The position numbers were made by a program, and so were the translations under genes. A stretch of 64,000 nucleotides of DNA. Source: a virus. How positions within the stretch are numbered: the first letter of the stretch is position 1; every line of letters starts with the position of its first letter. The notes under the pieces were generated by a model. It did not search any database and was not told where the DNA came from. It saw only the letters and a list, made by a program, of their open reading frames with translations. The DNA is taken from positions 1-64,000 of the IMG/VR virus record IMGVR_UViG_3300035204_001665; one strand, given 5' to 3'. Positions 1 to 64,000 of the stretch are shown one piece after another.

Positions 1-102
1 CCGGTTGCCGTAAAGAGGGACTGTGTCGCCGACGCGGTTGGAGTAAACGACACGGTTTGTGACGGTGTAGCTGTTCCTGATCCCGTAGCCGATCCGGTTG
101 CC
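1..102. repeat. Direct DNA repeat, copy A (adhesin linker)
   Basis: This 102-bp stretch matches 802-903 with three visible mismatches. It encodes the Thr/Ser/Ala-rich linker of the adhesin. Identity this high at DNA level suggests recent duplication or gene conversion. Confidence 0.85.
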
Positions 103-2192
103 GTAAAGAGAGACTGCGTCGCCGATGGTGTCGCTGTTGATGACGCCGTGGCGCTCTCCGTAAATTTAGTCGCAGTCGCTGAGGCAGTTTCTGTGCCGGG
201 AGAAGATGTCGGTGTGGCAGTCGCTGACGCGGAGGCAGTGAAGGTCCAACAACAATTACATTGACGCCAATACTGATCTACGGTTCCGCTGCCGTCTACG
301 GGGGGCACGGACTTATCATTATTAACCCCTGCCTGATCATAAACTTTATAACACCTCTCCTCTCCTATCGTGGGAGGTATATAGCTTCTAACATCATCGT
401 TCGAATAATTCGAAGATTGGTTCGCATACCAAAATTTTTCTGGCACACAGCAAGCGTCTGTCTCTGTGGCTGATGCCGTCGCCGTCGCGGAGGCAGTGAA
501 AGTTTGACAGCAATTACACTCGTTCCAGTATCCAGTTAAATGTGGACGAACTAGGTTATTAGATCCGCTGTTATAGGTTGCCCAATTACTAGCGTTAAGC
601 TTAAAGCATCTTTCTTCCCCCACTTCCCCGTCACCACTGTAACCATTGTCTATATCGTTCTGGGTAATAACGACGCTTACAACATCATTCTGGCTCCAAG
701 TTAGTCCCGAAGCCCAAAATCTTTGAGGTAAACAGCAAACATACGTATGGGTTGCCGATGCGGTTGATGACGATGTGGCTGTTCCTGATCCCGTAGCCGA
801 TCCGGTTGCCGTAAAGAGGGACTGCGTCGCCGATGCGGTTGGAGTAAACGACGCGGTTTGTGACGGTGTAGCTGTTCCTGATCCCGTAGCCGATCCGGTT
901 GCCGATCCGGTCGCCGTAAAGAGAGACTGGGTTGCCGATGCGGTTGGAGTAAACGACGCGGTTTGTGACGGTGTAGCTGTTTCTGACGCAGTAGATGTTG
1001 CTGTAGAGGTCCCGTCACATTCATTGAAACTAGACGATCCTGACCTATGGCTAGAACTTGCAGGACTAAAAGTCCGATGGATACCGACGATGCCGTCGCA
1101 CTCATGAATCTGTTTTAAATCCGGGTAACCCGAAGCGATACCTTCATTGTTCCACCAACCATCAGAAGAGGGGGTAGCCGTACTCGCGGAAATAATATAA
1201 TCTGGACTACCACTTGAGTGAGGAGACTTGTCACCAGCATTACAGTCACAATTGGCCGAGTCAAAATCACTACCCCATTCGCAATCGCTCAGCGGAGTGG
1301 AGTCTTCGATGTCTTCGATGTCTCCGCTTGTATCTAGGTTGGGCTCCCAGTCTGCATAAAAACGCCACCTCTCTATCCAGTGGGCATTAGAGGAGCTACT
1401 TCCGGGAAATAAACTAGACGAAGCCCAAAATCCCGCAACCCCGTGACCATCTGTGGTATCATTTTCAGATACCCACTTATTCCAACCTGCGCCGGGCTCC
1501 TTCTTACAGGTACGTTCTACAAACTCTATCTTGGGTAAATTATCTAAGGCAGTGCTACAATTAAATAAGCCACCGCACTCAGAAGTATTACAGCTTGTAT
1601 CGGTCGGATACTTTAACCAATCTTGAGCAAAACAATCCCAGTAAGCCTCCCAAACATAAGTACATTTAAGGGTATTACCACTACTATCTTTACAGGCTGA
1701 GCCATAAGTCTGCGTCGCTGTTGATGACGCCGTGGCGCTCTCCGTAAATTTAGTCGCAGTCGCTGAGGCAGTTTCTGTACCATCGGCAGACTCTTCTACA
1801 CAAGACGCTGGCGCGGAAATAATTTGACCACGAGTCGAGCCGGATAGGCCCACCTCGATAACTTGCTCGTTCGCCTCGTCCCAAAAAAATCGCCCCCCAC
1901 AATCACATATCCTGTCTTCTCCCTCTGAGGTACAGTAGTCGTTGCCACTATCTTGACAAACGATATTGACGCTCCTAGCTGAGTCGGCGTACAACGCAGT
2001 TGTGAGTTCAAGATTACCAGTATAGTAAACTGTAATTGAAAAAGACGTCGTATCTTGACCACCTGATTCGTCACAAGCGTTTGCCTTGCTAGAATAACCT
2101 TCAACGGTGCTACAGATGGTAGGATCATACTGGTCGCCATCACCGCAATTGCTGCTGTCTGCTAGAGCTCCGTATAGTACTATTGACGCCAT
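1..2192 (-). CDS. Giant modular Cys-rich/Ser-Thr-Ala-repeat adhesin or tail fibre (C-terminus cut off by window edge)
   Basis: Reading from the ATG at 2192 on the minus strand, the frame stays open for 730 codons to base 3, so the 3' end lies outside the window. The N-terminal ~130 residues are Cys-containing and beta-like (no known family recognised). A second Cys-rich segment spans roughly residues 155-370. Linkers rich in Thr, Ser and Ala follow (for example TATPSQTASFTPTASATQ), and they separate two related Cys modules at about residues 480-560 and 575-650. Each of these has FW near its start, ERC(F/Y)K in the middle and YW..CNCC at the end, a layout like small carbohydrate-binding modules of the CBM5/12 type. 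The style matches the proteins at 53-64 kb. Inferred role: virion surface fibre contacting host glycans. No clear Shine-Dalgarno precedes the start. Function is inferred, the reading frame is solid. Confidence 0.75.
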   Translation of the reverse strand, partial: MASIVLYGALADSSNCGDGDQYDPTICSTVEGYSSKANACDESGGQDTTSFSITVYYTGNLELTTALYADSARSVNIVCQDSGNDYCTSEGEDRICDCGGRFFWDEANEQVIEVGLSGSTRGQIISAPASCVEESADGTETASATATKFTESATASSTATQTYGSACKDSSGNTLKCTYVWEAYWDCFAQDWLKYPTDTSCNTSECGGLFNCSTALDNLPKIEFVERTCKKEPGAGWNKWVSENDTTDGHGVAGFWASSSLFPGSSSSNAHWIERWRFYADWEPNLDTSGDIEDIEDSTPLSDCEWGSDFDSANCDCNAGDKSPHSSGSPDYIISASTATPSSDGWWNNEGIASGYPDLKQIHECDGIVGIHRTFSPASSSHRSGSSSFNECDGTSTATSTASETATPSQTASFTPTASATQSLFTATGSATGSATGSGTATPSQTASFTPTASATQSLFTATGSATGSGTATSSSTASATHTYVCCLPQRFWASGLTWSQNDVVSVVITQNDIDNGYSGDGEVGEERCFKLNASNWATYNSGSNNLVRPHLTGYWNECNCCQTFTASATATASATETDACCVPEKFWYANQSSNYSNDDVRSYIPPTIGEERCYKVYDQAGVNNDKSVPPVDGSGTVDQYWRQCNCCWTFTASASATATPTSSPGTETASATATKFTESATASSTATPSATQSLFTATGSATGSGTATPSQTVSFTPTASATQSLFTAT
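130..194. repeat. 65-bp direct repeat, copy 1
   Basis: These 65 bp are identical to 1714-1778. Both copies encode the linker motif ETASATATKFTESATASSTA of the left-end adhesin, placed after two different Cys-rich modules. Confidence 0.9.
802..982. repeat. Direct DNA repeats, copies B and C (adhesin linker)
   Basis: Copy B (802-903) and a partial copy C (907-982) match the repeat at 1-102. Within them the 44-bp core at 832-875 and 937-980 recurs almost unchanged at 54437-54480 in a different adhesin gene. Confidence 0.85.
1714..1778. repeat. 65-bp direct repeat, copy 2
   Basis: Identical to 130-194; both sit in Ser/Thr/Ala linkers of the same gene. Confidence 0.9.
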
Positions 2193-2218
2193 TTTAAAAG
2201 GATACTACCTCAATGTAA

Positions 2219-2635
2219 TTATATTAATATTTTCATATTTTTGACTAAAAAATCTTCAGATAAGCCATTAACTTCTTCAGTTGATAGCTCTATCAATGTA
2301 TATTCATTTAGCTCAAGCCATTTTGCCTTTTGGTAGTCTCTTTTAATTGACTTTAAATAATTAAGTCTAGACTTTTTGTGAAAAAAAGAATTAAATGAAT
2401 CGTGTTGAGGGCCGTTGACTTCTATCGCCACCTTTTTCGTAGCATTTAGGAAGTCTACTTTCATTTTTGTCCCATAGACAGGGAACTCCTCGTAGACTAT
2501 GTGATTTTTCCAGTAAGTCTGGAAGAACCTTTTAGCTTTAGTTTGTAGTTTGGAGCGAGAATTCTTGCGCCAGTCTATTAAATACTTTGTAACATTTTTA
2601 GACTGCAGCCTTCCATGTATATTCTTCAACCTCAC
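2219..2635 (-). CDS. PD-(D/E)XK-type endonuclease-like protein
   Basis: A 138-residue basic protein resembling the small Vsr/DUF559-like nuclease group. The core shows a KVDF aspartate, then a beta-strand ending in the acid-containing AIEVNGPQHD segment, then a basic helix and a C-terminal YTLIEL strand; this is the order expected for a PD-(D/E)XK fold (D at about residue 61, E at about 73). The start is GTG at 2635, supported by a sigma-70-like promoter whose -10 box ends 6 nt upstream. It lies directly downstream of the upstream end of the adhesin gene and diverges from the gene at 2690. It could be a free-standing homing-type nuclease or a repair nuclease; sequence alone does not decide. 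Confidence 0.6.
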   Translation of the reverse strand: MRLKNIHGRLQSKNVTKYLIDWRKNSRSKLQTKAKRFFQTYWKNHIVYEEFPVYGTKMKVDFLNATKKVAIEVNGPQHDSFNSFFHKKSRLNYLKSIKRDYQKAKWLELNEYTLIELSTEEVNGLSEDFLVKNMKILI

Positions 2636-2641
2636 CCGCTA

Positions 2642-2670
2642 ACGTTAACATCTTTCTGTTCATAAATCAA
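2642..2670 (-). promoter_or_regulatory. Sigma-70-like leaderless promoter (PD-(D/E)XK gene)
   Basis: The -35 is TTGATT (2665-2670), the spacer is 17 bp, and the -10 is TAACGT (2642-2647). The -10 ends 6 nt before the GTG start, so the transcript would begin at or beside the start codon. The -10 is weak on its own; the spacing matches four other sites in the window. Confidence 0.5.
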
Positions 2671-2689
2671 TTTAGTGTATTCAATAGTT

Positions 2690-3403
2690 ATGGGCAAGGA
2701 AATTCTAGTACTTACCGCCAATACCGACGATTACAGCAGGCTTAATCCTCCAGCGTTTGTATCTAATGATTGCGATTATGTTGCAGTCTGCAGTAACCCA
2801 TCTCAATGGTACCAAGACAATGGGTGGACTCCTATAAAAAGTATCCCGTTCTCGAACATAGACTCATTTAAGAGTAGAAGAGATGCCAAAGTATACAAAA
2901 TCTTATGTTCCATAATCTTTTCAAATTATAAATATATAGTATGGCACGATGCCGCCTCGAGAATACTCTCCGACCCAAAGCTTTTTATAGAGACCCATAA
3001 AGAGTTCGACATACTTATAGGAAAGCATCCATCAAAAGACTGCGTCTATGAAGAAATTAAGTCAGTAAAAAGTCTAAAGATAGACTATCCCGAAACCATG
3101 GACGCGCAAAGGGATTTCTATATTAAAAATAAAATGCCAAAAAAATTTGGTTTATGGTTGGGATCATCTTTCGTAATGAAAAATACAGAGTCCGTTAGAG
3201 AGCTGCAGTTGATGTGGTGGGAGCAGGTGTGTAAATTTAGCTCAAGAGACCAATGTAGCTTGCCTTATTGTATATATAAGATGGGAGACCGCCTGTCCCT
3301 GAAGACTGAAAAAATAACGGGAGCTCTGGTTTCACAAAATACTACAGCAAGAAAATGGAGACGAAAGTATATCTTGGGCGGCGTCCCCAAGTCCTATATA
3401 TAA
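2690..3403 (+). CDS. DUF616-type glycosyltransferase-like protein
   Basis: About 237 residues from the ATG at 2690 (an in-frame GTG at 2675 is possible but less likely). The protein follows the DUF616 (TOD1/MUCI70-like, putative GT-A glycosyltransferase) pattern: R..AK..K near residue 65, YIVWHDAASRI as the strand plus acidic turn, the GKHPSKDCVYEE block, YPETMDAQRDFY, then WW..V...SSRDQCSLPY near the C-terminus. The family is thought to transfer sugars to glycans. Here it would act on host or phage surface glycan, fitting the nearby GDP-mannose dehydratase and methyltransferases. It is one of the few plus-strand genes on this side and converges with the methyltransferase ending at 3407, with only 3 bp between them. 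The family assignment comes from motif order, not a search. Confidence 0.7.
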   Translation: MGKEILVLTANTDDYSRLNPPAFVSNDCDYVAVCSNPSQWYQDNGWTPIKSIPFSNIDSFKSRRDAKVYKILCSIIFSNYKYIVWHDAASRILSDPKLFIETHKEFDILIGKHPSKDCVYEEIKSVKSLKIDYPETMDAQRDFYIKNKMPKKFGLWLGSSFVMKNTESVRELQLMWWEQVCKFSSRDQCSLPYCIYKMGDRLSLKTEKITGALVSQNTTARKWRRKYILGGVPKSYI

Positions 3404-3406
3404 TGA

Positions 3407-4018
3407 TTAGTTCTTATATCTCAACACCATCATGTCGTCAAGGTTCGCATCGTTCTTAGTGTTATCGTGTAGGTCTACTATAAATAGATTAAAGTCGTGC
3501 TCGTCTCTTAGTTTTTTAACTTCTGGCAAGTAAGAATATTTAACGTCTTCGCAGACTAGAAGGCCACCGTCATTTAGCAGCTTGTAATAATTCTCAAAAA
3601 AGAACCTCTGCGATTCCCACGTATGCGGACCGTCATCAATGATGATATCAAAGCCCTCATAATTCTTAGACAAAAAACTAACAGTGCTTTCTTCGTAAGC
3701 ATCCATCGTGTGGAACCTGCATCTCTTCTCGTCGTCCATGAGAAGTCTATATGCCCTTCTTCGTTTATCATCAACGTCTATAGCAACGAGCTCGCGCAAA
3801 TGATTAGAGTCTAATTTGAGAAAAACTGCCGTCGACCCCCCGAAGTCTATTCCTATTTCTAACATGGACAGGGGCCTATTTAGATTATGCTTTTGCGCAG
3901 AAAAAATTAAATCATACATTCTACCATAAGAATGATAAGGGCGGTGGGGTCTCTTGGGCGCAGCTTTGTTCGTCCATCTCCCCATATTTAGGAAACATTC
4001 TTGTAAGCTGACGTTCAT
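3407..4018 (-). CDS. Class I SAM-dependent methyltransferase (CmcI/Methyltransf_24-like)
   Basis: 203 residues. The SAM-binding loop is replaced by the EIGIDFGGSTAVFLK segment typical of macrocin O-methyltransferase/CmcI-like enzymes, followed by the acidic strand end VAIDVDD and the later FDIIIDDGPHTWESQ motif, whose DDG..H residues bind metal in that family. GGLLVCEDV is the post-motif strand. Likely an O-methyltransferase acting on a sugar. It is the last gene of the minus-strand accessory operon, 3 bp downstream of the RecA-like gene. Two further methyltransferases lie upstream in the same operon. Confidence 0.75.
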   Translation of the reverse strand: MNVSLQECFLNMGRWTNKAAPKRPHRPYHSYGRMYDLIFSAQKHNLNRPLSMLEIGIDFGGSTAVFLKLDSNHLRELVAIDVDDKRRRAYRLLMDDEKRCRFHTMDAYEESTVSFLSKNYEGFDIIIDDGPHTWESQRFFFENYYKLLNDGGLLVCEDVKYSYLPEVKKLRDEHDFNLFIVDLHDNTKNDANLDDMMVLRYKN

Positions 4019-4021
4019 GCT

Positions 4022-5122
4022 CTAAGCTTTTTTTAGTACGTCTCTAAATTTATGAAATAGATACTTGCCCATCTCTGGATTCTCTTCAAAATATTTTCCA
4101 AAGTTATCCATACCTTGGTGCTGCTTCTTAAACTCCAAGTTGGCCTCTTTCTTAACTTCCTCAATAATCTCATCTGAGACCGTTACCCAAGCTCCCTTCG
4201 CTGTCGCCATGTCCCAAGCCAGCATCATATCTGCCACCTCTTTTTCGACCCATATGCTTTTACCCGACGAAGCTCTATACTTAACTGGGTACCTTACTTC
4301 TATACCCGTCTTTTCATTAGAGCTTTTTCTGAAAACAATCTTACACCAGTGCCCCAACTGCTCTCCTTTTCCATTAGGTTGCGTAGTTATCAAGTCCTTC
4401 ACAAAGCGAGGTTGAAATTCTAAGATCCAATCACTGTAATGTAGCATTGCGTTTCCACCTGAAGCGTTCGTTAGACGGGGGTCGCTCTTTTCGTAGGGAT
4501 TGATTGATACCTTTGTCCTTACCTGAGATATCATGTAACAGATGTGTCCTCTCGTACCTAATCCTAGCGCCATACGCTTGAGGAAATCAGAGCTTAACAA
4601 AGAGCCTCCCGCGACTTTGATTGCTTCATCTGCGCCCTTTTCTAGATCGCCCCTAGGCACCAAAGCGTCCATAGAATCAATAATAAACATGTATCTTGTG
4701 TCAGAGGGATTGTCTTTAACCATCTGGCGCATGAAATCAATAACACTTTCATATACATTACATTTATAGACGAACCATTTATCTTCATTAGTATCTATTC
4801 CCGACCTTTCTATCATGTCCTTGGACAACCTGCCCTCAGATTTAACGTATATAACCATGGAGTTTTCCATCTTTTGGAAGTTACGTGCGAAGGCTAGAGC
4901 ACAAGAAGTTTTTCCTCCCTCCGCCACACCGGAGGCTCTAATTATGCCGGGCTTAATGCCCCCTCCCATCTCTATGTCTAATAGTAGGCTGCCACTGGAG
5001 ACAGTGTAAGTCCTTTCCTCTTCAAAGTTATAGTGATCTCCCTTATTCTGCTCTAGGTAAGCCTGAATTTGCTGCTGAGGAGTAATACCTACTGAATTAT
5101 TAGTCTTCTTTTTTCTTGCCAT
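4022..5122 (-). CDS. RecA/UvsX-like recombinase
   Basis: About 366 residues from the ATG encoding MARKKK; this start overlaps the upstream gene by 23 bp and removes an implausible basic leader. The segment VSSGSLLLDIEMGGGIKPG matches the RecA N-terminal core. Walker A is GVAEGGKT (residues 65-72) and Walker B is MFIIDS (about 145-150). Loop-region motifs include MISQVRTK and a Gly-rich NASGGNAM. It would form ATP-dependent filaments on ssDNA for phage recombination and repair. Length is close to RecA (about 350) and T4 UvsX (about 390); the divergence prevents choosing between them. A possible annealing protein is encoded at 18.0 kb. Confidence 0.85.
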   Translation of the reverse strand: MARKKKTNNSVGITPQQQIQAYLEQNKGDHYNFEEERTYTVSSGSLLLDIEMGGGIKPGIIRASGVAEGGKTSCALAFARNFQKMENSMVIYVKSEGRLSKDMIERSGIDTNEDKWFVYKCNVYESVIDFMRQMVKDNPSDTRYMFIIDSMDALVPRGDLEKGADEAIKVAGGSLLSSDFLKRMALGLGTRGHICYMISQVRTKVSINPYEKSDPRLTNASGGNAMLHYSDWILEFQPRFVKDLITTQPNGKGEQLGHWCKIVFRKSSNEKTGIEVRYPVKYRASSGKSIWVEKEVADMMLAWDMATAKGAWVTVSDEIIEEVKKEANLEFKKQHQGMDNFGKYFEENPEMGKYLFHKFRDVLKKA

Positions 5123-5465
5123 TTCTGATAAAGTCCAAGACGGTGAGATTCTTCTTCGGATACCTTTTGTCTTTACCAACCTTAGCACCCAACCCGATAT
5201 TTGTAAAGGGCTTTTTGGATTCTTTAGTTCTCATTAGTTTATACTTTTCCTGTATGAATCGAGTGCCGTCTTCAGTAAGAAAAAAGTCTAAAGTAGGGAG
5301 CTTAAAGCTACAATTTATAATCATCCAGTCCCAAAACTCTGGGTCAGGGTACTTATCATATATCTTTACTGCTTCATTTAGTTTGGCACCGTACGTCCCT
5401 TTTTCAAAATCGCAGAAACAATTTACGATCAACCTATGATAATCAAACTTGGTTTTCGATGTCAT
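5100..5465 (-). CDS. Conserved-looking hypothetical protein upstream of recombinase
   Basis: 121 residues, no family recognised. The sequence is Phe/Trp/Tyr-rich in the first half (DPEFWDWMIINC) and strongly basic at the C-terminus (many Lys, ending KKKED), so nucleic-acid contact is possible. Its start overlaps the GDP-mannose dehydratase stop by 23 bp and its end overlaps the recombinase start by 23 bp, which indicates translational coupling within one operon. A recombination accessory role is only suggested by position. Confidence 0.65.
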   Translation of the reverse strand: MTSKTKFDYHRLIVNCFCDFEKGTYGAKLNEAVKIYDKYPDPEFWDWMIINCSFKLPTLDFFLTEDGTRFIQEKYKLMRTKESKKPFTNIGLGAKVGKDKRYPKKNLTVLDFIRNGKKKED

Positions 5466-6492
5466 GTCTTACCATCTTCTGTACAAGTGTATCAAAGCTC
5501 CCTTTGGGACGCCAGCCTAAATTTTCAATCGCGTCTGTGGGGTCGCCCATTAGAACCTCTACTTCCGCTGGCCGATAAAATTTAGGATTGACTTTAACTA
5601 GGGAATGACCATAGGAACTGTCCCTGTGAAGATATGTCTCGTCCACCCCCTGATAAGCCCAGTAACCATTTATTTCCGCATACTTAAATGCTTTTTCAAC
5701 GAATTCTCTGATAGAATGTGTTTCCCCGCTTGCTAGGATATAATCCTTTGGCTCGGGCTGGTTTAACATGAGCCAAACTCCATTAATAAAATCTTCGCTA
5801 TCACTCCAGTCTCTTTTCGCATCTAAATTTCCTAATTCGATAGCAGGTGGGGCCTCTATCGTCATGTTTGTTTCCAAATGTTTTTTAATAGCTGCAACGC
5901 CTTTAGAAATTTTTCTAGTTACGAACTCCTCTCCGCGTTTTGTCCCCTCATGATTAAATAATATACCATGAACAGCATAAAGACCGTGAGACTCGCGATA
6001 TACTTTAACCAGATGCCTTGCTGCCGCTTTGGAGGCTCCATAAGGGCTTCGGGGTTTTATAGGGTGCTTCATGTCCTGTGGGCTGTAGTCTACGTCTCCG
6101 AACTCCTCGCTACTTCCTGCACTGTAAAACCTACATTCGGGCTTAAATTTACGTATAGCCTCGAGGCATCTTAATACTCCCGTGCAATTTACGTCCATCA
6201 CCTGCTCGGGCATATCCCATGAACAGCCAACGAAACTATTAGCTGCAAAATTAATAAAATAATCAGGCTGGATATCTCTAACCAAGTTGTCTAGGCTCAC
6301 GTCATCAGTGAGATCTCCATAAATAAATTTAAATCTTTCACTGTCTTTGAATTTTTTTGTATTAATAAAGTTAGGATTGGCTGATCGCCTCATCATTCCA
6401 TATACTTCATACCCCGGTATGCGAATAAGTTTTTCTGCCATATTCGCTCCGTCCTGACCGAGTACCCCTGTTACTATAACTTTTCTTATCAT
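5443..6492 (-). CDS. gmd: GDP-mannose 4,6-dehydratase
   Basis: 349 residues, full length for the family. It converts GDP-D-mannose to GDP-4-keto-6-deoxymannose, the precursor of fucose, rhamnose-D and perosamine sugars. The Rossmann motif TGVLGQDG is at residues 8-15. The catalytic region is SAGSSEEFG, and the Tyr-Lys pair is in SPYGASKAA (YxxxK). The signature RGEEFVTRKI that positions substrate in Gmd is intact. No GDP-fucose synthase is visible, so the product may be passed to a host enzyme or to an aminotransferase such as the DegT-like protein at 8.5 kb. It sits in a compact minus-strand glycan operon. Confidence 0.93.
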   Translation of the reverse strand: MIRKVIVTGVLGQDGANMAEKLIRIPGYEVYGMMRRSANPNFINTKKFKDSERFKFIYGDLTDDVSLDNLVRDIQPDYFINFAANSFVGCSWDMPEQVMDVNCTGVLRCLEAIRKFKPECRFYSAGSSEEFGDVDYSPQDMKHPIKPRSPYGASKAAARHLVKVYRESHGLYAVHGILFNHEGTKRGEEFVTRKISKGVAAIKKHLETNMTIEAPPAIELGNLDAKRDWSDSEDFINGVWLMLNQPEPKDYILASGETHSIREFVEKAFKYAEINGYWAYQGVDETYLHRDSSYGHSLVKVNPKFYRPAEVEVLMGDPTDAIENLGWRPKGSFDTLVQKMVRHDIENQV

Positions 6493-6493
6493 T

Positions 6494-7171
6494 TTAAAAT
6501 TCTATTAAAGCATCGTATCTATAATGCGACATGTATGATTTGTCATCTATATCTATTATCTTACATTCTAGTCCTAAATCAGCGCAAGTTTTTTTTATGT
6601 GCTCTTTGTTCCACCAAGTCCCAATAAAGGTCTCGTTGTTGTCTAAGCAATCAAAATAGGACGCCTTGTCTTCTTCATTTCTCAGGAAGGTGGGGAGTCT
6701 TTCTGCGTCTAAAATTGCCCCCACTAAGAATTTTGTGCCCACGTTTAAGATATCTCTTATCCTCTTTAGGCCATACTTAAATTCAATGTGGCTAAAGTGA
6801 AATTGGGCATCATACATATAAACCTTATTATAATCCTTGTCTTTGTAGTGATAATCTAATGCGCTTCCCGTTTCGTAAGAGGCATTAAACGCGGAGTTTC
6901 TTCGGGCAATATTTATTAGGTCTTCGTGGATATCTACGCCCTTAACTGAATCAACATAATGTGCTGTTTTATTGGTTAAGAGACCATTACCGCAGCATAG
7001 ATCTAAAACTTTATCTTTTAAATTTAAATTTAAATTATTTTTAATTGATCTCGATATTAATTCTACCTGCTCCTTCTCCACGGCCTTTCCGTCTACGGTC
7101 TTGCCTACTTGATACATTAGATCGCCATTACTTTCTTTAATATTTTGGGAGTAATAATTTTGGTCTAGCAT
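6494..7171 (-). CDS. Class I SAM-dependent methyltransferase
   Basis: 225 residues. SAM motif I is VLDLCCGNGLLTNK (about residues 60-73), followed by VKGVDIHEDLI with the ribose-binding acid. The enzyme resembles small-molecule or sugar methyltransferases. It ends 2 bp before the gmd start and overlaps the WbqC-like gene by 7 bp. Its motif I, with LCCGNGLLT, is nearly the same as in the methyltransferase at 7837-8544, so the two are probably paralogues that flank the WbqC-like gene. Confidence 0.8.
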   Translation of the reverse strand: MLDQNYYSQNIKESNGDLMYQVGKTVDGKAVEKEQVELISRSIKNNLNLNLKDKVLDLCCGNGLLTNKTAHYVDSVKGVDIHEDLINIARRNSAFNASYETGSALDYHYKDKDYNKVYMYDAQFHFSHIEFKYGLKRIRDILNVGTKFLVGAILDAERLPTFLRNEEDKASYFDCLDNNETFIGTWWNKEHIKKTCADLGLECKIIDIDDKSYMSHYRYDALIEF

Positions 7172-7836
7172 AATTTATATCTCTCCATCATAAGGCTTAT
7201 ATCTTGAAGTGTGTTCTTCATCAGAACGTCCAGAATGGATGAGCTAGGGTTGTCATCGTTCATCTGAATAAAATTTAATTCAAGATTGCTCTCTCGAAAC
7301 CTATCCTTGTTATATAGAAGTTTTCCTCCGATTGGGTTTATATATACATCCGCACCTTCTCTGACGCATATATCTATGATTCTTTCTTGGCCCTTAAGTT
7401 CTCCCTTTGGGTATATAGATGAGCTCGGAACCAGCTCTGCTCGTATGTCAAGTAGCTCTGCTATATTACAGATAGAATTAAATAAAAATGACGACAGATT
7501 TCTCGCGTCGGTTAATATTATGTCAGATACAAGCTTCTCAACGTCATGGTAGTAGGGCGCCTTGGAGTACGTGTGTTTTATTTTTCTTATTAATTTAATT
7601 TTCCAGTTATGCTCTTCTGATAACGATAGCTCTCGTATTAATTTATTTCTGCTGCTTTTTTCGATACAAACATTAATTTGCTCAGGCCTGCCTTGAGCAA
7701 TGATATTGTTTCTATGTATCCATCCTCTTTTTATAAAATTCACGTCGTCCAAGATAACGAATTTATCCACAGTATTTATAAGTTGCCAGTATCCAATGTA
7801 AGGAAAGAAGTATGGTTGCATTATGCCTATTTTCAT
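7165..7836 (-). CDS. WbqC-like family protein
   Basis: 223 residues. The N-terminal signature IGIMQPYFFPYIGYWQLI is diagnostic for the WbqC family, followed by VDKFVILDDVNFIKRGWIHRN. WbqC-like proteins occur in O-antigen and glycan clusters and are thought to act on sugar precursors; the exact reaction is not settled as far as I know. Here the gene lies between two paralogous methyltransferases, overlapping one by 7 bp and abutting the other, in the same operon as gmd and the DegT-like gene. Together they look like a pathway for an unusual, methylated 6-deoxy or amino sugar. Confidence 0.88.
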   Translation of the reverse strand: MKIGIMQPYFFPYIGYWQLINTVDKFVILDDVNFIKRGWIHRNNIIAQGRPEQINVCIEKSSRNKLIRELSLSEEHNWKIKLIRKIKHTYSKAPYYHDVEKLVSDIILTDARNLSSFLFNSICNIAELLDIRAELVPSSSIYPKGELKGQERIIDICVREGADVYINPIGGKLLYNKDRFRESNLELNFIQMNDDNPSSSILDVLMKNTLQDISLMMERYKLC

Positions 7837-8544
7837 CTATCTGCTTTTTAATAGAACGTCCATCCTGTAGTCGTAAAACTTTTCTTTTCTTATATTGTAT
7901 TCTAGGTCCAGATCGGAGGCAATCTTAATTATTTCTTCTGTAGTCCACCACCTACCTATCCCGCCATTAAACCCCTGATCATCTTTTGAATACTTGTCTG
8001 ATTTATCGTTCGGTACCGTGGGTAAGTAGAAGGTGAAATCATTATTTATATTCTTGATCTCTGAAATTATGTGCTCTAGGTCTTTGGGAGAAAAATAACC
8101 AAGTGCGTCGCTCATTAAAAACTTAGCAGAGTGTGTACTCGCTAAATCTTTAGAAAACTCATGCTTGGCGTCGTTAATAAAATAGATTATATTGTCTACG
8201 CTTTTGCACCCCTTAGCCATGTTGATTAAGTGTTCCGCAAAATCAAACGCATATATACGCCCTACTGCTCCTGAGAGCCTTTTAGTTAGCAGTCCATTTC
8301 CACAACATAACTCAATTAATGTATCGCCCTTGCTCAAATCAAGTGCATCTATAATGTCTTCAGCGAGATCATTTAAAAAATCATTACCCACTGGCTTTCC
8401 GGTGACCCAAGCTATCCCGTCCGGTTGAGCGAGACCTACACCGAACATCTTACCTACTGTAAAATACAGCTCCTCCTCTGTTCCTACCCTCATGTCCCCT
8501 TTGGGTAAGTTATTGTCGCATGTCCAATACTTCTTCCAATTCAT
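7837..8544 (-). CDS. Class I SAM-dependent methyltransferase
   Basis: 235 residues. Motif I is LIELCCGNGLLTKRL and is followed by IYAFDFAEHLI. The C-terminal half carries GGIGRWWTTEEI, which parallels the IGTWWNKEHI of the methyltransferase at 6494-7171, so the pair likely arose by duplication and divergence. The start overlaps the stop of the upstream DegT-like gene by 4 bp (ATGA-type coupling). Substrate unknown, probably a sugar or glycan intermediate given the neighbours. Confidence 0.8.
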   Translation of the reverse strand: MNWKKYWTCDNNLPKGDMRVGTEEELYFTVGKMFGVGLAQPDGIAWVTGKPVGNDFLNDLAEDIIDALDLSKGDTLIELCCGNGLLTKRLSGAVGRIYAFDFAEHLINMAKGCKSVDNIIYFINDAKHEFSKDLASTHSAKFLMSDALGYFSPKDLEHIISEIKNINNDFTFYLPTVPNDKSDKYSKDDQGFNGGIGRWWTTEEIIKIASDLDLEYNIRKEKFYDYRMDVLLKSR

Positions 8545-9143
8545 TGTGTGTATACTTCATATTTTGAGAGGTCTTGGTACTCCTGCGTCACATCTTTATT
8601 CTTATCTTCCATGCCCGACATGAGTAGTAGCCCTCTGGCAGCTGCATCTGGAGACATATACATATTCCAGCCCAACATATCAAATTTGTCAGAGATGTGT
8701 GCTATAGAATTTCTTCCATTATACCTTGCTCTTTTAAACCACTCATAAGCTCTCTCGTTATCGGTAAGGATCGCTCCGCCTTTTCCCAGTTTTAAAATTT
8801 TCTTGGGGCCAGAAAAAGAAAGACACATATATTGCCCCTTTTTATACATATTTTTTGTAAATCTAAGCGAACTGTCCCAAACGGGAGTAGGTTTGAGTCT
8901 GTATGCTCCAGTAAGCCGCTGGGAAGACTTCTCAAATTTAACTTTACCGCCAGCATGTATGATAGAGCAGGGCACAGACATGTATGTATGGGAGGGTATA
9001 CTTATTTCCCTGCGATTTAATCCCAAGTATTTTAAACAAAGAAACAACGCGTTCGTGCAGCAATCTACGACTACTGCATGTGGGCTACCCGTGTAGGAAG
9101 CAATGGCCTGCTCAAAATCTGACGTAACTCTATGCGGATTCAT
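8541..9143 (-). CDS. DegT/DnrJ/EryC1/StrS-like aminotransferase, shortened
   Basis: 200 residues, against about 370 for the usual family member. The large-domain core is recognisable: the substrate/PLP loop in DCCTNALFLCLKYLG, the ISIPSHTYMSVP strand-turn, and the PLP-lysine region CLSFSGPKKILKLGKGGAI with Lys114 or Lys115 as the internal aldimine lysine. Most of the C-terminal small domain is missing; the reading frame ends cleanly and overlaps the next gene, so this looks like a stable short form and not an assembly break. Expected role is transfer of an amino group to a keto-sugar, possibly the gmd product. Whether the short form is active is uncertain. Confidence 0.75.
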   Translation of the reverse strand: MNPHRVTSDFEQAIASYTGSPHAVVVDCCTNALFLCLKYLGLNRREISIPSHTYMSVPCSIIHAGGKVKFEKSSQRLTGAYRLKPTPVWDSSLRFTKNMYKKGQYMCLSFSGPKKILKLGKGGAILTDNERAYEWFKRARYNGRNSIAHISDKFDMLGWNMYMSPDAAARGLLLMSGMEDKNKDVTQEYQDLSKYEVYTQ

Positions 9144-9867
9144 CCTGTATCTCTTTCCAATTTATAGCGGGTGACAGGTACTCTTTTATACAGTGTGTTG
9201 ATAGTCCGGGTACGGCGCTAATTAATGATCTCCCCTTCTCTTTGCGTAAGTGGGTAAATAGTTTATGGTCCTCTGATATGTCATAGAAAACTTGTTTATC
9301 TTCTAGGAAAGTAGAGACCTTAAAAGCCCAAGACCCACATGTAGACGGTACTGTTCTCCAATGGTGAGAAGCACTGACGAAAATCTGCGAGTGCAAGTCT
9401 TTATGCAAGGACTTTTGTTTTCTTCTCTTGTCCGCGTGGTAATACTTATCTAAGTGGTCGTACAGGGAAACATAGTCAAACTTTATGTTGGAATCACTAA
9501 GCTCTAGTATCTTTTCGTCCCAGCCTTTTACGTGAAGATAGTCGTTCTCTAATATATATACCCAATCATCATTCGGCAGGGCACTGCGTGTTATCAAGTC
9601 GTAAATAAAAAGGGCGTTATATGCTCCCCTTGGCTTCTTTTCGAAAGTATTAGGTATAACCTCAACGCTTCCCCATTTTTCGTGATTTCTGAATCTGTCT
9701 ACAAATTCCGATGGGTCTCCGTCGAAAGATACTGTGACTCTTGTGCTGTCCTGATTAAGGGTAGAAAGGAAATTATTAAAACATTTATCGTGACCGAACC
9801 AGTCTGGACGCCTAGAATTTATGCTGGCTCCAGTATTATCTGTGTGCATATAATAAACATTTATCAT
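9130..9867 (-). CDS. Putative GT-A-like glycosyltransferase
   Basis: 245 residues, no close family named. The pattern is that of a GT-A fold: an N-terminal strand, then a segment resembling nucleotide-sugar-binding (TRVTVSFDGDPSEF), then DDWVYILENDYLHVKGW, where END replaces the usual DXD metal motif, then GSWAFKVSTF. The protein at 13919-14797 has a comparable FFTEDDYI segment, so the two may belong to one broad class. It overlaps both neighbours in the operon. Function is inferred from motif shape and glycan-gene context. Confidence 0.5.
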   Translation of the reverse strand: MINVYYMHTDNTGASINSRRPDWFGHDKCFNNFLSTLNQDSTRVTVSFDGDPSEFVDRFRNHEKWGSVEVIPNTFEKKPRGAYNALFIYDLITRSALPNDDWVYILENDYLHVKGWDEKILELSDSNIKFDYVSLYDHLDKYYHADKRRKQKSLHKDLHSQIFVSASHHWRTVPSTCGSWAFKVSTFLEDKQVFYDISEDHKLFTHLRKEKGRSLISAVPGLSTHCIKEYLSPAINWKEIQDESA

Positions 9868-10160
9868 TATTTGTTGTAATAGTTACCGTCCTCGGGTAAC
9901 TGGACCTCGGCCTTCGTAGCCTCTCTTTCGTAATATTCTGGGTAGTCAATATTCTCCTCCCCGCCCAGTTCTTGACTTAAGATTTGGGTCAATACTTTCT
10001 GTATGACTGCGTCCTCTTGAGAAAGACCGTCGTTCATGGAGCTCATCTTTTTTAAATCTTGCCAAACTTGTAGGCAAATTCCTAGCTCCGTTACCATCTC
10101 GTCGGTAGAGCTGACTAGATTCTTAATTCCATTGTCTAATCTTACGGTATATTCTTTCAC
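9867..10160 (-). CDS. Hypothetical protein
   Basis: 97 residues, acidic, no family recognised. The N-terminal half looks helical (LVSSTDEMVTELGICLQVWQDLKK) and the C-terminal half carries acidic and Tyr-rich sequence. The stop codon overlaps the start of the glycosyltransferase gene by one base and the start overlaps the FmdB-like gene by 4 bp. Nothing visible points to a specific role. Confidence 0.6.
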   Translation of the reverse strand: MKEYTVRLDNGIKNLVSSTDEMVTELGICLQVWQDLKKMSSMNDGLSQEDAVIQKVLTQILSQELGGEENIDYPEYYEREATKAEVQLPEDGNYYNK

Positions 10161-10522
10161 TTGTTCTTATCCCTTCTTACATTGGCTGGGGCCAACTCCT
10201 TGCCTTTGCGTTTTTTCTTCTCTTTTTTATTATACTCTTTGAGTACTGGATCTTCCCCCGCTACCTTTTCCCTTTTCTCGCTCATCTCTGCGGACATATC
10301 CCACAAGTCTCCCACACTCATTTTTTTATCCCTTGTAGCATCCGCAAATGCTTTTGAGGAGAACGGGTCTACGTTTGTAGCGTCTACGCCGATATTGGAC
10401 GTAGTAAAAACCCTCTTCCACTCAATACCACTCTCATCAATATAAAGATGCTCGTCGGTCATACCTTGAACCTCTTCTCTGACTTCTCCAGTCTCAGGAT
10501 GTTCGTACATATAAACAGGCAT
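10157..10522 (-). CDS. FmdB-like small protein without the zinc cysteines
   Basis: 121 residues. The start MPVYMYEHPETGEVREEVQGM aligns with the FmdB/zinc-ribbon pattern (MPxYEYxCxxCGxxFExxQxM), but the two cysteines of the first knuckle are replaced (HPETG) and no second pair follows. The rest is charged, ending in a Lys/Glu-rich tail (KKEKKKRKGKE). FmdB-like proteins are common small phage proteins of unknown role, sometimes labelled regulatory. The loss of metal ligands suggests the fold is retained without zinc. An AAGGA Shine-Dalgarno lies 12 nt upstream of the ATG. Confidence 0.6.
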   Translation of the reverse strand: MPVYMYEHPETGEVREEVQGMTDEHLYIDESGIEWKRVFTTSNIGVDATNVDPFSSKAFADATRDKKMSVGDLWDMSAEMSEKREKVAGEDPVLKEYNKKEKKKRKGKELAPANVRRDKNK

Positions 10523-10530
10523 GATCTGTG

Positions 10531-11616
10531 CTATCCTTCTAGAACCCTCTTGATTCCGTCTAGTGTCTTGCCGTAGGTAAAATCTTCCTGTAACTTCATA
10601 CCTGCCTCATTTACCCTGTTAGACTCTACTCTTTTCACTGCCTCTTCACAGGCAGAAATAAAATCATCTTCGTCCCAATCAAACATTTGACCTTGATTAA
10701 ATGGGTCCCCCTTTCTAAAGAATAGGCCGTCTATACAGTCTACTTTTCTAGAGGGCTCGACTAATACCGCATTATCCTTGTTCGCCCAGTCTTTATAGGC
10801 GTGTGCGTTAAGTATCACGGCATGCTTTCCTAGAGCGACCGACTGAAATTCGGGCAGCCCCCATCCTTCGCCACCGGACATACCGATAGATATGTTACCC
10901 GAATTAAGATAATCGTTATACTCTGAGTTCTTCTCCATTGGCCCCAAGAAACTCATGTTGAAATATTTTTTATGATCTAATGACCTAGCAATTAAATCGT
11001 TATTGTTCTGGGCATTTAAAAATGGATTAAATAAAGCACACTGAAGAAAATATTTGTTGTTGTCGCCGAATTTTTCGGCCCATGCTTTTAGGATTTTACC
11101 GTGATGTTTCCTGAACTCGAATTTTCCAGACAGGGTGAATACTACCCTGTCGTCATCAAAGTACTGCTTGTCTAATACTTCAAAATTATTGGTGTCAAAC
11201 CCCAACGGAACAAAATGGGCATTTACTCCTTTCGCTTTAAACACTTCTGTAGAGTAAGTGGAGGAGAAAATAACTTTTCTATTGTTCTTGGCAATATTTA
11301 CCTCTGATTCCGTCGGGCTATCTAGCTCATGAAAAGTAAAAAGCGCTTGGTTGTCACTAAGAAACGTATTTGAGCCGTTTAAGTGCCATAACTTAAACGC
11401 TGCGTCCTCTCTCTTGTGAGTCTTGTTGAAAGACTTAACTGCCCCGTCTAGCCATTTCGAAAATTCGACGTCATCTTTCTGAGAGAGGAGATCAATTTTA
11501 TCGCCAATAGGGAGAATTTTGACATCCTCCTGTCTCTTGTGGAGCTCCTTTAGGAGCGCCACAGATACTTGGCCGAACGAAACGGAGTTGACGGGACAGT
11601 TAATAGAGAGGGACAT
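10531..11616 (-). CDS. GT4-family glycosyltransferase (GT-B fold)
   Basis: 361 residues, the usual size. The C-terminal domain has the GT4 signature: KFEFRKHHGKILKAW (the 'grr...KG' equivalent), SFLGPM, then SGGEGWGLPEFQSVALGKHAV at roughly residues 245-265, where the EX7E glutamates bind the donor nucleotide-sugar. The N-terminal domain is the acceptor half. It would retain stereochemistry and transfer a hexose onto glycan or phage DNA/protein. It lies between the DUF736-like and FmdB-like genes in the minus operon, 3 bp after the former. Confidence 0.85.
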   Translation of the reverse strand: MSLSINCPVNSVSFGQVSVALLKELHKRQEDVKILPIGDKIDLLSQKDDVEFSKWLDGAVKSFNKTHKREDAAFKLWHLNGSNTFLSDNQALFTFHELDSPTESEVNIAKNNRKVIFSSTYSTEVFKAKGVNAHFVPLGFDTNNFEVLDKQYFDDDRVVFTLSGKFEFRKHHGKILKAWAEKFGDNNKYFLQCALFNPFLNAQNNNDLIARSLDHKKYFNMSFLGPMEKNSEYNDYLNSGNISIGMSGGEGWGLPEFQSVALGKHAVILNAHAYKDWANKDNAVLVEPSRKVDCIDGLFFRKGDPFNQGQMFDWDEDDFISACEEAVKRVESNRVNEAGMKLQEDFTYGKTLDGIKRVLEG

Positions 11617-11619
11617 AAC

Positions 11620-11883
11620 TTACAGAAGTTCCTCCTGTGCCGTCGAAGCAGTAGTTTCTGTCTCTCTTGAGGATTCTCCTTCATTCCGGTCTTTAGAGCG
11701 ATAAACCCTAAAGTCCGGTTGATTGTCCTTAGATTTGTGCTTATTCATAAACACAACTACGTTTACTTCCTTACCGTCGACTTGAATTCTGCCGGTGAGG
11801 TATTTCTGATTGGGGCTTTCCCTTTTCCAGAGAGCGCCTAACTCCCTTTGGGACCATTCGCTTTTTTGTTCTGCGTTATCCAT
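11620..11883 (-). CDS. DUF736-like small protein
   Basis: 87 residues from the ATG at 11883 (an upstream TTG start at 11910 would place the promoter inside the gene). The core reads ELGALWKRESPNQKYLTGRI, then VNVVVFMNKHKSKDNQPDFRVYRS, which is the DUF736 pattern (LWkk...YLtG.i.....vvFkN..K...qPDyriy). The family is small, single-domain and of unknown function, frequent in plasmids and phages. The C-terminus is a polar Ser/Thr/Glu tail. A perfect TTGACA -35 with a 17-bp spacer precedes it. Confidence 0.65.
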   Translation of the reverse strand: MDNAEQKSEWSQRELGALWKRESPNQKYLTGRIQVDGKEVNVVVFMNKHKSKDNQPDFRVYRSKDRNEGESSRETETTASTAQEELL

Positions 11884-11892
11884 ACTTCCGTT

Positions 11893-11921
11893 ACGATATA
11901 GCCTATCCAAACTTTTGTCAA
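11893..11921 (-). promoter_or_regulatory. Sigma-70-like promoter (DUF736-like gene)
   Basis: The -35 TTGACA (11916-11921) is a perfect consensus, the spacer is 17 bp and the -10 is TATCGT (11893-11898). It ends 9 nt before the ATG, leaving a leader of 2-3 nt. The -35 overlaps the last codons of the sigma-like gene. Confidence 0.65.
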
Positions 11922-12526
11922 CCCTTTTTAAAAATATTTTTTGAATCCATTTGCTTTTTTATAGCCGCCCTTCCTTTTCCGTGAAGATTAATGATCGTCT
12001 GCGGTGTTAATTCGAATTTCTCAGCTATGTCTTTCCAAGTAAGTTTTGCTCCTCTTCTGAGATACCTCAGCTCAAAAATTCTAAATATCCTTTTATCATT
12101 TAATTTCTTTAGTATATCAAATGCTCGAGATATATCATTCTTATATTCTTCAACTGGAGCGAAGTCTTCTACTGATTTTTGATCGAAGAAATGATTAATT
12201 ACGCTTTCCTCTGTATTGACATATTTACTATTACTCTTTATATAATTTAAGCAATGATACCTAGTAAAGTTACCCAGCCAAGTAGAAAATTTCGCTTTTT
12301 TCTCTATTTTAAATGACAGAACCGCTTTAAAGAAAACAAAATCTTTATCTTTATAAATTTCTTGGATGTCTAATCTGTTTGCGAACTTGTTACATATAGA
12401 ATAGAAGAGGTTCGAATGCTTATCTCTGAGTTCTATAAAACTAGGGCCACATTTATTTTTAATTATTTTTTTTAATAAAATTAGATCCTCGTCACCTGTT
12501 TTAGTTTTCTTTTTTGGTTTTTTCAT
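11918..12526 (-). CDS. Divergent RNA polymerase sigma factor-like protein
   Basis: About 202 residues from the ATG for MKKPKKKTK. Region 2 is visible at roughly residues 30-100, including KFSTWLGNFTRYHCLNYIKSN, which corresponds to the -10 recognition helix and the core-binding part. Region 4 is at roughly 150-195, with an HTH ending WKDIAEKFELTPQTIINLHGKGRAAI. Region 1.1 and 3 are absent, as in ECF-type and phage sigma factors. It would redirect host RNA polymerase, plausibly to the AGTGTAAT elements in front of structural genes. The start overlaps the P-loop kinase gene end by 26 bp. Confidence 0.75.
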   Translation of the reverse strand: MKKPKKKTKTGDEDLILLKKIIKNKCGPSFIELRDKHSNLFYSICNKFANRLDIQEIYKDKDFVFFKAVLSFKIEKKAKFSTWLGNFTRYHCLNYIKSNSKYVNTEESVINHFFDQKSVEDFAPVEEYKNDISRAFDILKKLNDKRIFRIFELRYLRRGAKLTWKDIAEKFELTPQTIINLHGKGRAAIKKQMDSKNIFKKG

Positions 12527-13130
12527 TATACCACGAGACAAATTTATCTACCTCATTGTTAAGATAGTCATTATCTAGTGGATTGTCATGTTTTATTTTC
12601 TGCCATTTTACCAAAAAGTCAGCATTTTCCTTTAAAATGGGATTCATTCTCTTCTCCTCTTCGTTAACGGGAGGAAGCTCATATTGTTCACACTCCCAGC
12701 CGTGAGTCGGAGTAGTGTACTGGGTGATGTGTACGAGCACTCCATTCAGCTCGTTCTTTAACCAATGAACCTCATCTGTTTCATACTCTTGATACCGAAT
12801 ATCCGTTATAACTGGCGTGTCTTCCGTCTGAGCATTGATCAGGAAACCCTTCACGTCAAAATCCAACTTATCTATCCAGTGCCTACCGTTAGATAGTTTT
12901 CGCTTAGACGTCCCGTGAAAAACGAGGAACTCTCTGATCTTATCCTTGTCTTCTCTGGAGCATTCGAGGGGATCAATATCATAGTGTGTGTAGCACCAAT
13001 TTGCGCATTCATTTTTTAACTTATCTGCCAAAGCAAACCGCCTTACCGGTAGTTTTTTACTTAGTAGATTGAAAAATAAATCCTTCCCCGCTCCTGCTAC
13101 CCCGCTTAAACCTATTACTGTCCGCTCCAT
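12501..13130 (-). CDS. Deoxynucleoside monophosphate kinase-like P-loop protein
   Basis: About 209 residues from the ATG at 13130, supported by an upstream promoter. Walker A is GVAGAGKD (residues 10-17) in GLSGVAGAGKDLFFNLL. The nucleoside-binding part has ALADKLKNECANW, and ITDIRYQEYETDEV carries the conserved DIR...E element seen in T4 gp1-type dNMP kinases. It would phosphorylate dNMPs for phage DNA synthesis, consistent with the dCMP deaminase encoded at 16.0 kb. It heads the long minus-strand operon. The kinase-type P-loop is clear; the exact substrate is not. Confidence 0.72.
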   Translation of the reverse strand: MERTVIGLSGVAGAGKDLFFNLLSKKLPVRRFALADKLKNECANWCYTHYDIDPLECSREDKDKIREFLVFHGTSKRKLSNGRHWIDKLDFDVKGFLINAQTEDTPVITDIRYQEYETDEVHWLKNELNGVLVHITQYTTPTHGWECEQYELPPVNEEEKRMNPILKENADFLVKWQKIKHDNPLDNDYLNNEVDKFVSWYNEKTKKEN

Positions 13131-13137
13131 CCAAACG

Positions 13138-13166
13138 ACCATAAAAGGCGCCCCCAAAAAAGTCAA
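13138..13166 (-). promoter_or_regulatory. Sigma-70-like leaderless promoter (head of accessory operon)
   Basis: The -35 is TTGACT (13161-13166), the spacer is 17 bp and the -10 is TATGGT (13138-13143). It ends 7 nt before the ATG at 13130, so the start nucleotide of the mRNA should be the start codon itself. This fixes the kinase start and probably drives the operon down to 3.4 kb. Confidence 0.68.
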
Positions 13167-13191
13167 GATTTTTTTTGTGTAAATACTAGAG

Positions 13192-13905
13192 ATGAAGAGG
13201 AAAATTAAATACCAACCAAAATTAATTAAATGCTCTTTCAGCATTAACCAAGATCAGAAAACGATTGAGATAAACGGGGAGACCTATTATCCCGTCGGCA
13301 ACGCGGCTTGGCAATCAGGCACAAGAGAGGGATGGGAAACCCATAATCGCGAAAAGAAAAAGATTTTCGACACAGGGAAAAGGAACCTTTGGGCATGGAC
13401 GAGGGGGGAAGATTATGGGTATAAGATATTTACGCAAGGAAAATACAACAAAAGAAGAATTGAGAAATACTTGTGGCACAGAAGCTACGACATTTTCTTG
13501 AGGCACAACATAGGTAAAAGTCTCGTCTATGCAGTGCATAAACTGCAAAATATACTTAATAATTATAAAAACACGAAGATTACTCCAGAAAGTAAGGCAA
13601 TTGTCGAGTTTAACGGGGGAGATTTCTACGGACTAAAGATAGAAAAAATAAACGAAGGCGATAAACCGGAAAAAGATGAGCGCATAAACTTCAGAGAACA
13701 AATCAAGTGCGCATTTTTGGAATTGGGGCACGTGCCTTGGAGGGGAAGGTCTTTCATTTGGGCAGACTTTGCTGCAGGTGGGAATGTTCTAAGATGCTCA
13801 AAAACAGGCGAACTGGTGCTCGTCGATATAGATTTCCTGCACGTCCGCAACTTTTCGCCACCAACGTGGACACACATTTGTCGAACTTTTGCCCTTAAAA
13901 GTTAA
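13192..13905 (+). CDS. Hypothetical protein, possible kinase-like catalytic loop
   Basis: 237 residues, not recognised. Basic N-terminus, a Trp/Tyr-rich middle (NLWAWTRGEDYGYKIF), then a C-terminal block with SFIWADFAAGGNVLRC followed by GELVLVDIDFLHVRNF. This resembles the D....N ... DxD arrangement of aminoglycoside-phosphotransferase/RIO-like kinases, although the Asp-to-Asn spacing is one residue longer than canonical, so it may be chance. It diverges from the dNMP kinase gene and overlaps the open frame of the glycosyltransferase that follows. Its own promoter is unclear: TAAATA lies 6 nt before the ATG but no good -35 is present. Confidence 0.6.
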   Translation: MKRKIKYQPKLIKCSFSINQDQKTIEINGETYYPVGNAAWQSGTREGWETHNREKKKIFDTGKRNLWAWTRGEDYGYKIFTQGKYNKRRIEKYLWHRSYDIFLRHNIGKSLVYAVHKLQNILNNYKNTKITPESKAIVEFNGGDFYGLKIEKINEGDKPEKDERINFREQIKCAFLELGHVPWRGRSFIWADFAAGGNVLRCSKTGELVLVDIDFLHVRNFSPPTWTHICRTFALKS

Positions 13906-13918
13906 CAAGAAACGAAGC

Positions 13919-14797
13919 ATGCCTTACAAAACAAAATATTATAGACCTAGAGTCGCAAAAGTCATAGCCCTATGGGGCGGAAGAAGACAATGGCAGGAGA
14001 ATCCTCATAAGATTTTTAATGAGCACAACCTCGAGCTATTAAAATGCCTAATCAAACATGAAAAAACGATAGATAATAAACATAAAATGGATTTATTTTT
14101 GGTGAACTCCACTCCATGGAACCTTAACCCAGACTACGTAGATTATTTAAACAAAATTAATGGAGACTCGACCAAAAACGGTAAGATTATTGTCCTTCAT
14201 AGGAAAAACTTCGGTCTTAGTCTCGGAGCCTTTGATTATGCTTTTCAAAAACACGCAAATGAATATGACTACTGGTTCTTCACGGAAGACGATTATATAA
14301 ACGTCGCAGAAGACTTCGTAGTGGGTGCAATAAATCAAATAAATAATTCTAACACGGGTTTCGTAGCAGCAAAAAAAATGTGTGTTACAAAAATCACGCG
14401 CTACGCTAGGGGAGGTACGGGTATGACTTCGACAAGTATCCTAAAAAGAGTCTTAGGACTCGGACTCAACAAAGACAGTAACGGTACTCCTCACCTACCT
14501 TTTCACAGGGCGGAGACTTACGTTCGATCTGGGGTAAATGGCGCCGCTAAGAACTTCTACAAGGCCGAAAGAAATTTCACAAACGTCATATATAAATTTT
14601 TAAAACTAAGACTAACATCACCCAAGATGAAAGGGATACAACTGCAGAGGAGCACGTGTACGAGCATTAATATCTATGAATTTATGGCGTATTTCTATCC
14701 AAATTTAGTCAAAAAGCATTTTGGAAATGAACTCAACGAAAAAAGAAAGCAAACGAAGGCTGAGGTAGGAGAATTCATTAATTGGCTTAGGAAATAA
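13919..14797 (+). CDS. Putative GT-A glycosyltransferase-like protein
   Basis: About 292 residues from the ATG encoding MPYKTKYY, 14 nt after the stop of the previous gene; an upstream in-frame ATG at 13889 would overlap that gene. Features: an N-terminal strand with KVIALWGGR, a nucleotide-binding-like KIIVLHRKNFGLSLGAFDYAF, then DYWFFTEDDYINVAEDF, where EDD resembles the metal-binding DXD motif at the end of the GT-A nucleotide domain. The C-terminal part carries RAETYVRSGVNGA. It is the last gene before the terminator at 14.85 kb. Glycosyltransferase is the best guess. Confidence 0.55.
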   Translation: MPYKTKYYRPRVAKVIALWGGRRQWQENPHKIFNEHNLELLKCLIKHEKTIDNKHKMDLFLVNSTPWNLNPDYVDYLNKINGDSTKNGKIIVLHRKNFGLSLGAFDYAFQKHANEYDYWFFTEDDYINVAEDFVVGAINQINNSNTGFVAAKKMCVTKITRYARGGTGMTSTSILKRVLGLGLNKDSNGTPHLPFHRAETYVRSGVNGAAKNFYKAERNFTNVIYKFLKLRLTSPKMKGIQLQRSTCTSINIYEFMAYFYPNLVKKHFGNELNEKRKQTKAEVGEFINWLRK

Positions 14798-14843
14798 ACT
14801 AATCGTTTTTCTATGTGAATTACATTTTTCTAGAACACAAGAC

Positions 14844-14870
14844 ACAAAACCCCCACTAAGGGGGCTTTGC
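14844..14870 (-). terminator. Rho-independent terminator (minus operon 15.6-14.9 kb, possibly bidirectional)
   Basis: A GC-rich hairpin has a 5-bp C5/G5 stem at 14850-14854 and 14860-14864 with a 5-nt loop, extended by AAA/TTT beyond a bulge. On the minus strand it is followed by TTTTGTG. It lies between convergent genes and may also stop the plus-strand glycosyltransferase transcript, where the U-tract is poorer. Confidence 0.7.
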
Positions 14871-14895
14871 GAAAAGTATATGCGAAACATTTTTC

Positions 14896-15033
14896 TTAGA
14901 CCCTGTGATTTTGTGCTGATGGGGCGTTCAGCGACATATACGCAACTCTTTCGAGAATCATCTCCCTTGTTACAGGGTGAGAAACTGTGCTTGAAAACTC
15001 ATTACAATGATTAACCTCAACACGCTGGGGCAT
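14896..15033 (-). CDS. Small hypothetical protein, 45 residues
   Basis: An uninterrupted 45-codon frame from ATG at 15033 to TAA, with a balanced amino-acid composition (VTREMILERVAYMSLNAPSA) that reads like a helical protein. It lies between the 141-residue gene and the terminator at 14.85 kb on the same strand, so it is transcribed in that operon. It starts 11 nt after the stop of the 29-residue frame; no good Shine-Dalgarno is visible, so coupled translation is possible. No family recognised. Confidence 0.5.
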   Translation of the reverse strand: MPQRVEVNHCNEFSSTVSHPVTREMILERVAYMSLNAPSAQNHRV

Positions 15034-15044
15034 TGCGGCGGGAA

Positions 15045-15134
15045 TTACCCACCAGTTTTTTCAGAATGTATATATTCTGTAGCAGTTCTTTCCCTTTGCT
15101 GTGGACCCATACTACAGTCCTGATGACGCTTCAT
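15045..15134 (-). CDS. Candidate micro-protein, 29 residues
   Basis: A 29-codon frame from ATG at 15134, preceded by AAGTGAG 0-6 nt upstream, which is close to but not at ideal Shine-Dalgarno spacing. The product is basic and polar (MKRHQDCSMGPQQRERTATE). It lies 70 nt after the stop of the 141-residue gene and just before the 45-residue ORF. Too short to judge by composition; support comes only from its place inside a terminated operon. Confidence 0.3.
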   Translation of the reverse strand: MKRHQDCSMGPQQRERTATEYIHSEKTGG

Positions 15135-15203
15135 CTCACTTAGGAAACCTTATCCGCTGTCCTCTCGGCAGGATGAAAGAGATTCACACTCTTTCGAAAA
15201 ACT

Positions 15204-15629
15204 TTACTCCTCCTCCTTAAGATTGTCAAGCTCATCTTTGTTGCTCATGAGGTTGGTAATGAAAATAAGATTTTTAATATCTTGCTCTGTGATATTCGTC
15301 GCATCGCATGTCTGTTTTTCATCGCCGATAATGTCACAGAACTTGTTGATCATAAGCGATACGGTTAATGCCACATCCGCGGAAATACTCACGCTTTGCT
15401 CAAAGGATGCAAATGACTTTCTTAAAATCCAATATTCGGTGTCTTCGTGACTGCTACCCGCGATTAGGTGAGCTTCTTCCAAGTCCTTCAGTGCAGATAA
15501 TATTGCTGCCCTGTCCCTCTTGGGACTATCTGTTATAGGTATGATTTTTAAGAAGTCTTTTTCAAGGCAAAAGGAATCATTTTCGGAAAACCATTGATAC
15601 AGGGTCCCTGAAGCTTCTAATACTGTCAT
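15204..15629 (-). CDS. Hypothetical protein, possible winged-helix DNA-binding
   Basis: 141 residues, not recognised with confidence. The first half reads like a winged helix: LYQWFSENDSFCLEKDFLKII, then RDRAAILSALKDLEEAHLI (recognition-helix-like), then a beta-hairpin with EDTEYWILRKSF. The second half is helical with a hydrophobic heptad-like segment and an acidic end (KEEE). A TATAAT lies 4 nt before the ATG. It heads the short minus operon that ends at the terminator at 14.85 kb and diverges from the AT-hook gene, so it may be a small regulator. Confidence 0.6.
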   Translation of the reverse strand: MTVLEASGTLYQWFSENDSFCLEKDFLKIIPITDSPKRDRAAILSALKDLEEAHLIAGSSHEDTEYWILRKSFASFEQSVSISADVALTVSLMINKFCDIIGDEKQTCDATNITEQDIKNLIFITNLMSNKDELDNLKEEE

Positions 15630-15669
15630 ACTTATTATAGATTAAAAAAAATTTTTAAATAAAAAATAC

Positions 15670-15698
15670 TTGCCTTGTTTTAGGTAGTGATGTAATAT
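15670..15698 (+). promoter_or_regulatory. Sigma-70-like leaderless promoter (AT-hook gene)
   Basis: The -35 is TTGCCT (15670-15675), the spacer is 17 bp and the -10 is TAATAT (15693-15698). It ends 7 nt before the ATG at 15706, and there is no Shine-Dalgarno. Confidence 0.7.
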
Positions 15699-15705
15699 TT
15701 GTTCT

Positions 15706-15993
15706 ATGGAAGATACATCATATACATTCGAAAGCAATCCAGTTGTGGAAGCTGTAGTCGCCCCACGGAATAACGCTGTTGAGGAATCAAGCCGCCGTCG
15801 CGGCAGACCGAAGATTAGTGTACAGTGGCCAGAAGGTAGGTTCACCTTTGAATTACTTCAAACTAAGAACGTTTTGTCTGCTTCTTCACTCAGGAAGAAG
15901 ATGAGGGTCGAACTAAAGCGGGGCGGATTAGTGAAAGTAGATACGCTTAAAACGGCCTTTGGGCGCCCACAAAATATTTACGAAAAGGCCTAA
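15706..15993 (+). CDS. Small AT-hook-containing protein
   Basis: 95 residues. The N-terminal third is polar and acidic, then RRRGRPK at residues 30-36 is a canonical AT-hook (GRP core flanked by basic residues) that binds the minor groove of AT-rich DNA. The remaining 60 residues (LQTKNVLSASSLRKKMRVEL and a Lys/Arg-rich tail) look like a small helical DNA-binding domain. It is the first gene of a plus-strand operon that continues with dCMP deaminase, the membrane protein and the GT9-like gene. A role in transcription or DNA organisation is inferred from the motif. Confidence 0.68.
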   Translation: MEDTSYTFESNPVVEAVVAPRNNAVEESSRRRGRPKISVQWPEGRFTFELLQTKNVLSASSLRKKMRVELKRGGLVKVDTLKTAFGRPQNIYEKA

Positions 15994-15995
15994 CC

Positions 15996-16403
15996 TTGAG
16001 GATCGATTGGGAGACTTACGCTCTCAAGCTGGCTTTCGTAGCTTCAGAAAGAAGTGAAGACCCATATGTAAAGGTCGGAGCCTGCGCTCTTAGGGAAGAC
16101 AACAGTGTAGCTGGATTAGGCTATAATGGCGCGCCCCCCGGTATAGAAATTAATTGGGAGGATAGGGACGAGAGACGAAAAAGGGTAGTTCACGCAGAGG
16201 TGAATGCACTTAGATATGTTAAACCCGGGGAGTGTACCCTCCTAGCCTCTACACTTTTGCCTTGTAATGACTGTCTAAGGATGATATCTTCCTACGGAAT
16301 AAAGAAAATTATCTTTAAAGACAATTACGACAGAGATTCTTCCTCCAGAGAGCTAGCGAGTCTATTTGGTATAGAATTAAAAAACATTGATCATATATTA
16401 TGA
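15996..16403 (+). CDS. dCMP/CMP deaminase (zinc-dependent)
   Basis: 135 residues. It deaminates dCMP to dUMP, feeding dTMP synthesis. The catalytic motif is HAE (His66, Glu68) and the zinc ligands are in PCNDC (Cys90, Cys93). YNGAPPGIE is the substrate-side loop of the dCMP deaminase group. The start is TTG at 15996, two bases after the stop of the AT-hook gene, with AAGG 7 nt upstream; no closer ATG exists in frame that keeps the N-terminal helix. The stop overlaps the next ATG (ATGA). Confidence 0.9.
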   Translation: MRIDWETYALKLAFVASERSEDPYVKVGACALREDNSVAGLGYNGAPPGIEINWEDRDERRKRVVHAEVNALRYVKPGECTLLASTLLPCNDCLRMISSYGIKKIIFKDNYDRDSSSRELASLFGIELKNIDHIL

Positions 16404-16744
16404 TAGAACTATTTTCAATATCTTGTGGCGTAGCGCTAGTTTTACTTGTGTGGATGCACAGTGAAGCATTCCTAGAATACGCGACCTTTATAGGGGGCAG
16501 TAGATTCTTTTTAATTGATGATTTCAAAGATAAACAGAAGAGCAACCCAGCGCTAGATTACATTGAGTATCTACAGTCCCACCACAATACTTTCTTTATA
16601 AGACTCATCACCTGTCCGTTGTGCTTCTCAGTGTGGCTAACCCTTGCAGCATGTCTTTTTACAGATAACTTGCTTATTTTCCCTATTTGCAATATATTAT
16701 CGTTGATCATTTATAAGATAACAATAAAAACCCTATGGAGTTAA
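16400..16744 (+). CDS. Membrane protein, DUF1360-like
   Basis: 114 residues. An N-terminal transmembrane segment (SISCGVALVLLVWM), then a charged stretch, then FIRLITCPLCFSVWLTLAACLF with the CPLC motif at the start of a second membrane segment, and a third hydrophobic segment (NLLIFPICNILSLIIY). The CPxCxSxW motif is typical of DUF1360 membrane proteins found in phages and Gram-positive bacteria. Expected in the inner membrane; role unknown. It is translationally coupled by ATGA to the deaminase gene. Confidence 0.7.
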   Translation: MIELFSISCGVALVLLVWMHSEAFLEYATFIGGSRFFLIDDFKDKQKSNPALDYIEYLQSHHNTFFIRLITCPLCFSVWLTLAACLFTDNLLIFPICNILSLIIYKITIKTLWS

Positions 16745-16745
16745 C

Positions 16746-17939
16746 ATGCACTTGGTAGAATCATTCGCATTAAATACGGGGCTACAGATAGATAAGCCCT
16801 ATATATATGATAAGTTCGTGCCCCTATCTTTTAAGGGCAGGTATATAACTCTTCAGCCCTACGGTAAGTACGAGTCCAGAAAATACGATTATTGGGATGA
16901 ATTCATGGATGTGATCTCCCCGACGCTAAAGGAAGAAAACATTACAGTTGTCCAGCTAGGGCTGGCGGACGAAAGAGCAGTTCACGGATGTTATGACATG
17001 CGAGGGAAAACAGACTTTAACCAAACGGCATATTTAATTAGACACGCAGATCTACACGTGGGCATTGACAGCTTCGGTATACATTTTGCTTCTGGTTTAG
17101 ACAAGAAAATGGTCGGACTTTATTGTAATATGCTACCCGATAATTCTGGCCCGTATTGGAGCAGCAAGGATAAAGCAATAATATTGCAACCAGAAAGAAA
17201 AGAGGGAGAAAGACCAAGCTATTCCCCAATAGAGGTAGAAAAATCCATCAACAAAATCACGCCAGAGAGGGTAGTTAAATCCGTATGTAAATTATTAGAC
17301 CTGAACCCAGATTTTCCATACAAAACAATAAGAGTGGGTAAGGAGTATCACGCTAGAAAAGTAGAACTGATACCTGCAACCCATATAGAAAACCATGAAG
17401 AGCTAGGTGTAGAATCTATCATCATAAGGATGGATGAATACTTTAACGAGGGCGCTCTGCAACAGCAGTTACTAAGGTGCCCCTGTTCGATCGTTACTGA
17501 TAAACCAATTAACTTAAATTTAATTAAAAAATTTAAAAATAATATAAATGAATTCGTATATTTTATTGATGACGCTGCGGATCCAAAGTATTTAGATCTA
17601 GTAAAGAGAACTGGAGTTAAATTATATCTTTTATCCAAACTGGGAGACGAAGATTTAAATAAATTAAAATTAAAATTCCTAGATGTAGGAGGCATCATGC
17701 AAAAGCCTCAATATTCTGCAGACAACATCAAAGAGCTTGAAGGCAAAAATCTAAAAAATATTTACTACAAGAGCTGTTCCTTTAGTGTGTTTAAAAATAA
17801 TATTTACCAGAGCAGCGTGTTCTCTGAAGATAACCCGCCCGTAGAGAACATAAGAAATGTAACCCCTTCTCCAGTAATCGATGACCCAGATTTTTGGGAT
17901 CAACTAGACAGCTATTTACTACTGGAGAAAGAAGACTAA
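16746..17939 (+). CDS. GT9-like (ADP-heptose:LPS heptosyltransferase-type) glycosyltransferase fused to a second domain
   Basis: 397 residues. Residues ~30-190 match the C-terminal donor half of GT9 enzymes: YITLQPYGKYESRKYDYW, VVQLGLADE, and the signature HADLHVGIDSFGIHFASGLDKKMVGLY. The typical N-terminal acceptor half is short here. Residues ~200-397 form a separate unrecognised domain (repeated I/L-rich helices, FVYFIDDAADPKYLDL). Such proteins are common in marine phage and cyanophage genomes with glycan genes. The start follows GGAG 5 nt upstream and lies 1 bp after the previous stop. Substrate unknown. Confidence 0.78.
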   Translation: MHLVESFALNTGLQIDKPYIYDKFVPLSFKGRYITLQPYGKYESRKYDYWDEFMDVISPTLKEENITVVQLGLADERAVHGCYDMRGKTDFNQTAYLIRHADLHVGIDSFGIHFASGLDKKMVGLYCNMLPDNSGPYWSSKDKAIILQPERKEGERPSYSPIEVEKSINKITPERVVKSVCKLLDLNPDFPYKTIRVGKEYHARKVELIPATHIENHEELGVESIIIRMDEYFNEGALQQQLLRCPCSIVTDKPINLNLIKKFKNNINEFVYFIDDAADPKYLDLVKRTGVKLYLLSKLGDEDLNKLKLKFLDVGGIMQKPQYSADNIKELEGKNLKNIYYKSCSFSVFKNNIYQSSVFSEDNPPVENIRNVTPSPVIDDPDFWDQLDSYLLLEKED

Positions 17940-17966
17940 TAGCTAGATATTTTATCAAAAATAGTC

Positions 17967-17995
17967 TTGACCTTTGTCGGGTCCTTTTTTACAAT
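17967..17995 (+). promoter_or_regulatory. Sigma-70-like leaderless promoter (annealing-protein candidate)
   Basis: The -35 is TTGACC (17967-17972), the spacer is 17 bp and the -10 is TACAAT (17990-17995). It ends 6 nt before the ATG at 18002. Confidence 0.72.
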
Positions 17996-18001
17996 TAAGA
18001 T

Positions 18002-18688
18002 ATGAAACTAATCAAACGGAATGATCACGGTTTACTTGATGATGTAGACTACACATACACAAACGAAGGATTAATCGATTGGAGAAAAATGATTAGCTCA
18101 GAGTTCCTTGTGGCAAACAAAGAACGCTCCAATGGAGAAACAAATGTCTCTAAGCTTAAAGACTACCAATTAATTATCTTGCTGGGAGGTATTAAAGAAC
18201 TAGCCCAAGTAAGAGGCTTCACAGATGTAAGGTATGATGTACACACTCCATCACCAGATTATGTCGTAGCGACTTGTAGTATTACTTGGATTCCGAATTA
18301 TGAAACGGAAGGTAGAGAGGTAGTATTTTCCTCAGTAGGAGATGCTTCCCCACATAATACCAAAAGTTTTGCTAAATTCTTCTTGGGTCCGATAGCAGAA
18401 AACAGAGCATTCGTTCGCTGCGTTCGAAACTTTTTAAAAATTAATATCGTTGCACAAGAAGAACTGGGTAACGTAAAAATTCAAGACGAAGAGCCCTCAG
18501 ATAATTCTCTTGACCCTAGAAACATGCTCTCCTCCCTAATGAAGGAGAAAGGCATATCCTTTGACAAGCTCCGAATGAAGCTAGCCAAAGAAGATTATAA
18601 AAAATCAGATGACCTAAACTCTCTTAATGATATATCCAAAATTAAAGTCTTTGAGCTAATAGAAAGACTCAAGAAAGTTAAAAAGTAA
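18002..18688 (+). CDS. Possible Rad52/Sak-like ssDNA annealing protein
   Basis: 228 residues, tentative. The layout resembles phage Rad52-superfamily annealing proteins: an N-terminal LVANKE..., a beta-rich core where the catalytic-type strand reads VVATCSITWIPNY, then GDASPHNT, then a helix with ENRAFVRCVRNFL, which matches the 'T..aRA..RAlR' arginine signature of that fold. The C-terminal third is charged and helical (KIKVFELIERLKKVKK). It would complement the RecA-like protein at 4.0 kb. Its end overlaps the convergent TIG-domain gene by 11 bp. Alternative: an unrelated phage hypothetical protein. Confidence 0.5.
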   Translation: MKLIKRNDHGLLDDVDYTYTNEGLIDWRKMISSEFLVANKERSNGETNVSKLKDYQLIILLGGIKELAQVRGFTDVRYDVHTPSPDYVVATCSITWIPNYETEGREVVFSSVGDASPHNTKSFAKFFLGPIAENRAFVRCVRNFLKINIVAQEELGNVKIQDEEPSDNSLDPRNMLSSLMKEKGISFDKLRMKLAKEDYKKSDDLNSLNDISKIKVFELIERLKKVKK

Positions 18689-19763
18689 TACCACCAGTAA
18701 CTAAGAATCCAGTGGGAGAAGACGTCCGCATTCCATTCGTGATCAAATGCACTGGGGCCTTGTATCCAGAAAACGTCTCGCTGGGTACATAAAAATTTAC
18801 TTCTGTTGAATTAAATTCTGATATTTCGCATGGGAATTGACCTAACATTACTTTTTCTACGCCTACGAAATTATTTCCTTCCAATTTCACCAAGTCACCC
18901 GTGTCTCCAGAATCTGGAATCATATCCGTAATCTCTGCTTCTTCTCCAGCAAACACGCCCATGTTAGCTTGTCCCATTTTAATTTCGGTAGATATAATAC
19001 CCCCTTCTCCCTCGGATACCGAGATACTTTTGTCTCCTATTTGCGCGTTAAGAATAAAAGACTGCTTTAAATTTCCATTTTTATCATTTAAATTAATTTT
19101 ATAGTTTTCTCTAATCCCCGTGGCCAACAAGCTTAGGTCATAGTTATATATTACGGCAGAAGCTTCTATTCTTTCTGGACCAAACACCATATCTGCAGGT
19201 GTCTTTTTGTCAACATTGTACGCTGGCTCAAAGCTGGAATTGTAAGTATAATTAAATGACCCTAACTGGCCGGATTTAATATAAATCCCCTCGTCTATTG
19301 TGATATCTGAGGCATTCAATGGCTGTATATCATCGGGCAAATCGCTTGTTCCATATGAAATCTCCCCCAGTATGGGTTCATAAAAACTAAAACTTGCCTG
19401 CGCGACTAATGAATCATAAGAATTAGTATCTACCTGATAGGAAGAAAGGTAACCGGATTTTACATGAAACCCACCAAAATATAACTCATGTGGGTTTTTT
19501 CTATTCCTAAAGTCTGCCAGAGGATCAACTCCAGTTAAAAGATACTCGATAGACAAGGTGCCCTCGGGGTAATTCTCCCCAGCTAAATTGAAAGAGTGCT
19601 GAGAATCAGTGTTAAATGCTGGATTAAAAGAGGCCTGAGTATCCAGACTTGCATCTGTGCAGTATACCCCTGAGTTATTTATCTTAACGTCGAGATCCCT
19701 ATATGAGATGGGAGGACGGCTCCCGAACCCCAATGCCTGCATTAAATATTGAAATGTACCCAT
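18678..19763 (-). CDS. Tail-associated protein with C-terminal IPT/TIG (Ig-like) domain
   Basis: 361 residues. Residues ~10-270 are beta-rich with repeated 'SF..A.N' and 'GTLSIEYLL' patterns that resemble the tail tube protein at 46845 (compare its PTVSLDFSWYL and NYNLSFDLAREP segments), so this may be a tube- or Dit-like paralogue. Residues ~275-355 form a TIG/IPT Ig-like domain: ITDMIPDSGDTGDLVKLEG, then FVGVEKVMLGQ, then VPSETFSGYKAPVHLITNG. It is transcribed away from the tail-tip cluster; the short intergenic region holds a perfect inverted repeat. Role as tip or tube decoration is inferred. Confidence 0.6.
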   Translation of the reverse strand: MGTFQYLMQALGFGSRPPISYRDLDVKINNSGVYCTDASLDTQASFNPAFNTDSQHSFNLAGENYPEGTLSIEYLLTGVDPLADFRNRKNPHELYFGGFHVKSGYLSSYQVDTNSYDSLVAQASFSFYEPILGEISYGTSDLPDDIQPLNASDITIDEGIYIKSGQLGSFNYTYNSSFEPAYNVDKKTPADMVFGPERIEASAVIYNYDLSLLATGIRENYKINLNDKNGNLKQSFILNAQIGDKSISVSEGEGGIISTEIKMGQANMGVFAGEEAEITDMIPDSGDTGDLVKLEGNNFVGVEKVMLGQFPCEISEFNSTEVNFYVPSETFSGYKAPVHLITNGMRTSSPTGFLVTGGITF

Positions 19764-19797
19764 CTATCTAGCTACCTTTTTTTAATTTACATTAGTA

Positions 19798-19818
19798 ATT
19801 ACACTATTATAGTGTAAA
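19798..19818. promoter_or_regulatory. Palindrome with two outward-facing AGTGTAA elements (divergent late promoter/operator)
   Basis: TTACACTA-TTA-TAGTGTAA at 19799-19817 is a perfect 8-bp inverted repeat. The plus-strand half AGTGTAAA (19811-19818) faces the tail-tip cluster, and the minus-strand half AGTGTAAT (19798-19805) faces the TIG-domain gene. TTTACA lies 16 bp before a TATAGT in the plus direction. It may be a shared promoter, an operator, or both. Confidence 0.6.
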
Positions 19819-19841
19819 TAAGATGCAAGGGTACAAGGAAT

Positions 19842-20372
19842 ATGGCTTCAATATATAATATAGCTGGCTGGGTAGATACTAGTAAAAAATACTATGTAAA
19901 TGATATCGTCTCTGTGGGTGATAGATTTTGGTACTGCATTAAAGATCACACTAGCTCTGCCGTAAACACTCCAGAGATAGGATCAATATATTGGGACGGC
20001 AGCGTCAATATTACCATTGCAGGTGCCTCCAAAACTTGGCCCCTGTTTATCTGGAGTCCCTCCTACAATCTAGGGATAGCTCATGAACCCAGAGTTCTAA
20101 CTATTCAGTTTGGGGATGGCTACGAACAAAGGCTAACTGACGGAATAAATAATGATAAGCTAAGCTTTACGCTGAACTTCGATAAAAGAAACAAACAAGA
20201 AGCCACGGCCATAATCCACTTCCTTGCATCTAAGTCTGGAAGAGACCCGTTCTTCTTTAAAGCTCCAGAACCATATGGAGTGATGAAAAAATTTATATGT
20301 ACACAATGGAGTTCCACGCTACAATTTGATGATAATTATACAGTTTCTGCGACGTTCAGCGAAAGGTCATAA
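19842..20372 (+). CDS. Lambda gpM-like minor tail protein with N-terminal carbohydrate-binding-like module
   Basis: 176 residues, longer than lambda gpM (109). The gpM part (about residues 65-176) is clear: PRVLTIQFGDGYEQRLTDGIN mirrors lambda's VRKVRFGDGYSQRAPAGLN, and FFFKAPEPYGVMKKFICTQW mirrors the SFLWTPPYEW..IKVTCAKW end. Residues ~8-58 are an added CBM5/12-like module: WVDTSKKYYVNDIVSV, then RFWYCIKDHTSS, then YWDG, the classical W...Y..gD.V...G..Y......p....YW pattern. Such modules bind chitin or polysaccharide in enzymes. gpM is part of the tail tip complex, so the module would be exposed at the tail end. AAGGA sits unusually close to the ATG. Confidence 0.88.
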   Translation: MASIYNIAGWVDTSKKYYVNDIVSVGDRFWYCIKDHTSSAVNTPEIGSIYWDGSVNITIAGASKTWPLFIWSPSYNLGIAHEPRVLTIQFGDGYEQRLTDGINNDKLSFTLNFDKRNKQEATAIIHFLASKSGRDPFFFKAPEPYGVMKKFICTQWSSTLQFDDNYTVSATFSERS

Positions 20373-20374
20373 AG

Positions 20375-21550
20375 ATGCCAGATAAGATCAAGCCAGATAC
20401 AGCAAAGACTACGGTGCAGGAAATTTCCAAAGAGGTTCATGCCCTAGAGGCAGATGCAATTATTTCCCTATATGAAATTGACATTTCAGAAATCAAAAAA
20501 AATCTTATACTAGGAAGCACACTAGTACTCCAAGATAAGCTCCGCTTCCATAACATGGAAGTGTTAAATAGAGAAAAAATTTATTTCAAAAATGAAGCCT
20601 ATCACGCTCTCCCTATACTTACCGAAGGATTTGAAATCAGTTCCAGCAGTGATCTACCAAGACCAACAATTACATTCGTCCCGATGAAGGGGATAGATGA
20701 CAAAGGGGCAGACTACAACTTTACTTCGCTTAAGCAAGCGATCATATCCCTAGATAACATGGCCGGAGCCAAAGTCACCAGATGCAGAACATTTTTAAAA
20801 TATCTAGACGCGAGTAACAATATCCCCGGAGCAGGGCAACATACAGGAACCAATCCAGAATTCCCTAGGGAAATTTATTATATAAATAGAAAAATTTCAG
20901 AGAGTAAAAGCTCTATCCAATTAGAACTCTCCTCGGTTTTAGACTTAGAAAATTTTAAAATTCCCAGCAGGCTTTGCCTTTCTAACCGTTGCCCATTTTC
21001 CTACAGGGGAGAGGGCTGTGCATACGAATACAGCGCAAGCGATCCGCCGCCTAATAATAGTTGTGAGAATTGTCCTTCAGATATATCGAAACAAAAAGAA
21101 AGATTTGGAAATACAGCGATACTCCCCCAATTCGCTCCGCCCATAGCGGGAGACGACGACGTTCAGATAACGGGATTCGGAGAGCCAGACGGGGCCTCAT
21201 GGGTCGGCTACGCGATAGGAGAGGCACACACTAGGATATCTGGAGAATATCAAGGAAACATAAATTATCCTACGGGAGCAATAGTTTTTGTAGAAAAGAA
21301 TGATATCAGATATTACTATATGTCCAAAGGTAATTCTGCAGCGAGTTATGGGCCAATAAAAAATATACCCCCGCCTAACTCAGCCTATTGGTATGCAGAC
21401 AGATGTTCTAAAAGTATAGCTGGGTGCAAATATCGATGGGGTAAGACCGGCGCGGCAAAGTACCTAGAAAATAACGAATATAAACAAGCCAACAACTTCT
21501 TAATGTTTGGAGGCTTCCCCGGAACCAATAGCAAAACGAGCATACAATAA
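20375..21550 (+). CDS. Lambda gpL-like minor tail protein with Fe-S cysteines and an inserted module
   Basis: 391 residues against 232 in lambda. The N-terminal beta-half matches gpL (SLYEIDISEIKK, then PTITFVPM). The four cluster ligands are all present: Cys206 and Cys215 in CPFSYRGEGC, and Cys344 and Cys351 in CSKSIAGC, spaced exactly as lambda Cys173/182 and 205/212. Between Cys215 and Cys344 there is a 128-residue insertion (22 residues in lambda), whose second half is another CBM5/12-like module (YQGNINYPTGAIVFVEKN..YYYMSKG..PPPNSAYWY). gpL carries a [4Fe-4S] cluster in lambda and joins the tip. It follows gpM by 2 bp and has AAAGG 8 nt upstream. Confidence 0.9.
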   Translation: MPDKIKPDTAKTTVQEISKEVHALEADAIISLYEIDISEIKKNLILGSTLVLQDKLRFHNMEVLNREKIYFKNEAYHALPILTEGFEISSSSDLPRPTITFVPMKGIDDKGADYNFTSLKQAIISLDNMAGAKVTRCRTFLKYLDASNNIPGAGQHTGTNPEFPREIYYINRKISESKSSIQLELSSVLDLENFKIPSRLCLSNRCPFSYRGEGCAYEYSASDPPPNNSCENCPSDISKQKERFGNTAILPQFAPPIAGDDDVQITGFGEPDGASWVGYAIGEAHTRISGEYQGNINYPTGAIVFVEKNDIRYYYMSKGNSAASYGPIKNIPPPNSAYWYADRCSKSIAGCKYRWGKTGAAKYLENNEYKQANNFLMFGGFPGTNSKTSIQ

Positions 21551-21888
21551 TGGACCTACTGACAACAAAAGTAAAATCTAAAATTAAAGAACATTCCCTG
21601 TCTGAATTTCCAGATGAATGCTGCGGCCTAATAGTCTTAGATCAAGATAACTCTATCGATTCGATGAAGTGTAAAAATATAGCAAATAACAAAAGTTCCT
21701 TTTTTGAGATTGACCCGCTAGATTACCTAAAAGTATCTGAAAAGGGAGACATAAAGGCATACTATCACTCGCATACATCAGACAATCATTCTTTTTCTGG
21801 AGCAGACAAAGCGATAAGTCAAAGTAGTAATCTTCCGTTAATTATGTACTCGGTAAAAATAAATAAATTTTCAGAATATCATGGATAA
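21550..21888 (+). CDS. JAB/MPN metalloprotease-like tail protein (N-terminal half of lambda gpK)
   Basis: 112 residues. Zinc-dependent JAB/JAMM fold: the early glutamate in EFPDECCGLIV, then the metal motif HSHTSDNHSFSGAD, which fits HxHx(7)SxxD. Lambda gpK carries this domain plus a C-terminal NlpC/P60 peptidase; the NlpC part is absent here, so the cell-wall-cutting function may lie elsewhere. Expected to act in tail-tip assembly. The gene shares its start with the gpL stop and overlaps the gpI start by 8 bp. Confidence 0.88.
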   Translation: MDLLTTKVKSKIKEHSLSEFPDECCGLIVLDQDNSIDSMKCKNIANNKSSFFEIDPLDYLKVSEKGDIKAYYHSHTSDNHSFSGADKAISQSSNLPLIMYSVKINKFSEYHG

Positions 21889-22516
21889 GAAACTAACAAA
21901 AATAGTATTACATGGTACCCTAGGAAAGGCAGCGGGAAGAGGGGAGTGGGACCTACAAATAGATAGCGCAAACGAAGCACTGCACGCAATAAATGTCCAA
22001 ACACATGATTCACTTAGAAGATATTTTTTAAATACCAAAAACGCTTACGGCAGATATAAAGTCCTAGTTAACGAAAAAGAAATTTCTCCGGGGTCAAAAT
22101 TTTCAGAGTTAAATGAAATGGCGATCATCAGGGGAGACTTTAAAAGACTAGATATTATACCGGTTCTCGAAGGATCAGATTGGCTAGACATGGTTGGCAC
22201 ATTCGGCGGATTCTGGATATTCGCTGGAGCTGAGAACCCTTACACAGCGATGATTGGACTTATGCTTATGAGTCTCGGCGCTTCGAATCTGCTGGCGCAG
22301 CCTCCTGCTATGCCGGATACTAGGCAGATGCTCAATCCTAGTTCAGACCCCCAAGCATTAGCAAACTCTTATCTTTTTGGCGGGCCGGTTAACGTAATTA
22401 ACGAGGGCGGACCAGTTCCAGTGGGATATGGAAGATTAATTGTCGGCAGTCAAGTAGTCATGTCTTCGTATGATGTGGCATACGCCAAGGTAGACGACGC
22501 AGGAAAGGTAGCGTAA
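21881..22516 (+). CDS. Lambda gpI-like tail assembly protein
   Basis: 211 residues. The N-terminal ~90 residues are a beta-grasp (ubiquitin-like) domain (KIVLHGTLGKAAGRGEWDL, then INVQTHDSLRRYF, then YKVLVNEKE). A hydrophobic Gly/Ala-rich middle follows (TFGGFWIFAGAENPYTAMIG). The C-terminal tail matches lambda gpI: FGGPVNVINEGGPVPVGYGRL, then VGSQVVMSS, parallel to the lambda VLPVLYGEMRVGSRVVS region. gpI is needed to start tail assembly with J and L. It overlaps the JAB gene and is followed 5 bp later by the gpJ homologue. Confidence 0.9.
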   Translation: MDKKLTKIVLHGTLGKAAGRGEWDLQIDSANEALHAINVQTHDSLRRYFLNTKNAYGRYKVLVNEKEISPGSKFSELNEMAIIRGDFKRLDIIPVLEGSDWLDMVGTFGGFWIFAGAENPYTAMIGLMLMSLGASNLLAQPPAMPDTRQMLNPSSDPQALANSYLFGGPVNVINEGGPVPVGYGRLIVGSQVVMSSYDVAYAKVDDAGKVA

Positions 22517-22521
22517 ATAAA

Positions 22522-25500
22522 ATGTCAATACAAAATGATAATTCATTTATAAAAGGCAGGACGGTTACGAACACGTCCACCGACCCTTCTTTAGCTGGCA
22601 CGAACGATCAGGTTTATGGTGTAGATACTGCAGCACAAAACGCAGAAGCATATTCTGATTACGACGGCTATCAAGATATCGTCTTTTCTAATAGAACTGG
22701 AGAGGGGGTCTTTTCTGGTTACGCTACAGACGGAACAGAAACATGGGTTACCTCCAGAGGAATAATAAAGACCTTAGATTTAATTTCTGAAGGGGAGATT
22801 GATGGAATAGTTAGTGGCGAATGGGTTCCCGGAGGCGACAATTCCGAAGGCCAAGTGGGCTGGAGCGAAGTTAATTTTCAAGCTCACGGAGATTGGCCAG
22901 AGGCTATACTTAGATCAGTTTTTCTTAATGACACGCCAGTAGTAAACGCAAACAGTCAATACAATTTTCAAAGAGCAGTAGTTTCCTTCTCTAATGGCAG
23001 AGCAGAAGGAGTAAGAGAAGGCGATAATTTTTTAAAGGTAGGATCAGATCAGGGGTTAGAAAAGACTAGAACGATTAATGAAAGGTTGAGGGGTCCAGAT
23101 GTCAATGATCCAGAAGGAGACGGAACCGATGTCACTGGGGGAACGATCGATAATCCATTCTTTTATCACCCCAAGGTCTACAGTATTCTTAATCCTCAAT
23201 TGGAAAAGGTAAGAATCAACTTAAAAGTAGGCTCACTGACTTATCAAAAAACCATGGACGACTTCGAAGAAGGTACAGAGGTCGATCAAGCTATACTGGA
23301 CGATATGGCAAATTTAAGAGGAAGTAAAATTAGTTTTCGATATAGATATAGGCCCATATATGTTGATGACGCTGGGTTTATGGACTTAAATACCGCTAGA
23401 GATTGGTACCCAGAAGACGGAGCGATTGAAAACGGAGTAGAGGGACTCATTAGGAGCGCATACTTAGCGAAGCAAGAGATAACGGTAGACGACAGTTTAA
23501 AAACGGATCAACTCGCGGGGTGGGAATTTGAAATAACCAGAGTCACGTTGGATTCCATAGAAAGTAATGTAAATAACGAGACCTACATAGATTCTATTAC
23601 TGAGGTTTTCGAAGATACGTTCTCCTATCCTACCTCAGCCATGGCGGCCATGAAGTTTAACGCTGAATACTTTTCCCAAGTTCCAACTCGAGCCTATGAC
23701 GTTAGACTGCTTAAAGTTAAGGTACCTGCGGGTAATGGAGGATATGAGCCACTGACAAGAACATATAACGAACAACCTTGGGGCGGAACGTTTTCGGAAG
23801 AAAAAAAATGGACCGATAACCCAGCTTGGATCTTTTATGATATACTCACCAACGATAGATATGGAGTAGGCAAGCACATCGACAAGAGCCTCGTAGATAA
23901 GTGGTCTCTCTATGAAATAGCTAAATATTGTGACGTATTGGTCGACAATGGAGAAGGTGGATTGGAGCCCAGATTTACAGCAAACGTATTAATTAACACG
24001 AGAGAAGACGCGTATAAAGTCTTAAAAGATTTTGCTAGTGTTTTCAGGTCAATACTTTACTATGGCCTAGGCAGCATACACACCGTACAAGATAGGCCAA
24101 AACCAGAAATAGCCCACTATACTAACGCTAATGTAGAGGGCGGAGACTTTACATATAGTTCGACTAGTAGCAATATCAGGCCGACCGTATGCTTGGTCAG
24201 ATATAATGACAGAACGAACTTCTACAAACCGGCGATCGAATACGTAGAGGACACAGAGGGCATAAGAAAGCATGGAGTTATAGAAAAAGAGATTACTGCA
24301 TTCGCATGCACTAGCCGGTCACAAGCAGTAAGACTGGGAAGATGGATACTAACCACCGAATCAGCTCAAGCAGAAACAATTGGCTTTACGATTGGTCCGG
24401 AAGGTATGCTCTTGCGCCCGGGAGATATTATTAGAGTCGTAGACGAAAATAGAGACGCCGATAGATACGGCGGTAGAGTTATTAACTACGATTATTACGA
24501 TGACGAAAAGCACGTTAAGGCCATAACTCTAGACAGGGTGCCCACAATAAAGGAAGAGACAGAATATACCTTATTCTTAAATACCCCATCATACTTTTAC
24601 GACACATCTTTGGTAGCGGGGGCAGATGAGGTTGATGGCGGATTAGATAGTTCAGACGTGAAGGACATAAGAAAGCCCCACATACAGTCTTTTGTTTTTA
24701 ATGAGTCATCATCTAATATCACCATAGATAACACTATCAATATCGGCCCAGAAGGTATTGGTAATAGCAAGGGGGATATTTTCGGCACAAAAATCGCTCA
24801 CGCTGGAGACGTTTCGCAAGGAGAATGGATGTTCGAAAGCTCGTTAAATTCGGGCACGATCGTAGATAACGCTACTTGGACACTGGTAGACAATGCGTAC
24901 GCGAGTAACCAATATACTGTCATATCCACAAAGGAAGAAGAAAAGTTCAAATATTCTGTACAGGCCCTAGTGCACGAGCCACGAAAATATGACTATATAG
25001 AGAAGGGGTTAGTATATTCTCCCCCGACGGGGCCTGACAATCCAACGGCGGCTCCACCGGGTCCGGACGGGGTCTCACTAATTGTCGGTAACTATAATCT
25101 CAGCACAAGTAATACGAAGAAAATCAACATCACGGTAGATAAACCCGATGATGATACCATAGGAACGACCGTAGGGTACAGAATTTATGTTAAAGAAGGG
25201 TCTCAATTTGATTCTGACGATACCGTATCTCCCGGATCATCCATTCCAAAGAAAGAGTTCTTAATGAGAACCCTTTTCTTAACGGACCCAACAGATAATA
25301 ACGATAACCCTATTACCTACTATATCCCACCGAGAAATAATAAAACCTATTATTTTAGAGTATTTGCAGTTAATGCTGTTTCCGTTTTGTCGAGTGCGCA
25401 CAAAGACAATAATATTCAAGTAACAGACCACTATCCTATCAAAGATATTAAAGTTCATTCCCTGAGACTAGCTACGGACTCTCCGATTCTCAATGAGGAA

Positions 25501-27675
25501 AAAGACTCCGCCGAAAAACAATTCTATTCAAATTTAGAAGATAAAGACGCGGCAGTGAGTTGGGAGTCGACCTTCCTTAACGAAGTAGACATACCCATTA
25601 TTTTAAAGTATAAAATTACAATCAGAAAAGTTAGCCCGAATTCTAGTCCGGCAGATTTGATAACGTCTTTTGAAACTAATTCAAGCTACTTCAACTATAC
25701 CTTTGCCCTTAACGCAGCGACGACCGGAGGACCCAGAAGACACTTTGATTTAGTTGTAGAAGCTTTGGACGAAAACGGGCAGAGCTCGGCTGATAATTAT
25801 GCATCCAATGGAGAAGGGTGGGATATTATTGAGGTAAACAATCCGAGGCCATCGAATTACTGGTTGACTCCGAGAAAAGACGGTGGGAAAAGACCGGGCG
25901 ATCACGTATGCAAAACGGTTAATGGCGTGGCCGACGTATGTGAAACGATAACGACGGAACAGTTCATAACTGCAGATGGGCATATTAAACTCAACCTTAT
26001 AAATAATTCGTTTTCAGACCTAGCGGGAGGATTCTTATACTTGTCTAAGCATCCTTTTTCTGGGGCAGATTTTACCCCGGATGGCAGACCCAAGGACATA
26101 GCCAATAGGCCTAATATAGAATTTGCAGCGCACGAAGTATCTAAAAAGCCAGATTTTAGAATTATTGAAATCCCCTTCGAACGAGGAGTAAACGACGCCC
26201 AACTTCCTTCACAAATTACCCTCAGTCCTCCAGCTGGGGAAGACGGATCTTCTTACGTCTTTAATTATTCCAACGCCTACTATATGGCTCTAAAACTATA
26301 TGATAGCTACGATAAAGAAATTAAAGATAAGAAACTCAATCCGTGCTACGACTCTAACGCGGACCGTATAACCGATTGTTGGGAAAGCGGTATGCACATA
26401 GGATTTGCTAGGGATCACAGAGTTAACAAAACATCCGATTGCGACCCATGCGGAGAGTCTACCCTCTCTGGAATGTATAGATTTACCAGTCTATCATCAG
26501 GATGGTACGTCGGGGATCACGATCACCCGGATGGTTTTTCGACGATATCTCCCTCACCATCAACGGGAACTTTTGCTTGCCCAGTTTATCCCACTCAATA
26601 TTACAGTGCGAGTGCAGAAAATGGCTTTAAATATTGGTTAAGAATGAACGTAAATGGTCAATGGGAAGGTAACGGAATATCCCATGTTCGAGTCCTTACT
26701 CATCAAGACGTTGAAGAACTATATGATTACCAAGGTTACTACGAATATACATGTAGGATGTCAGAGAAAGTCACGACAAGTTATTATGTTTACCCTAATG
26801 ACATGGATTCGATAAGTAGATGTAGATTTAGACAAGGGAAACGCTCATCTTCGGGGGGAATTTATGATGTAGATAGATCTACGATTTTCGCTGGACCAAT
26901 CCCTGCGTTAGGAGCACCGAGTGGTCCGTTTACGTGGACCACTGGGGCGACTAGGCCACCCGCTGGTAGCGATCCAGCAGGTGGAACTTGGGTCCCGTTG
27001 CCTAGGGCAGGAATACCTTACGGCGGATGGGGAAGGCAGTACGATGGCCCAGCAGATAATGATACCCTAGCAAGTCCAGACGTAGACAAAATAGATTCTC
27101 ATAACTGGAGGGGTCAAAAAATTGAAGGTAAAAGCAGGCCGCTTTACGGTTTCAGAAGATTTAGAGTATACTTCGATCCGAATAATTTACCCCCAGAACA
27201 GGAAAAGTCGCAGTTATCTTCTTACGCTATCGTAGGACTTAATTCTTGGAACGGTCCATATGAGGCCTATCCCGGCACTACAGATTATTCCAAGAGTCTA
27301 CTAACTGCGAAAAATGACCTTGGGACATTTCCATATAGTGTAAGACAATGGATGAAAGAGGGCGATGTATTTGAAAATATTCCCGGAGTTTGGGACCATC
27401 ACCCAGCGGGTTTCGGCGCTGGTTACGGAGGGCTCGTAAAAACAGACCGATATTTTGATGTGCACATGGGCAGGTTAATAGATGATAGTTATTTAAATGA
27501 AGGCTTTTTTGGGGTGGTCGCTACGAATGATTACTCTATACTAGATTCCACGGTAAGGACTCCAAGCGCATACGACCAAGAAACGAAATTACATGAGTCC
27601 ACATGGGACACAAACGCGTTCGTTACTTTACCATTTGCCGCCGGGGGAGACGGTACGAACCCATATAACGATTAA
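22522..27675 (+). CDS. Lambda gpJ-like central tail tip / receptor-binding protein
   Basis: 1,717 residues against 1,132 in lambda. The N-terminal ~700 residues follow the gpJ pattern: RGIIKTLDLISEGEIDGIV, then KVYSILNPQLEKVRINL, NPAWIFYDILTNDRYGVG, and AVRLGRWILTTE with LRPGDIIRVVDENR. Fibronectin III-like segments lie around residues 830-1100 (PDDDTIGTTVGYRIYVKEG, NNKTYYFRVFAVN). The C-terminal ~550 residues, rich in Tyr, Trp, Gly and Cys, have no family I recognise and should hold the receptor-binding and host-specific part. It forms the tip spike that contacts the receptor. It is the end of the M-L-K-I-J order. Confidence 0.93.
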   Translation: MSIQNDNSFIKGRTVTNTSTDPSLAGTNDQVYGVDTAAQNAEAYSDYDGYQDIVFSNRTGEGVFSGYATDGTETWVTSRGIIKTLDLISEGEIDGIVSGEWVPGGDNSEGQVGWSEVNFQAHGDWPEAILRSVFLNDTPVVNANSQYNFQRAVVSFSNGRAEGVREGDNFLKVGSDQGLEKTRTINERLRGPDVNDPEGDGTDVTGGTIDNPFFYHPKVYSILNPQLEKVRINLKVGSLTYQKTMDDFEEGTEVDQAILDDMANLRGSKISFRYRYRPIYVDDAGFMDLNTARDWYPEDGAIENGVEGLIRSAYLAKQEITVDDSLKTDQLAGWEFEITRVTLDSIESNVNNETYIDSITEVFEDTFSYPTSAMAAMKFNAEYFSQVPTRAYDVRLLKVKVPAGNGGYEPLTRTYNEQPWGGTFSEEKKWTDNPAWIFYDILTNDRYGVGKHIDKSLVDKWSLYEIAKYCDVLVDNGEGGLEPRFTANVLINTREDAYKVLKDFASVFRSILYYGLGSIHTVQDRPKPEIAHYTNANVEGGDFTYSSTSSNIRPTVCLVRYNDRTNFYKPAIEYVEDTEGIRKHGVIEKEITAFACTSRSQAVRLGRWILTTESAQAETIGFTIGPEGMLLRPGDIIRVVDENRDADRYGGRVINYDYYDDEKHVKAITLDRVPTIKEETEYTLFLNTPSYFYDTSLVAGADEVDGGLDSSDVKDIRKPHIQSFVFNESSSNITIDNTINIGPEGIGNSKGDIFGTKIAHAGDVSQGEWMFESSLNSGTIVDNATWTLVDNAYASNQYTVISTKEEEKFKYSVQALVHEPRKYDYIEKGLVYSPPTGPDNPTAAPPGPDGVSLIVGNYNLSTSNTKKINITVDKPDDDTIGTTVGYRIYVKEGSQFDSDDTVSPGSSIPKKEFLMRTLFLTDPTDNNDNPITYYIPPRNNKTYYFRVFAVNAVSVLSSAHKDNNIQVTDHYPIKDIKVHSLRLATDSPILNEEKDSAEKQFYSNLEDKDAAVSWESTFLNEVDIPIILKYKITIRKVSPNSSPADLITSFETNSSYFNYTFALNAATTGGPRRHFDLVVEALDENGQSSADNYASNGEGWDIIEVNNPRPSNYWLTPRKDGGKRPGDHVCKTVNGVADVCETITTEQFITADGHIKLNLINNSFSDLAGGFLYLSKHPFSGADFTPDGRPKDIANRPNIEFAAHEVSKKPDFRIIEIPFERGVNDAQLPSQITLSPPAGEDGSSYVFNYSNAYYMALKLYDSYDKEIKDKKLNPCYDSNADRITDCWESGMHIGFARDHRVNKTSDCDPCGESTLSGMYRFTSLSSGWYVGDHDHPDGFSTISPSPSTGTFACPVYPTQYYSASAENGFKYWLRMNVNGQWEGNGISHVRVLTHQDVEELYDYQGYYEYTCRMSEKVTTSYYVYPNDMDSISRCRFRQGKRSSSGGIYDVDRSTIFAGPIPALGAPSGPFTWTTGATRPPAGSDPAGGTWVPLPRAGIPYGGWGRQYDGPADNDTLASPDVDKIDSHNWRGQKIEGKSRPLYGFRRFRVYFDPNNLPPEQEKSQLSSYAIVGLNSWNGPYEAYPGTTDYSKSLLTAKNDLGTFPYSVRQWMKEGDVFENIPGVWDHHPAGFGAGYGGLVKTDRYFDVHMGRLIDDSYLNEGFFGVVATNDYSILDSTVRTPSAYDQETKLHESTWDTNAFVTLPFAAGGDGTNPYND

Positions 27676-27676
27676 A

Positions 27677-28411
27677 ATGAAAACTGGAATTAATAGAATT
27701 TTAATGATCATATTAAAAAATGAGAAAAGATATGTCTACTCCGTTCCGTCAGACCGGTCGCCAGAGGTTATGATGAACGATGTTATCATGTCAGATAGGA
27801 TCGACAGAAATGAAATAAAATCAAATTACTTCTTTCCCAATACTTTATATTCTATTCATGATTATTTGTATTACTTTAATGAAGATACTAAAAAAGTTGA
27901 TGATGTACTCCTTGCTATAGATTTTAAAATAGAGGAAGTGAAAAAGCATAGACAATCATTTTTTTCTGTGTTAGACTTTGAATTTATGAAGTCCCTAGAG
28001 GAAGGGAGCAAGAGTTGGACAGAACATATAACTAAAATTAAGAACTACCTAAGAGATCTCCCTCCTGAAATAGAGCCTTACTGCAAAAATATGCCAGTGG
28101 ACCAAATAGTTAAATTTAATGGCTTTAATAACATTTTTGATATACATATAATAAATGGAGGCAGCGGATATACTAAACCACCGAAGGTTATCATTGAGGA
28201 TCCGAACGGATTAGATATGTCTGGGTTTAAACTCAAAGCAGTTGCCACCATTAAAGACGGAAAAGTGGTGGAAATAACGGTAACGCAAGTTGGTAGCGGG
28301 TATGACAGGGCTCCGTCGATTAATATATCTCCACCGGATGGAGAAGGTAGCGTAGCTGTAGCAGCAGCTGCTCTACCAGAAAACGATATTCACTCAATAA
28401 AACAAAAATAA
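27677..28411 (+). CDS. Structural protein with GSGY beta-repeats
   Basis: 244 residues from the ATG at 27677, one base after the gpJ stop; an upstream in-frame start would overlap gpJ. Residues ~1-145 are unrecognised. Residues ~150-235 hold two copies of a motif with GGSGYTKPPKVIIEDPNG and VTQVGSGYDRAPSINISPP, separated by AVATIKDGKVVEITV. This 'GSGY..pP.v.i..P' repeat is common in T4-like and marine phage virion proteins and forms beta-turn-rich structures. Probably a tail-tip-associated or accessory fibre protein. No Shine-Dalgarno; likely coupled to gpJ translation. Confidence 0.65.
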   Translation: MKTGINRILMIILKNEKRYVYSVPSDRSPEVMMNDVIMSDRIDRNEIKSNYFFPNTLYSIHDYLYYFNEDTKKVDDVLLAIDFKIEEVKKHRQSFFSVLDFEFMKSLEEGSKSWTEHITKIKNYLRDLPPEIEPYCKNMPVDQIVKFNGFNNIFDIHIINGGSGYTKPPKVIIEDPNGLDMSGFKLKAVATIKDGKVVEITVTQVGSGYDRAPSINISPPDGEGSVAVAAAALPENDIHSIKQK

Positions 28412-28423
28412 AGGTATAAAGAT

Positions 28424-29314
28424 ATGGCAGTAATGATAAGAAAAAAATTCGGATATACAGTATCTGTTGTAAATGGTTCCAAAAGAATAACGGCTTGTTC
28501 CAAAGCTGACTGGATACCAATAAAAGATGGTAGCTTTATAATTATTGACGGAGATAATGAATACTATAGATTATCACATAAAAAACAATTCCTTTATGTA
28601 AAAGAGGCCCGAGTAGATTCCGCGAATAAATTAGTTATAGATGGGATAGCAGAAAGCGGATCTATATCTGCTAATGATTCGTTAGAGTTTACAGCAAACG
28701 AATATCAGATCACAAAAGTAGACGTGGCTGATGGTGGCACAGATTATGTCGTCGGAGATATTATCTCTTGCGCTGGACCCCTTAGTAAACTTAATTCAAG
28801 CGATGATACTCAAGAGCACGCAAGGGTAGAGGTAAAATCTATTACCGAAAATGGATCCATTGAGTCAATAGAGCTGATCTCGAACGGTACATATATTGCT
28901 GCTTCCGAAGAGGGTGACATTTTCAATATTAAAGATGGCTCTGGTTCAGGTGCGTCCCTTTCTTCTCGGTATACTCTGTCAGCTAATAAGCCAATAGAAG
29001 AGAGAAGCATTTCTGGAATAGAAAGGAAAGACAATAAAACCATAATCTACTTGTCTTATCCGTTACCGATAAGTATGATCTCTGGCAATGTCTCTGTAAA
29101 AAAATGGGAAGCCGTTTTGGATTCTCCGTATCTAGGAGTGACTAAGGCTGGCGCATCATACGAAATAATAAAAGACTTTACCCCTAATCTAGACCTGCCC
29201 CTCATAAAGGGAGAGCTAGCGTCTACTCCCTTGTTGTATAATGAGTCAATGGTACTAATTGATAAAAAAATCAAGGAATTAGAAGAGCAGATCGAGTCAC
29301 TTAAAGGAGAATAA
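28424..29314 (+). CDS. Tail-associated structural protein, GGTxY-type beta-repeat
   Basis: 296 residues. It has a related repeat to the previous gene: DGGTDYVVGDIISC, then VEVKSITENGSIESIELI with NGTYI, which fits the 'GG..Y.vGD' variant of the phage structural repeat. The start RKKFGYTVSVVNGSKR is beta-like and the C-terminus is a short Glu/Lys coiled-coil-like helix (LIDKKIKELEEQIESLK), as in fibre trimerisation ends. It starts 12 nt after the previous stop, with AAAGG 9 nt upstream. Position after gpJ suggests a tip accessory or chaperone; no family named. Confidence 0.65.
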   Translation: MAVMIRKKFGYTVSVVNGSKRITACSKADWIPIKDGSFIIIDGDNEYYRLSHKKQFLYVKEARVDSANKLVIDGIAESGSISANDSLEFTANEYQITKVDVADGGTDYVVGDIISCAGPLSKLNSSDDTQEHARVEVKSITENGSIESIELISNGTYIAASEEGDIFNIKDGSGSGASLSSRYTLSANKPIEERSISGIERKDNKTIIYLSYPLPISMISGNVSVKKWEAVLDSPYLGVTKAGASYEIIKDFTPNLDLPLIKGELASTPLLYNESMVLIDKKIKELEEQIESLKGE

Positions 29315-29326
29315 ATCCACTTATCA

Positions 29327-29334
29327 AGTGTAAT
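29327..29334 (+). promoter_or_regulatory. AGTGTAAT element upstream of the FtsZ-like gene
   Basis: AGTGTAAT followed by AAGTAGT lies 7 nt before the ATG. CACTT-ATC-AAGTG just upstream forms a small inverted repeat. There is no Shine-Dalgarno, so a near-leaderless transcript is possible. Confidence 0.45.
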
Positions 29335-29341
29335 AAGTAGT

Positions 29342-30499
29342 ATGCAAGACCCGGTAGACGTAAACGCTTATAATAACCCAGATATTCCTGATATTTCCTT
29401 GCCAGACATTCCAATGCCTGAGCCAGAAGAGGTAGTCGTAAAGGAAGTGAAAGACGAAATGGACGCAGCCTTCAAATTTGCTTTTGTAGGGGCTGGCCAA
29501 GGCGGATCGAGAATCGCAGAGACATTCCACAAATTGGGGTACAGAAAAATTGCGGTTCTCAACACTGCTCAACAAGACTTAAACACTGTTAACTTGCAAA
29601 ATAAACTTCTAATTGGAGAAGGCGGTGCCGGGAAAGATCCCGCATATGCAAAAAAAGTATTCGCCGAAAAGAAAGAGGAAGTAGTAGATTTCATGAGATA
29701 TTCGTTCGGCGAAGAACTGGATAAAATCATGGTGTGCGCAGGTGCGGGTGGAGGAACAGGGTCAGGTACAGTGACTTCCTTAGTCCTCGCTGCGAAAGAA
29801 TTACAGGATACACTCGGAGCAAAGACTCCGAAGGTCGGTGTCATTTTAGCCTTACCCAAACATTCCGAAGGAAAAAAGGTTAATGCAAATGCCCACAAAT
29901 GTTTAAATGACGTTTATAAGTTGGTGGAAGAAGGTATAGTATCTCCTTTCGTCATCATTGATAATGAAAGGATCGGTAAGCTGTATCCCAACTTGGTTGT
30001 TTCTAAATTTTGGGATACCGCTAACATGAGCATGGCTGGTCTGTTTCACTTATTTAACTTAACTGCTTCTAGAGACAGCTCTTATACGGCTTTCGATTCT
30101 AGTGATTATAAGTCTGTACTAGATTCTGGATTAATGATGTTCGGTGCTGCCCCAGTGAAAGACTGGGAAGATCCGGTTAGTATTTCCAGAGCGATAAGAG
30201 ACAATTTCAAAAAAGGTTTACTTTCGGGAGGTATCGATGTTTCTACGGGTAATTGCGCCGGAGCAATTGTCGTAGGAGGGAAAGAACAACTCGACAATAT
30301 ACCTCAATCCAGCCTCGATCAAGCATTTGACCAATTATGTAGGATGCTTAAGCCGGGGAACGTCGTCCACAGGGGCATTTACAGCGGCGACAAGCCCTCT
30401 CTGACGGTTTATACGGCCGTTGGGGGTCTAGGTAAGCCTGTAGACAAACTGAGCGAATTAATGAAGCTCGGAGACATGGTTCCCCTCGAAGAGGACTAA
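29342..30499 (+). CDS. FtsZ/tubulin-like GTPase
   Basis: 385 residues. Residues 1-42 are an unstructured Pro/Asp/Glu-rich tail. The GTPase core starts at FAFVGAGQGGSRIAETF. The nucleotide motif GAGGGTGSG is at residues 134-142 (FtsZ/tubulin signature GGGTG[ST]G). IGEGGAGKDP (91-100) and SPFVIIDNERI (201-211) match FtsZ positions. The T7 synergy loop FDSSDY (251-256) keeps both aspartates (D252, D255), aligning with NxDxxD of FtsZ. The FtsZ-type C-terminal subdomain follows (GLMMFG, then IDVSTGNCAGAIVVGG). It should bind and hydrolyse GTP and polymerise. It lies after the tail-tip genes and ends 6 bp before the end of the convergent tape measure. Confidence 0.88.
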   Translation: MQDPVDVNAYNNPDIPDISLPDIPMPEPEEVVVKEVKDEMDAAFKFAFVGAGQGGSRIAETFHKLGYRKIAVLNTAQQDLNTVNLQNKLLIGEGGAGKDPAYAKKVFAEKKEEVVDFMRYSFGEELDKIMVCAGAGGGTGSGTVTSLVLAAKELQDTLGAKTPKVGVILALPKHSEGKKVNANAHKCLNDVYKLVEEGIVSPFVIIDNERIGKLYPNLVVSKFWDTANMSMAGLFHLFNLTASRDSSYTAFDSSDYKSVLDSGLMMFGAAPVKDWEDPVSISRAIRDNFKKGLLSGGIDVSTGNCAGAIVVGGKEQLDNIPQSSLDQAFDQLCRMLKPGNVVHRGIYSGDKPSLTVYTAVGGLGKPVDKLSELMKLGDMVPLEED

Positions 30500-30505
30500 A
30501 GAGCC

Positions 30506-33500
30506 TTACCCCCTATTTTGTGTGGATTGATGGAGTATTCCTCCCTGTCTTTTCTGCTGTACGATAGTCTCTACTACGGTTTGTTTGATAAGTGTTCCAA
30601 GCGATCTGGCCTTTTCGAGAGATATCCCTTCTCCTCCAGTATTTACGTCGGTCGTTATCCCTCCGTTTTCGTTTAGATTTACGTTAATTGTAATATTGTT
30701 TGTTGTATCCCCATCAGCGACAGAGGGCTCAGACATTATTCCTTTGGCATTTTTCTCTGATCCCTTGCTTGATCGTAGACCATTTCCGCCCACGTACCCG
30801 CCCGAAGCAAACGCAGGGACATTCCCCTTGTTCAGTTGGGTAAAGAAATCTGAACCGTATTTTTGTACTGCACTTCTATTGACTACGTATTCTCCGCCCA
30901 TTAACATGGCTGGGATAGCGTCGCCGATTAGTCCGCCCGTGGCCTTCCCGATACCTCTACTGGTTACCGCTCCTCCCGAAGCTCCACCTAGCCAGCTAAA
31001 GAAGTTGCCGCCGACGGTGCCTTGCGCTCCGGGCATGCCTAGCCCAGCGCCACCTGTTAATGCACTTATGCCTAATGATGCCGCAGCAGCGATCATGGAG
31101 TACTTCATTCTCTTCTTCTTCGCGGCCTTCCATTTTGCTACTGCTTCTGCATGGGCAATTAGATCACTTGCTCTATCTTCGTAGTAGCTATAAAGTTTGG
31201 ACACCTTGTCTTGTCTAATTTTGTTCCTTGGATTGTCACTGTCGGCAAGTGCTTGTCTAGTTAATCTAGGATCTATTGAAAAGTAACTATGATCAAGCGA
31301 CGGGAACTTATCACTATCGTAAACAAATGCATTTCTTAAATTATAATCTACCCATCTTCCCTCTCTCCCATGTTTTATATTCGAGACCAGTCCTTCTTGC
31401 GGATCGGCGAATGCGTTTGCCTCCCATTGCGCTTTTAACTTAGCTATGTCTTTGGTAGACATTCCTAGTCCACCGTGCGTCGTGGGCTCAGACAAGTGCG
31501 TCCAGTAATCTACCTTATAGTTCTTTTTTCCAAAGAAGCTGGGGTCTGGATCTGTGTGTTCATATTGAGGTAGACCTCTTTGTCTTCTTAAGGCGGTCAT
31601 TTCTGACACTAAAGTTTTGCTGCCGTCAGGATATAGAATATATGCCGGCTGGCCTAATTTTGGATCTCCGACAATCTTTCCGGGGCCTCTTCCTGCACGG
31701 ACGCCTGCACCGACTCTGCCTCCGGTGGCATATTTATTTACCGCCCCAAATCCCTCATTATTAATGAGATCAATTAGAGAAACTCCATACTTTTTAACCG
31801 CCGCTTTTCTTAGTACATATTCCCCTTGTTGTAAAAATGCAGGCACATCGTCTTTGGTTCCTGACCCTCCTACAACTGGTCCACCTCTAGCAAATTTTTG
31901 AACACCATTATTAGTAATCAAGCCACCCGTTGCTGCTGGAGCAGCCTGCGCGAACGAGCCTATTACTCTATTTACTGTCATCTGGAGTACTTGATCTAGA
32001 GCATAATCGGCCAACTTTAGGAACATGTCACTGAAAGCTTCCTCCAAAGTCTTAGTTCCCTTAATCGCTTCGCCAAACGCAGAAGCTATTCCGCTTCTGA
32101 ACTCCATGCCAAATGTAAATAATGCTTCATCAGCATCGATCATCATTTCTTTGGTTCCGTAGTGCCAAGCGGCGAAGAGATCCTTGAAGGTCTGCTTCAT
32201 TTGATAACTTCCGTCCTTAATAGACTTTCTAGTTTCTTCCCTTCGAGCTTCTATTGTTTCCCGACTTAGTGTTCCCGGGTCGAGCATGTCTAAATTAATT
32301 TGTTCTCTTAGGTCGGTTAAATCATTTTTTAGTTTCTTTATTTTTATATTTTTCCATGCTTCCTCTAGACTCTTTCCATCTTTCGCCATTTGTTCCAGCA
32401 ATTTTGCTTGGTGTTCATATTTCTTGGCCTCCTCAGAGGCCGCTAGGGCTCCTTCCACATCTTCGCCTAACATCAAGGTATCGTGTTTAGCCCAAGCTCG
32501 CTTTGCTGCCACTTTCATATTTTCGATTACTGGAGCTATGGGAGTAGTAATACCCGGTTGGATTTTGCCCGGCATTAGATCTGGATGATCCTTAAGAAGA
32601 GACGCGGTACCCACTTGCCACGCTGCCCTTCCTGCTTGCCAAGTTTTTTCCTCTTGTGCAGAAATAGCTGAAGGCATTGCCCCAGAAGCCTTCATCAAAT
32701 AAAGAGTTCTTCTTTCTAGTTGGAACCGATTATCGTGAGCCTCCTTGGACATTTTGAGACTATTCTCGTGAAAGTTCTTCTGAGCCTTTGTCATCGCTAA
32801 GTAAAACTCTCTTATCTGCTTAGGCGTTAGCTTCTGACCGCCAAGGTCTAGTTGGGTTAGCTCGTCAAAGAGCCGCTTTTGTACTTCCGGGCTTTGCCCG
32901 GGACCAAATACATCCTCCGAGGTACCAAGGCTACCCTGAAGATATCCATGAAGCACTCGGCCACCTTGCTTATTTAAGCCAAATTTCTTTTCTAAATCTG
33001 TTATCCATTTTGGGCGTTCCCCCTTTCCTTGTATGCCCAAAGACGCAAGCAGCCCTCCCAGCTTTTTCTTAAGGGGGCTTTTACTATCTGACCAGTAAGG
33101 TACTCCCGGAGCCTCGCCGCCCAAGGGCCTAGCATCTATACCGGCTCTACGGGCCGCCTCAGGGGTTTGGTTCCACCCTATGTTCAAGCTCCTCCAAGAA
33201 TTAGCCGGGGCCTGTCCGGCTTGGATAAGCCTAGATTGACTAGGAAACAGCCCAAGCGGCGCATACCCGGGCCTTTTGCCCCCTGAAGAAGTATCAAGTC
33301 CCAAGCGTTTTTTGATCGTATCAATGAGGTTCTGGTCCTTGCCGCCTCCTCCAGTTCCAAACATAAACTGCTCTAAACTTTTTTCTATTCTCTTCTCAAG
33401 GCCGCTGGCCAATTGTTGCAAGTTGTCAGATGTCGCTGGGCCACTTCTCAATTGCAGGATTGAACGATCTAGTTCTTTTATCTCCGCGTCCAATTGTTGA

Positions 33501-36500
33501 AGCTGTAGGTTAAAGCCTTCTTTTAATAATTTTTGTAGCTCTTTAAGTGTGTCTCTCTGTGCGTCTGTAGCGTCCTCCATCACTGACCTAATATCTTCCA
33601 TCACTAACTGGGTACCTAATTGTTCATTCGGGGCAAGTATTTTTCTTATTTGTTCATCTAATTTCTTCTTCTTGGCGGGCATCCTTTGAATTGCATATAA
33701 AGTGGGGTCGAGACCTTCCAGCCTTATCTGGTCTGTTAGACCACCAATCAAATCATCAAGATTGTCTACTTGGTCCTCGACATATTGTTTTAATATTTTA
33801 TCTACTTCCTTTTGGGCAATCTGGATATCGAGATATCTCTCACGAATTACAGAGTCTGACTGCATTGCTGCTTGCCTTAATGCGTTAGCTTGCGTTTTGT
33901 AATGTTCGTATTTGGCCCTTAGTTGTGCTATTTTTTTCGGGTCCTCTTCCTGCGCCTCCATAATCTCTAGCTCTAGTCGCATTTCCTCTGCCATGACCTT
34001 GGTTTGATCAGATTCCTTCAATCGCGCATTTCTCCAAGCGGTCGCAGTTGGTCGGGTAGCCTGCGCTGCACTCGCTGCACTAGGATCTCTTGTCGCCGCT
34101 CCCCAGAAATCGAAACCGGTCGATTGACCTCCTTGGTATGCCATACTCGCATAATTTTTCCTCCAAGCGTCCATGGATAAACCTATTCGCCCACTACGCA
34201 TTTCTCTTTGTCCGGCTCTATTAGCGGTTGGTGTAAGTGACGCCTCGAAAATTCTTCTATTTAATTGACTTAAGTCTTCATTAGCTTGATCTGCATTCTT
34301 TAATTGCATTTCAAATAATATTCTTCGACGTTCTGTCTTGGCTGCTTCGTCTTTAATTTCGTTGTCGTAAATTTTAGCAAATTGGCTTTCGTATTTTCTT
34401 ACTCTTAGTTCATTTAAATTAGCGAGTGAGGTTATTTTTTCCTGAACCGTTTTCATTGGGGATAATTGAGTATCCAAGTTATCTAACATGGCATTTTCTA
34501 AAGCATCATTGAGATCAATCATTTGATCCTTTATATACGTTTTCATCTCTTCGCCCAGTGGGCCCTGTTGGGCTTTAGCTAAGTGTCTCCATCCGCCAAC
34601 GCCGAACATCTGACCTCCCACGCCAGAGAGTCTTCCCGCCTGATCCCAATTTGATCCGAGTTCAGGTTGCCCAAATAATCTGCCTATGCCGGGTTGATGC
34701 ACGGAAGTTCTAAGCATGGAGCCTCTATCTCCTATTGGAATACCGGCAGCAGTAAATTTTTCTTCTGTAGCTTTTCTTCCTCGTCTCCAATCCCCCACAG
34801 CCGAAGCGTGCTCTGTTGCCATTTGTTTTTTCCATTCTACATGTTTTTCCGCTGGAGTCAACCCGGCCCATTTTGCCTTGGCATTGTCGCCGTATTTTTT
34901 AACGTAGTGTGCTGGTGGAACTGTCTGAGTGTCAGCTGGCATCGCCCCCCTTCTCGGCGCGGGAGCGTCATAGCCTTTAACCTCTTCAGCTGTGATGCCA
35001 TATCTAGCCGCCTGTAAACTCACGTTGGGAGTATAACCCCCGAATTGGAGCCTTTCCATACTCGCACTATGACGCGTGGCTCGTGCAGCAGAAAAAGCTG
35101 CCCGATTGTCCCTAGTCGCAGGAAGTCTTTCGAGCTTCATCAATTTTTGTACGTTATCGTCTAGCGTGCCTTGTAGTTTTCTGAAGAAGTTCTCATGATC
35201 TTCGTCGAAAAGAACTTCTAGTCTGTCGACTAAAGTTTTTTGGAAATCTGTTAAGGCGAAGTCACCACCGAGAATCTTATCGAAATCTTGATCTCTTCCC
35301 CAGTCCGCAAATACTTCTTTAAATTTATAGCCAAGCGAAGTGTCTTTTAATTGACCCAATTCAGTCCTAGATTCAAGACCTGTAAACTTTGCGCGTTTAA
35401 AGGCCGTGTCTGCCGCATAGCCTTTTTCCATAAATTTTTGTATATCTATATCCCTCAAGATTTGAAGGGCCTTTATTTGATCTTGAAGGCTTCCGGCTTG
35501 GACGTTCGCTATGGCTTTTTCAATTCTTAGCCTGTACTCTTGGAGCTTTACGACATCTCCATGCTCCTCCCCAATCTTCTTGATTGCTTCCAAGACTCCC
35601 ATCAGCTGCGCCTGTTCCAATGCGTCCTGTCGGTCGAAATTATCAATGTCATTATCAAACTTGTCTTGCAGCTGCTCGAGTCTCGATCTTATAGAACCCT
35701 CTATTTTGCTTTCCTTAATGCCTGTCTCCAATGCCATTTGTACTTCATTGAGGACGGATTGAGGGCTACTTTCTGCCACCGCAGTCAATCCCAGACGTGT
35801 CCCAGTTCCGAAGCCCGCCCATTCCTTAGCAGTTCCGCCTCTGAAGAGCCACTCTGCCTCTTTTTGTATTCTTTTAAAGTCTGGTAATATAGCATCCATT
35901 TGCGACATGCGCTCTTGCTGCTGGTTCCACCAAAACTCTTTACCCCAATCTGTAAATAAGGACGGTCCGGCTGTCATAGGCCTTAAGTTAGGGTCACGGC
36001 CTTCATTTAGGCGTTCCCTCTCCTCGTTGTAGTATTCTTGATCTCTCAATGCTGCCAGCCTTTTTAGTCCGGTAGCTAAATCTCTTAACTCAGCATCAGT
36101 CATATCTATAGACTTCTTGCCTCCCTTACCGCCTTTGGTCCATCCGCCAACAAGTGAAGCTTTATATCTCTCGGCATCCTCTTGATCTTTGAGATTCTCA
36201 GATGCCTGCAGCCTGAAATAAGCGTCGATCGCAAGAGCACCTTGCCAGAATCTATTCTTTTTCATTCCAGACTCTCCGTACGAGCCGGCCTTCGGAACCT
36301 CTTTCCTTGCTGTCTCTTTATCTACTGCGAGCTCTATCCTCGCATCTCTCACTTTTAGTGCTTGGTTGCGCACAGCTCTTTCTCTAAAATCCCTTGCTAA
36401 ATCCGCCGGCGGCGGCGGATTTAAAGGCCCGGCCCCGGAAACTTCAAAAACTTGACCACCTTGGTCGATGGCACGTTCCTTAGCCTTAAGATTCAGAACC

Positions 36501-39500
36501 GCCTCTTGCCTGTCAATCCTTTCGTCGAGGAGTCTAATTCGTCTCCTTTCCCATTCTAGTGCATCTTTAAAATACTGTTCCTGCTTGTCGTTCGGCGCTA
36601 GATCCCATTCCTCACTCATGCCAAGTGCTTCTTTACTTAGCTTAATAGACAGTTTCTTATGACGCTCCGCTTCTGAATACGCCTTTTTGCGCTGTATTTC
36701 TAACTCGCGCTTTTCATGTTTATCGATATTGTCACGGCGCGAAAACTCCGTTATATTATCCCCTTTCAATGTCCATATATCGCCTCGCTGTCTATGAGCC
36801 TCCGCGAGCCTTTCCTTTTCAGCGATCTGAGCCCTGCGGGAGATATTAGGAAGGTCTTCGCCGTATTTCATGTATTTTTGATATGCATGTTTATAGCTTG
36901 CCAGCCAATCTTCATCGCCCCTATCTCCGGTCCTATCATTGGGCTCTACTCCCGTGTACCCCAGCTTTTTCGCCATAAACCATGCGCCTTGTTGATTTAT
37001 GACCCTATCGCCACCAGTGGTTCCGCCGAGGAGGCTGGTAAACATCTTCACCCACTGAGTTCCGGTGCCCACGTTCCTGTCAATTATTTGAGAAAGGGCT
37101 CCATACAGAGTAGCTTCCTCTCCCTTTTTATATTTCACGAAGAAGTCACCCTCGTCTGATACCCCATTCTCGAAAAAGTCGTCCCCAATGGCTGGCAGAG
37201 CGCCGCCGCCGAGTGGCACGATTCTACCCGCATCGAGCTCCTTCTGCGTATATGTTCCTCGTTTCCTATACATGCCATCCTGACTCCAAACCGTATTGCC
37301 GGCTGCATCTTTTTCCCATGGTTGCCAATTGCCCGCTTTTGCTACAGCTAAATTTGCCTGAAAGTCTGGTCCCATGTTCGCGAGCACGCCTGAATCAAAT
37401 CTTACATCTGATGGTATTTGTCCACGTGCTATTTGCTTAAGTGCTTCTACTCGTCCAGCATGACTGAGATTCGGATCATCAAATAGAGCTTGCCCGACTG
37501 ACATGAAAGCTTTAGCTTGCGCCGTCCTTGCCTCCCTTTGCGCTTTCTCAGCCGTACCCCCGGAACCATCAGCGAGCAAGTTTCCCTGATCCCACTTCAT
37601 CCAACCCATCTGCATAGCTAGATATTTTGACCGCAGATCTTTAAATTGTACATCCATCTTGCCTTGTTGGCTCAATCTTTCCTGTTCTGCGTCACTCGTG
37701 CTATTCATTAGCTGCATCGCTCTTTTTTCGTTCTTGTTAATCTCTTGGAGATTCTTCATGTACGTTTGAATTCCGAAACCAACGTTAAAAGCAGTGATGA
37801 GACGTGACAGGCTATCATCTATTGACTGGAATCCCGCTTCATTTGTCGCCGTTATCACTGTCCCGATATTGTCTATTCCGGTTTCTTTTATTGCTCGAGT
37901 AAAGGCACTTTGGTTTGCCTCCTCCAAGAATCTCCACTGATCCCCAAACATCTCCCTCAACAACTCCATATCATTTCTAATTTTGATCACATCTTCAGGC
38001 AAGGCTTTCAATTTCAACGCAGCGCTGACTTGCTGCATCGCGTCGTCTATTGCTCCTTCGCTCATTGATTTAAAGACGCCCTGCCTCCACAATTCATCGT
38101 CTGGTTTAGCGCCCCCCCAAGACCTCAGGTTTTTATCCTTAATTTTGAGCTGTTTTTGTACGTCTAAAGTCAGGCCCAGTACGGCACTAGCAATCATCTT
38201 GTCGTAAGTCGGGTCGGAAAGCTGTCCCGCGTCCATACTGAAATTTTTTGTTAGATCCTGTAAAGACTTAAAGTCCGCCCTTCCTCTATTCATAAGTCGC
38301 TGCGGTATAGTCGGGCTAAATTCCGCCTCCGCCCTTTCCTCTCGCAGACTTCTAGTCTTTTTCCATCTTTCTCCTCCAGCAAAGCTAGCTATCCCTCCTC
38401 CAAATTTTAACTGTTGTTGAAGTTCGATTAGTCTTTCTTGATTCTTTGTTTGTATTTTTTGAATCATTATCTCTTCTTGTTGTTGCTGTAGCAACTTCAT
38501 TAAGCTTTGTTCGGCCGATTCTTTCAGAGAGCCTATCTCATTCACTACGGAATCTATCTCGGTAGAACTCAATCCTACGGTATTAAGCTCCCGACGAAGA
38601 TTTTTCACTATGTTCGGCATCATTTGTTCCGGGGCAGCGGCTGATTGGTGCAGGGCTTTTCCCAGTATTTCAGAGAACGCCTGTTGAGCTCTCTCTCTTT
38701 TCTTTAATTCAGTTTTTTCAGTGATCGATAAGGGCTGGCCTTCTTTATATTGTTTTAGTTGTAGTCTTTGTACTGTCTTAGCATTTTCGTCCAGCTTTTT
38801 ATCAAGAACACCAATTATGCTGCGCTGAGTTTTTGCAACCAATAACTGCCCTGACGCTAAATATTTCTCCATAGTGGCCATCTCTGCTATCTGTTGCTTC
38901 CGCTGCATTTGATCCCATTTTCCCTCGAAAGGATCAATCAATTTCGAGTGACCCCTCGCGTTTGTTAGGACGGCCTTCCTAGAATAAGATTCTCTCATTC
39001 TTCTTCTTTCATTATGCCCTTCTACTCTTTTTCTTGCAATGTCAGTAATTGATTTAAGATTAAAATTAAAATGATCAAGCTGTTCTCCAGCTCTCTTCAT
39101 TGCTACGTTAAATACGCCAGATATCTCTTTATTTTTTCTTATTACTTCCGCCAGCTTATCTAACTCGTCTGCGGCCTCGCTTTCAGCCTTTAGGCGATGC
39201 AGAATCGCCCCGTTGAGAGCGGTCATATCATGTATTCCTTTAACTAATACCTGCTCTATCGCCTCCATCAGTTCGGGGTTTAGGCCAACCTCCGCGAACC
39301 ACTGCATATTATTTTTTACTCTCTCGTTATGCTTTATCCCGGGTCGGGTACCGGCCATCAATTTTCTTCTGAGCTCTTTGCCCGCAAAACCCTGAACGTC
39401 TTCCTTCTCTAACCTCCTCATGACAGAATCCACCACCGCATCTCTCGCAGCAGCTGCATTAAATCTCTGTTTTCTTGCCTGTTCAGCGCCACCCGCTGCA

Positions 39501-42500
39501 GCGGCTCCTCCACCGAATCCACCTTCTACACCTGTTTTGTCACCGCCCTGATGGCCCCAGAACCACCACCCAATTTCGTCACGCTCCTTCCTGCCTTTTT
39601 CTATAGTTCCCGCAGCTTCAATGTCTTTAGCAACATCCTTCAGGGATTTTTCGATTCTTTCGAAGGTCTTTTTGAGTTCGTCGCCGCTATGAGCAGCCGC
39701 CCTAACATCCGCAGCAAATTCTCTCGGTACATTTCTTACGGACTCGAACATCGCGTCCGTTCTCTTTTTTAATTGTTCGGGGCTGATATCTGGATCAGTT
39801 AAAGCCTGCTGGTATTCAGCTTGATTCTTAAGATACTCTTGGGAAAGATTTTGAAACTCTTGCAGTTTTTCATTTGCCCCCTCTAGGGCCTCCTTCCATT
39901 TTTTGGTTTGGTCTCTAGAAGCTTCTCCCCACTTTTCAATTCCATCCAACACAGCGAATGTTGCAGCGCCAGCCATCACCCATGGATTGCCGCTCATTGC
40001 TCCCATCAAGCCAATGCTCATGCTATCTTGGACGACCTTGGACTTCTGCTCATCCATTCCGAGCCCGGCCATTGCTCCGCCGACCATAGGCATCGCCATC
40101 ATTCCCATCATTGCCCCCTGTTGACCCCACTGTCCAACCATTCCTCCGCCGCGCTTCAACGAACCCATCATACCGCCCCCCGCCGCTCCAGCGGCGGCAC
40201 CGCCTACCATTTGCCCTGACGACATTGCATTTCTATTGTGCGCAGCAGCTTCTCTCGTGAGAGCTGCAGAATTTTTGTCATGTGCAGCGCGCTCTTCTTG
40301 AAGATCTATTTCTAGTTGCTTTCTTGTTGCTACTTCCTTATCGAGAGCTGCTCCTTCTTTTGTTCTTGAAACTTTATTCTTTTTTCTTTGTTGGACGCTG
40401 GCCCTTATTTCGTCCGCTTCTTTTTTTCGGTCTTTATTAGATTGGGTTAAAATTTTGTTTTCTTCCTTTTCCAGCTTTTCCTTTTCCTCATCAGTCATCG
40501 AGCTAGTCTTCCTTCCTTTAAGTCCAGCCTTTTCTCTAGCTTCCGATTTTTCTTTTCCGGTTAAATCGTCCCTTCCTCTTTCCTTATCTAACTTGTCGGC
40601 CTTGGCTAAATCTTTATCGTCTTTCTTTGTATTTTTTAAGTTTTTGGCAAACTCTTCTAGCGCTTGTTCTGCTTGCTCTGCGCCGTCGCCCAATTCTCTC
40701 TGCCGTTCCTTAAGATCCTCGCCCTCTGCCTGCATTGCTTCGAACCTAGTTCTAAGCTCTATGGCGGCTGAGCCTGTCTCTTTAAATTTATCTGCCAAGT
40801 CTTTGGCTCCCATAGCCATAAAGGCCAGAGCCATCGTATTTATGCCGGTGTCTACGCCGGTCATTCCTCCCCCCTCATCCTCCGCAAAGTTGGGAACAAA
40901 CCCGCTTGAAGACAAAACCTTTTGAGCAGCCTTGGAGTTTTGCACTGCCCTACCTATACCTTCTGGATGATCCCTTACTACATCAGCGAAACTACTTTGA
41001 GTTTTAGCGTCTCTTACATAAACTCCCACCCTAGGATTATAATCTAACGTCGGCTTTCCACCGAGCGCCTGCTCTGTCTCGATTGCTTCCATCACTCCGA
41101 AATTAGGAATGAAGCCCCCAGATTTTCCTTTGCCCTTTGTTCCCTTTTTACTACTTACTTCCGAACGTATTCTCCTAAATTCATTGGCTATTTTTTCAGC
41201 CATACTTTTTCGAAGGGTCGGTGAATTCTGGGCCTTGTAATCTGCATGACCAACAAAGGGTACACCAAATAAGTTTCTAACTTTTCCTGATCCTTTTGTA
41301 CCCGATCTAACATCAAATCGTGCAGTTTCTACATCTTTAGCTCTAGCGAACGCTGCGTCTAATCCTGCTTCAAATACGTTGCCAACCGCAGATTTGAGAG
41401 CGCCAGTATTAAAATATTTCCCCGGCTCAGGAGTTAAAGCAGGCTTAATTGGGTCTGGACTGAATTCCCTTGCATACGCTGTCGCTGTTTTTGTCAAAGA
41501 TTTTTCTACCTTTTTATGTAAAGAGTCCCTCCTGTTCTTGGGTATGTCTGGGTCATAAATATTAAATTTTATTCTCGTACTTTTCTTTCCTCTACCTGTT
41601 CCCGGAACTGACGCTATTGCTGAGGTCCCACGCCCAGCCCCGAGTCCCATCTCTGGCACTAACATCGCAGCCGACCGAGTAGCATCCCAAACTCCCCCAA
41701 CTCTTCTCGGCTCAGCGACAGCGAAATTAGGAATAAATCCTCCAGAGAATAGTTTTTCTTTTCTTGCCGCTAAAGCGTTTTTGGTATCAAACCCCATTAT
41801 CCTATTCATTTCGCCAAGGCTTCCTATGGCGGGAGTGCCAGAGGGAGACATCGTCCAAGTAGAAAGTTCATTACCTCTATTTTTCGTTTCTATACCTATA
41901 CGATTTTCTAGAGTACGTAAATGGGCAGCAGCCATTTGATCACCGCCCTTTATTTTTGATTGCAGCCTTCTCTTTAGGTGGCGCAAGCTAGAACTATTTG
42001 TTTCATATAAAGTTTTTTTAAAAATTTGAGCGACATATCTGGCTCTAAAAGATGGCTTAGATTCAACCGCAAAGTTTCTTCCTCCCACTCTTTCTCCCGA
42101 ATCATAAGGTAACTTGAGTTTCTGTGGGTCCATGTCTTTTGCCGCTTGACTCTTGCCTCTAAATCGACCCATTCCAAATCCTCCGTATCTTGCGGCAAGT
42201 GCGGCTTCCTGTTGTCCTCCTTTTTTCGCCGCTCTCCTTCCTGTTCCTTTCGTAAATCCGGCCCTTTCTTTTTCGGTTATTGGTTTTTGTTGACCCAGCG
42301 TATTGATGGTTACATATTCACTTCCGGGAATAACATATTTAATGACTTTGCCTAGTTCTGGGCCGACCTCTTTAGCTAGCACGTCTCCCCTAATTTTTAA
42401 TCTGCCACTAGACCCCTGTCTTCCCTGCTTGTCTACGCCAAGGCGTAGGGACGTAAGAAATTGCAAAAGGTTTGGAACAAATCCAAATGCGCTAGGTCCA

Positions 42501-44425
42501 GACGAATCCGGACTAAACCCCCATTGAGATTCGAATGCTTTCCCGTAAGATTTTCCCGCCTTGCCGGGGGGGATAATCGCTGGCTGTTTTATTCCGGGAA
42601 ATCTTTTTACTTTTTCTGCGCCGTTATAAGTCACCCTTCCTTCTCCCGGAATACTCATTGTTTTAATCCGTCCGGGTTTATAACCTGCCTGCAGAGCACC
42701 AATGTATTCGCTCATTCCGGCGTTAAAGCTAGGAACATGACCTGAACTTTTTCTGATGAGTGTAGTCGTTCCTGTAGATTTATCAATTCTCGCGCCGACT
42801 TGCGAGCCCACCGCCGGAGTCATTTGTCTTGAAAGGGACAAGAGCTTTTCTCTTGCGATAATTTCTGACTTCAAGGCTTCTAAAATCAAGTTTTCAGCTT
42901 TGAGTACGGACATCTCTCCGGTTTCTATCTTTTTAATTAAAGCTGGGTTAGACGAAAGGATACCGTGAATTTGTTGCTGAACCGCTGCCTGTTGCTGGGC
43001 AGCTTTATTCAGCCCCATCATATCTTTCGTAGACTTAGCAAGGAAAGTTACAAAGTTATAAAATAATTTACCCGCTATCGCTGTTAGCGCTATCAATCCC
43101 GGTCCAGATAAAAAGTTCCCGATAGACTGCATTACGCCCTTTGCCATCCTCCCCCCGAAATCGTTAGCTTCTTTATCGTTGAAACCGAAGAACCCTGCGA
43201 TGTCTCCAAAAAAACTAGTTTTCTCAGTCAATTTATTAAAACCGTCCAATAGAGCCCTAAACGCTGGCTCAAATGACAGTGCCCCTATCTCTGCGCCCAT
43301 CTTGGTAAGATTTTGCACAGACTCATTTGTTAGTGCCGCTAAGGTTTTATTTAGTTCTTGATTTCTACGTATGGCTTCATCAGTAGTATTAAGCGAAGTC
43401 TTAAGTGCTTGTTCATATATAGACGTTCCCTTTTTTAAATCTCCTAAAATCGCCTTTAAAATATTCATCTGATAAACACCACCGACCAGCTCTGCGGTTT
43501 GAGCCTTGGCTGCAGAACCCAAGCCATCATACGCCTTCGCGAAATCTTTCATGATTGCCATGGCTGGGCGTAAGTCTCCGTTCATCTTCTTTACTTGAAC
43601 GCCCAAAGCTTCTAACTGTTGCTGGACACCTGTCCTCTGGACTCTTGTAAAAATTGTTTTTAGGGAGTTACCAATAATATTACCGCCTCTGGCAGTTGTT
43701 TGTTGGGCTGAAGTAACCACCGCTATCAGTTCATCAAAACTTACATTTGCTCCTTCAGCGGTTGATGCGACTCTTTTTATAGCCTCAGCTAAATCATTAG
43801 TACTAACCGCGAAAGCTGCATCCACATTTGCCATTTTATTAATAATTTCCGTAGAGGTAATTGCCGTTCTATTGAAACTGTTAATAGCGGCCGTTAGAGA
43901 ATTCACGGCGGCGGTGGCATCCATACCCGATAGTCTCATTAATATCAGAGCGTCTCTTGTTCGAGTAATGGTTTTTTCCATTCCCAGACCCTGCCTAGCA
44001 AATTCTTGAGCGGCCTCACCGACCTGTTGAAAAGATTGCCCTGTATTTTTTGCTACGTCGAAGAGGTTATTACTGAATTTTTTTAAATTTGAACTTGAAG
44101 CATTGAGAATTACATTGATGCCAGCTAGAGTTTTTTCAACCTCTATTGTAGCTTTAGCCATTTCCTTAAAAGCACTAGTAACTCCATATAAAATTCCTGC
44201 CGAAGCGGTAAAGGCAATAACGCGGGCGTTAGAAGCATCTAAACTTTTTTGGAATTCGGCGATTGAACCAGTAATTTTACCAAGTGGTTGGGTGAATTTT
44301 TTAGAGTCTATGCCCTGTAGTTTTATTTGGGTACGCTCAGCCTTTCTGGCAAAATTAGCCAGATCCTTCTCCGCTCGACTAGTATCTAACCTAGCCTCTC
44401 CTTCAATTCTAAAGTCTACAGCCAT
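30506..44425 (-). CDS. Tail tape-measure protein (TP901-type), 4,639 residues
   Basis: The N-terminal ~400 residues are the TP901 tape-measure core (SFQQVGEAAQEFARQGLGM, then ALILMRLSGMDATAAVNSL, NVSFDELIAVVTSAQQTT). Most of the rest is charged, long-helix sequence. Five copies of a GF(I/V)PNF-like motif lie between about residues 560 and 1190 (near 42732, 42480, 41735, 41110 and 40897). The C-terminal ~600 residues carry the tape-measure 'GG.....VPAMLMGGEYVVNRSA' repeats (also VPAFLQQGEYVLRKAA). It spans the tail tube and sets its length; the rule of about 0.15 nm per residue gives roughly 0.7 micrometre. AAGG lies about 11 nt upstream of the start. One of the largest tape measures, comparable to Thermus phage P74-26. 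Confidence 0.95.
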   Translation of the reverse strand: MAVDFRIEGEARLDTSRAEKDLANFARKAERTQIKLQGIDSKKFTQPLGKITGSIAEFQKSLDASNARVIAFTASAGILYGVTSAFKEMAKATIEVEKTLAGINVILNASSSNLKKFSNNLFDVAKNTGQSFQQVGEAAQEFARQGLGMEKTITRTRDALILMRLSGMDATAAVNSLTAAINSFNRTAITSTEIINKMANVDAAFAVSTNDLAEAIKRVASTAEGANVSFDELIAVVTSAQQTTARGGNIIGNSLKTIFTRVQRTGVQQQLEALGVQVKKMNGDLRPAMAIMKDFAKAYDGLGSAAKAQTAELVGGVYQMNILKAILGDLKKGTSIYEQALKTSLNTTDEAIRRNQELNKTLAALTNESVQNLTKMGAEIGALSFEPAFRALLDGFNKLTEKTSFFGDIAGFFGFNDKEANDFGGRMAKGVMQSIGNFLSGPGLIALTAIAGKLFYNFVTFLAKSTKDMMGLNKAAQQQAAVQQQIHGILSSNPALIKKIETGEMSVLKAENLILEALKSEIIAREKLLSLSRQMTPAVGSQVGARIDKSTGTTTLIRKSSGHVPSFNAGMSEYIGALQAGYKPGRIKTMSIPGEGRVTYNGAEKVKRFPGIKQPAIIPPGKAGKSYGKAFESQWGFSPDSSGPSAFGFVPNLLQFLTSLRLGVDKQGRQGSSGRLKIRGDVLAKEVGPELGKVIKYVIPGSEYVTINTLGQQKPITEKERAGFTKGTGRRAAKKGGQQEAALAARYGGFGMGRFRGKSQAAKDMDPQKLKLPYDSGERVGGRNFAVESKPSFRARYVAQIFKKTLYETNSSSLRHLKRRLQSKIKGGDQMAAAHLRTLENRIGIETKNRGNELSTWTMSPSGTPAIGSLGEMNRIMGFDTKNALAARKEKLFSGGFIPNFAVAEPRRVGGVWDATRSAAMLVPEMGLGAGRGTSAIASVPGTGRGKKSTRIKFNIYDPDIPKNRRDSLHKKVEKSLTKTATAYAREFSPDPIKPALTPEPGKYFNTGALKSAVGNVFEAGLDAAFARAKDVETARFDVRSGTKGSGKVRNLFGVPFVGHADYKAQNSPTLRKSMAEKIANEFRRIRSEVSSKKGTKGKGKSGGFIPNFGVMEAIETEQALGGKPTLDYNPRVGVYVRDAKTQSSFADVVRDHPEGIGRAVQNSKAAQKVLSSSGFVPNFAEDEGGGMTGVDTGINTMALAFMAMGAKDLADKFKETGSAAIELRTRFEAMQAEGEDLKERQRELGDGAEQAEQALEEFAKNLKNTKKDDKDLAKADKLDKERGRDDLTGKEKSEAREKAGLKGRKTSSMTDEEKEKLEKEENKILTQSNKDRKKEADEIRASVQQRKKNKVSRTKEGAALDKEVATRKQLEIDLQEERAAHDKNSAALTREAAAHNRNAMSSGQMVGGAAAGAAGGGMMGSLKRGGGMVGQWGQQGAMMGMMAMPMVGGAMAGLGMDEQKSKVVQDSMSIGLMGAMSGNPWVMAGAATFAVLDGIEKWGEASRDQTKKWKEALEGANEKLQEFQNLSQEYLKNQAEYQQALTDPDISPEQLKKRTDAMFESVRNVPREFAADVRAAAHSGDELKKTFERIEKSLKDVAKDIEAAGTIEKGRKERDEIGWWFWGHQGGDKTGVEGGFGGGAAAAGGAEQARKQRFNAAAARDAVVDSVMRRLEKEDVQGFAGKELRRKLMAGTRPGIKHNERVKNNMQWFAEVGLNPELMEAIEQVLVKGIHDMTALNGAILHRLKAESEAADELDKLAEVIRKNKEISGVFNVAMKRAGEQLDHFNFNLKSITDIARKRVEGHNERRRMRESYSRKAVLTNARGHSKLIDPFEGKWDQMQRKQQIAEMATMEKYLASGQLLVAKTQRSIIGVLDKKLDENAKTVQRLQLKQYKEGQPLSITEKTELKKRERAQQAFSEILGKALHQSAAAPEQMMPNIVKNLRRELNTVGLSSTEIDSVVNEIGSLKESAEQSLMKLLQQQQEEIMIQKIQTKNQERLIELQQQLKFGGGIASFAGGERWKKTRSLREERAEAEFSPTIPQRLMNRGRADFKSLQDLTKNFSMDAGQLSDPTYDKMIASAVLGLTLDVQKQLKIKDKNLRSWGGAKPDDELWRQGVFKSMSEGAIDDAMQQVSAALKLKALPEDVIKIRNDMELLREMFGDQWRFLEEANQSAFTRAIKETGIDNIGTVITATNEAGFQSIDDSLSRLITAFNVGFGIQTYMKNLQEINKNEKRAMQLMNSTSDAEQERLSQQGKMDVQFKDLRSKYLAMQMGWMKWDQGNLLADGSGGTAEKAQREARTAQAKAFMSVGQALFDDPNLSHAGRVEALKQIARGQIPSDVRFDSGVLANMGPDFQANLAVAKAGNWQPWEKDAAGNTVWSQDGMYRKRGTYTQKELDAGRIVPLGGGALPAIGDDFFENGVSDEGDFFVKYKKGEEATLYGALSQIIDRNVGTGTQWVKMFTSLLGGTTGGDRVINQQGAWFMAKKLGYTGVEPNDRTGDRGDEDWLASYKHAYQKYMKYGEDLPNISRRAQIAEKERLAEAHRQRGDIWTLKGDNITEFSRRDNIDKHEKRELEIQRKKAYSEAERHKKLSIKLSKEALGMSEEWDLAPNDKQEQYFKDALEWERRRIRLLDERIDRQEAVLNLKAKERAIDQGGQVFEVSGAGPLNPPPPADLARDFRERAVRNQALKVRDARIELAVDKETARKEVPKAGSYGESGMKKNRFWQGALAIDAYFRLQASENLKDQEDAERYKASLVGGWTKGGKGGKKSIDMTDAELRDLATGLKRLAALRDQEYYNEERERLNEGRDPNLRPMTAGPSLFTDWGKEFWWNQQQERMSQMDAILPDFKRIQKEAEWLFRGGTAKEWAGFGTGTRLGLTAVAESSPQSVLNEVQMALETGIKESKIEGSIRSRLEQLQDKFDNDIDNFDRQDALEQAQLMGVLEAIKKIGEEHGDVVKLQEYRLRIEKAIANVQAGSLQDQIKALQILRDIDIQKFMEKGYAADTAFKRAKFTGLESRTELGQLKDTSLGYKFKEVFADWGRDQDFDKILGGDFALTDFQKTLVDRLEVLFDEDHENFFRKLQGTLDDNVQKLMKLERLPATRDNRAAFSAARATRHSASMERLQFGGYTPNVSLQAARYGITAEEVKGYDAPAPRRGAMPADTQTVPPAHYVKKYGDNAKAKWAGLTPAEKHVEWKKQMATEHASAVGDWRRGRKATEEKFTAAGIPIGDRGSMLRTSVHQPGIGRLFGQPELGSNWDQAGRLSGVGGQMFGVGGWRHLAKAQQGPLGEEMKTYIKDQMIDLNDALENAMLDNLDTQLSPMKTVQEKITSLANLNELRVRKYESQFAKIYDNEIKDEAAKTERRRILFEMQLKNADQANEDLSQLNRRIFEASLTPTANRAGQREMRSGRIGLSMDAWRKNYASMAYQGGQSTGFDFWGAATRDPSAASAAQATRPTATAWRNARLKESDQTKVMAEEMRLELEIMEAQEEDPKKIAQLRAKYEHYKTQANALRQAAMQSDSVIRERYLDIQIAQKEVDKILKQYVEDQVDNLDDLIGGLTDQIRLEGLDPTLYAIQRMPAKKKKLDEQIRKILAPNEQLGTQLVMEDIRSVMEDATDAQRDTLKELQKLLKEGFNLQLQQLDAEIKELDRSILQLRSGPATSDNLQQLASGLEKRIEKSLEQFMFGTGGGGKDQNLIDTIKKRLGLDTSSGGKRPGYAPLGLFPSQSRLIQAGQAPANSWRSLNIGWNQTPEAARRAGIDARPLGGEAPGVPYWSDSKSPLKKKLGGLLASLGIQGKGERPKWITDLEKKFGLNKQGGRVLHGYLQGSLGTSEDVFGPGQSPEVQKRLFDELTQLDLGGQKLTPKQIREFYLAMTKAQKNFHENSLKMSKEAHDNRFQLERRTLYLMKASGAMPSAISAQEEKTWQAGRAAWQVGTASLLKDHPDLMPGKIQPGITTPIAPVIENMKVAAKRAWAKHDTLMLGEDVEGALAASEEAKKYEHQAKLLEQMAKDGKSLEEAWKNIKIKKLKNDLTDLREQINLDMLDPGTLSRETIEARREETRKSIKDGSYQMKQTFKDLFAAWHYGTKEMMIDADEALFTFGMEFRSGIASAFGEAIKGTKTLEEAFSDMFLKLADYALDQVLQMTVNRVIGSFAQAAPAATGGLITNNGVQKFARGGPVVGGSGTKDDVPAFLQQGEYVLRKAAVKKYGVSLIDLINNEGFGAVNKYATGGRVGAGVRAGRGPGKIVGDPKLGQPAYILYPDGSKTLVSEMTALRRQRGLPQYEHTDPDPSFFGKKNYKVDYWTHLSEPTTHGGLGMSTKDIAKLKAQWEANAFADPQEGLVSNIKHGREGRWVDYNLRNAFVYDSDKFPSLDHSYFSIDPRLTRQALADSDNPRNKIRQDKVSKLYSYYEDRASDLIAHAEAVAKWKAAKKKRMKYSMIAAAASLGISALTGGAGLGMPGAQGTVGGNFFSWLGGASGGAVTSRGIGKATGGLIGDAIPAMLMGGEYVVNRSAVQKYGSDFFTQLNKGNVPAFASGGYVGGNGLRSSKGSEKNAKGIMSEPSVADGDTTNNITINVNLNENGGITTDVNTGGEGISLEKARSLGTLIKQTVVETIVQQKRQGGILHQSTQNRG

Positions 44426-44447
44426 GTCCCTTAAACCTTAATTATTA

Positions 44448-44455
44448 ATTACACT
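44448..44455 (-). promoter_or_regulatory. AGTGTAAT element upstream of the tape measure gene
   Basis: On the minus strand the element reads AGTGTAAT and is followed by TAATAATTAAGG, which provides a Shine-Dalgarno-like AAGG. It lies 22 nt before the ATG at 44425. It recurs at other structural genes. Confidence 0.45.
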
Positions 44456-44467
44456 GGTTTAATGGGA

Positions 44468-45496
44468 TTATTGATGATGAATCTCAATAAAATCATCCAT
44501 ATCCATAGTTCCCCCTCTTTTGGCTGCTTCATCAGCTAAGTTTATAGTTTGACTACTATTTTGCTTGTATCCTAGTTTTTCTAGGTCCTTTTTGGTCGCA
44601 CCGACAATTGTAGACGCGCCTTGCCCTTGCGCCCCCTTACCTTTGCTCATTTTCTCCATAGCTTCTTCTGCGTTTTTAGACCCCTCATAGAATTCAATCA
44701 GCGCGTCAGGGTCTTTTCTGATTTGCATTGGGGCTGGCGTCTTGGCGTCTTGAGCTAAATTTTTAAAATATCTACCATAAGTATATAGTTCATTTTGATT
44801 GTGGGTAAGTTGAACGACTGGTCTGCCATAAAAGTTGTATATATTATCATCACACAAATAAAAGAAATTTGTAAAAAATGTACATAACGATATTCTTTTT
44901 ATGTTTAAGTGATTAAGTAACTTACTTCTTGAACTATACGCTTGATATATAGAGGTCAGTTCCTGATCATTTAGTTCATCGAATTCCTCGGGAGAATAGA
45001 GTAGCTTTTTATATTCCTTATCCTTAAAGAGTACTTGGTGCATAAAATATTCGTTGCTTCTTTTTTCTGCGTATGCTTCTGCCACGAAACCTACTAGCTG
45101 ATTTCTTCTGTTTATTATCTCATTAAGTTTTTTAGAGTTTTCTTCAATTAATTTTCTAACCCTTTGGATTTCGGAGTCTAGAAATAACTTGCTTTTAGTT
45201 GCTTGAAGATTGTCGGTATAAGTTTTGAGCTGGGCCATTTCTGTCTCTTGTGACCTATCCCAAAGACCTTCCGAAGCTAGATAGTCTAATTGCTCTCTTC
45301 TAGTGGGTAGCCCCATACCCCTAGCTTTATCAAAAGAATTTTTGTAACATTTGTCCGTATCTATGGAGTCATAGACATTTAGATGCTTTATATACCCCTC
45401 GTTATAATCGGTTTTTATGGGGGTATAGCCATTTAGAATATCTAGATATACTATTTTTAACTCTTCCTCAGAGGGCGCTGCTTCCTTTTTGGCCAT
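44468..45496 (-). CDS. Hypothetical protein in tail-assembly chaperone position
   Basis: 342 residues, no family recognised. The middle is a long charged helix (KSKLFLDSEIQRVRKLIEENSKKLNE), and the C-terminus is low-complexity (GKGAQGQGASTIVG). It lies directly upstream of the tape measure, where siphoviruses encode the gpG/gpGT-type chaperones that wrap the tape measure. It starts 10 nt after the stop of the gene above. There is no overlap or visible slippery frameshift joining the two, so if they are chaperones they are separate proteins here. Confidence 0.6.
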   Translation of the reverse strand: MAKKEAAPSEEELKIVYLDILNGYTPIKTDYNEGYIKHLNVYDSIDTDKCYKNSFDKARGMGLPTRREQLDYLASEGLWDRSQETEMAQLKTYTDNLQATKSKLFLDSEIQRVRKLIEENSKKLNEIINRRNQLVGFVAEAYAEKRSNEYFMHQVLFKDKEYKKLLYSPEEFDELNDQELTSIYQAYSSRSKLLNHLNIKRISLCTFFTNFFYLCDDNIYNFYGRPVVQLTHNQNELYTYGRYFKNLAQDAKTPAPMQIRKDPDALIEFYEGSKNAEEAMEKMSKGKGAQGQGASTIVGATKKDLEKLGYKQNSSQTINLADEAAKRGGTMDMDDFIEIHHQ

Positions 45497-45506
45497 GATA
45501 AAAGTT

Positions 45507-46490
45507 TTAAGTTAGGTTCACATCTTGATTTTCTTTTTCGACTTTGGCTTCGCTTTCCGTTTTTTCTTTGTCCGCAGCTTCGCTTTTAACTTTAGCTTTT
45601 GTTTTGACCCTTTTCTTTTTTTCTTTTGCACTAGACTCTTTAGCCACAGCCACAGTTTCTTCAACTTGTATTTCATTTTCTGCTCCTTCTTCTCCCTCTT
45701 TTCCTTGTTCGAATTCTACCTCGTATTTAGAGTCATCCTCTCCTAGGTCTGCTTGCTCTGCGAATTTAATTAGTTCCTTAAACTGATCGGGATCGCTAGT
45801 CTTACTTACGTACCAGAAACTTACATAATAAAAAAACTTATTAAGTGTGCCCAGTACCCAATCATCATCGTTTTCTTCCATCTCATCATATCTAGCCAGC
45901 TTTTCTTCATAAGTGCCCTCTCCAAAATAGCTAGACTCTTTTTCTTTTTCGTCGACCTGATAACCAAGGTGGAGAACCCACCAAAGAATAGTCTTGTTTC
46001 TTGCCCTATTTTCTGCAGTTTGATCATAAAGACTAGACTGATTCGATTCAAATTCCTGTATCCTTTCTCTAGCGTTAGAAAGAAATTCCGAAATCTCTGT
46101 GAATTTTTCCTTTTCTTCTGCGGATCTTTCTTCTGTAGTTTTTAGGGCAATCTTTTGTAATTCTACTTGCTTGTCGAATACGTCGTTATATAACGCGCCG
46201 AACTCGTCTTTTTCCTTGTCACTTAAGATGCCCCCATCGTTACTAAATCTTTTTGCCAACAACGCCCTAGTTAAAAGGCCGGCCTTAATACCTTCTGATA
46301 GCTTGACCCCATAGAATAGCTCCGCATCATCATATAGTTTTCTAGTGGGCCTTCTAATGAAAAACTTCTTGTCTACAGATTTAATTACATCTTTACTGAC
46401 TGTAATATCTGCACCGTCATCGCCCTTTCCCTGAGATACCTCCTTTACCGTCTCCTCTTTAGGGAGAACAAATTCATATATTCTTTTCAT
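45507..46490 (-). CDS. Hypothetical protein in tail-assembly chaperone position (acidic, Lys/Glu tail)
   Basis: 327 residues, no family recognised. The N-terminal half includes FFIRRPTRKLYDDAELFYGV, then long helices (TTEERSAEEKEKFTEISEFL). It has an aromatic hydrophobic segment (LNKFFYYVSFWYV) and ends in a highly charged tail (KEKKKRVKTKAKVKSEA...). Such a gene, between tube and tape measure, is in the position of tail assembly chaperones in lambda-like phages. AAGG lies about 11 nt before the ATG. Function is inferred from position only. Confidence 0.6.
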   Translation of the reverse strand: MKRIYEFVLPKEETVKEVSQGKGDDGADITVSKDVIKSVDKKFFIRRPTRKLYDDAELFYGVKLSEGIKAGLLTRALLAKRFSNDGGILSDKEKDEFGALYNDVFDKQVELQKIALKTTEERSAEEKEKFTEISEFLSNARERIQEFESNQSSLYDQTAENRARNKTILWWVLHLGYQVDEKEKESSYFGEGTYEEKLARYDEMEENDDDWVLGTLNKFFYYVSFWYVSKTSDPDQFKELIKFAEQADLGEDDSKYEVEFEQGKEGEEGAENEIQVEETVAVAKESSAKEKKKRVKTKAKVKSEAADKEKTESEAKVEKENQDVNLT

Positions 46491-46514
46491 ACCTTTTTCC
46501 TTATTATTATATTT

Positions 46515-46739
46515 TTATTTGAACTTAATATCAAAATTTTCCAGACTTTCCTCGAGCTCTCTTATGGCGTCATTACCATAATCTAGTACTCTTTTCCTAA
46601 TTTTTTGATAATCTTCGGGGGGAATAGATTGATCGTGGACCTTTAAGTCTTCAATAAGAATCAGAAAGTTTTTACACAAATTGATTACTTTCCTCCTATT
46701 GTGGAATGCAATAAATTCCCTACCTTTTTTTCCGTCCAT
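46515..46739 (-). CDS. Small hypothetical protein between tube and chaperone genes
   Basis: 74 residues, basic N-terminus (GREFIAFHNRRKVINLCKNF) and acidic C-terminus (RELEESLENFDIKFK), helical in appearance. No family recognised. It has the best Shine-Dalgarno of this region: AAGGAG 9 nt before the ATG. It follows the tube gene's terminator, so it starts a new transcription unit. Small size and position suggest a chaperone or regulator of tail assembly. Confidence 0.62.
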   Translation of the reverse strand: MDGKKGREFIAFHNRRKVINLCKNFLILIEDLKVHDQSIPPEDYQKIRKRVLDYGNDAIRELEESLENFDIKFK

Positions 46740-46748
46740 TAATCCTTA

Positions 46749-46766
46749 CTCCTTACCTATATTATA
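46749..46766 (-). promoter_or_regulatory. -10-like TATAAT and Shine-Dalgarno upstream of the 74-residue gene
   Basis: TATAAT (46761-46766), preceded by TG, lies 21 nt before the ATG; AAGGAG (46749-46754) lies 9 nt before it. A matching -35 is weak. It would restart transcription after the terminator just upstream. Confidence 0.4.
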
Positions 46767-46791
46767 CAGTTCAAAAAGCCTTAATTAATAT

Positions 46792-46822
46792 AAAAAAACC
46801 CCCCATTTTTCAATGGGAGGTT
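46792..46822 (-). terminator. Rho-independent terminator after the tail tube gene
   Basis: On the minus strand an 11-bp stem (AACCTCCCATT/AATGGGGGGTT, one G-T wobble) is closed by a GAAA tetraloop and followed by a T-tract. It lies 23 nt after the tube gene stop. Clear hairpin plus U-run. Confidence 0.92.
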
Positions 46823-46844
46823 TCTGTTTGTGTTAACTAAGGAA

Positions 46845-47954
46845 TTAGCTTACCGAACCACTCATGAACAATCCTCTATCAGTTTGAGAGGATGAACCGA
46901 TTTGAGTACTAAACGTTAGCGTTACGGACTCGTTATCTCCAATCGAGCTAGTAAAGGACTGGCTGTCCAATTTAGCCTTCTTAAGGAGGAACGCGATGTG
47001 TGCGTTTGCGCCATCGTTCAGGTGAACCGTCACGTCGTGGCTACGGTCCAAATCAATGATATCCGCTAGGTTACCAGTGGTTAAGTCTCCGACCAGTGCG
47101 TCTACGGTCATGGTTACTGTCACCGGGAAGGTAATCTCTCTAGCGAATGCAAAACGGCTGCCTAACTTATTCAGCGGCTCTCTTGCGAGGTCGAAACTAA
47201 GGTTATAGTTTTGAACCTTGGCATCACTAATCGCACCTTCCACGAATGGGAGGTCAAGAGTGATGTCACCGGGTTTGATCGCGTTAACGATACTCGAACC
47301 GGTTTGAGAGGTAGCTTCAGCAAGGCTGAACTTATATTTTGTGTTCTTCAAGCCGTCTGATGGGTTAACATGAGGTGAATATCCACCCGTACCTTGAATA
47401 AAGGCCATGTTAAGGGCTTCCACAGTAGATGAAGCCGTCGGGAATCCACCGACTGCTGCTTCAGATGTGTACGAAGCCATAAATCCATTACCAACGCCGA
47501 TCACGCGACTAAGATTAGTTGGGTTGCCGCCGTCTTCGGCTTCTGCGAATCCGACTGCGTCACTACCTTCAGATACAATCCGAATGTAGTAGTTTCTCTC
47601 GTCAGCGTCGTTATCCAAAATGTCAGTCAAACAGGACTCTGTCCCGCCTCCGATTTTGAATCCCATTTTATCTTCGTTATGGAAGCTGCAGAGATACCAA
47701 GAAAAGTCCAGACTTACAGTCGGCTGTTCCAAGATAACTCTATCGATGGCGGCGAGATCGCCGTATTGGTTTACGTCTTGTCTAGCGATGTCAAAACTAT
47801 AGTTAGCGCTTTGAATTCGCTTGAGCTGGTTAGGTGCATGTGTTCCAGACTCGTGATCCCAATCTCTTGTATCAACATGATTCGCGGAGTACCGCTTATC
47901 CGGTCCGGCGTACACTGCTTGACTTTGATAAATTACTCTATTTCTAGTGGCCAT
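46845..47954 (-). CDS. Major tail (tube) protein
   Basis: 369 residues. Two tube-like beta halves are visible: NYSFDIARQDVNQYGDLAAI followed by VILEQPTVSLDFSWYL, and a later copy NYNLSFDLAREPLNKLGSRF with REITFPVTVTMTVDALVGDL. These repeated 'I.R......YG' and 'tv.l.f..y' elements are characteristic of siphovirus tube proteins. It ends with a hydrophilic GSSSQTDRGLF. It would polymerise into hexameric rings around the tape measure. AAGGA sits 9 nt before the ATG; the gene has its own terminator, consistent with high expression. It also resembles the TIG-domain protein at 18678. Confidence 0.75.
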   Translation of the reverse strand: MATRNRVIYQSQAVYAGPDKRYSANHVDTRDWDHESGTHAPNQLKRIQSANYSFDIARQDVNQYGDLAAIDRVILEQPTVSLDFSWYLCSFHNEDKMGFKIGGGTESCLTDILDNDADERNYYIRIVSEGSDAVGFAEAEDGGNPTNLSRVIGVGNGFMASYTSEAAVGGFPTASSTVEALNMAFIQGTGGYSPHVNPSDGLKNTKYKFSLAEATSQTGSSIVNAIKPGDITLDLPFVEGAISDAKVQNYNLSFDLAREPLNKLGSRFAFAREITFPVTVTMTVDALVGDLTTGNLADIIDLDRSHDVTVHLNDGANAHIAFLLKKAKLDSQSFTSSIGDNESVTLTFSTQIGSSSQTDRGLFMSGSVS

Positions 47955-47979
47955 AATAAATATTCCTTATTTGTTATAA

Positions 47980-47987
47980 ATTACATT
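47980..47987 (-). promoter_or_regulatory. AATGTAAT element upstream of the tube gene
   Basis: A variant of the AGTGTAAT element on the minus strand, followed by TTATAACAAATAAGG, about 25 nt before the start codon. Confidence 0.4.
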
Positions 47988-48013
47988 TTATTTTAATTGT
48001 TGGGAACTATTGG

Positions 48014-48868
48014 TTACCCTTCTCGAGGATATCTTTCCAGCCCCAGTTCAAAATCTATGATTGCCTTAAATACCTCAGGGTTGGCGTTCTTTAGATTTTC
48101 CATATATCCCAAGCTAAATCTAGAAACATTTACTTCATCTATATGCAATTGATTATTATTGCCAATATCTCTAGTCAAGTTGTTATAATTATATACACCA
48201 GTTTTTAGTCCCCCAAGCACATTAAATGGATAATTTTGATCGGACAATATCGGGACCATAGTTCGAGCCTGATCCTTAAAAATAGAGCACGCTGCATCTA
48301 GGTTATATTGGGAATCAGCTAATATGACACCCCGAATGCTAATCTGAGTCCTGTCCAACCCGCCGAACGCCATCGGTTGGTTAGATCCACCGTTATTTTT
48401 AATAAAAATAGCAGGGTATGTAGTTACGGACGTGGGCAAACCCTCTACTGTTTGAGAGGTACTGGGTCTTAAGTCTATTTTATTCTCGAAAAGCAGTTCC
48501 TGTTCTGCCTTTGCAGTTAAATATACATTAAAATCTTTGACAGCATAATTTCCGCTAATTGTGCTGCTCGTGGTCGAATCGAAATAGACCTGCCCTTGGT
48601 TATAGTTAATATCTACCAACGGAGACTGGCCCGTGCTTTTAAAATTATTATCAACATATACTCCACTCAATATTTTAGCGTCTGTGATTGATTCGTCCGC
48701 CACCATTTGTTTGAACGGAGCTCCGTATGCATTGTAATTATAATATAACCCATCGACAGAATAGAAATTAGATCCGTAATTAGTATAGGCGTCTCCTTTG
48801 TCCAGCAAAGTATGATCTAACCATAATAGAAAGCTAGACATTACTCTATTTTCAAATTGAGTTTTCAT
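48014..48868 (-). CDS. Putative tail terminator/completion protein
   Basis: 284 residues, no close family recognised. It is a beta-rich protein with NNGGSNQPMAFGGLDRTQISI, then DQNYPFNVLGGLKTG, then ENLKNANPEVFKAIIDFELGLERY. The placement, directly before the tube protein and after connector-type genes, corresponds to lambda gpU/gpZ-type terminator genes. It starts inside the stop region of the 210-residue gene above (overlap 4 bp), which suggests coupling. Alternative: a minor tail or neck component. Confidence 0.5.
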   Translation of the reverse strand: MKTQFENRVMSSFLLWLDHTLLDKGDAYTNYGSNFYSVDGLYYNYNAYGAPFKQMVADESITDAKILSGVYVDNNFKSTGQSPLVDINYNQGQVYFDSTTSSTISGNYAVKDFNVYLTAKAEQELLFENKIDLRPSTSQTVEGLPTSVTTYPAIFIKNNGGSNQPMAFGGLDRTQISIRGVILADSQYNLDAACSIFKDQARTMVPILSDQNYPFNVLGGLKTGVYNYNNLTRDIGNNNQLHIDEVNVSRFSLGYMENLKNANPEVFKAIIDFELGLERYPREG

Positions 48869-49497
48869 AATCTACCCCATCCCGTTTTAAAAGTTTTCAA
48901 TATAGCTGACATATAGATAGTTCTTGTATACATTGCTGTACGCATTTCTCTGCTGGATTGTGTGCCCTTTCCGGACCGACTAGTCGGCACTATGTAAGTA
49001 TGATATATATAATTTCCTAACCCAGAGATCCCCTTTTCTATTCTCCGCAGCCAACTTCCCGGCTCCCAAGGCATAGGGGACGCAGAGTCCAGCTGTTTCA
49101 TATCTGGAGATTTTATACGGTAAGAATAGCTCACGCTTTTTTTTCTTACGGTCACGGTCGGCTTTCTTATTAATCTTGTATTAAATTCCAACATACTTCT
49201 TACTATACTAACCGGGCTGCTCCCAGCGTCAAAACCTATAAAAGTAAATAAGTTTCCATATCCGCCCAACGTTCCGCTTATATTCGCTGCAGATGCACCA
49301 GCTTCAATTTCTTTGGTGACTGGATGGTTATTAAAATTAGAAATTAATTCATTTCTTTTTCTAATAAATGCAGCGTTTACTCTTTGATGGACCTTGCGCT
49401 CTGGCTCGGAAGAAATTTGCCTTCCTTTTTTCTTCATACCGCTGTGCATCTTCGTTCTAACAGCGGTCTTGTTAATTTTAGCTTTAAATTTTCCCAT
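48865..49497 (-). CDS. HK97 gp10-like neck/tail completion candidate
   Basis: 210 residues, strongly basic at the N-terminus (KFKAKINKTAVRTKMHSGMKKK). The middle contains SPVSIVRSMLEFNTRLIR, and the end has SREMRTAMYTRTIYMSAILK. Position between a connector-type gene and the terminator candidate matches HK97 gp10/lambda gpZ-like tail completion proteins. Nothing diagnostic is visible; it overlaps both neighbours by one to four bases. Confidence 0.5.
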   Translation of the reverse strand: MGKFKAKINKTAVRTKMHSGMKKKGRQISSEPERKVHQRVNAAFIRKRNELISNFNNHPVTKEIEAGASAANISGTLGGYGNLFTFIGFDAGSSPVSIVRSMLEFNTRLIRKPTVTVRKKSVSYSYRIKSPDMKQLDSASPMPWEPGSWLRRIEKGISGLGNYIYHTYIVPTSRSGKGTQSSREMRTAMYTRTIYMSAILKTFKTGWGRL

Positions 49498-49937
49498 TAA
49501 AATACCTCCTCGACAAAATATACATACATTTTCATACCGAAGTAGTCTTTAACTGAAGCACTGCTAACTAATTTGAAACTTTTTTCATCTATCTCTATTT
49601 TTATGGTTTTGCCAGTGTCTATGTAGTCCTTGGTGGCCTCCCTGACCTTAATCGCCACCTCTCCTTGGGGAATATTGATACCTGCCCAAGCTTCGGTCTC
49701 TTGTCCTTGTTTTCTATTGTACTGTATGATCGCCTTGTGCTTTTCACTTCTAGGCAAGTATTCTATGTTGGCGGGGGCAGAGGTCTCATCATATCCGGGT
49801 AATAGGTGAGCATCTACAGCCACCACTTTTTTCTGTGGTTCTTTATGAACAGTTATATCCCTAGAAAATGTATCAAACAAATCCAAAACTGAATTTTGGA
49901 AAGATACCTTATCTGTATTTGACAGTAGATCAGCCAT
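49497..49937 (-). CDS. Head-tail stopper/connector candidate
   Basis: 146 residues, a predicted beta-barrel-like protein (IEIDEKSFKLVSSASVKDYFG, then KMYVYFVEE). Size and the position (second of four short genes between the connector candidate and the tube) resemble head-tail stopper proteins of siphoviruses (for example lambda FII or HK97 gp7). No sequence signature is decisive. Confidence 0.48.
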   Translation of the reverse strand: MADLLSNTDKVSFQNSVLDLFDTFSRDITVHKEPQKKVVAVDAHLLPGYDETSAPANIEYLPRSEKHKAIIQYNRKQGQETEAWAGINIPQGEVAIKVREATKDYIDTGKTIKIEIDEKSFKLVSSASVKDYFGMKMYVYFVEEVF

Positions 49938-49939
49938 AT

Positions 49940-50458
49940 TTAACTAGGATTCGTAGTGGGGCGGTTGAAATCTGTTCCAGCTCCATAGTCTCCAGCCGTA
50001 GTATCGTCCCCAGCGACCTGAAGGGGCGCAGAAGCCCTACGTTGATAAGCTGCAATTAGCTTGTCTAAGTCTTCCATCTCCGTTTTCTTGGCCGTTTGAT
50101 AGGTTTGGCTTTGCTGTATTTTGTTAACTCTTCTTACCGATGTGCCGTCGGTTGATATTTCGACCCAAGTGTCTGTAGAAGCCGCGCCAAGAGACTCTCT
50201 CAATTTGACGTCGTAATGATAAATCATATACATTTTCTTGAGAATATTAGCTTCATCTACACATATTTCTAATATAGCCCCAGATTTATCTACCGTTTTT
50301 ATTTCAAAATCAGTACTATCTATGTAAAAATCGGTATTAATTCTAGAATTTAATAATCCGATGTTTGTTCTTAACCAAAAAGTTATGGGAGGGATTGATA
50401 AAGTGGATGGTTCTCCTAATTCTACATATATCTCATTTGCAACGTCAACTACTTTCAT
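49940..50458 (-). CDS. Head-tail adaptor candidate
   Basis: 172 residues. The N-terminal ~110 residues alternate amphipathic helix and beta segments (YVELGEPSTLSIPPITFWLR, then STDTWVEISTDGTSVRRVN); the C-terminus is Gln/Ala/Gly-rich (YRRASAPLQVAGDD). This is like gp6-type connector adaptors but not diagnostic. The AGTGTAAT element lies about 18 bp upstream; this gene may start the neck-tail transcription unit. Confidence 0.5.
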   Translation of the reverse strand: MKVVDVANEIYVELGEPSTLSIPPITFWLRTNIGLLNSRINTDFYIDSTDFEIKTVDKSGAILEICVDEANILKKMYMIYHYDVKLRESLGAASTDTWVEISTDGTSVRRVNKIQQSQTYQTAKKTEMEDLDKLIAAYQRRASAPLQVAGDDTTAGDYGAGTDFNRPTTNPS

Positions 50459-50468
50459 ATCTCTTTAT

Positions 50469-50476
50469 ATTACACT
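50469..50476 (-). promoter_or_regulatory. AGTGTAAT element upstream of the adaptor candidate
   Basis: On the minus strand it reads AAGTGTAATATAAAGAGAT then ATG. The best match among the copies in this window. Confidence 0.5.
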
Positions 50477-50494
50477 TAATAATTTCTTCTTCTA

Positions 50495-53095
50495 TTAGGG
50501 AAATTCATTTAGGTCGTCTGCGCTTTTGACTCTGCCAAGCGCATTGCAAGAATGAGGAGGCTGATTAGTAATGCCCCAGCCATTTTTTTGTGTACAAGCA
50601 TTTCCCGCATTAGACCAACATTTAGAATAAAACTTATCTTCATCGAATTTAAGTCTATTATCTAATAAGCAAACGGGCGTAGGCAAAACTGCCCAAGTAA
50701 AGTCTTTCCACGCAGACACTAACTTACAACACCCTCTTCCGCTATCAATTTTCGTGTATTTTCCCAAGGCGTCTTCTACATCGCCATTATCGACATCGTC
50801 TAGGAGGTCCCATTTGTCTACGGTAGTTCCGCCCCCATTCGCATAGCGACATTCAAATTTATATCTCATAATCTTTGTTGCTACACCATTAGGAAGCATT
50901 GATTGTACGTCGCGGCAACTGGTAGCGGTACGATTGCAGTATACTTTATCGGGATTTGCATTCTTATCAGCCTTATTTGTAGCACATTGTTTGCCCGCGC
51001 TAAATGCCCACCCATCATTTGTGAAATTCTGTTTCCCCCCAGCTTGCCTATAGCAGTCGGAAAGTGTTATGTCATTTATACAGCCTCCCCCTATGGTCAG
51101 TCTGCCGAGACGTTCGGTATTCGTTCCTCCTCCGCACCTTCCTATTCTACGACACTTCGGATCGCAGCACGCCCCCTTTTCGTCTGGAGGAGCGGGGCAA
51201 TTACAATTAACCATGGGCTTGCCCTCTTTATCGCTTGGGTCTGTTATTCCAGCGGGGACAACTCCTGCGCCATTTTGGCAATCACATATAGGTTTCTTCT
51301 TACATTCAGATTTTCCTACGCCATTGGCGTCATGCCATGTAAAACAGCAGTTGTAATCCGGTTGAGGGCACCCCTTAACTCCCTTGGGTATGCCGCCGAG
51401 ACCGAGTATCCCTAAAAGCGCTGCCCACGCGCCGCCTAATCCGCAGTCTTGCTTCACCCCGCATGCACTTCCACCGGTCCATGAGGATTTTTTCTTTTCG
51501 GGTCCCTTCTTTATTTTTTCGCAAGAATCTTTATCCATGTTGTCAGTGCACGTTCCATCTCCATGGCAGCATTTGCCCTTTTTGAGATTGCACTTTATTT
51601 TTCCAGTATAGCAACCCCCCGCTTCTCCCGAGACCCCGTCATCTCTTTTCCCTCCTAATTGTTCATCTAATCCGCAACAGTCCTTTAAAGAAGCGTATCT
51701 TTTTATCCAAGCCCAGTCTCCCGACCCCACGTACAAAGGATCTTTTACGTATACCGATTGTTTTCCACTTCCACTAATGTTATACCATCTACATAAATTA
51801 AGCTGCCAGTTGCTAGGGCTCGTGATTAAGTGAGCTTTGTAGCAAAATCCATCTCTGCCGAGAAAAGTAAAACCATGTGTCCCGCCCGCCGTGAACCCTT
51901 CGAATATAACCCTCGTGGTTGGATCGGTCTCATCACCTATTCTTCTGAAAAGTATCTTACCTTTTTTTACGGCGTTCCATATTTCTGCGCAATTTGACCC
52001 GCCGGGTAGAGGATCTACGTTGTCGTCGTCTCCGCACCTTTGTATCGATATTAGCATATCATAAGCACAAGTAAGGCAGTCTTTTTTATAGCTCCAACTA
52101 CCCCTAGGCTCATCAAGATGTAAAGCATCCTGTGCATTTGATACCCCGAGGGAAACATTCCAACAGCTCCAAGTATCTTCTCCTGCCCAGAATACGCTAC
52201 CGGCGGTCTGGTAGTGATTTCTCTGTCTATCCCAAATGTTTCCGTCTTGTTGTCTTAATATCTTAGTCGTATCTAACCTGTATTTCGCAGGTAAACATAT
52301 TTCCATTTTATAGTCTAGGCCTCCCGGTGTGCATGCAGGCTTTCCTCCGGGATCAAAAAGTCCCCCCGCAATATGATGAATAATTGTATCCTTCCATCCG
52401 CAGGCCCCCTGAATATGTGCATGACATGGACAAAAAGTATAGCAATTCGGACATTGTACCCCTAGCGCTGCCCATTCAGCTAGAGTCGGTGGAGCGCTAG
52501 GCCCAGCGGAAGGGTCCATTACATTATTCGGGTCAGGGGGCGCGGGCGGATTAGGGCATTGCCATCCATCACCCAGCTCAGATGTTTTAACTTTGTGAGT
52601 AACCAATCTAAAATATTGCGCATAGAAGTCTCGGCCTTTCCTAGCGGTATCCTCTACGTCCCACTCCTGCCAGTATCCACATATTCCATTAACCAAAACT
52701 CCCCCCATATCGCCACAATTAAAATTGCTCGGAGGAAGGGGGATGAATCTTTTTAATCTCTTCATTGTCGCACATGGATTACATCCCTTACTAACGCTTC
52801 CCTCTGGACTACATAAATACCACTTACCGCATAGTCCCTTAATTCTAGTAAACTCTGCCTGAGTTGTAGCCTGCCAACTTAGAGCACATTCATACCATGG
52901 CCCATGGATAGGGGCCTGTATTTGTATTTGTACCCCGTCCGGGCGCGTATGATTAATAGTTTGTTGTGGTTGCCCATTATAGTCACAATTATATTTTGCC
53001 CTATATTCATATAGGCACCAAACGTCAACCGTTTGATCTGGATCTTCCGGTTTACCGATCTCTTCACATAATTTATTTGTTTGTGCGTCAGGCAT
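50495..53095 (-). CDS. Large cysteine-rich structural/fibre protein
   Basis: 866 residues with dozens of cysteines, suggesting disulphide-stabilised domains. Short ACC/GTC knots recur: KGKCCHGDGTCTDNMDKDSC and EKGACCDPKCRRIGRC, a pattern (G.CC.....C.....C) also used in secreted repeat proteins. Other segments: an N-terminal Trp-rich part (WYECALSWQATTQ), a Pro-rich linker (CPNPPAPPDPNNVMDPSAGP), and CCFTWHDANGVGKSECKKKP. There is no signal peptide or transmembrane segment, as expected for a virion protein. It is transcribed with the connector genes but its role (fibre, head decoration or collar) cannot be fixed. Confidence 0.65.
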   Translation of the reverse strand: MPDAQTNKLCEEIGKPEDPDQTVDVWCLYEYRAKYNCDYNGQPQQTINHTRPDGVQIQIQAPIHGPWYECALSWQATTQAEFTRIKGLCGKWYLCSPEGSVSKGCNPCATMKRLKRFIPLPPSNFNCGDMGGVLVNGICGYWQEWDVEDTARKGRDFYAQYFRLVTHKVKTSELGDGWQCPNPPAPPDPNNVMDPSAGPSAPPTLAEWAALGVQCPNCYTFCPCHAHIQGACGWKDTIIHHIAGGLFDPGGKPACTPGGLDYKMEICLPAKYRLDTTKILRQQDGNIWDRQRNHYQTAGSVFWAGEDTWSCWNVSLGVSNAQDALHLDEPRGSWSYKKDCLTCAYDMLISIQRCGDDDNVDPLPGGSNCAEIWNAVKKGKILFRRIGDETDPTTRVIFEGFTAGGTHGFTFLGRDGFCYKAHLITSPSNWQLNLCRWYNISGSGKQSVYVKDPLYVGSGDWAWIKRYASLKDCCGLDEQLGGKRDDGVSGEAGGCYTGKIKCNLKKGKCCHGDGTCTDNMDKDSCEKIKKGPEKKKSSWTGGSACGVKQDCGLGGAWAALLGILGLGGIPKGVKGCPQPDYNCCFTWHDANGVGKSECKKKPICDCQNGAGVVPAGITDPSDKEGKPMVNCNCPAPPDEKGACCDPKCRRIGRCGGGTNTERLGRLTIGGGCINDITLSDCYRQAGGKQNFTNDGWAFSAGKQCATNKADKNANPDKVYCNRTATSCRDVQSMLPNGVATKIMRYKFECRYANGGGTTVDKWDLLDDVDNGDVEDALGKYTKIDSGRGCCKLVSAWKDFTWAVLPTPVCLLDNRLKFDEDKFYSKCWSNAGNACTQKNGWGITNQPPHSCNALGRVKSADDLNEFP

Positions 53096-53136
53096 TCTTT
53101 TAATTATATCATATTTTTGTCTCTATGTCTTACGGT

Positions 53137-56100
53137 TTAATTGCCGTCAATTACCCAAACTGCGCAAGTATCATCTGCGGGACTGCCACAGACCGCGGGG
53201 CAGCCACTCATGTCGTCGCAAAGGTAACAAACATCCTGATAGCATACTAAATCACCCAGAGTATAGTCGGATCCGGATGACCACGCAGGCCCGCAACTAG
53301 AATCACATCCTCCCCCGTCGCCGCAACTATCACAATCTCCATTTGCATCTACTTGCCCCGTGAACACCCATTCTGCGTCGTGAGTCGCCGAGTAATCAGT
53401 ATCATCTTCGACCCACATGCATTCATATTCTTCCGTCTCACAATTCTGAACGGTAAAGTATCCACCCTCGTTACTCGTCACAAAATTATCAGCTAGCCCA
53501 TTAATAATACATATATAATGCGTGCCCCCTGTTGGATTATTACCCGCACCGCTATCTTCACATAATTCTCCTGCGTATACCTTGGTGTTGCCTGTTTTAC
53601 ATTGGCATAATTGAGATTGCGCCCCCGAATAAACGTCCGTAGCCGATGCTGTACCGGTTTTCCAATCGCGGGAGGCAGAGGGAGTTGCGCTTATCGTGGC
53701 AGTCGGTGTCGGCGTTTCCGTTATCGAAGCGGTTGCCGTATCCGTTGGGCAACTTTGACAAGAAGAGATTATATACCTGTCTCCCGCGGCATAACTATCC
53801 TGCGCGCCATTATCGTATCCGGCCCAAGCAATACTACTGACCTCATACGTTCCCCCATTCGCGGATATTACAATATTACCATTGACTAGAATATCATTTG
53901 TGGGATGATGGTTAGTTATCTTAAATAATTGCGTAATCGTCGAAAGGTCCACCTCATCACTACAGTTACTATGTTGATTGAACCATACTCTAAATTTTCT
54001 ATTATCGTTAAAATGTTTACATGAGGTCGAAGTGACCTTCTCTGGGCTCTCTGGAGTATTACTACACCCAGCGTGCGCATCATGATTTAACTTTATTTCC
54101 CACTGCCCGCCACCGATCTTATTGCCCTGAGCACTCGTATTTCCATACCATACCGTTTTAGTTGCTTCATCACAGCCGTCGTAAGTCTTTAAATATATGT
54201 CTAAGTCTGATATTCCGCTCCAACCAAGGGAGGCTTCTACAGAGTAGTCACAAGTATCGTCTATAGCACAAGCGGTCTCTGATGCCGTATGAGTTACCGT
54301 ATACGGATTAGAGGCAGTGTGGCTTGCAGTTTGCGTTTGAGATGGAGTGGGGGTAATATCACTGGATTCCGTGGCAGATGCAGTAAACGATGCGGTGATG
54401 AAGCCAGTAGCGCTTGAGGTAGGAGATTCAGTTATTGATGCGGTTGGGGTAAACGACGCGGTTTGTGACAGCGTAGCTGTCGCCGACAAAGTAGCAGACT
54501 CGGTAGCCGTAGCACTAGCGGTTCCAGTTTTTGTTGCCGTTTCTGTGAGTTCGGAGGCTGTGGCTGAGATTGTGTGCGAAACCGATGCGCTCGGACTTGC
54601 AGAAGCAGTTCTGGTAAATGATGCACTCGGAGTGACAGATTCCGATGCAGACGGTGTAATGCTTTCAGTTGCGGATGCAGTAACGGTTCGGTGAGCGCTT
54701 GCACTTGCGGTTGCGCTGGCCGTCTCTGTCGAAGTTCCACTAGCTGTTTCTGATGGAGTTGCAGAACCTGTCCCCGTAACCGAAGGGGAAGCAGTTATAG
54801 ATAAAGTTGGCGTTACCGAGACAAGGGTCGCCGATGGGGTTGCGGTTGCGGAGACCGTAGGGCCAGTAGCACTTGGAGTAGGAGATTTACTTATTGAGAC
54901 GGTTGGTGTTACGCTATCGGTTGCAGACAAAGTAGCCGAAATAGTTGCACTGGCCGTGGCTGTATCTGTTTGGCAACAGTAACATTCAACCCAATAGTCA
55001 CTTGAGGCCGGCAAGAAATTCTGCCCTCCACCGATCATATTATACGGATGGGGCGGATTACCAGTATCCATAATGGAAGACCAAACCAATTGTGCCTTTT
55101 TCCATGGAGACAAAGGCGCTACTGCTTGGAACTCAAATGTTTGATCTAACCAGCCCCAGTCCCCGTTCCCAGCTTGGGTTATCAACGCACTAAAATCAAG
55201 ATTTTGCTTAAGCGTCCAGCATCTCTCTAGGTGGAAAGAGGCCTTCAGAACTTGCCCTGTGCCCATCGGAGAAGCCGGAGGCACGGAGCCTTCCTGATAG
55301 TCCCCAGTAAGAGGATCACGTGGAAAAGAAAACTGATTCGTATCAAAATCGTCGAAAAGCACCGGCTCGCAACAACCCTCTGACGCGGATGGTGTTGGCG
55401 AGATGGTCGCGGTAGCAGTACCGGGTGAGGGCGTGGCGCCCTCGCAGTCTTCGCAATCATCATGAGTCGTCAAATTTGGATCGACCTCGCTTAGATCATT
55501 ATGAGTAGTATGATTATTTAAAGTATCCCATATATATTGATGGAAAGGAATCAGCCCCGCAGAGTTACGACCCATATCTCTTTCTACTGAATTATTCGGT
55601 GCGCTATCTGCATACTGAGGAGAACTGGGACTGTTCTGATTATAAGTTATAAGCGGAAAATCCGTCCAAGGTTCATCTACGTGGAACTGTCCATCGTAAC
55701 AGTCTCCCGATATTTTTATTACATTATTTCCTATTGTGTCAACGAAGTTATCAGTAGCATAAGTTCCGTTTAGTAGAAAAGAAATATTTCCAACGTTACT
55801 CACCGGACAAGCTTTTAAACCTACTAAGGCCACCTGATTGTCTGGGGCAGTGAGAGAAACTGTGGCCGTCGCAGTTTCCGTAACTCCATGAAGACATTCG
55901 TGACAGTCTGTGTAAGATTGAAAGGTAGAATCATAATCAGCTAAATCGTCAAATATAGATTTTGAACCGACGCTTCTGACTTGATCATACATCTGTTGGT
56001 GTATGGGAAGCAATCCGACACGATTTACCCCTCGGTCTCTTAAGAAGTCATTATTTATTGAATCATCGCAGTATTGTGGCTGATTACTATCATCTATAAA

Positions 56101-57414
56101 AATTAATGGGACTTCCGTAATCCCGCCATGATAATAAGTTTCCCCGTTATAGCAGCCTGAGCCTTCAGATGAGCTTCCTATTTCTAAAGTAGTATTTCCG
56201 ACCAAGCTCGTATATGAAGTATTTGCGTTTGCCTTATCTAGCAACAAAGCAAAATGATTAATAGTATATGGATCTTCGTGAGGACACACCGGCAGACCGA
56301 ACAGAGCAATACATTCTTCTTCCACCGCTTCGCTGGCGCTAGCCGACGGGGTAAGCGTTGCAGACTTAGTCGCAGACGCCGTTGCTGACGCAGTCCTAGA
56401 TGCGCTAGCTGTCGCCGTTATTGTGCACGTCGGCATGGCCGTAGGCGTATCAAAAATACATTCTGAGTTAGTAAGATTACCGTCGCAGCCTTCAAAACCG
56501 ACCGCGCATTCGCCGCTAACGCCTACTATTTGTGCATCTCCATCCGAGCCAACGGCACAAGTTGAATTTAAGTTATCAATAGCCTTATCGGTTAGCTGAG
56601 TCATGGGATCCCCAACCAAATACTCTGCATAAAAAAGGTTACCAAATTCATGACTATCTCCCGCATCATAAGCGGCTTTAAATATAAAAGCACCCGTATA
56701 TCTACATGTTTGAGGGGGAGTACAATCATCCTTCTGTATATCAAATTCGTAATCTGGATCAAATTTTAATTCTGCCCATAGTTTCGCGTGGTGAACTGAG
56801 TTCGTGACATTTGGTCCGGCACATTCACAACTCCCGCCGTTCGTGGCATTTTCATCTGCCGAAAAGTCTCTTTGGTAATAGACTCCATAGTCGCAGTCTT
56901 GATAAACCCACTTAATCCAATCTTCGCCCGACCCCGCCTGATGCAATACAAAGTTATTATTTAAAACGCCATTAAGCGGAGCGTTTGGGTTTGTAAGCTC
57001 TTCTATTTTTCTATAAGCGTCATCTTGCACGCATCCCCCCGTGCACAAAATAATATTCGTAAAGTCAAGAAAGATATCTTCCGTATGTGCCTTAATGAGA
57101 TCTATAACATTTTCTGTAACTTCGAAATCCCAAGTTAAATTTGATCCCGCGCTCCATTCTGCGGCAGCAGTTGTCGTAGCCCTTCCCGGCCTTAGTGAGT
57201 TCTCTTCTATGTAGGCCGTAACGTTATAGCTGATTTGATATTTCCCTTTTGGAGTGTCTTTCGTAATCCAGACTTCCCCAGTGTCTTCATCATAGCCTGC
57301 GCCTTCCGGTAGGTTAAATACCTTATACTTATAAGACAAACCGGAACTATGATCCTCGTCACCGAGAACCTGTATCGTGTAAATCACTTTTTTTGGTATG
57401 TCGCAACAACTCAT
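53137..57414 (-). CDS. Modular adhesin/fibre with Ig-like, duplicated Cys and Ser/Thr/Ala-repeat segments
   Basis: 1,425 residues. The start (about 1-65) reads like a He_PIG/cadherin-type Ig domain (LPEGAGYDEDTGEVWITKDT). Two related Cys modules at about residues 370-500 and 525-660 share LPVCP/LKACP, a DRGVNRVGLLPIHQ or DMGRNSAGLIPFHQ core and a C..CxxC end. Residues ~795-1045 are a Ser/Thr/Ala repeat (TATASATISATLSATDSVT...). A domain with SGISDLDIYLKT (about 1050-1200) resembles DUF2135/YfaP-type jelly rolls. The C-terminus (about 1370-1425) is a CBM5/12-like module (WSSGSDYTLGDLVCYQD). The start overlaps the stop of the upstream adhesin by 4 bp. Expected as an extended tail or capsid fibre. 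Confidence 0.7.
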   Translation of the reverse strand: MSCCDIPKKVIYTIQVLGDEDHSSGLSYKYKVFNLPEGAGYDEDTGEVWITKDTPKGKYQISYNVTAYIEENSLRPGRATTTAAAEWSAGSNLTWDFEVTENVIDLIKAHTEDIFLDFTNIILCTGGCVQDDAYRKIEELTNPNAPLNGVLNNNFVLHQAGSGEDWIKWVYQDCDYGVYYQRDFSADENATNGGSCECAGPNVTNSVHHAKLWAELKFDPDYEFDIQKDDCTPPQTCRYTGAFIFKAAYDAGDSHEFGNLFYAEYLVGDPMTQLTDKAIDNLNSTCAVGSDGDAQIVGVSGECAVGFEGCDGNLTNSECIFDTPTAMPTCTITATASASRTASATASATKSATLTPSASASEAVEEECIALFGLPVCPHEDPYTINHFALLLDKANANTSYTSLVGNTTLEIGSSSEGSGCYNGETYYHGGITEVPLIFIDDSNQPQYCDDSINNDFLRDRGVNRVGLLPIHQQMYDQVRSVGSKSIFDDLADYDSTFQSYTDCHECLHGVTETATATVSLTAPDNQVALVGLKACPVSNVGNISFLLNGTYATDNFVDTIGNNVIKISGDCYDGQFHVDEPWTDFPLITYNQNSPSSPQYADSAPNNSVERDMGRNSAGLIPFHQYIWDTLNNHTTHNDLSEVDPNLTTHDDCEDCEGATPSPGTATATISPTPSASEGCCEPVLFDDFDTNQFSFPRDPLTGDYQEGSVPPASPMGTGQVLKASFHLERCWTLKQNLDFSALITQAGNGDWGWLDQTFEFQAVAPLSPWKKAQLVWSSIMDTGNPPHPYNMIGGGQNFLPASSDYWVECYCCQTDTATASATISATLSATDSVTPTVSISKSPTPSATGPTVSATATPSATLVSVTPTLSITASPSVTGTGSATPSETASGTSTETASATASASAHRTVTASATESITPSASESVTPSASFTRTASASPSASVSHTISATASELTETATKTGTASATATESATLSATATLSQTASFTPTASITESPTSSATGFITASFTASATESSDITPTPSQTQTASHTASNPYTVTHTASETACAIDDTCDYSVEASLGWSGISDLDIYLKTYDGCDEATKTVWYGNTSAQGNKIGGGQWEIKLNHDAHAGCSNTPESPEKVTSTSCKHFNDNRKFRVWFNQHSNCSDEVDLSTITQLFKITNHHPTNDILVNGNIVISANGGTYEVSSIAWAGYDNGAQDSYAAGDRYIISSCQSCPTDTATASITETPTPTATISATPSASRDWKTGTASATDVYSGAQSQLCQCKTGNTKVYAGELCEDSGAGNNPTGGTHYICIINGLADNFVTSNEGGYFTVQNCETEEYECMWVEDDTDYSATHDAEWVFTGQVDANGDCDSCGDGGGCDSSCGPAWSSGSDYTLGDLVCYQDVCYLCDDMSGCPAVCGSPADDTCAVWVIDGN
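54437..54480. repeat. Repeat shared with the left-end adhesin gene
   Basis: This 44-bp DNA stretch differs from 832-875 and 937-980 by only a few bases although the genes lie over 50 kb apart. It encodes TATLSQTASFTPTAS in the linker. Confidence 0.8.
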
Positions 57415-60400
57415 CTAAGATTTATCCTCGCATTATAAACCGGATAGTAATAAGGTCTATACCATCTATATTGATACCAGTACCATTGGTAATAGTACCA
57501 ATTCCAATACCAATTACCCCACCAATACCAAGGGTAATAAGGATACCCATACCACCCATAGCAATCATTCTGCCCCGGCATGTGTGTATTAAAAACAGAC
57601 CAAGGGCTCATTATCTGAGGTACGTCAGCAAAGACTACAGAATAGGTTACTGAAGTCTTTTTTGCTCCGGCAAAGTTATTCGGGCCCGGTAGATTACTGT
57701 AAATCTCTATCGTTATGTTATGATTCTTATTCGGAAAAGCATTCCTATCGGCCATAATTCTAATGGTATTGTAATAAATAGTAAAACCTGCTCCTTGATA
57801 ATAAATGTATCCCGAATAAGGAGTATACCCAGTTAGCGGTTGACCGTCTTTAAGTATTCGATAATACGAACAAGATGTACCCCAAAAAGGATAGATACTA
57901 AAATATCCAGACCAATAAGTGGGACTATAATAATAGTATGACTCAACCTGCCCAGTCCACCAATTCCAATAACACTGCCTATACCTCCAGAATGCTGCGG
58001 TTGTTCCTCCCCAGCCAGATGATATGGTTACTGCTCGATTGTTTCTTACGTGGATGGTTGTAGATAGACGGGACGTGCCGCATTCGCTTTTGAAGTCTAC
58101 AGTAATTACGTCTCCATGCTGAGGGGTATATATATCTTTTGTTATAATTAATTTATCTGGCTTGTACCAGTAGTTAGTAGAGTATTCATATCTCGCAGAT
58201 TTATAGCTTCCACTAATGGTTATATTATCTGTATACCCTCTACGATACCTTGACATCATGGCTGCTCCCGGAGGGGTATTTCTATTTCCATAGAATTGAT
58301 AAACTAATTGGTAATCGTTATGGCAACCATTGGTCGTAACTATAGAACTTGTGCAGTAATTTCCTCTGCGTTGTGCTTGCCAATCTGGGCACCCATAAGA
58401 GACAGTCGGAGCTTGACAAGCGGGGTAATTAATATAAAATATTACATAAGTATATTTTGTTTCTGAACATCGTTTCGCGTCTTTTCCATTGCCATAATTT
58501 TTATAACTTATCCTACAATAAATATAAGTATTTGTGCTATGAGTTAAAGTAAATGTTCTACTTGGCCCTCCCGAGTGCCACACTTCTCCCAAGCTCGGGG
58601 TATACCAGTGGTATTCCAAGCCTCCTGTATTTTTTATGAAAGGATTTCGATCCAATGCGGTCACCGAAAATACTTGAGTTATACTGGGCTGAGAACTTCT
58701 GACGGTATAGTGGGCCGTCCATTGGTCATATTCACTCCACCAGCCAGTGTACTGCCTTCTTAACCATCGGGTCATAGTTAAATTACTGTTAGAAGAGGGG
58801 GTTACCCTAGTTATCCACGGAGCAAGTAGTTTTGGCGAATCCACGCACAGGCCCTTCGTAGCTGTACTAGTACCTGTCGGGCCATAAGGACTTGTCGCAC
58901 TAGGCGTAAAAGTAAGTGGAGCAGTCTTTGTCGCTGATGCCGTTACTGTCTCGGTCGCTGTGACCGTTAGTGTTCCTGTCCCCCCGCAATAACAGTCGGG
59001 GTGGAATGTGGGTGGATTGAACTCCGTGAAGGTATCTAGAGCCGTCTGCTCAATGGTACCTCCCCCATTTGGATTAGCATCCCCCCCATTGACTTCAGAA
59101 ATAATTTTCATACAATTTAACATCCCGCCCATGCCTCCATATGCGGCGAGAATAGTATATTGACCTATCGGTAACTCTATGTAGCTACCAACATATACAT
59201 AATCTGTAGGGCTACTAGAGCAATCCCCATTGAGCTGAACGTTTACTGGGATACGATTCGGATCAATACTTACGCACGGACAGAGTTTCCAGTAACGAGT
59301 ATAAGTGGTAGGTGTCGCAGAAGCTGTACCAGTGTAAGTATGAGTAGATAAGGTCTGTGTTGGAGTCGCCGAAACTGTCCCCGTCTTCGTCGCGGTCGCA
59401 GTTAATGAACTAGTTACCGTCGGAGTTAGTGAGACAGTCGCGGTCGATGTCCTCGTAAACGTTGCTGTGTGAGTCGCTGTCCCCGAGGGAGTGTCGGTAG
59501 CCGATGCAGTAACAGATCCGGTTGCTGTGTGAGTGAACTCACAGAAACACATGTAAGACCAAGCGCTAAGAACGGTGAGGTTCTCGTTAAAATATACTCT
59601 TACGAGCTCGCCCTGATGGAACCAATTTTCGACGGCACCGAAAGACGTGATTTCATAATAATAACGAGTTCCGCCAACAATAAAATAAACACAATCTCCT
59701 GTTTTATACTTGCTTACTTGATCTGCATAAACGTATATCCAATTTTTAACGCCCCGCCATCCGAGGTGCTGTGAATTTGGGTCACTCCAAGTATATTTAC
59801 CCCACCAATTTCCCGAACAATCCGGGCAACTAACGACCTTGGAACAAGAGGGCACGGTATGGGTGGCAGTGATAGTATGCGTACTCGTTCCAGATCGAGT
59901 TGCCGTATGCGTTCCCGTTTTTGTTAGAGATATGGTCGGTGTGGGAGTAGCCGTAATGGTAGGCGTGGTTGTGGCAGAAACGGTATGCGTATGAGTAAAT
60001 TCGCAGAAACACATTTCTGTAAATCGGGGCATGTAGGCAGTAGTATTAGATACTAGGTTCAAGGGAACCACAGACACCGTTCCGATGGTAGGCACGGTCG
60101 CATTAAAAGGAGCCCCTATAGAATGAACTTGATGATAGTAACGTACTCCGTTTACGGTAAAATGAATACATGATCCGTCGGGATATCTATGGGCCTCACT
60201 TTCTCGGATAATAACAGAATTTTGAGGGTTATTATTATTGTGAGCAGAAAATAATATTTCCGAACACGGAGGTACAGAATGAGTTGGAGTCGGCGAAATC
60301 GTAGGAGTTGAAGTCAGTGAAATCGTTGGGGTCACAGTAGCTGTCTTAGACAACGAAGAAGTGATACTAGCTGTTGGGGTTGGTAGATAACAGATTTTAT

Positions 60401-63400
60401 ACCCAGAGTAAAGATTACCTTGATACGCTGGAGTGACCTCTACCCACGGCCTACAGAGAGAAGCGTCCAAACAGTCACTTCCTGTCGGTTCACAATGTTT
60501 TTCTACGACGGTAAATCTGGTCCCCCCATCCACATTTTGCACTAAATTTCCACTGTTATCTATAATCTCTACGATGTCTGGAGGATCAACCCCTTTGCAT
60601 TCACTAGAGCAATCATTATTCGGTAATGGATACCCAACCCATATTCTCTTTCTCTCCCATTGAGTATAAGGTCTACCTTCTTCCAAGTATCCATCTGGAG
60701 AAGTATAAGGGATATTGCAGCAGTCTCCATATGTAGCAGTTGCCGTTACTGTCGGCGTGTCGGAAATCGTTGCCGTTACTGTCGGCGACGCGGATACAGA
60801 CGCGCTTACTGTAGCAGTTTCTGTAGGTGGACATTCACAAGCCTGTTGACATTCTTGTTGGGATTGGTGTGCCCCCATTACTATCGCGTGTACTCCGAGT
60901 AGTCCATTTTGGACCGTCGGATACTCGGTACTTTGCATACAAAAAGTGGCTTGAGATGGGTTATTAATTTGATTCCATCTATCACATATGCAATACCAAG
61001 GTCCAGCTAAAGTAATCGTTGCGGTTGCCGTTGGAGTTAAGCTTACCGTAACGGTCGAGGTCACCGTCGAAGATGGGGTGACCGTAGGTGTAACGGTTTC
61101 TGTTATTGTCGCCGTAGGCGTGACTGTTAAAGTTTCTGTCTGGGTCGAAGATGGGGTAGTCGTAGCTGTAACGGTTTCTGTTATTGTCGCCGTAGGCGTG
61201 ACTGTTAAAGTCCCTGTCGGGGTGGCAGTCAATGTATCCGTAAATGTCGCCGTTACGGTTGGAGTTTTGGTAATGGTTTGCGTTTGAGTAATTGTGGGAG
61301 TGAGAGTAACCGTTTTGGTTGCGGTCGGCGTAAAGGTTTCCGTTGACGTCGGGGTCGCAGTGATGGTCGGTGTAGAGCTTTCCGTTGGGGTTACGGTCAC
61401 AGTAAGCGTAAGAGGTCTCGTAGCCGTAATTGTCGGAGTATATGTAATTGTTGGAGTAACTGTAGCGCTTACGGTAGCTGTGGCGGGACAATCATAAACT
61501 ATAACGTCGCAATCTGCTGAAAAGTATGCATTTCCATCTGCATCTATAGCTTCGACATTAATATCTAATATATCCTTTTTTAAATCAAGAATCGTTAATC
61601 TAGAATAATGATAGTCTACAGTGCTACCCTCTTCTATTGTGTACCCGTTCCCCTGTAGACTAAAAGCACTTAGGGAATCTAGTATGCGGCGATTCCATTT
61701 CCATATAATTGGTTCCGAAGCGCACCAAGACGGCGTTAACCTTGCTTCGACTACGGGAGAACTGGAGTAGCAGTGAGCTCCGCAGTTTTCTATCGTTAAT
61801 ACTGGTTCACATCTAGTTTTATTATGAACCAAAGCCCCTTCGGCGAAGTAGTTCTCTGTGTTTTCCACAGACAAGTTATAAACGGGTATTTCTTTTTCTA
61901 TTAACCTCTTTCTCTTAACTTCGCTAAGAAGAATCTTATCCCTGTAAGGACACTCAGTACAGTCTCTTGTCCATAAATGTATGTGTAATAAATCTCCTTC
62001 AGAAATGTCCTTGACTGGCACATATTTGCCCTCACTAACATGTTCGTTGTCTTTGCAAACGAAGAACGGATGATCCTCAGTTACCTTTAAGGTTTTGGTT
62101 AATTGAACGATTTTAGAAACAATTGTATTGTATTGAATTTCATAATATCTACTTGCTGTATGTTCATGAAGCTCTTTTACTTTATTTTGTACGGCTTTGA
62201 ATTTGTTATTGTGTTCAATTCCTAAGACCTTTTCGCCTACCTCTATGTCCTCTATTCGCTTTACTCTATTTTCTTTTAGCAGGACTTGGGTCCCCTTGGC
62301 AAAACAGGGCTCGCAATAATGAGTTAAATTAACTGACCTAACAGATGGTCCCTCGACTATGCTTATTGGTCTCAACGGATCCGGACCAAACAGTACCTTA
62401 GCCGTATACCAGCCCTCGTCCGCTTCTCCAAAATCTCTAATCTTTAATTCGCCCAATCCATATTGGCCAACTATATATTTTTTATTAGCATATTCTGTAT
62501 CGGTTCCCACTTTACCGTCTTTACTTGTGGCGATATACTTCCCGTCTTTAAACCATCTAATTTCATATGGAAGTGGTATTTTTTCATGATATCTAGGATC
62601 AATAGGCGGACAAACCTTGACGAACAAGATGGGACTTTCATGACACTTAATTGGCATTTGCTCGCTCCAACAGTCATTTTCGTTTTCTATTAGAAGCTCT
62701 CTATTTCTTTGGTCGTCGAATCGTGTATCATTTTTAAATACGCAAACCCCCGAGGCTATTGGCCCATGACAATAAGGCTTTAAGCAGTGAAAAGGCTCTG
62801 GCCCATAAATGGCTTCACACCAGACCTTGAATTCATCTACCCAACCAGTGAAAAAGTTTGTTCCGCTTATTGTAGATCCAATTGTTCTAACATTCCTATA
62901 CGGTATATCAGCCTTACCCGTAATCTTCTCTGAGCAATATGTCTCTGCCGAATTAATTCCATTAACAAAAAAGTTGAGTTGCCTATTTCTTCTCACTACG
63001 GCGTAGTGATTAAATTTTCCCTCCATTCCCCACTCTAGGTAACCGTTCAGAGTTCTTTCATTGTCGTCATATGTGAACTCTTCATCGTAATAACTTAAAA
63101 CTACCGGGTCGTATGATTCTTCGCCTGCTTCCCTATGTACTTCTACATCAAAACGACCCTCTCTATTAAATAATTTTAAATTACCCCAATCGACCATACA
63201 CTCTCCGCTTGCGCCGCTAGGGATTCCATCAAATAACGCATTAAATTCTATAGTAAAATCTTCATCAAAATTGAGTGATTCAGGATCTGCCGTTAAGCCT
63301 GTACCAGATACTGCTAGTGAATCGTATCCAATTCCCGTAGCGGTTACCAAATCCGCCTTTTCTCCGGCGGCATGATTATAGTATAGATTTTCGTTTACCG

Positions 63401-63869
63401 TTATACTTCCGTTATCTGGAGCCGGCAAGGTTATTGCATTTACTGTACCAACCTCTTCATTAGATAATCCAGATGCCAACAGGACCCTATCTCCTTCATT
63501 AAAGGCACTTGGATCCCCAACATAAATTCTGTCGTTACCAGCACTAGCCCCGTACATCGGTCCAACAACTGTAGCGGGACTAGCACCAGTAACAACAAGA
63601 TGTTCACCTCTAAAACGCGCGGAAGCGGGAGGGGATACATATTTAGAGGTATCAAAAATAGGATAAGTAATTATGCGTTGACTGATAGGTACAACGTCTG
63701 GGTTTAACCCGGTTATTTGCTGAAGAGGCTGGGTTCCGGGTCTACCCAATTTAATTAAAGTTCTAGATGAATCTATGAAATTGTTTTCAAATTTTAGCCA
63801 CAAAGGGAAACAGGCAAGACGCCAATGAGCATTATTCCTCCTTAATGGTTGGACCGTGGACCGATTCAT
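57411..63869 (-). CDS. Giant modular adhesin with LamG-like, Ig-like, embedded Hint/intein, Thr-repeat and Tyr/Trp-rich tail
   Basis: 2,152 residues. Order: N-terminal beta region; LamG/concanavalin-like domain about 195-345 (FTIEFNALFDG, HYAVVRRNRQLNFFVNG); Ig-like domain about 420-515 (EIRWFKDGK, LKIRDFGEADEGWYTAKV); Hint domain 522-683; a further Ig-like segment; Thr-Pro-Thr linkers (TITYTPTITATRPLT...); several paired Cys modules, two ending in MCFCEFTHT; a Tyr/Trp-rich beta region; and a C-terminal tail of about 44 residues with 28 Tyr/Trp. The start is ATG at 63869. No signal peptide. Probably a large virion fibre that contacts host surface glycans and is processed by its Hint domain. 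Confidence 0.75.
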   Translation of the reverse strand: MNRSTVQPLRRNNAHWRLACFPLWLKFENNFIDSSRTLIKLGRPGTQPLQQITGLNPDVVPISQRIITYPIFDTSKYVSPPASARFRGEHLVVTGASPATVVGPMYGASAGNDRIYVGDPSAFNEGDRVLLASGLSNEEVGTVNAITLPAPDNGSITVNENLYYNHAAGEKADLVTATGIGYDSLAVSGTGLTADPESLNFDEDFTIEFNALFDGIPSGASGECMVDWGNLKLFNREGRFDVEVHREAGEESYDPVVLSYYDEEFTYDDNERTLNGYLEWGMEGKFNHYAVVRRNRQLNFFVNGINSAETYCSEKITGKADIPYRNVRTIGSTISGTNFFTGWVDEFKVWCEAIYGPEPFHCLKPYCHGPIASGVCVFKNDTRFDDQRNRELLIENENDCWSEQMPIKCHESPILFVKVCPPIDPRYHEKIPLPYEIRWFKDGKYIATSKDGKVGTDTEYANKKYIVGQYGLGELKIRDFGEADEGWYTAKVLFGPDPLRPISIVEGPSVRSVNLTHYCEPCFAKGTQVLLKENRVKRIEDIEVGEKVLGIEHNNKFKAVQNKVKELHEHTASRYYEIQYNTIVSKIVQLTKTLKVTEDHPFFVCKDNEHVSEGKYVPVKDISEGDLLHIHLWTRDCTECPYRDKILLSEVKRKRLIEKEIPVYNLSVENTENYFAEGALVHNKTRCEPVLTIENCGAHCYSSSPVVEARLTPSWCASEPIIWKWNRRILDSLSAFSLQGNGYTIEEGSTVDYHYSRLTILDLKKDILDINVEAIDADGNAYFSADCDVIVYDCPATATVSATVTPTITYTPTITATRPLTLTVTVTPTESSTPTITATPTSTETFTPTATKTVTLTPTITQTQTITKTPTVTATFTDTLTATPTGTLTVTPTATITETVTATTTPSSTQTETLTVTPTATITETVTPTVTPSSTVTSTVTVSLTPTATATITLAGPWYCICDRWNQINNPSQATFCMQSTEYPTVQNGLLGVHAIVMGAHQSQQECQQACECPPTETATVSASVSASPTVTATISDTPTVTATATYGDCCNIPYTSPDGYLEEGRPYTQWERKRIWVGYPLPNNDCSSECKGVDPPDIVEIIDNSGNLVQNVDGGTRFTVVEKHCEPTGSDCLDASLCRPWVEVTPAYQGNLYSGYKICYLPTPTASITSSLSKTATVTPTISLTSTPTISPTPTHSVPPCSEILFSAHNNNNPQNSVIIRESEAHRYPDGSCIHFTVNGVRYYHQVHSIGAPFNATVPTIGTVSVVPLNLVSNTTAYMPRFTEMCFCEFTHTHTVSATTTPTITATPTPTISLTKTGTHTATRSGTSTHTITATHTVPSCSKVVSCPDCSGNWWGKYTWSDPNSQHLGWRGVKNWIYVYADQVSKYKTGDCVYFIVGGTRYYYEITSFGAVENWFHQGELVRVYFNENLTVLSAWSYMCFCEFTHTATGSVTASATDTPSGTATHTATFTRTSTATVSLTPTVTSSLTATATKTGTVSATPTQTLSTHTYTGTASATPTTYTRYWKLCPCVSIDPNRIPVNVQLNGDCSSSPTDYVYVGSYIELPIGQYTILAAYGGMGGMLNCMKIISEVNGGDANPNGGGTIEQTALDTFTEFNPPTFHPDCYCGGTGTLTVTATETVTASATKTAPLTFTPSATSPYGPTGTSTATKGLCVDSPKLLAPWITRVTPSSNSNLTMTRWLRRQYTGWWSEYDQWTAHYTVRSSQPSITQVFSVTALDRNPFIKNTGGLEYHWYTPSLGEVWHSGGPSRTFTLTHSTNTYIYCRISYKNYGNGKDAKRCSETKYTYVIFYINYPACQAPTVSYGCPDWQAQRRGNYCTSSIVTTNGCHNDYQLVYQFYGNRNTPPGAAMMSRYRRGYTDNITISGSYKSARYEYSTNYWYKPDKLIITKDIYTPQHGDVITVDFKSECGTSRLSTTIHVRNNRAVTISSGWGGTTAAFWRYRQCYWNWWTGQVESYYYYSPTYWSGYFSIYPFWGTSCSYYRILKDGQPLTGYTPYSGYIYYQGAGFTIYYNTIRIMADRNAFPNKNHNITIEIYSNLPGPNNFAGAKKTSVTYSVVFADVPQIMSPWSVFNTHMPGQNDCYGWYGYPYYPWYWWGNWYWNWYYYQWYWYQYRWYRPYYYPVYNARINLR
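61066..61133. repeat. 68-bp direct repeat, copy 1 (Thr linker)
   Basis: Nearly identical to 61144-61211, giving a 78-bp period. It encodes LTVTPTATITETVTPTVTPS-type linker. Confidence 0.85.
61144..61211. repeat. 68-bp direct repeat, copy 2 (Thr linker)
   Basis: Second copy of the 61066-61133 repeat, encoding TLTVTPTATITETVTATTTPS, inside the 2,152-residue adhesin. Confidence 0.85.
61821..62306 (-). other. Hint (mini-intein-like) domain within the 2,152-residue adhesin
   Basis: 162 residues (522-683). It starts with Cys522 in CFAKGTQVLL (block A), has the block B motif VTEDHPFFV with Thr597 and His600, VYNLSVENTENYFAEGALV (block F) and the terminal His682-Asn683 (block G). The size excludes a homing endonuclease. 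The residue after Asn683 is Lys, not Cys/Ser/Thr, so normal splicing should not work; N- or C-terminal cleavage is possible. Confidence 0.88.
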
Positions 63870-63893
63870 TTTATATTTTTTTTAGTATGTGTT

Positions 63894-63965
63894 TTAAATT
63901 GTAATCACAGAAGTACTTAATAAACTTTGGTCTTGGCTTAGACCTGTTTTAATATCATTAGCCAT
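63894..63965 (-). CDS. Candidate micro-protein, 23 residues
   Basis: A 23-codon frame from ATG at 63965, ending 25 nt before the start of the giant adhesin. The product MANDIKTGLSQDQSLLSTSV reads like a normal soluble protein N-terminus. There is no Shine-Dalgarno; a second short overlapping frame (15 codons, hydrophobic) begins upstream with AAGGA. It may be a leader peptide or chance. Confidence 0.25.
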   Translation of the reverse strand: MANDIKTGLSQDQSLLSTSVITI

Positions 63966-64000
63966 AGTACAAAAATAAAAATCATTTATCCTTGTTGCCA

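What the first reader, a model, noticed from the sequence alone, without database searches (positions are those of the whole stretch)
29342..30499. FtsZ/tubulin-like GTPase in a lambda-tail-type siphovirus
The gene encodes a complete FtsZ-type core. The signature GAGGGTGSG (residues 134-142) is intact, and the T7 loop FDSSDY keeps both aspartates needed for GTP hydrolysis across a polymer interface. The C-terminal subdomain aligns with FtsZ to its IDVS...GAIVV strand. Phage tubulins known to me (PhuZ, TubZ-like) are mostly in jumbo myoviruses, plasmid-like phages or host-type contexts; here the gene sits at the end of the M-L-K-I-J tail-tip cluster with a late-type element in front. It could position capsids or DNA, interfere with host FtsZ, or scaffold the 0.7-micrometre tail. 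The 42-residue Pro/Asp/Glu tail at the N-terminus is unlike FtsZ, where the extra tail is C-terminal.
Basis: partly seen in the sequence, partly recalled or inferred. Interest (0 to 1): 0.85.

Follow-up and report, generated by a model that had tools for sequence, protein, structure and literature searches.

The report
Late tubulin gene in marine phages
An uncultured, very long-tailed ocean virus of bacteria carries a real tubulin-type filament gene, apparently switched on late in infection and shared by a large group of marine viruses, where it probably helps organise the building of new virus particles inside the host.

Summary
Window 29342-30499 (+) encodes a complete tubulin/FtsZ-superfamily GTPase (Pfam Tubulin 1.2e-12; AlphaFold pLDDT 83.9), folding most like TubZ, then CetZ, then FtsZ. 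It is not FtsZ proper (63.9 bits, cut-off 295). It belongs to a large family for which I found no description: 122 and 358 relatives in two IMG/VR scans, no tblastn match in deposited phages. In 80 of 80 relatives first fetched the gene follows the portal gene, directly (64) or after one or two ORFs. GTP-site and T7-loop residues are invariant in 81 of 81; a disordered N-terminal tail carries a PDIPxP-like motif in 80 of 81. In the window the gene has moved to between the tail-tip operon and a 4,639-aa tape measure, with its own copy of a phage-wide promoter-like element, AGTGTAAT. A relative, L083, shows the empty site. The gene is 76-79% identical to one clade whose c3 and c8 head proteins are only 51-58% identical, so it probably arrived horizontally. 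Most likely it is a late-made filament acting in virion assembly; that function is inferred, not shown.

The parts
29342..30499 (+). phage tubulin gene, 385 aa
29327..29334 (+). AGTGTAAT, a phage-wide promoter-like element (probably late), ending 7 nt before the tubulin ATG
   Evidence: AGTGTAA is the most start-associated 7-mer in the record: 7 of 13 sites; position read
29342..29467 (+). N-terminal tail, residues 1-42, mostly disordered
   Evidence: model pLDDT mostly <50 in residues 1-32
29390..29419 (+). tail motif DISLPDIPMP, residues 17-26
   Evidence: pattern P[DE][IML][PL][MLIV]P in 80 of 81 phage tubulins and in none of the other listed ORFs of the same sequences (1123 ORFs of 70 aa or more in all)
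29741..29767 (+). GTP-binding G-box GAGGGTGSG, residues 134-142
   Evidence: G134, G136, G137, G138, G140 and G142 invariant in 81 of 81
30092..30109 (+). T7 catalytic loop FDSSDY, residues 251-256
   Evidence: F251, D252 and D255 invariant in 81 of 81
28424..29314 (+). 296-aa gene, last gene of the tail-tip operon; upstream boundary of the insertion
   Evidence: 45% identical to the L083 gene that abuts its tape measure
30506..44425 (-). tape measure protein, 4639 aa; downstream boundary of the insertion
   Evidence: phrog_4211, 1.2e-50
22522..27675 (+). central tail fiber J
   Evidence: phrog_31, 3.6e-150
44448..44455 (-). AGTGTAAT in front of the tape measure gene
46845..47954 (-). 369-aa c19-family protein, probable tail tube by position only (no PHROG match); a paralogue lies between portal and tubulin in 15 of 80 loci

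Best explanation
A phage-encoded, probably late-expressed, GTP-driven tubulin filament of a family of its own. Shown: tubulin sequence and predicted fold, an intact GTP site and T7 loop, strong purifying selection in its relatives, a promoter-like element of its own, a place in head or tail structural modules, and movement between sites. Inferred: it polymerises in the host cytoplasm during virion assembly; the conserved N-terminal tail docks a phage protein (most likely a head-assembly component such as portal or procapsid, since the usual neighbour is the portal); and filament growth or treadmilling positions or carries assembly intermediates. This is the capsid-trafficking half of what PhuZ does, without a phage nucleus.
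For: Tubulin fold and motifs; invariant catalytic residues in 81 of 81; dN/dS 0.009-0.06 in six pairs. AGTGTAA: 7 of 13 sites in the window record and 126 of 193 in the 80 loci lie within 45 nt 5' of ORF starts, top of all 7-mers; in the window it also precedes the tape measure and other structural-region genes and no gene of the left 16 kb. Portal directly upstream in 64 of 80 loci, one or two ORFs between in the other 16; portal identity from phrog_16240 in 8 of 14 members, best 3.4e-7. Tail motif in 80 of 81, also in the phage-like L090, absent from 14 cellular relatives of which 2 are cut at the N-terminus. Precedent: capsids travel along PhuZ filaments (PMC13282480, passages).
Against: No biochemistry, imaging, transcript data or virion proteomics. 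The partner of the tail motif is unknown. Gene-neighbour logic is weakened because the gene moves: tail-tip site in the window, a third site in L090. The gene is not needed for this type of virion: only 13 of 78 loci fetched by a shared head protein have it, and 32 records without it at that locus had none elsewhere (many are fragments). Own promoter copies within 60 nt were seen in only 11 of 81 loci.
Confidence: 0.45

Rival explanations
1. Host-division antagonist: the phage tubulin co-assembles with, caps or titrates host FtsZ or its partners so that the infected cell does not divide and stays long enough for assembly of very long virions.
For: Phage inhibitors of FtsZ exist (T5 protein 008, PMC10714956, seen only in the listing). 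The gene is accessory: 13 of 78 loci. The genome bin that holds L090 also has a high-scoring FtsZ-type gene.
Against: Late expression, if the element is a late promoter, is late for a division block. The fold is nearer TubZ/CetZ than FtsZ, about 20% identical to FtsZ in the aligned part. No FtsZ C-terminal peptide is visible. Full conservation of the GTPase site is more than a simple inhibitor needs.
Confidence: 0.2
2. Assembly scaffold or component of the very long tail (or of the virion): a tubulin polymer guides or stabilises tail-tube growth.
For: Tape measures are longer in tubulin-positive phages: median 4736 aa (n=7) against 2738.5 aa (n=8), Mann-Whitney p=0.029, or 0.059 with two close relatives merged. 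In 15 of 80 loci a c19 (tail-tube-like by position) paralogue lies between portal and tubulin.
Against: A tubulin-negative phage has a 5468-aa tape measure (G240), and positives reach down to 2902 and 3088 aa. Seven positive records (G009-G011, G243, G269, G270, G272) showed no comparable tail order in the stretch read. Records are not phylogenetically independent. The tail-tip position in the window is secondary.
Confidence: 0.13
3. A TubZRC-type partition system that segregates an episomal prophage or plasmid-like phage genome.
For: The nearest characterised relatives by sequence and fold are TubZ, and the 12 plasmid records matched are all from Bacillota-type hosts, several annotated as plasmid replication or tubulin-like proteins.
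Against: No adaptor-like Pfam match over its cut-off in ten neighbour families (one is a ClpP protease), whereas three of four plasmid TubZ loci fetched have a 94-112-aa ORF directly upstream (that these are TubR is my inference). No iterons or centromere-like repeats at 28300-31200. No long basic C-tail. Structural module.
Confidence: 0.07
4. Assembly chimera or cellular contamination rather than a phage gene.
For: In this record the gene stands outside the head module in which its relatives lie.
Against: The ORF sits cleanly between two genes that abut in L083 and carries the element used elsewhere in the same record. Its nearest relatives are phage genes with structural neighbours, and its GC (44.5%) is within the range of neighbouring genes (36.5-47.4%).
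Confidence: 0.02

Closest known systems
TubZ (Bacillus/Alicyclobacillus plasmids; 4ei7, 2xka)
   Same: Best solved-structure match by sequence (8.5e-16) and fold (Z 36.1); similar motif layout and an FD-x-x-[DE] T7 loop (alignment).
   Different: About 20% identity; no adaptor-like neighbour found, no centromere repeats, no long basic C-tail; a conserved N-terminal tail instead; Pfam TubZ-like_C only 15.3 bits against a 26 cut-off, though an Omnitrophota relative passes at 29.6.
PhuZ (phiKZ/201phi2-1 jumbo phages)
   Same: Phage-encoded tubulin; a possible analogue for moving capsids; structural matches in the viral library, for example Noxifer PhuZ at 9e-11.
   Different: 13% identical to Noxifer PhuZ; phiKZ gp39, which I recall to be its PhuZ, was not returned by the family profile at E<=10; PhuZ is an early gene and has a C-terminal extension (PMC13282480 and PMC4244570, passages), whereas here expression looks late and the extension is N-terminal.
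FtsZ (bacterial cell division)
   Same: GTPase core and T7 loop.
   Different: 63.9 bits against the equivalog cut-off of 295.2; no FtsZ_C row; E. coli FtsZ scores 32 bits with the family profile against 120 for Alicyclobacillus TubZ.
Tubulin-like proteins of some Planctomycetota/Omnitrophota (no name known to me)
   Same: Closest cellular relatives found, 36-42% identical over most of the protein.
   Different: A separate clade (99/98); housekeeping neighbours at the two loci tested, L091 and L093; tails without the phage motif, several Lys-rich; rare: 2 of 199 Planctomycetota genomes, one of them the genome the search was centred on.
A0A6J5RW92, 'FtsZ Cell division GTPase' of an uncultured Caudovirales phage
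   Same: Best viral structural match, TM-score 0.82 over the query.
   Different: 29% identical, 452 aa; its genomic context was not looked at.

Membership tests
tubulin/FtsZ superfamily | Tubulin GTPase domain over the curated cut-off | tested here: met
   PF00091 48.9 bits, cut-off 33
tubulin/FtsZ superfamily | GTP-site motifs and T7 loop acids | tested here: met
   Key glycines, N74-T75-A76, D207-N208-E209, D252 and D255 invariant in 81 of 81
tubulin/FtsZ superfamily | GTP-dependent polymerisation | not testable with these tools
   Needs purified protein
FtsZ | Equivalog score | tested here: not met
   TIGR00065 63.9 against 295.2 bits
FtsZ | FtsZ_C domain | tested here: not met
   No FtsZ_C row at E<=1
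FtsZ | C-terminal conserved peptide after a linker | tested here: not met
   By inspection only: the protein ends nine residues after the last helix, in GDMVPLEED
TubZ | TubZ fold | tested here: met
   2xka Z 36.1, 333 residues aligned, rmsd 2.6; 4ei7 Z 36.1; CetZ2 at 35.2 is tied within 1
TubZ | Pfam TubZ-like_C over the cut-off | tested here: not met
   15.3 against 26 bits
TubZ | TubR adaptor gene nearby | tested here: inconclusive
   No adaptor-like Pfam match over its cut-off in ten neighbour families of the relatives; a divergent adaptor could be missed
TubZ | tubC iterons nearby | tested here: not met
   No iteron array at 28300-31200; elsewhere in the record not searched
PhuZ | Profile-level sequence relationship to phiKZ gp39 (PhuZ by recall) | tested here: not met
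   gp39 was among the ORFs searched and not returned at E<=10; placed away from the family on a very long branch
PhuZ | Chimallin-encoding, nucleus-forming jumbo phage | not tested
   Record is 82,869 bp and may be a fragment; chimallin was not searched for
lambda-tail-type siphovirus | Minor tail, I and J tip genes and a tape measure | tested here: met
   phrog_14, 18, 30, 32; phrog_31 and phrog_4211

The most novel reading that the evidence does not exclude
A second, independent kind of phage cytoskeleton: a mobile, late-expressed tubulin, abundant in uncultured marine phages and acting without a phage nucleus, whose filaments dock head or tail intermediates through a conserved N-terminal peptide and run virion morphogenesis in cells little longer than the virion itself (predicted tails about 0.4-1 micrometre).
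Probability: 0.35. Interest if true: 0.9.

Novelty: new variant of a known kind. Interest (0 to 1): 0.72.

Why it matters
To my knowledge phage tubulins are described almost only from nucleus-forming jumbo phages (early genes that centre the nucleus and carry capsids) and from TubZ partition systems. Here is a separate, abundant family with a motif-bearing N-terminal extension, apparently late expression and a structural-gene context. It bears on whether filament-driven virion assembly is general among ordinary-sized phages, and on how small cells can build virions with tails of 0.5-1 micrometre. The conserved tail peptide is a ready bait for the partner. The AGTGTAAT element gives a way to propose late genes in a group for which no deposited relative was found by TerL or c8.

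Tried and rejected
Looked for deposited phages by tubulin, TerL and the conserved head protein c8: no match at the limits used, so host and taxonomy stay unknown; no tRNAs in the window. Predicted the structure of c8 to prove it is the capsid protein: failed model, pLDDT 43.6, and a PDB profile search with c8 found nothing, so c8 is called only a head-module protein. A tree with PhuZ and FtsZ had very long branches. Without them the cellular clade is firm (99/98), but the phage rows plus L090 do not come out as one clade in the best tree; holding them together is not rejected (p-AU 0.106).

Tubulin and tape-measure length is only a trend. Complete tape measures: positive 4639, 6037, 6429, 4792, 3088, 2902, 4736; negative 2996, 2191, 1831, 3001, 5468, 2404, 3506, 2481. 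Apart from the window's own, five of these matched the window's tape measure by BLAST (G004, G005, G227, G238, G240) and G235 by the part then held; the other eight were taken by gene order and size. Dropped as cut or not reached: positive G001, G006, G245, G271; negative G228, G229, G231, G234, G237, G248, G249, G253-G256. Dropped because no comparable tail order was seen in the stretch read: positive G009-G011, G243, G269, G270, G272. Fetched but not analysed: stretches of G007, G246 and one of G243.

Literature: searches listed no description of this family (one search showed 25 of 32 papers and only 10 of 1,522); a 2025 paper on phages encoding phuZ and chimallin, seen in a reference list, was not held. 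The library has open-licence papers only, so a description elsewhere is possible. dN/dS of the window protein against three relatives could not be computed.

Full report
OBSERVATION. Window 29342-30499 (+) is a 385-aa ORF. It matches Pfam Tubulin over the cut-off. The NCBIfam ftsZ equivalog is hit at 63.9 bits against a cut-off of 295: in the superfamily, but not FtsZ. The best PDB sequence match is B. cereus TubZ (8.5e-16), then a CetZ-type entry and FtsZ. The AlphaFold model from 30 phage rows has mean pLDDT 83.9 and pTM 0.83, residues 1-32 mostly disordered. VIA-align gives TubZ Z 36.1, CetZ2 35.2 (a tie within 1) and FtsZ near 31. In the viral library the best match is an uncultured Caudovirales 'FtsZ' at 29% identity; the other ten rows with E<=1e-5, Noxifer PhuZ among them, are at 11-16%.

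FAMILY. Two IMG/VR scans found 122 and 358 relatives (80 kept each time, sets overlap). tblastn finds none in 50,697 deposited phage records at E<=1e-2. Clustering of the ORFs of 80 loci shows one recurring block: ERCC4-type nuclease and TerL, portal, tubulin, then c4-c3-c7-c8-c10. The portal precedes the tubulin directly in 64 of 80 loci; a c19 gene lies between in 13, c19 plus one ORF in 2, two other ORFs in 1. Portal identity rests on phrog_16240 in 8 of 14 members, best 3.4e-7. In 58 loci of the second scan 54 have the portal within four ORFs upstream; of the other four, L250 and L252 are near contig ends and L253 and L254 have more ORFs between. I saw no second case of tubulin beside the tail tip; L252 had no recognisable neighbour.

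SELECTION AND MOTIFS. Over 81 proteins G50, G52, Q53, G55, N74-T75-A76, D79, G94-K98, the glycines of 134-142 (134, 136-138, 140, 142), P172, E176-G177, D207-N208-E209, F251, D252 and D255 are invariant. dN/dS is 0.009-0.06 in the six of ten pairs that could be computed. The N-terminal tail (about 40-64 residues, otherwise variable) carries P[DE][IML][PL][MLIV]P in 80 of 81; none of the other listed ORFs of these sequences has it (1123 ORFs in all). The phage-like contig L090 has it; 14 Planctomycetota, Omnitrophota and Anaerolineae rows do not, two of them cut at the N-terminus. A much looser pattern fits all 58 tubulins of the second set, without a control.

RELOCATION AND TRANSFER. The window's record (82,869 bp) has one tubulin and holds the head module on the minus strand at 71.6-82.1 kb, ending before any portal. 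Its closest relatives by c8 (L119-L124, 67-76% identical) share its two large ORFs between c8 and c10; in the five whose loci include the portal (L120-L124) no tubulin follows it. Of the 78 loci newly fetched by c8, 13 have a tubulin. 32 records without one at that locus were then searched whole and none had one elsewhere, including records of 136, 178 and 209 kb (the ten positives in those two calls had been chosen as positives). L083, 45-56% identical to the window from J to the tape measure, has the 292-aa gene and the tape measure abutting with no tubulin between (its 19-kb record has none at all): an empty site. The 116-kb relative G004 shares the window's tail module, lacks tubulin there and has it behind the portal. 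The window tubulin is 76-79% identical to those of six phages whose c3 and c8 proteins are 51-58% identical to the window's. Against a regression on 136 other pairs these six lie 3.9-5.4 s.d. high, the other 11 comparisons between -0.5 and 1.7 (pairs are not independent). The tree puts the window in that clade (100/99). So a tubulin gene probably entered the window lineage at a new site; the record is incomplete, so a second copy behind the portal is not excluded. L090 is a third context, on a contig with DnaE and a Clp-type ATPase and next to homologues of window 15996, 16746 and 18002.

PROMOTER-LIKE ELEMENT. AGTGTAA is the 7-mer most concentrated within 45 nt upstream of ORF starts: 7 of 13 sites in the window record (background 1.55%, p=3e-10 before correction for about 16,000 words) and 126 of 193 in the 80 loci. 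In seven sequences GTGTAA[TC] gave 31 of 44 sites near starts, against 0-3 of 20-49 for each of six one-base variants. In the window record it precedes the tubulin, the tape measure, a 361-aa TIG-domain protein, a 172-aa gene and two genes of the right-hand part, and no gene of the left 16 kb. The tubulin has a copy within 60 nt in 11 of 81: the window and ten of the related clade; in L006 one lies 187 nt upstream. In the 64 loci where the tubulin directly follows the portal gene it could share the portal's transcript. That the element is a late promoter is inferred from the genes it precedes; there are no transcript data.

CELLULAR RELATIVES. Besides L090 these are 36-42% identical, from Planctomycetota, Omnitrophota and one Anaerolineae assembly. 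The two loci tested lie among housekeeping genes. The Planctomycetota/Omnitrophota rows form their own clade (99/98) and are rare: 2 of 199 at E<=1e-30, one being the centre of the search. In six such genomes members of this family were the only Tubulin-domain hits; assemblies may be incomplete. The direction of transfer between phage and cell is unresolved.

FUNCTION. The catalytic set and T7 loop argue for a polymerising GTPase. The element and neighbours argue for the assembly phase, unlike PhuZ, which is early (PMC13282480 and PMC4244570, passages). No adaptor-like Pfam match among ten neighbour families and no iterons were found. The motif-bearing tail suggests docking of a partner. I favour a filament that positions or carries virion-assembly intermediates (0.45), with FtsZ antagonism (0.2), tail/virion scaffold (0.13) and partition (0.07) as rivals. 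Tape measures are longer in tubulin-positive phages (medians 4736 and 2738.5 aa, n=7 and 8, p=0.029; 0.059 with two close relatives merged), with clear exceptions and shared ancestry: a lead only. At 0.15 nm per residue (recalled rule) the positives predict tails of 435-964 nm; the longest tail reported is nearly 1 micrometre, in P74-26 (PMC10034513, passages).

NOVELTY. Six literature searches (some lists capped) showed no account of this family. Nearest mentions: tubulin/FtsZ among proteins more abundant in mitomycin-induced hot-spring viral communities (PMC8597652, passages) and tubulin homologues in phiKZ-type marine jumbo phages (PMC9123017, passages). I rate it a new variant of a known kind: a phage tubulin, but a new family with a different expression signal, a different extension and a different genomic setting.

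Noticed in passing
window record and L001-L081: A phage-wide promoter-like element AGTGTAAT; AGTGTAA is the most start-associated 7-mer (126 of 193 sites in 80 loci).
   Followed up: yes
window 30506-44425 (-); G004 (L087-L088), G005 (L215-L216): Tape measure proteins of 4639, 6037 and 6429 aa, predicting tails of about 0.7-0.96 micrometre.
   Followed up: partly
L139 plus L214 and L233 (record G243): A single ORF of 10,929 aa, still open at the contig end, just after c10 and a 124-aa gene in a tubulin-positive phage.
   Followed up: no
L006 8436-9746 and L086 1234-2544: A c19 (tail-tube-like by position) paralogue between portal and tubulin in 15 of 80 loci, while a second copy stays in the tail module of G004.
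   Followed up: partly
L098, L099: Adjacent pairs of tubulin-like genes in two Planctomycetota assemblies; several cellular members have Lys-rich N-terminal tails.
   Followed up: partly
L090: A contig binned with a bacterium carries DnaE, a Clp-type ATPase and a tubulin with the tail motif, next to homologues of window 15996, 16746 and 18002.
   Followed up: partly
window 2675-9143: Sugar-modification genes: GDP-mannose 4,6-dehydratase, DegT-type aminotransferase, MUCI70-like glycosyltransferase and a methyltransferase, beside a RecA-like gene.
   Followed up: no
window 29318-29330: A small inverted repeat CACTT-ATC-AAGTG overlaps the element before the tubulin; a similar CACTA-TAA-TAGTG overlaps the one at 19804 (-).
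   Followed up: no
L006 11857-12615: ClpP-like protease (3.5e-27) in the head module, possibly the capsid maturation protease.
   Followed up: no
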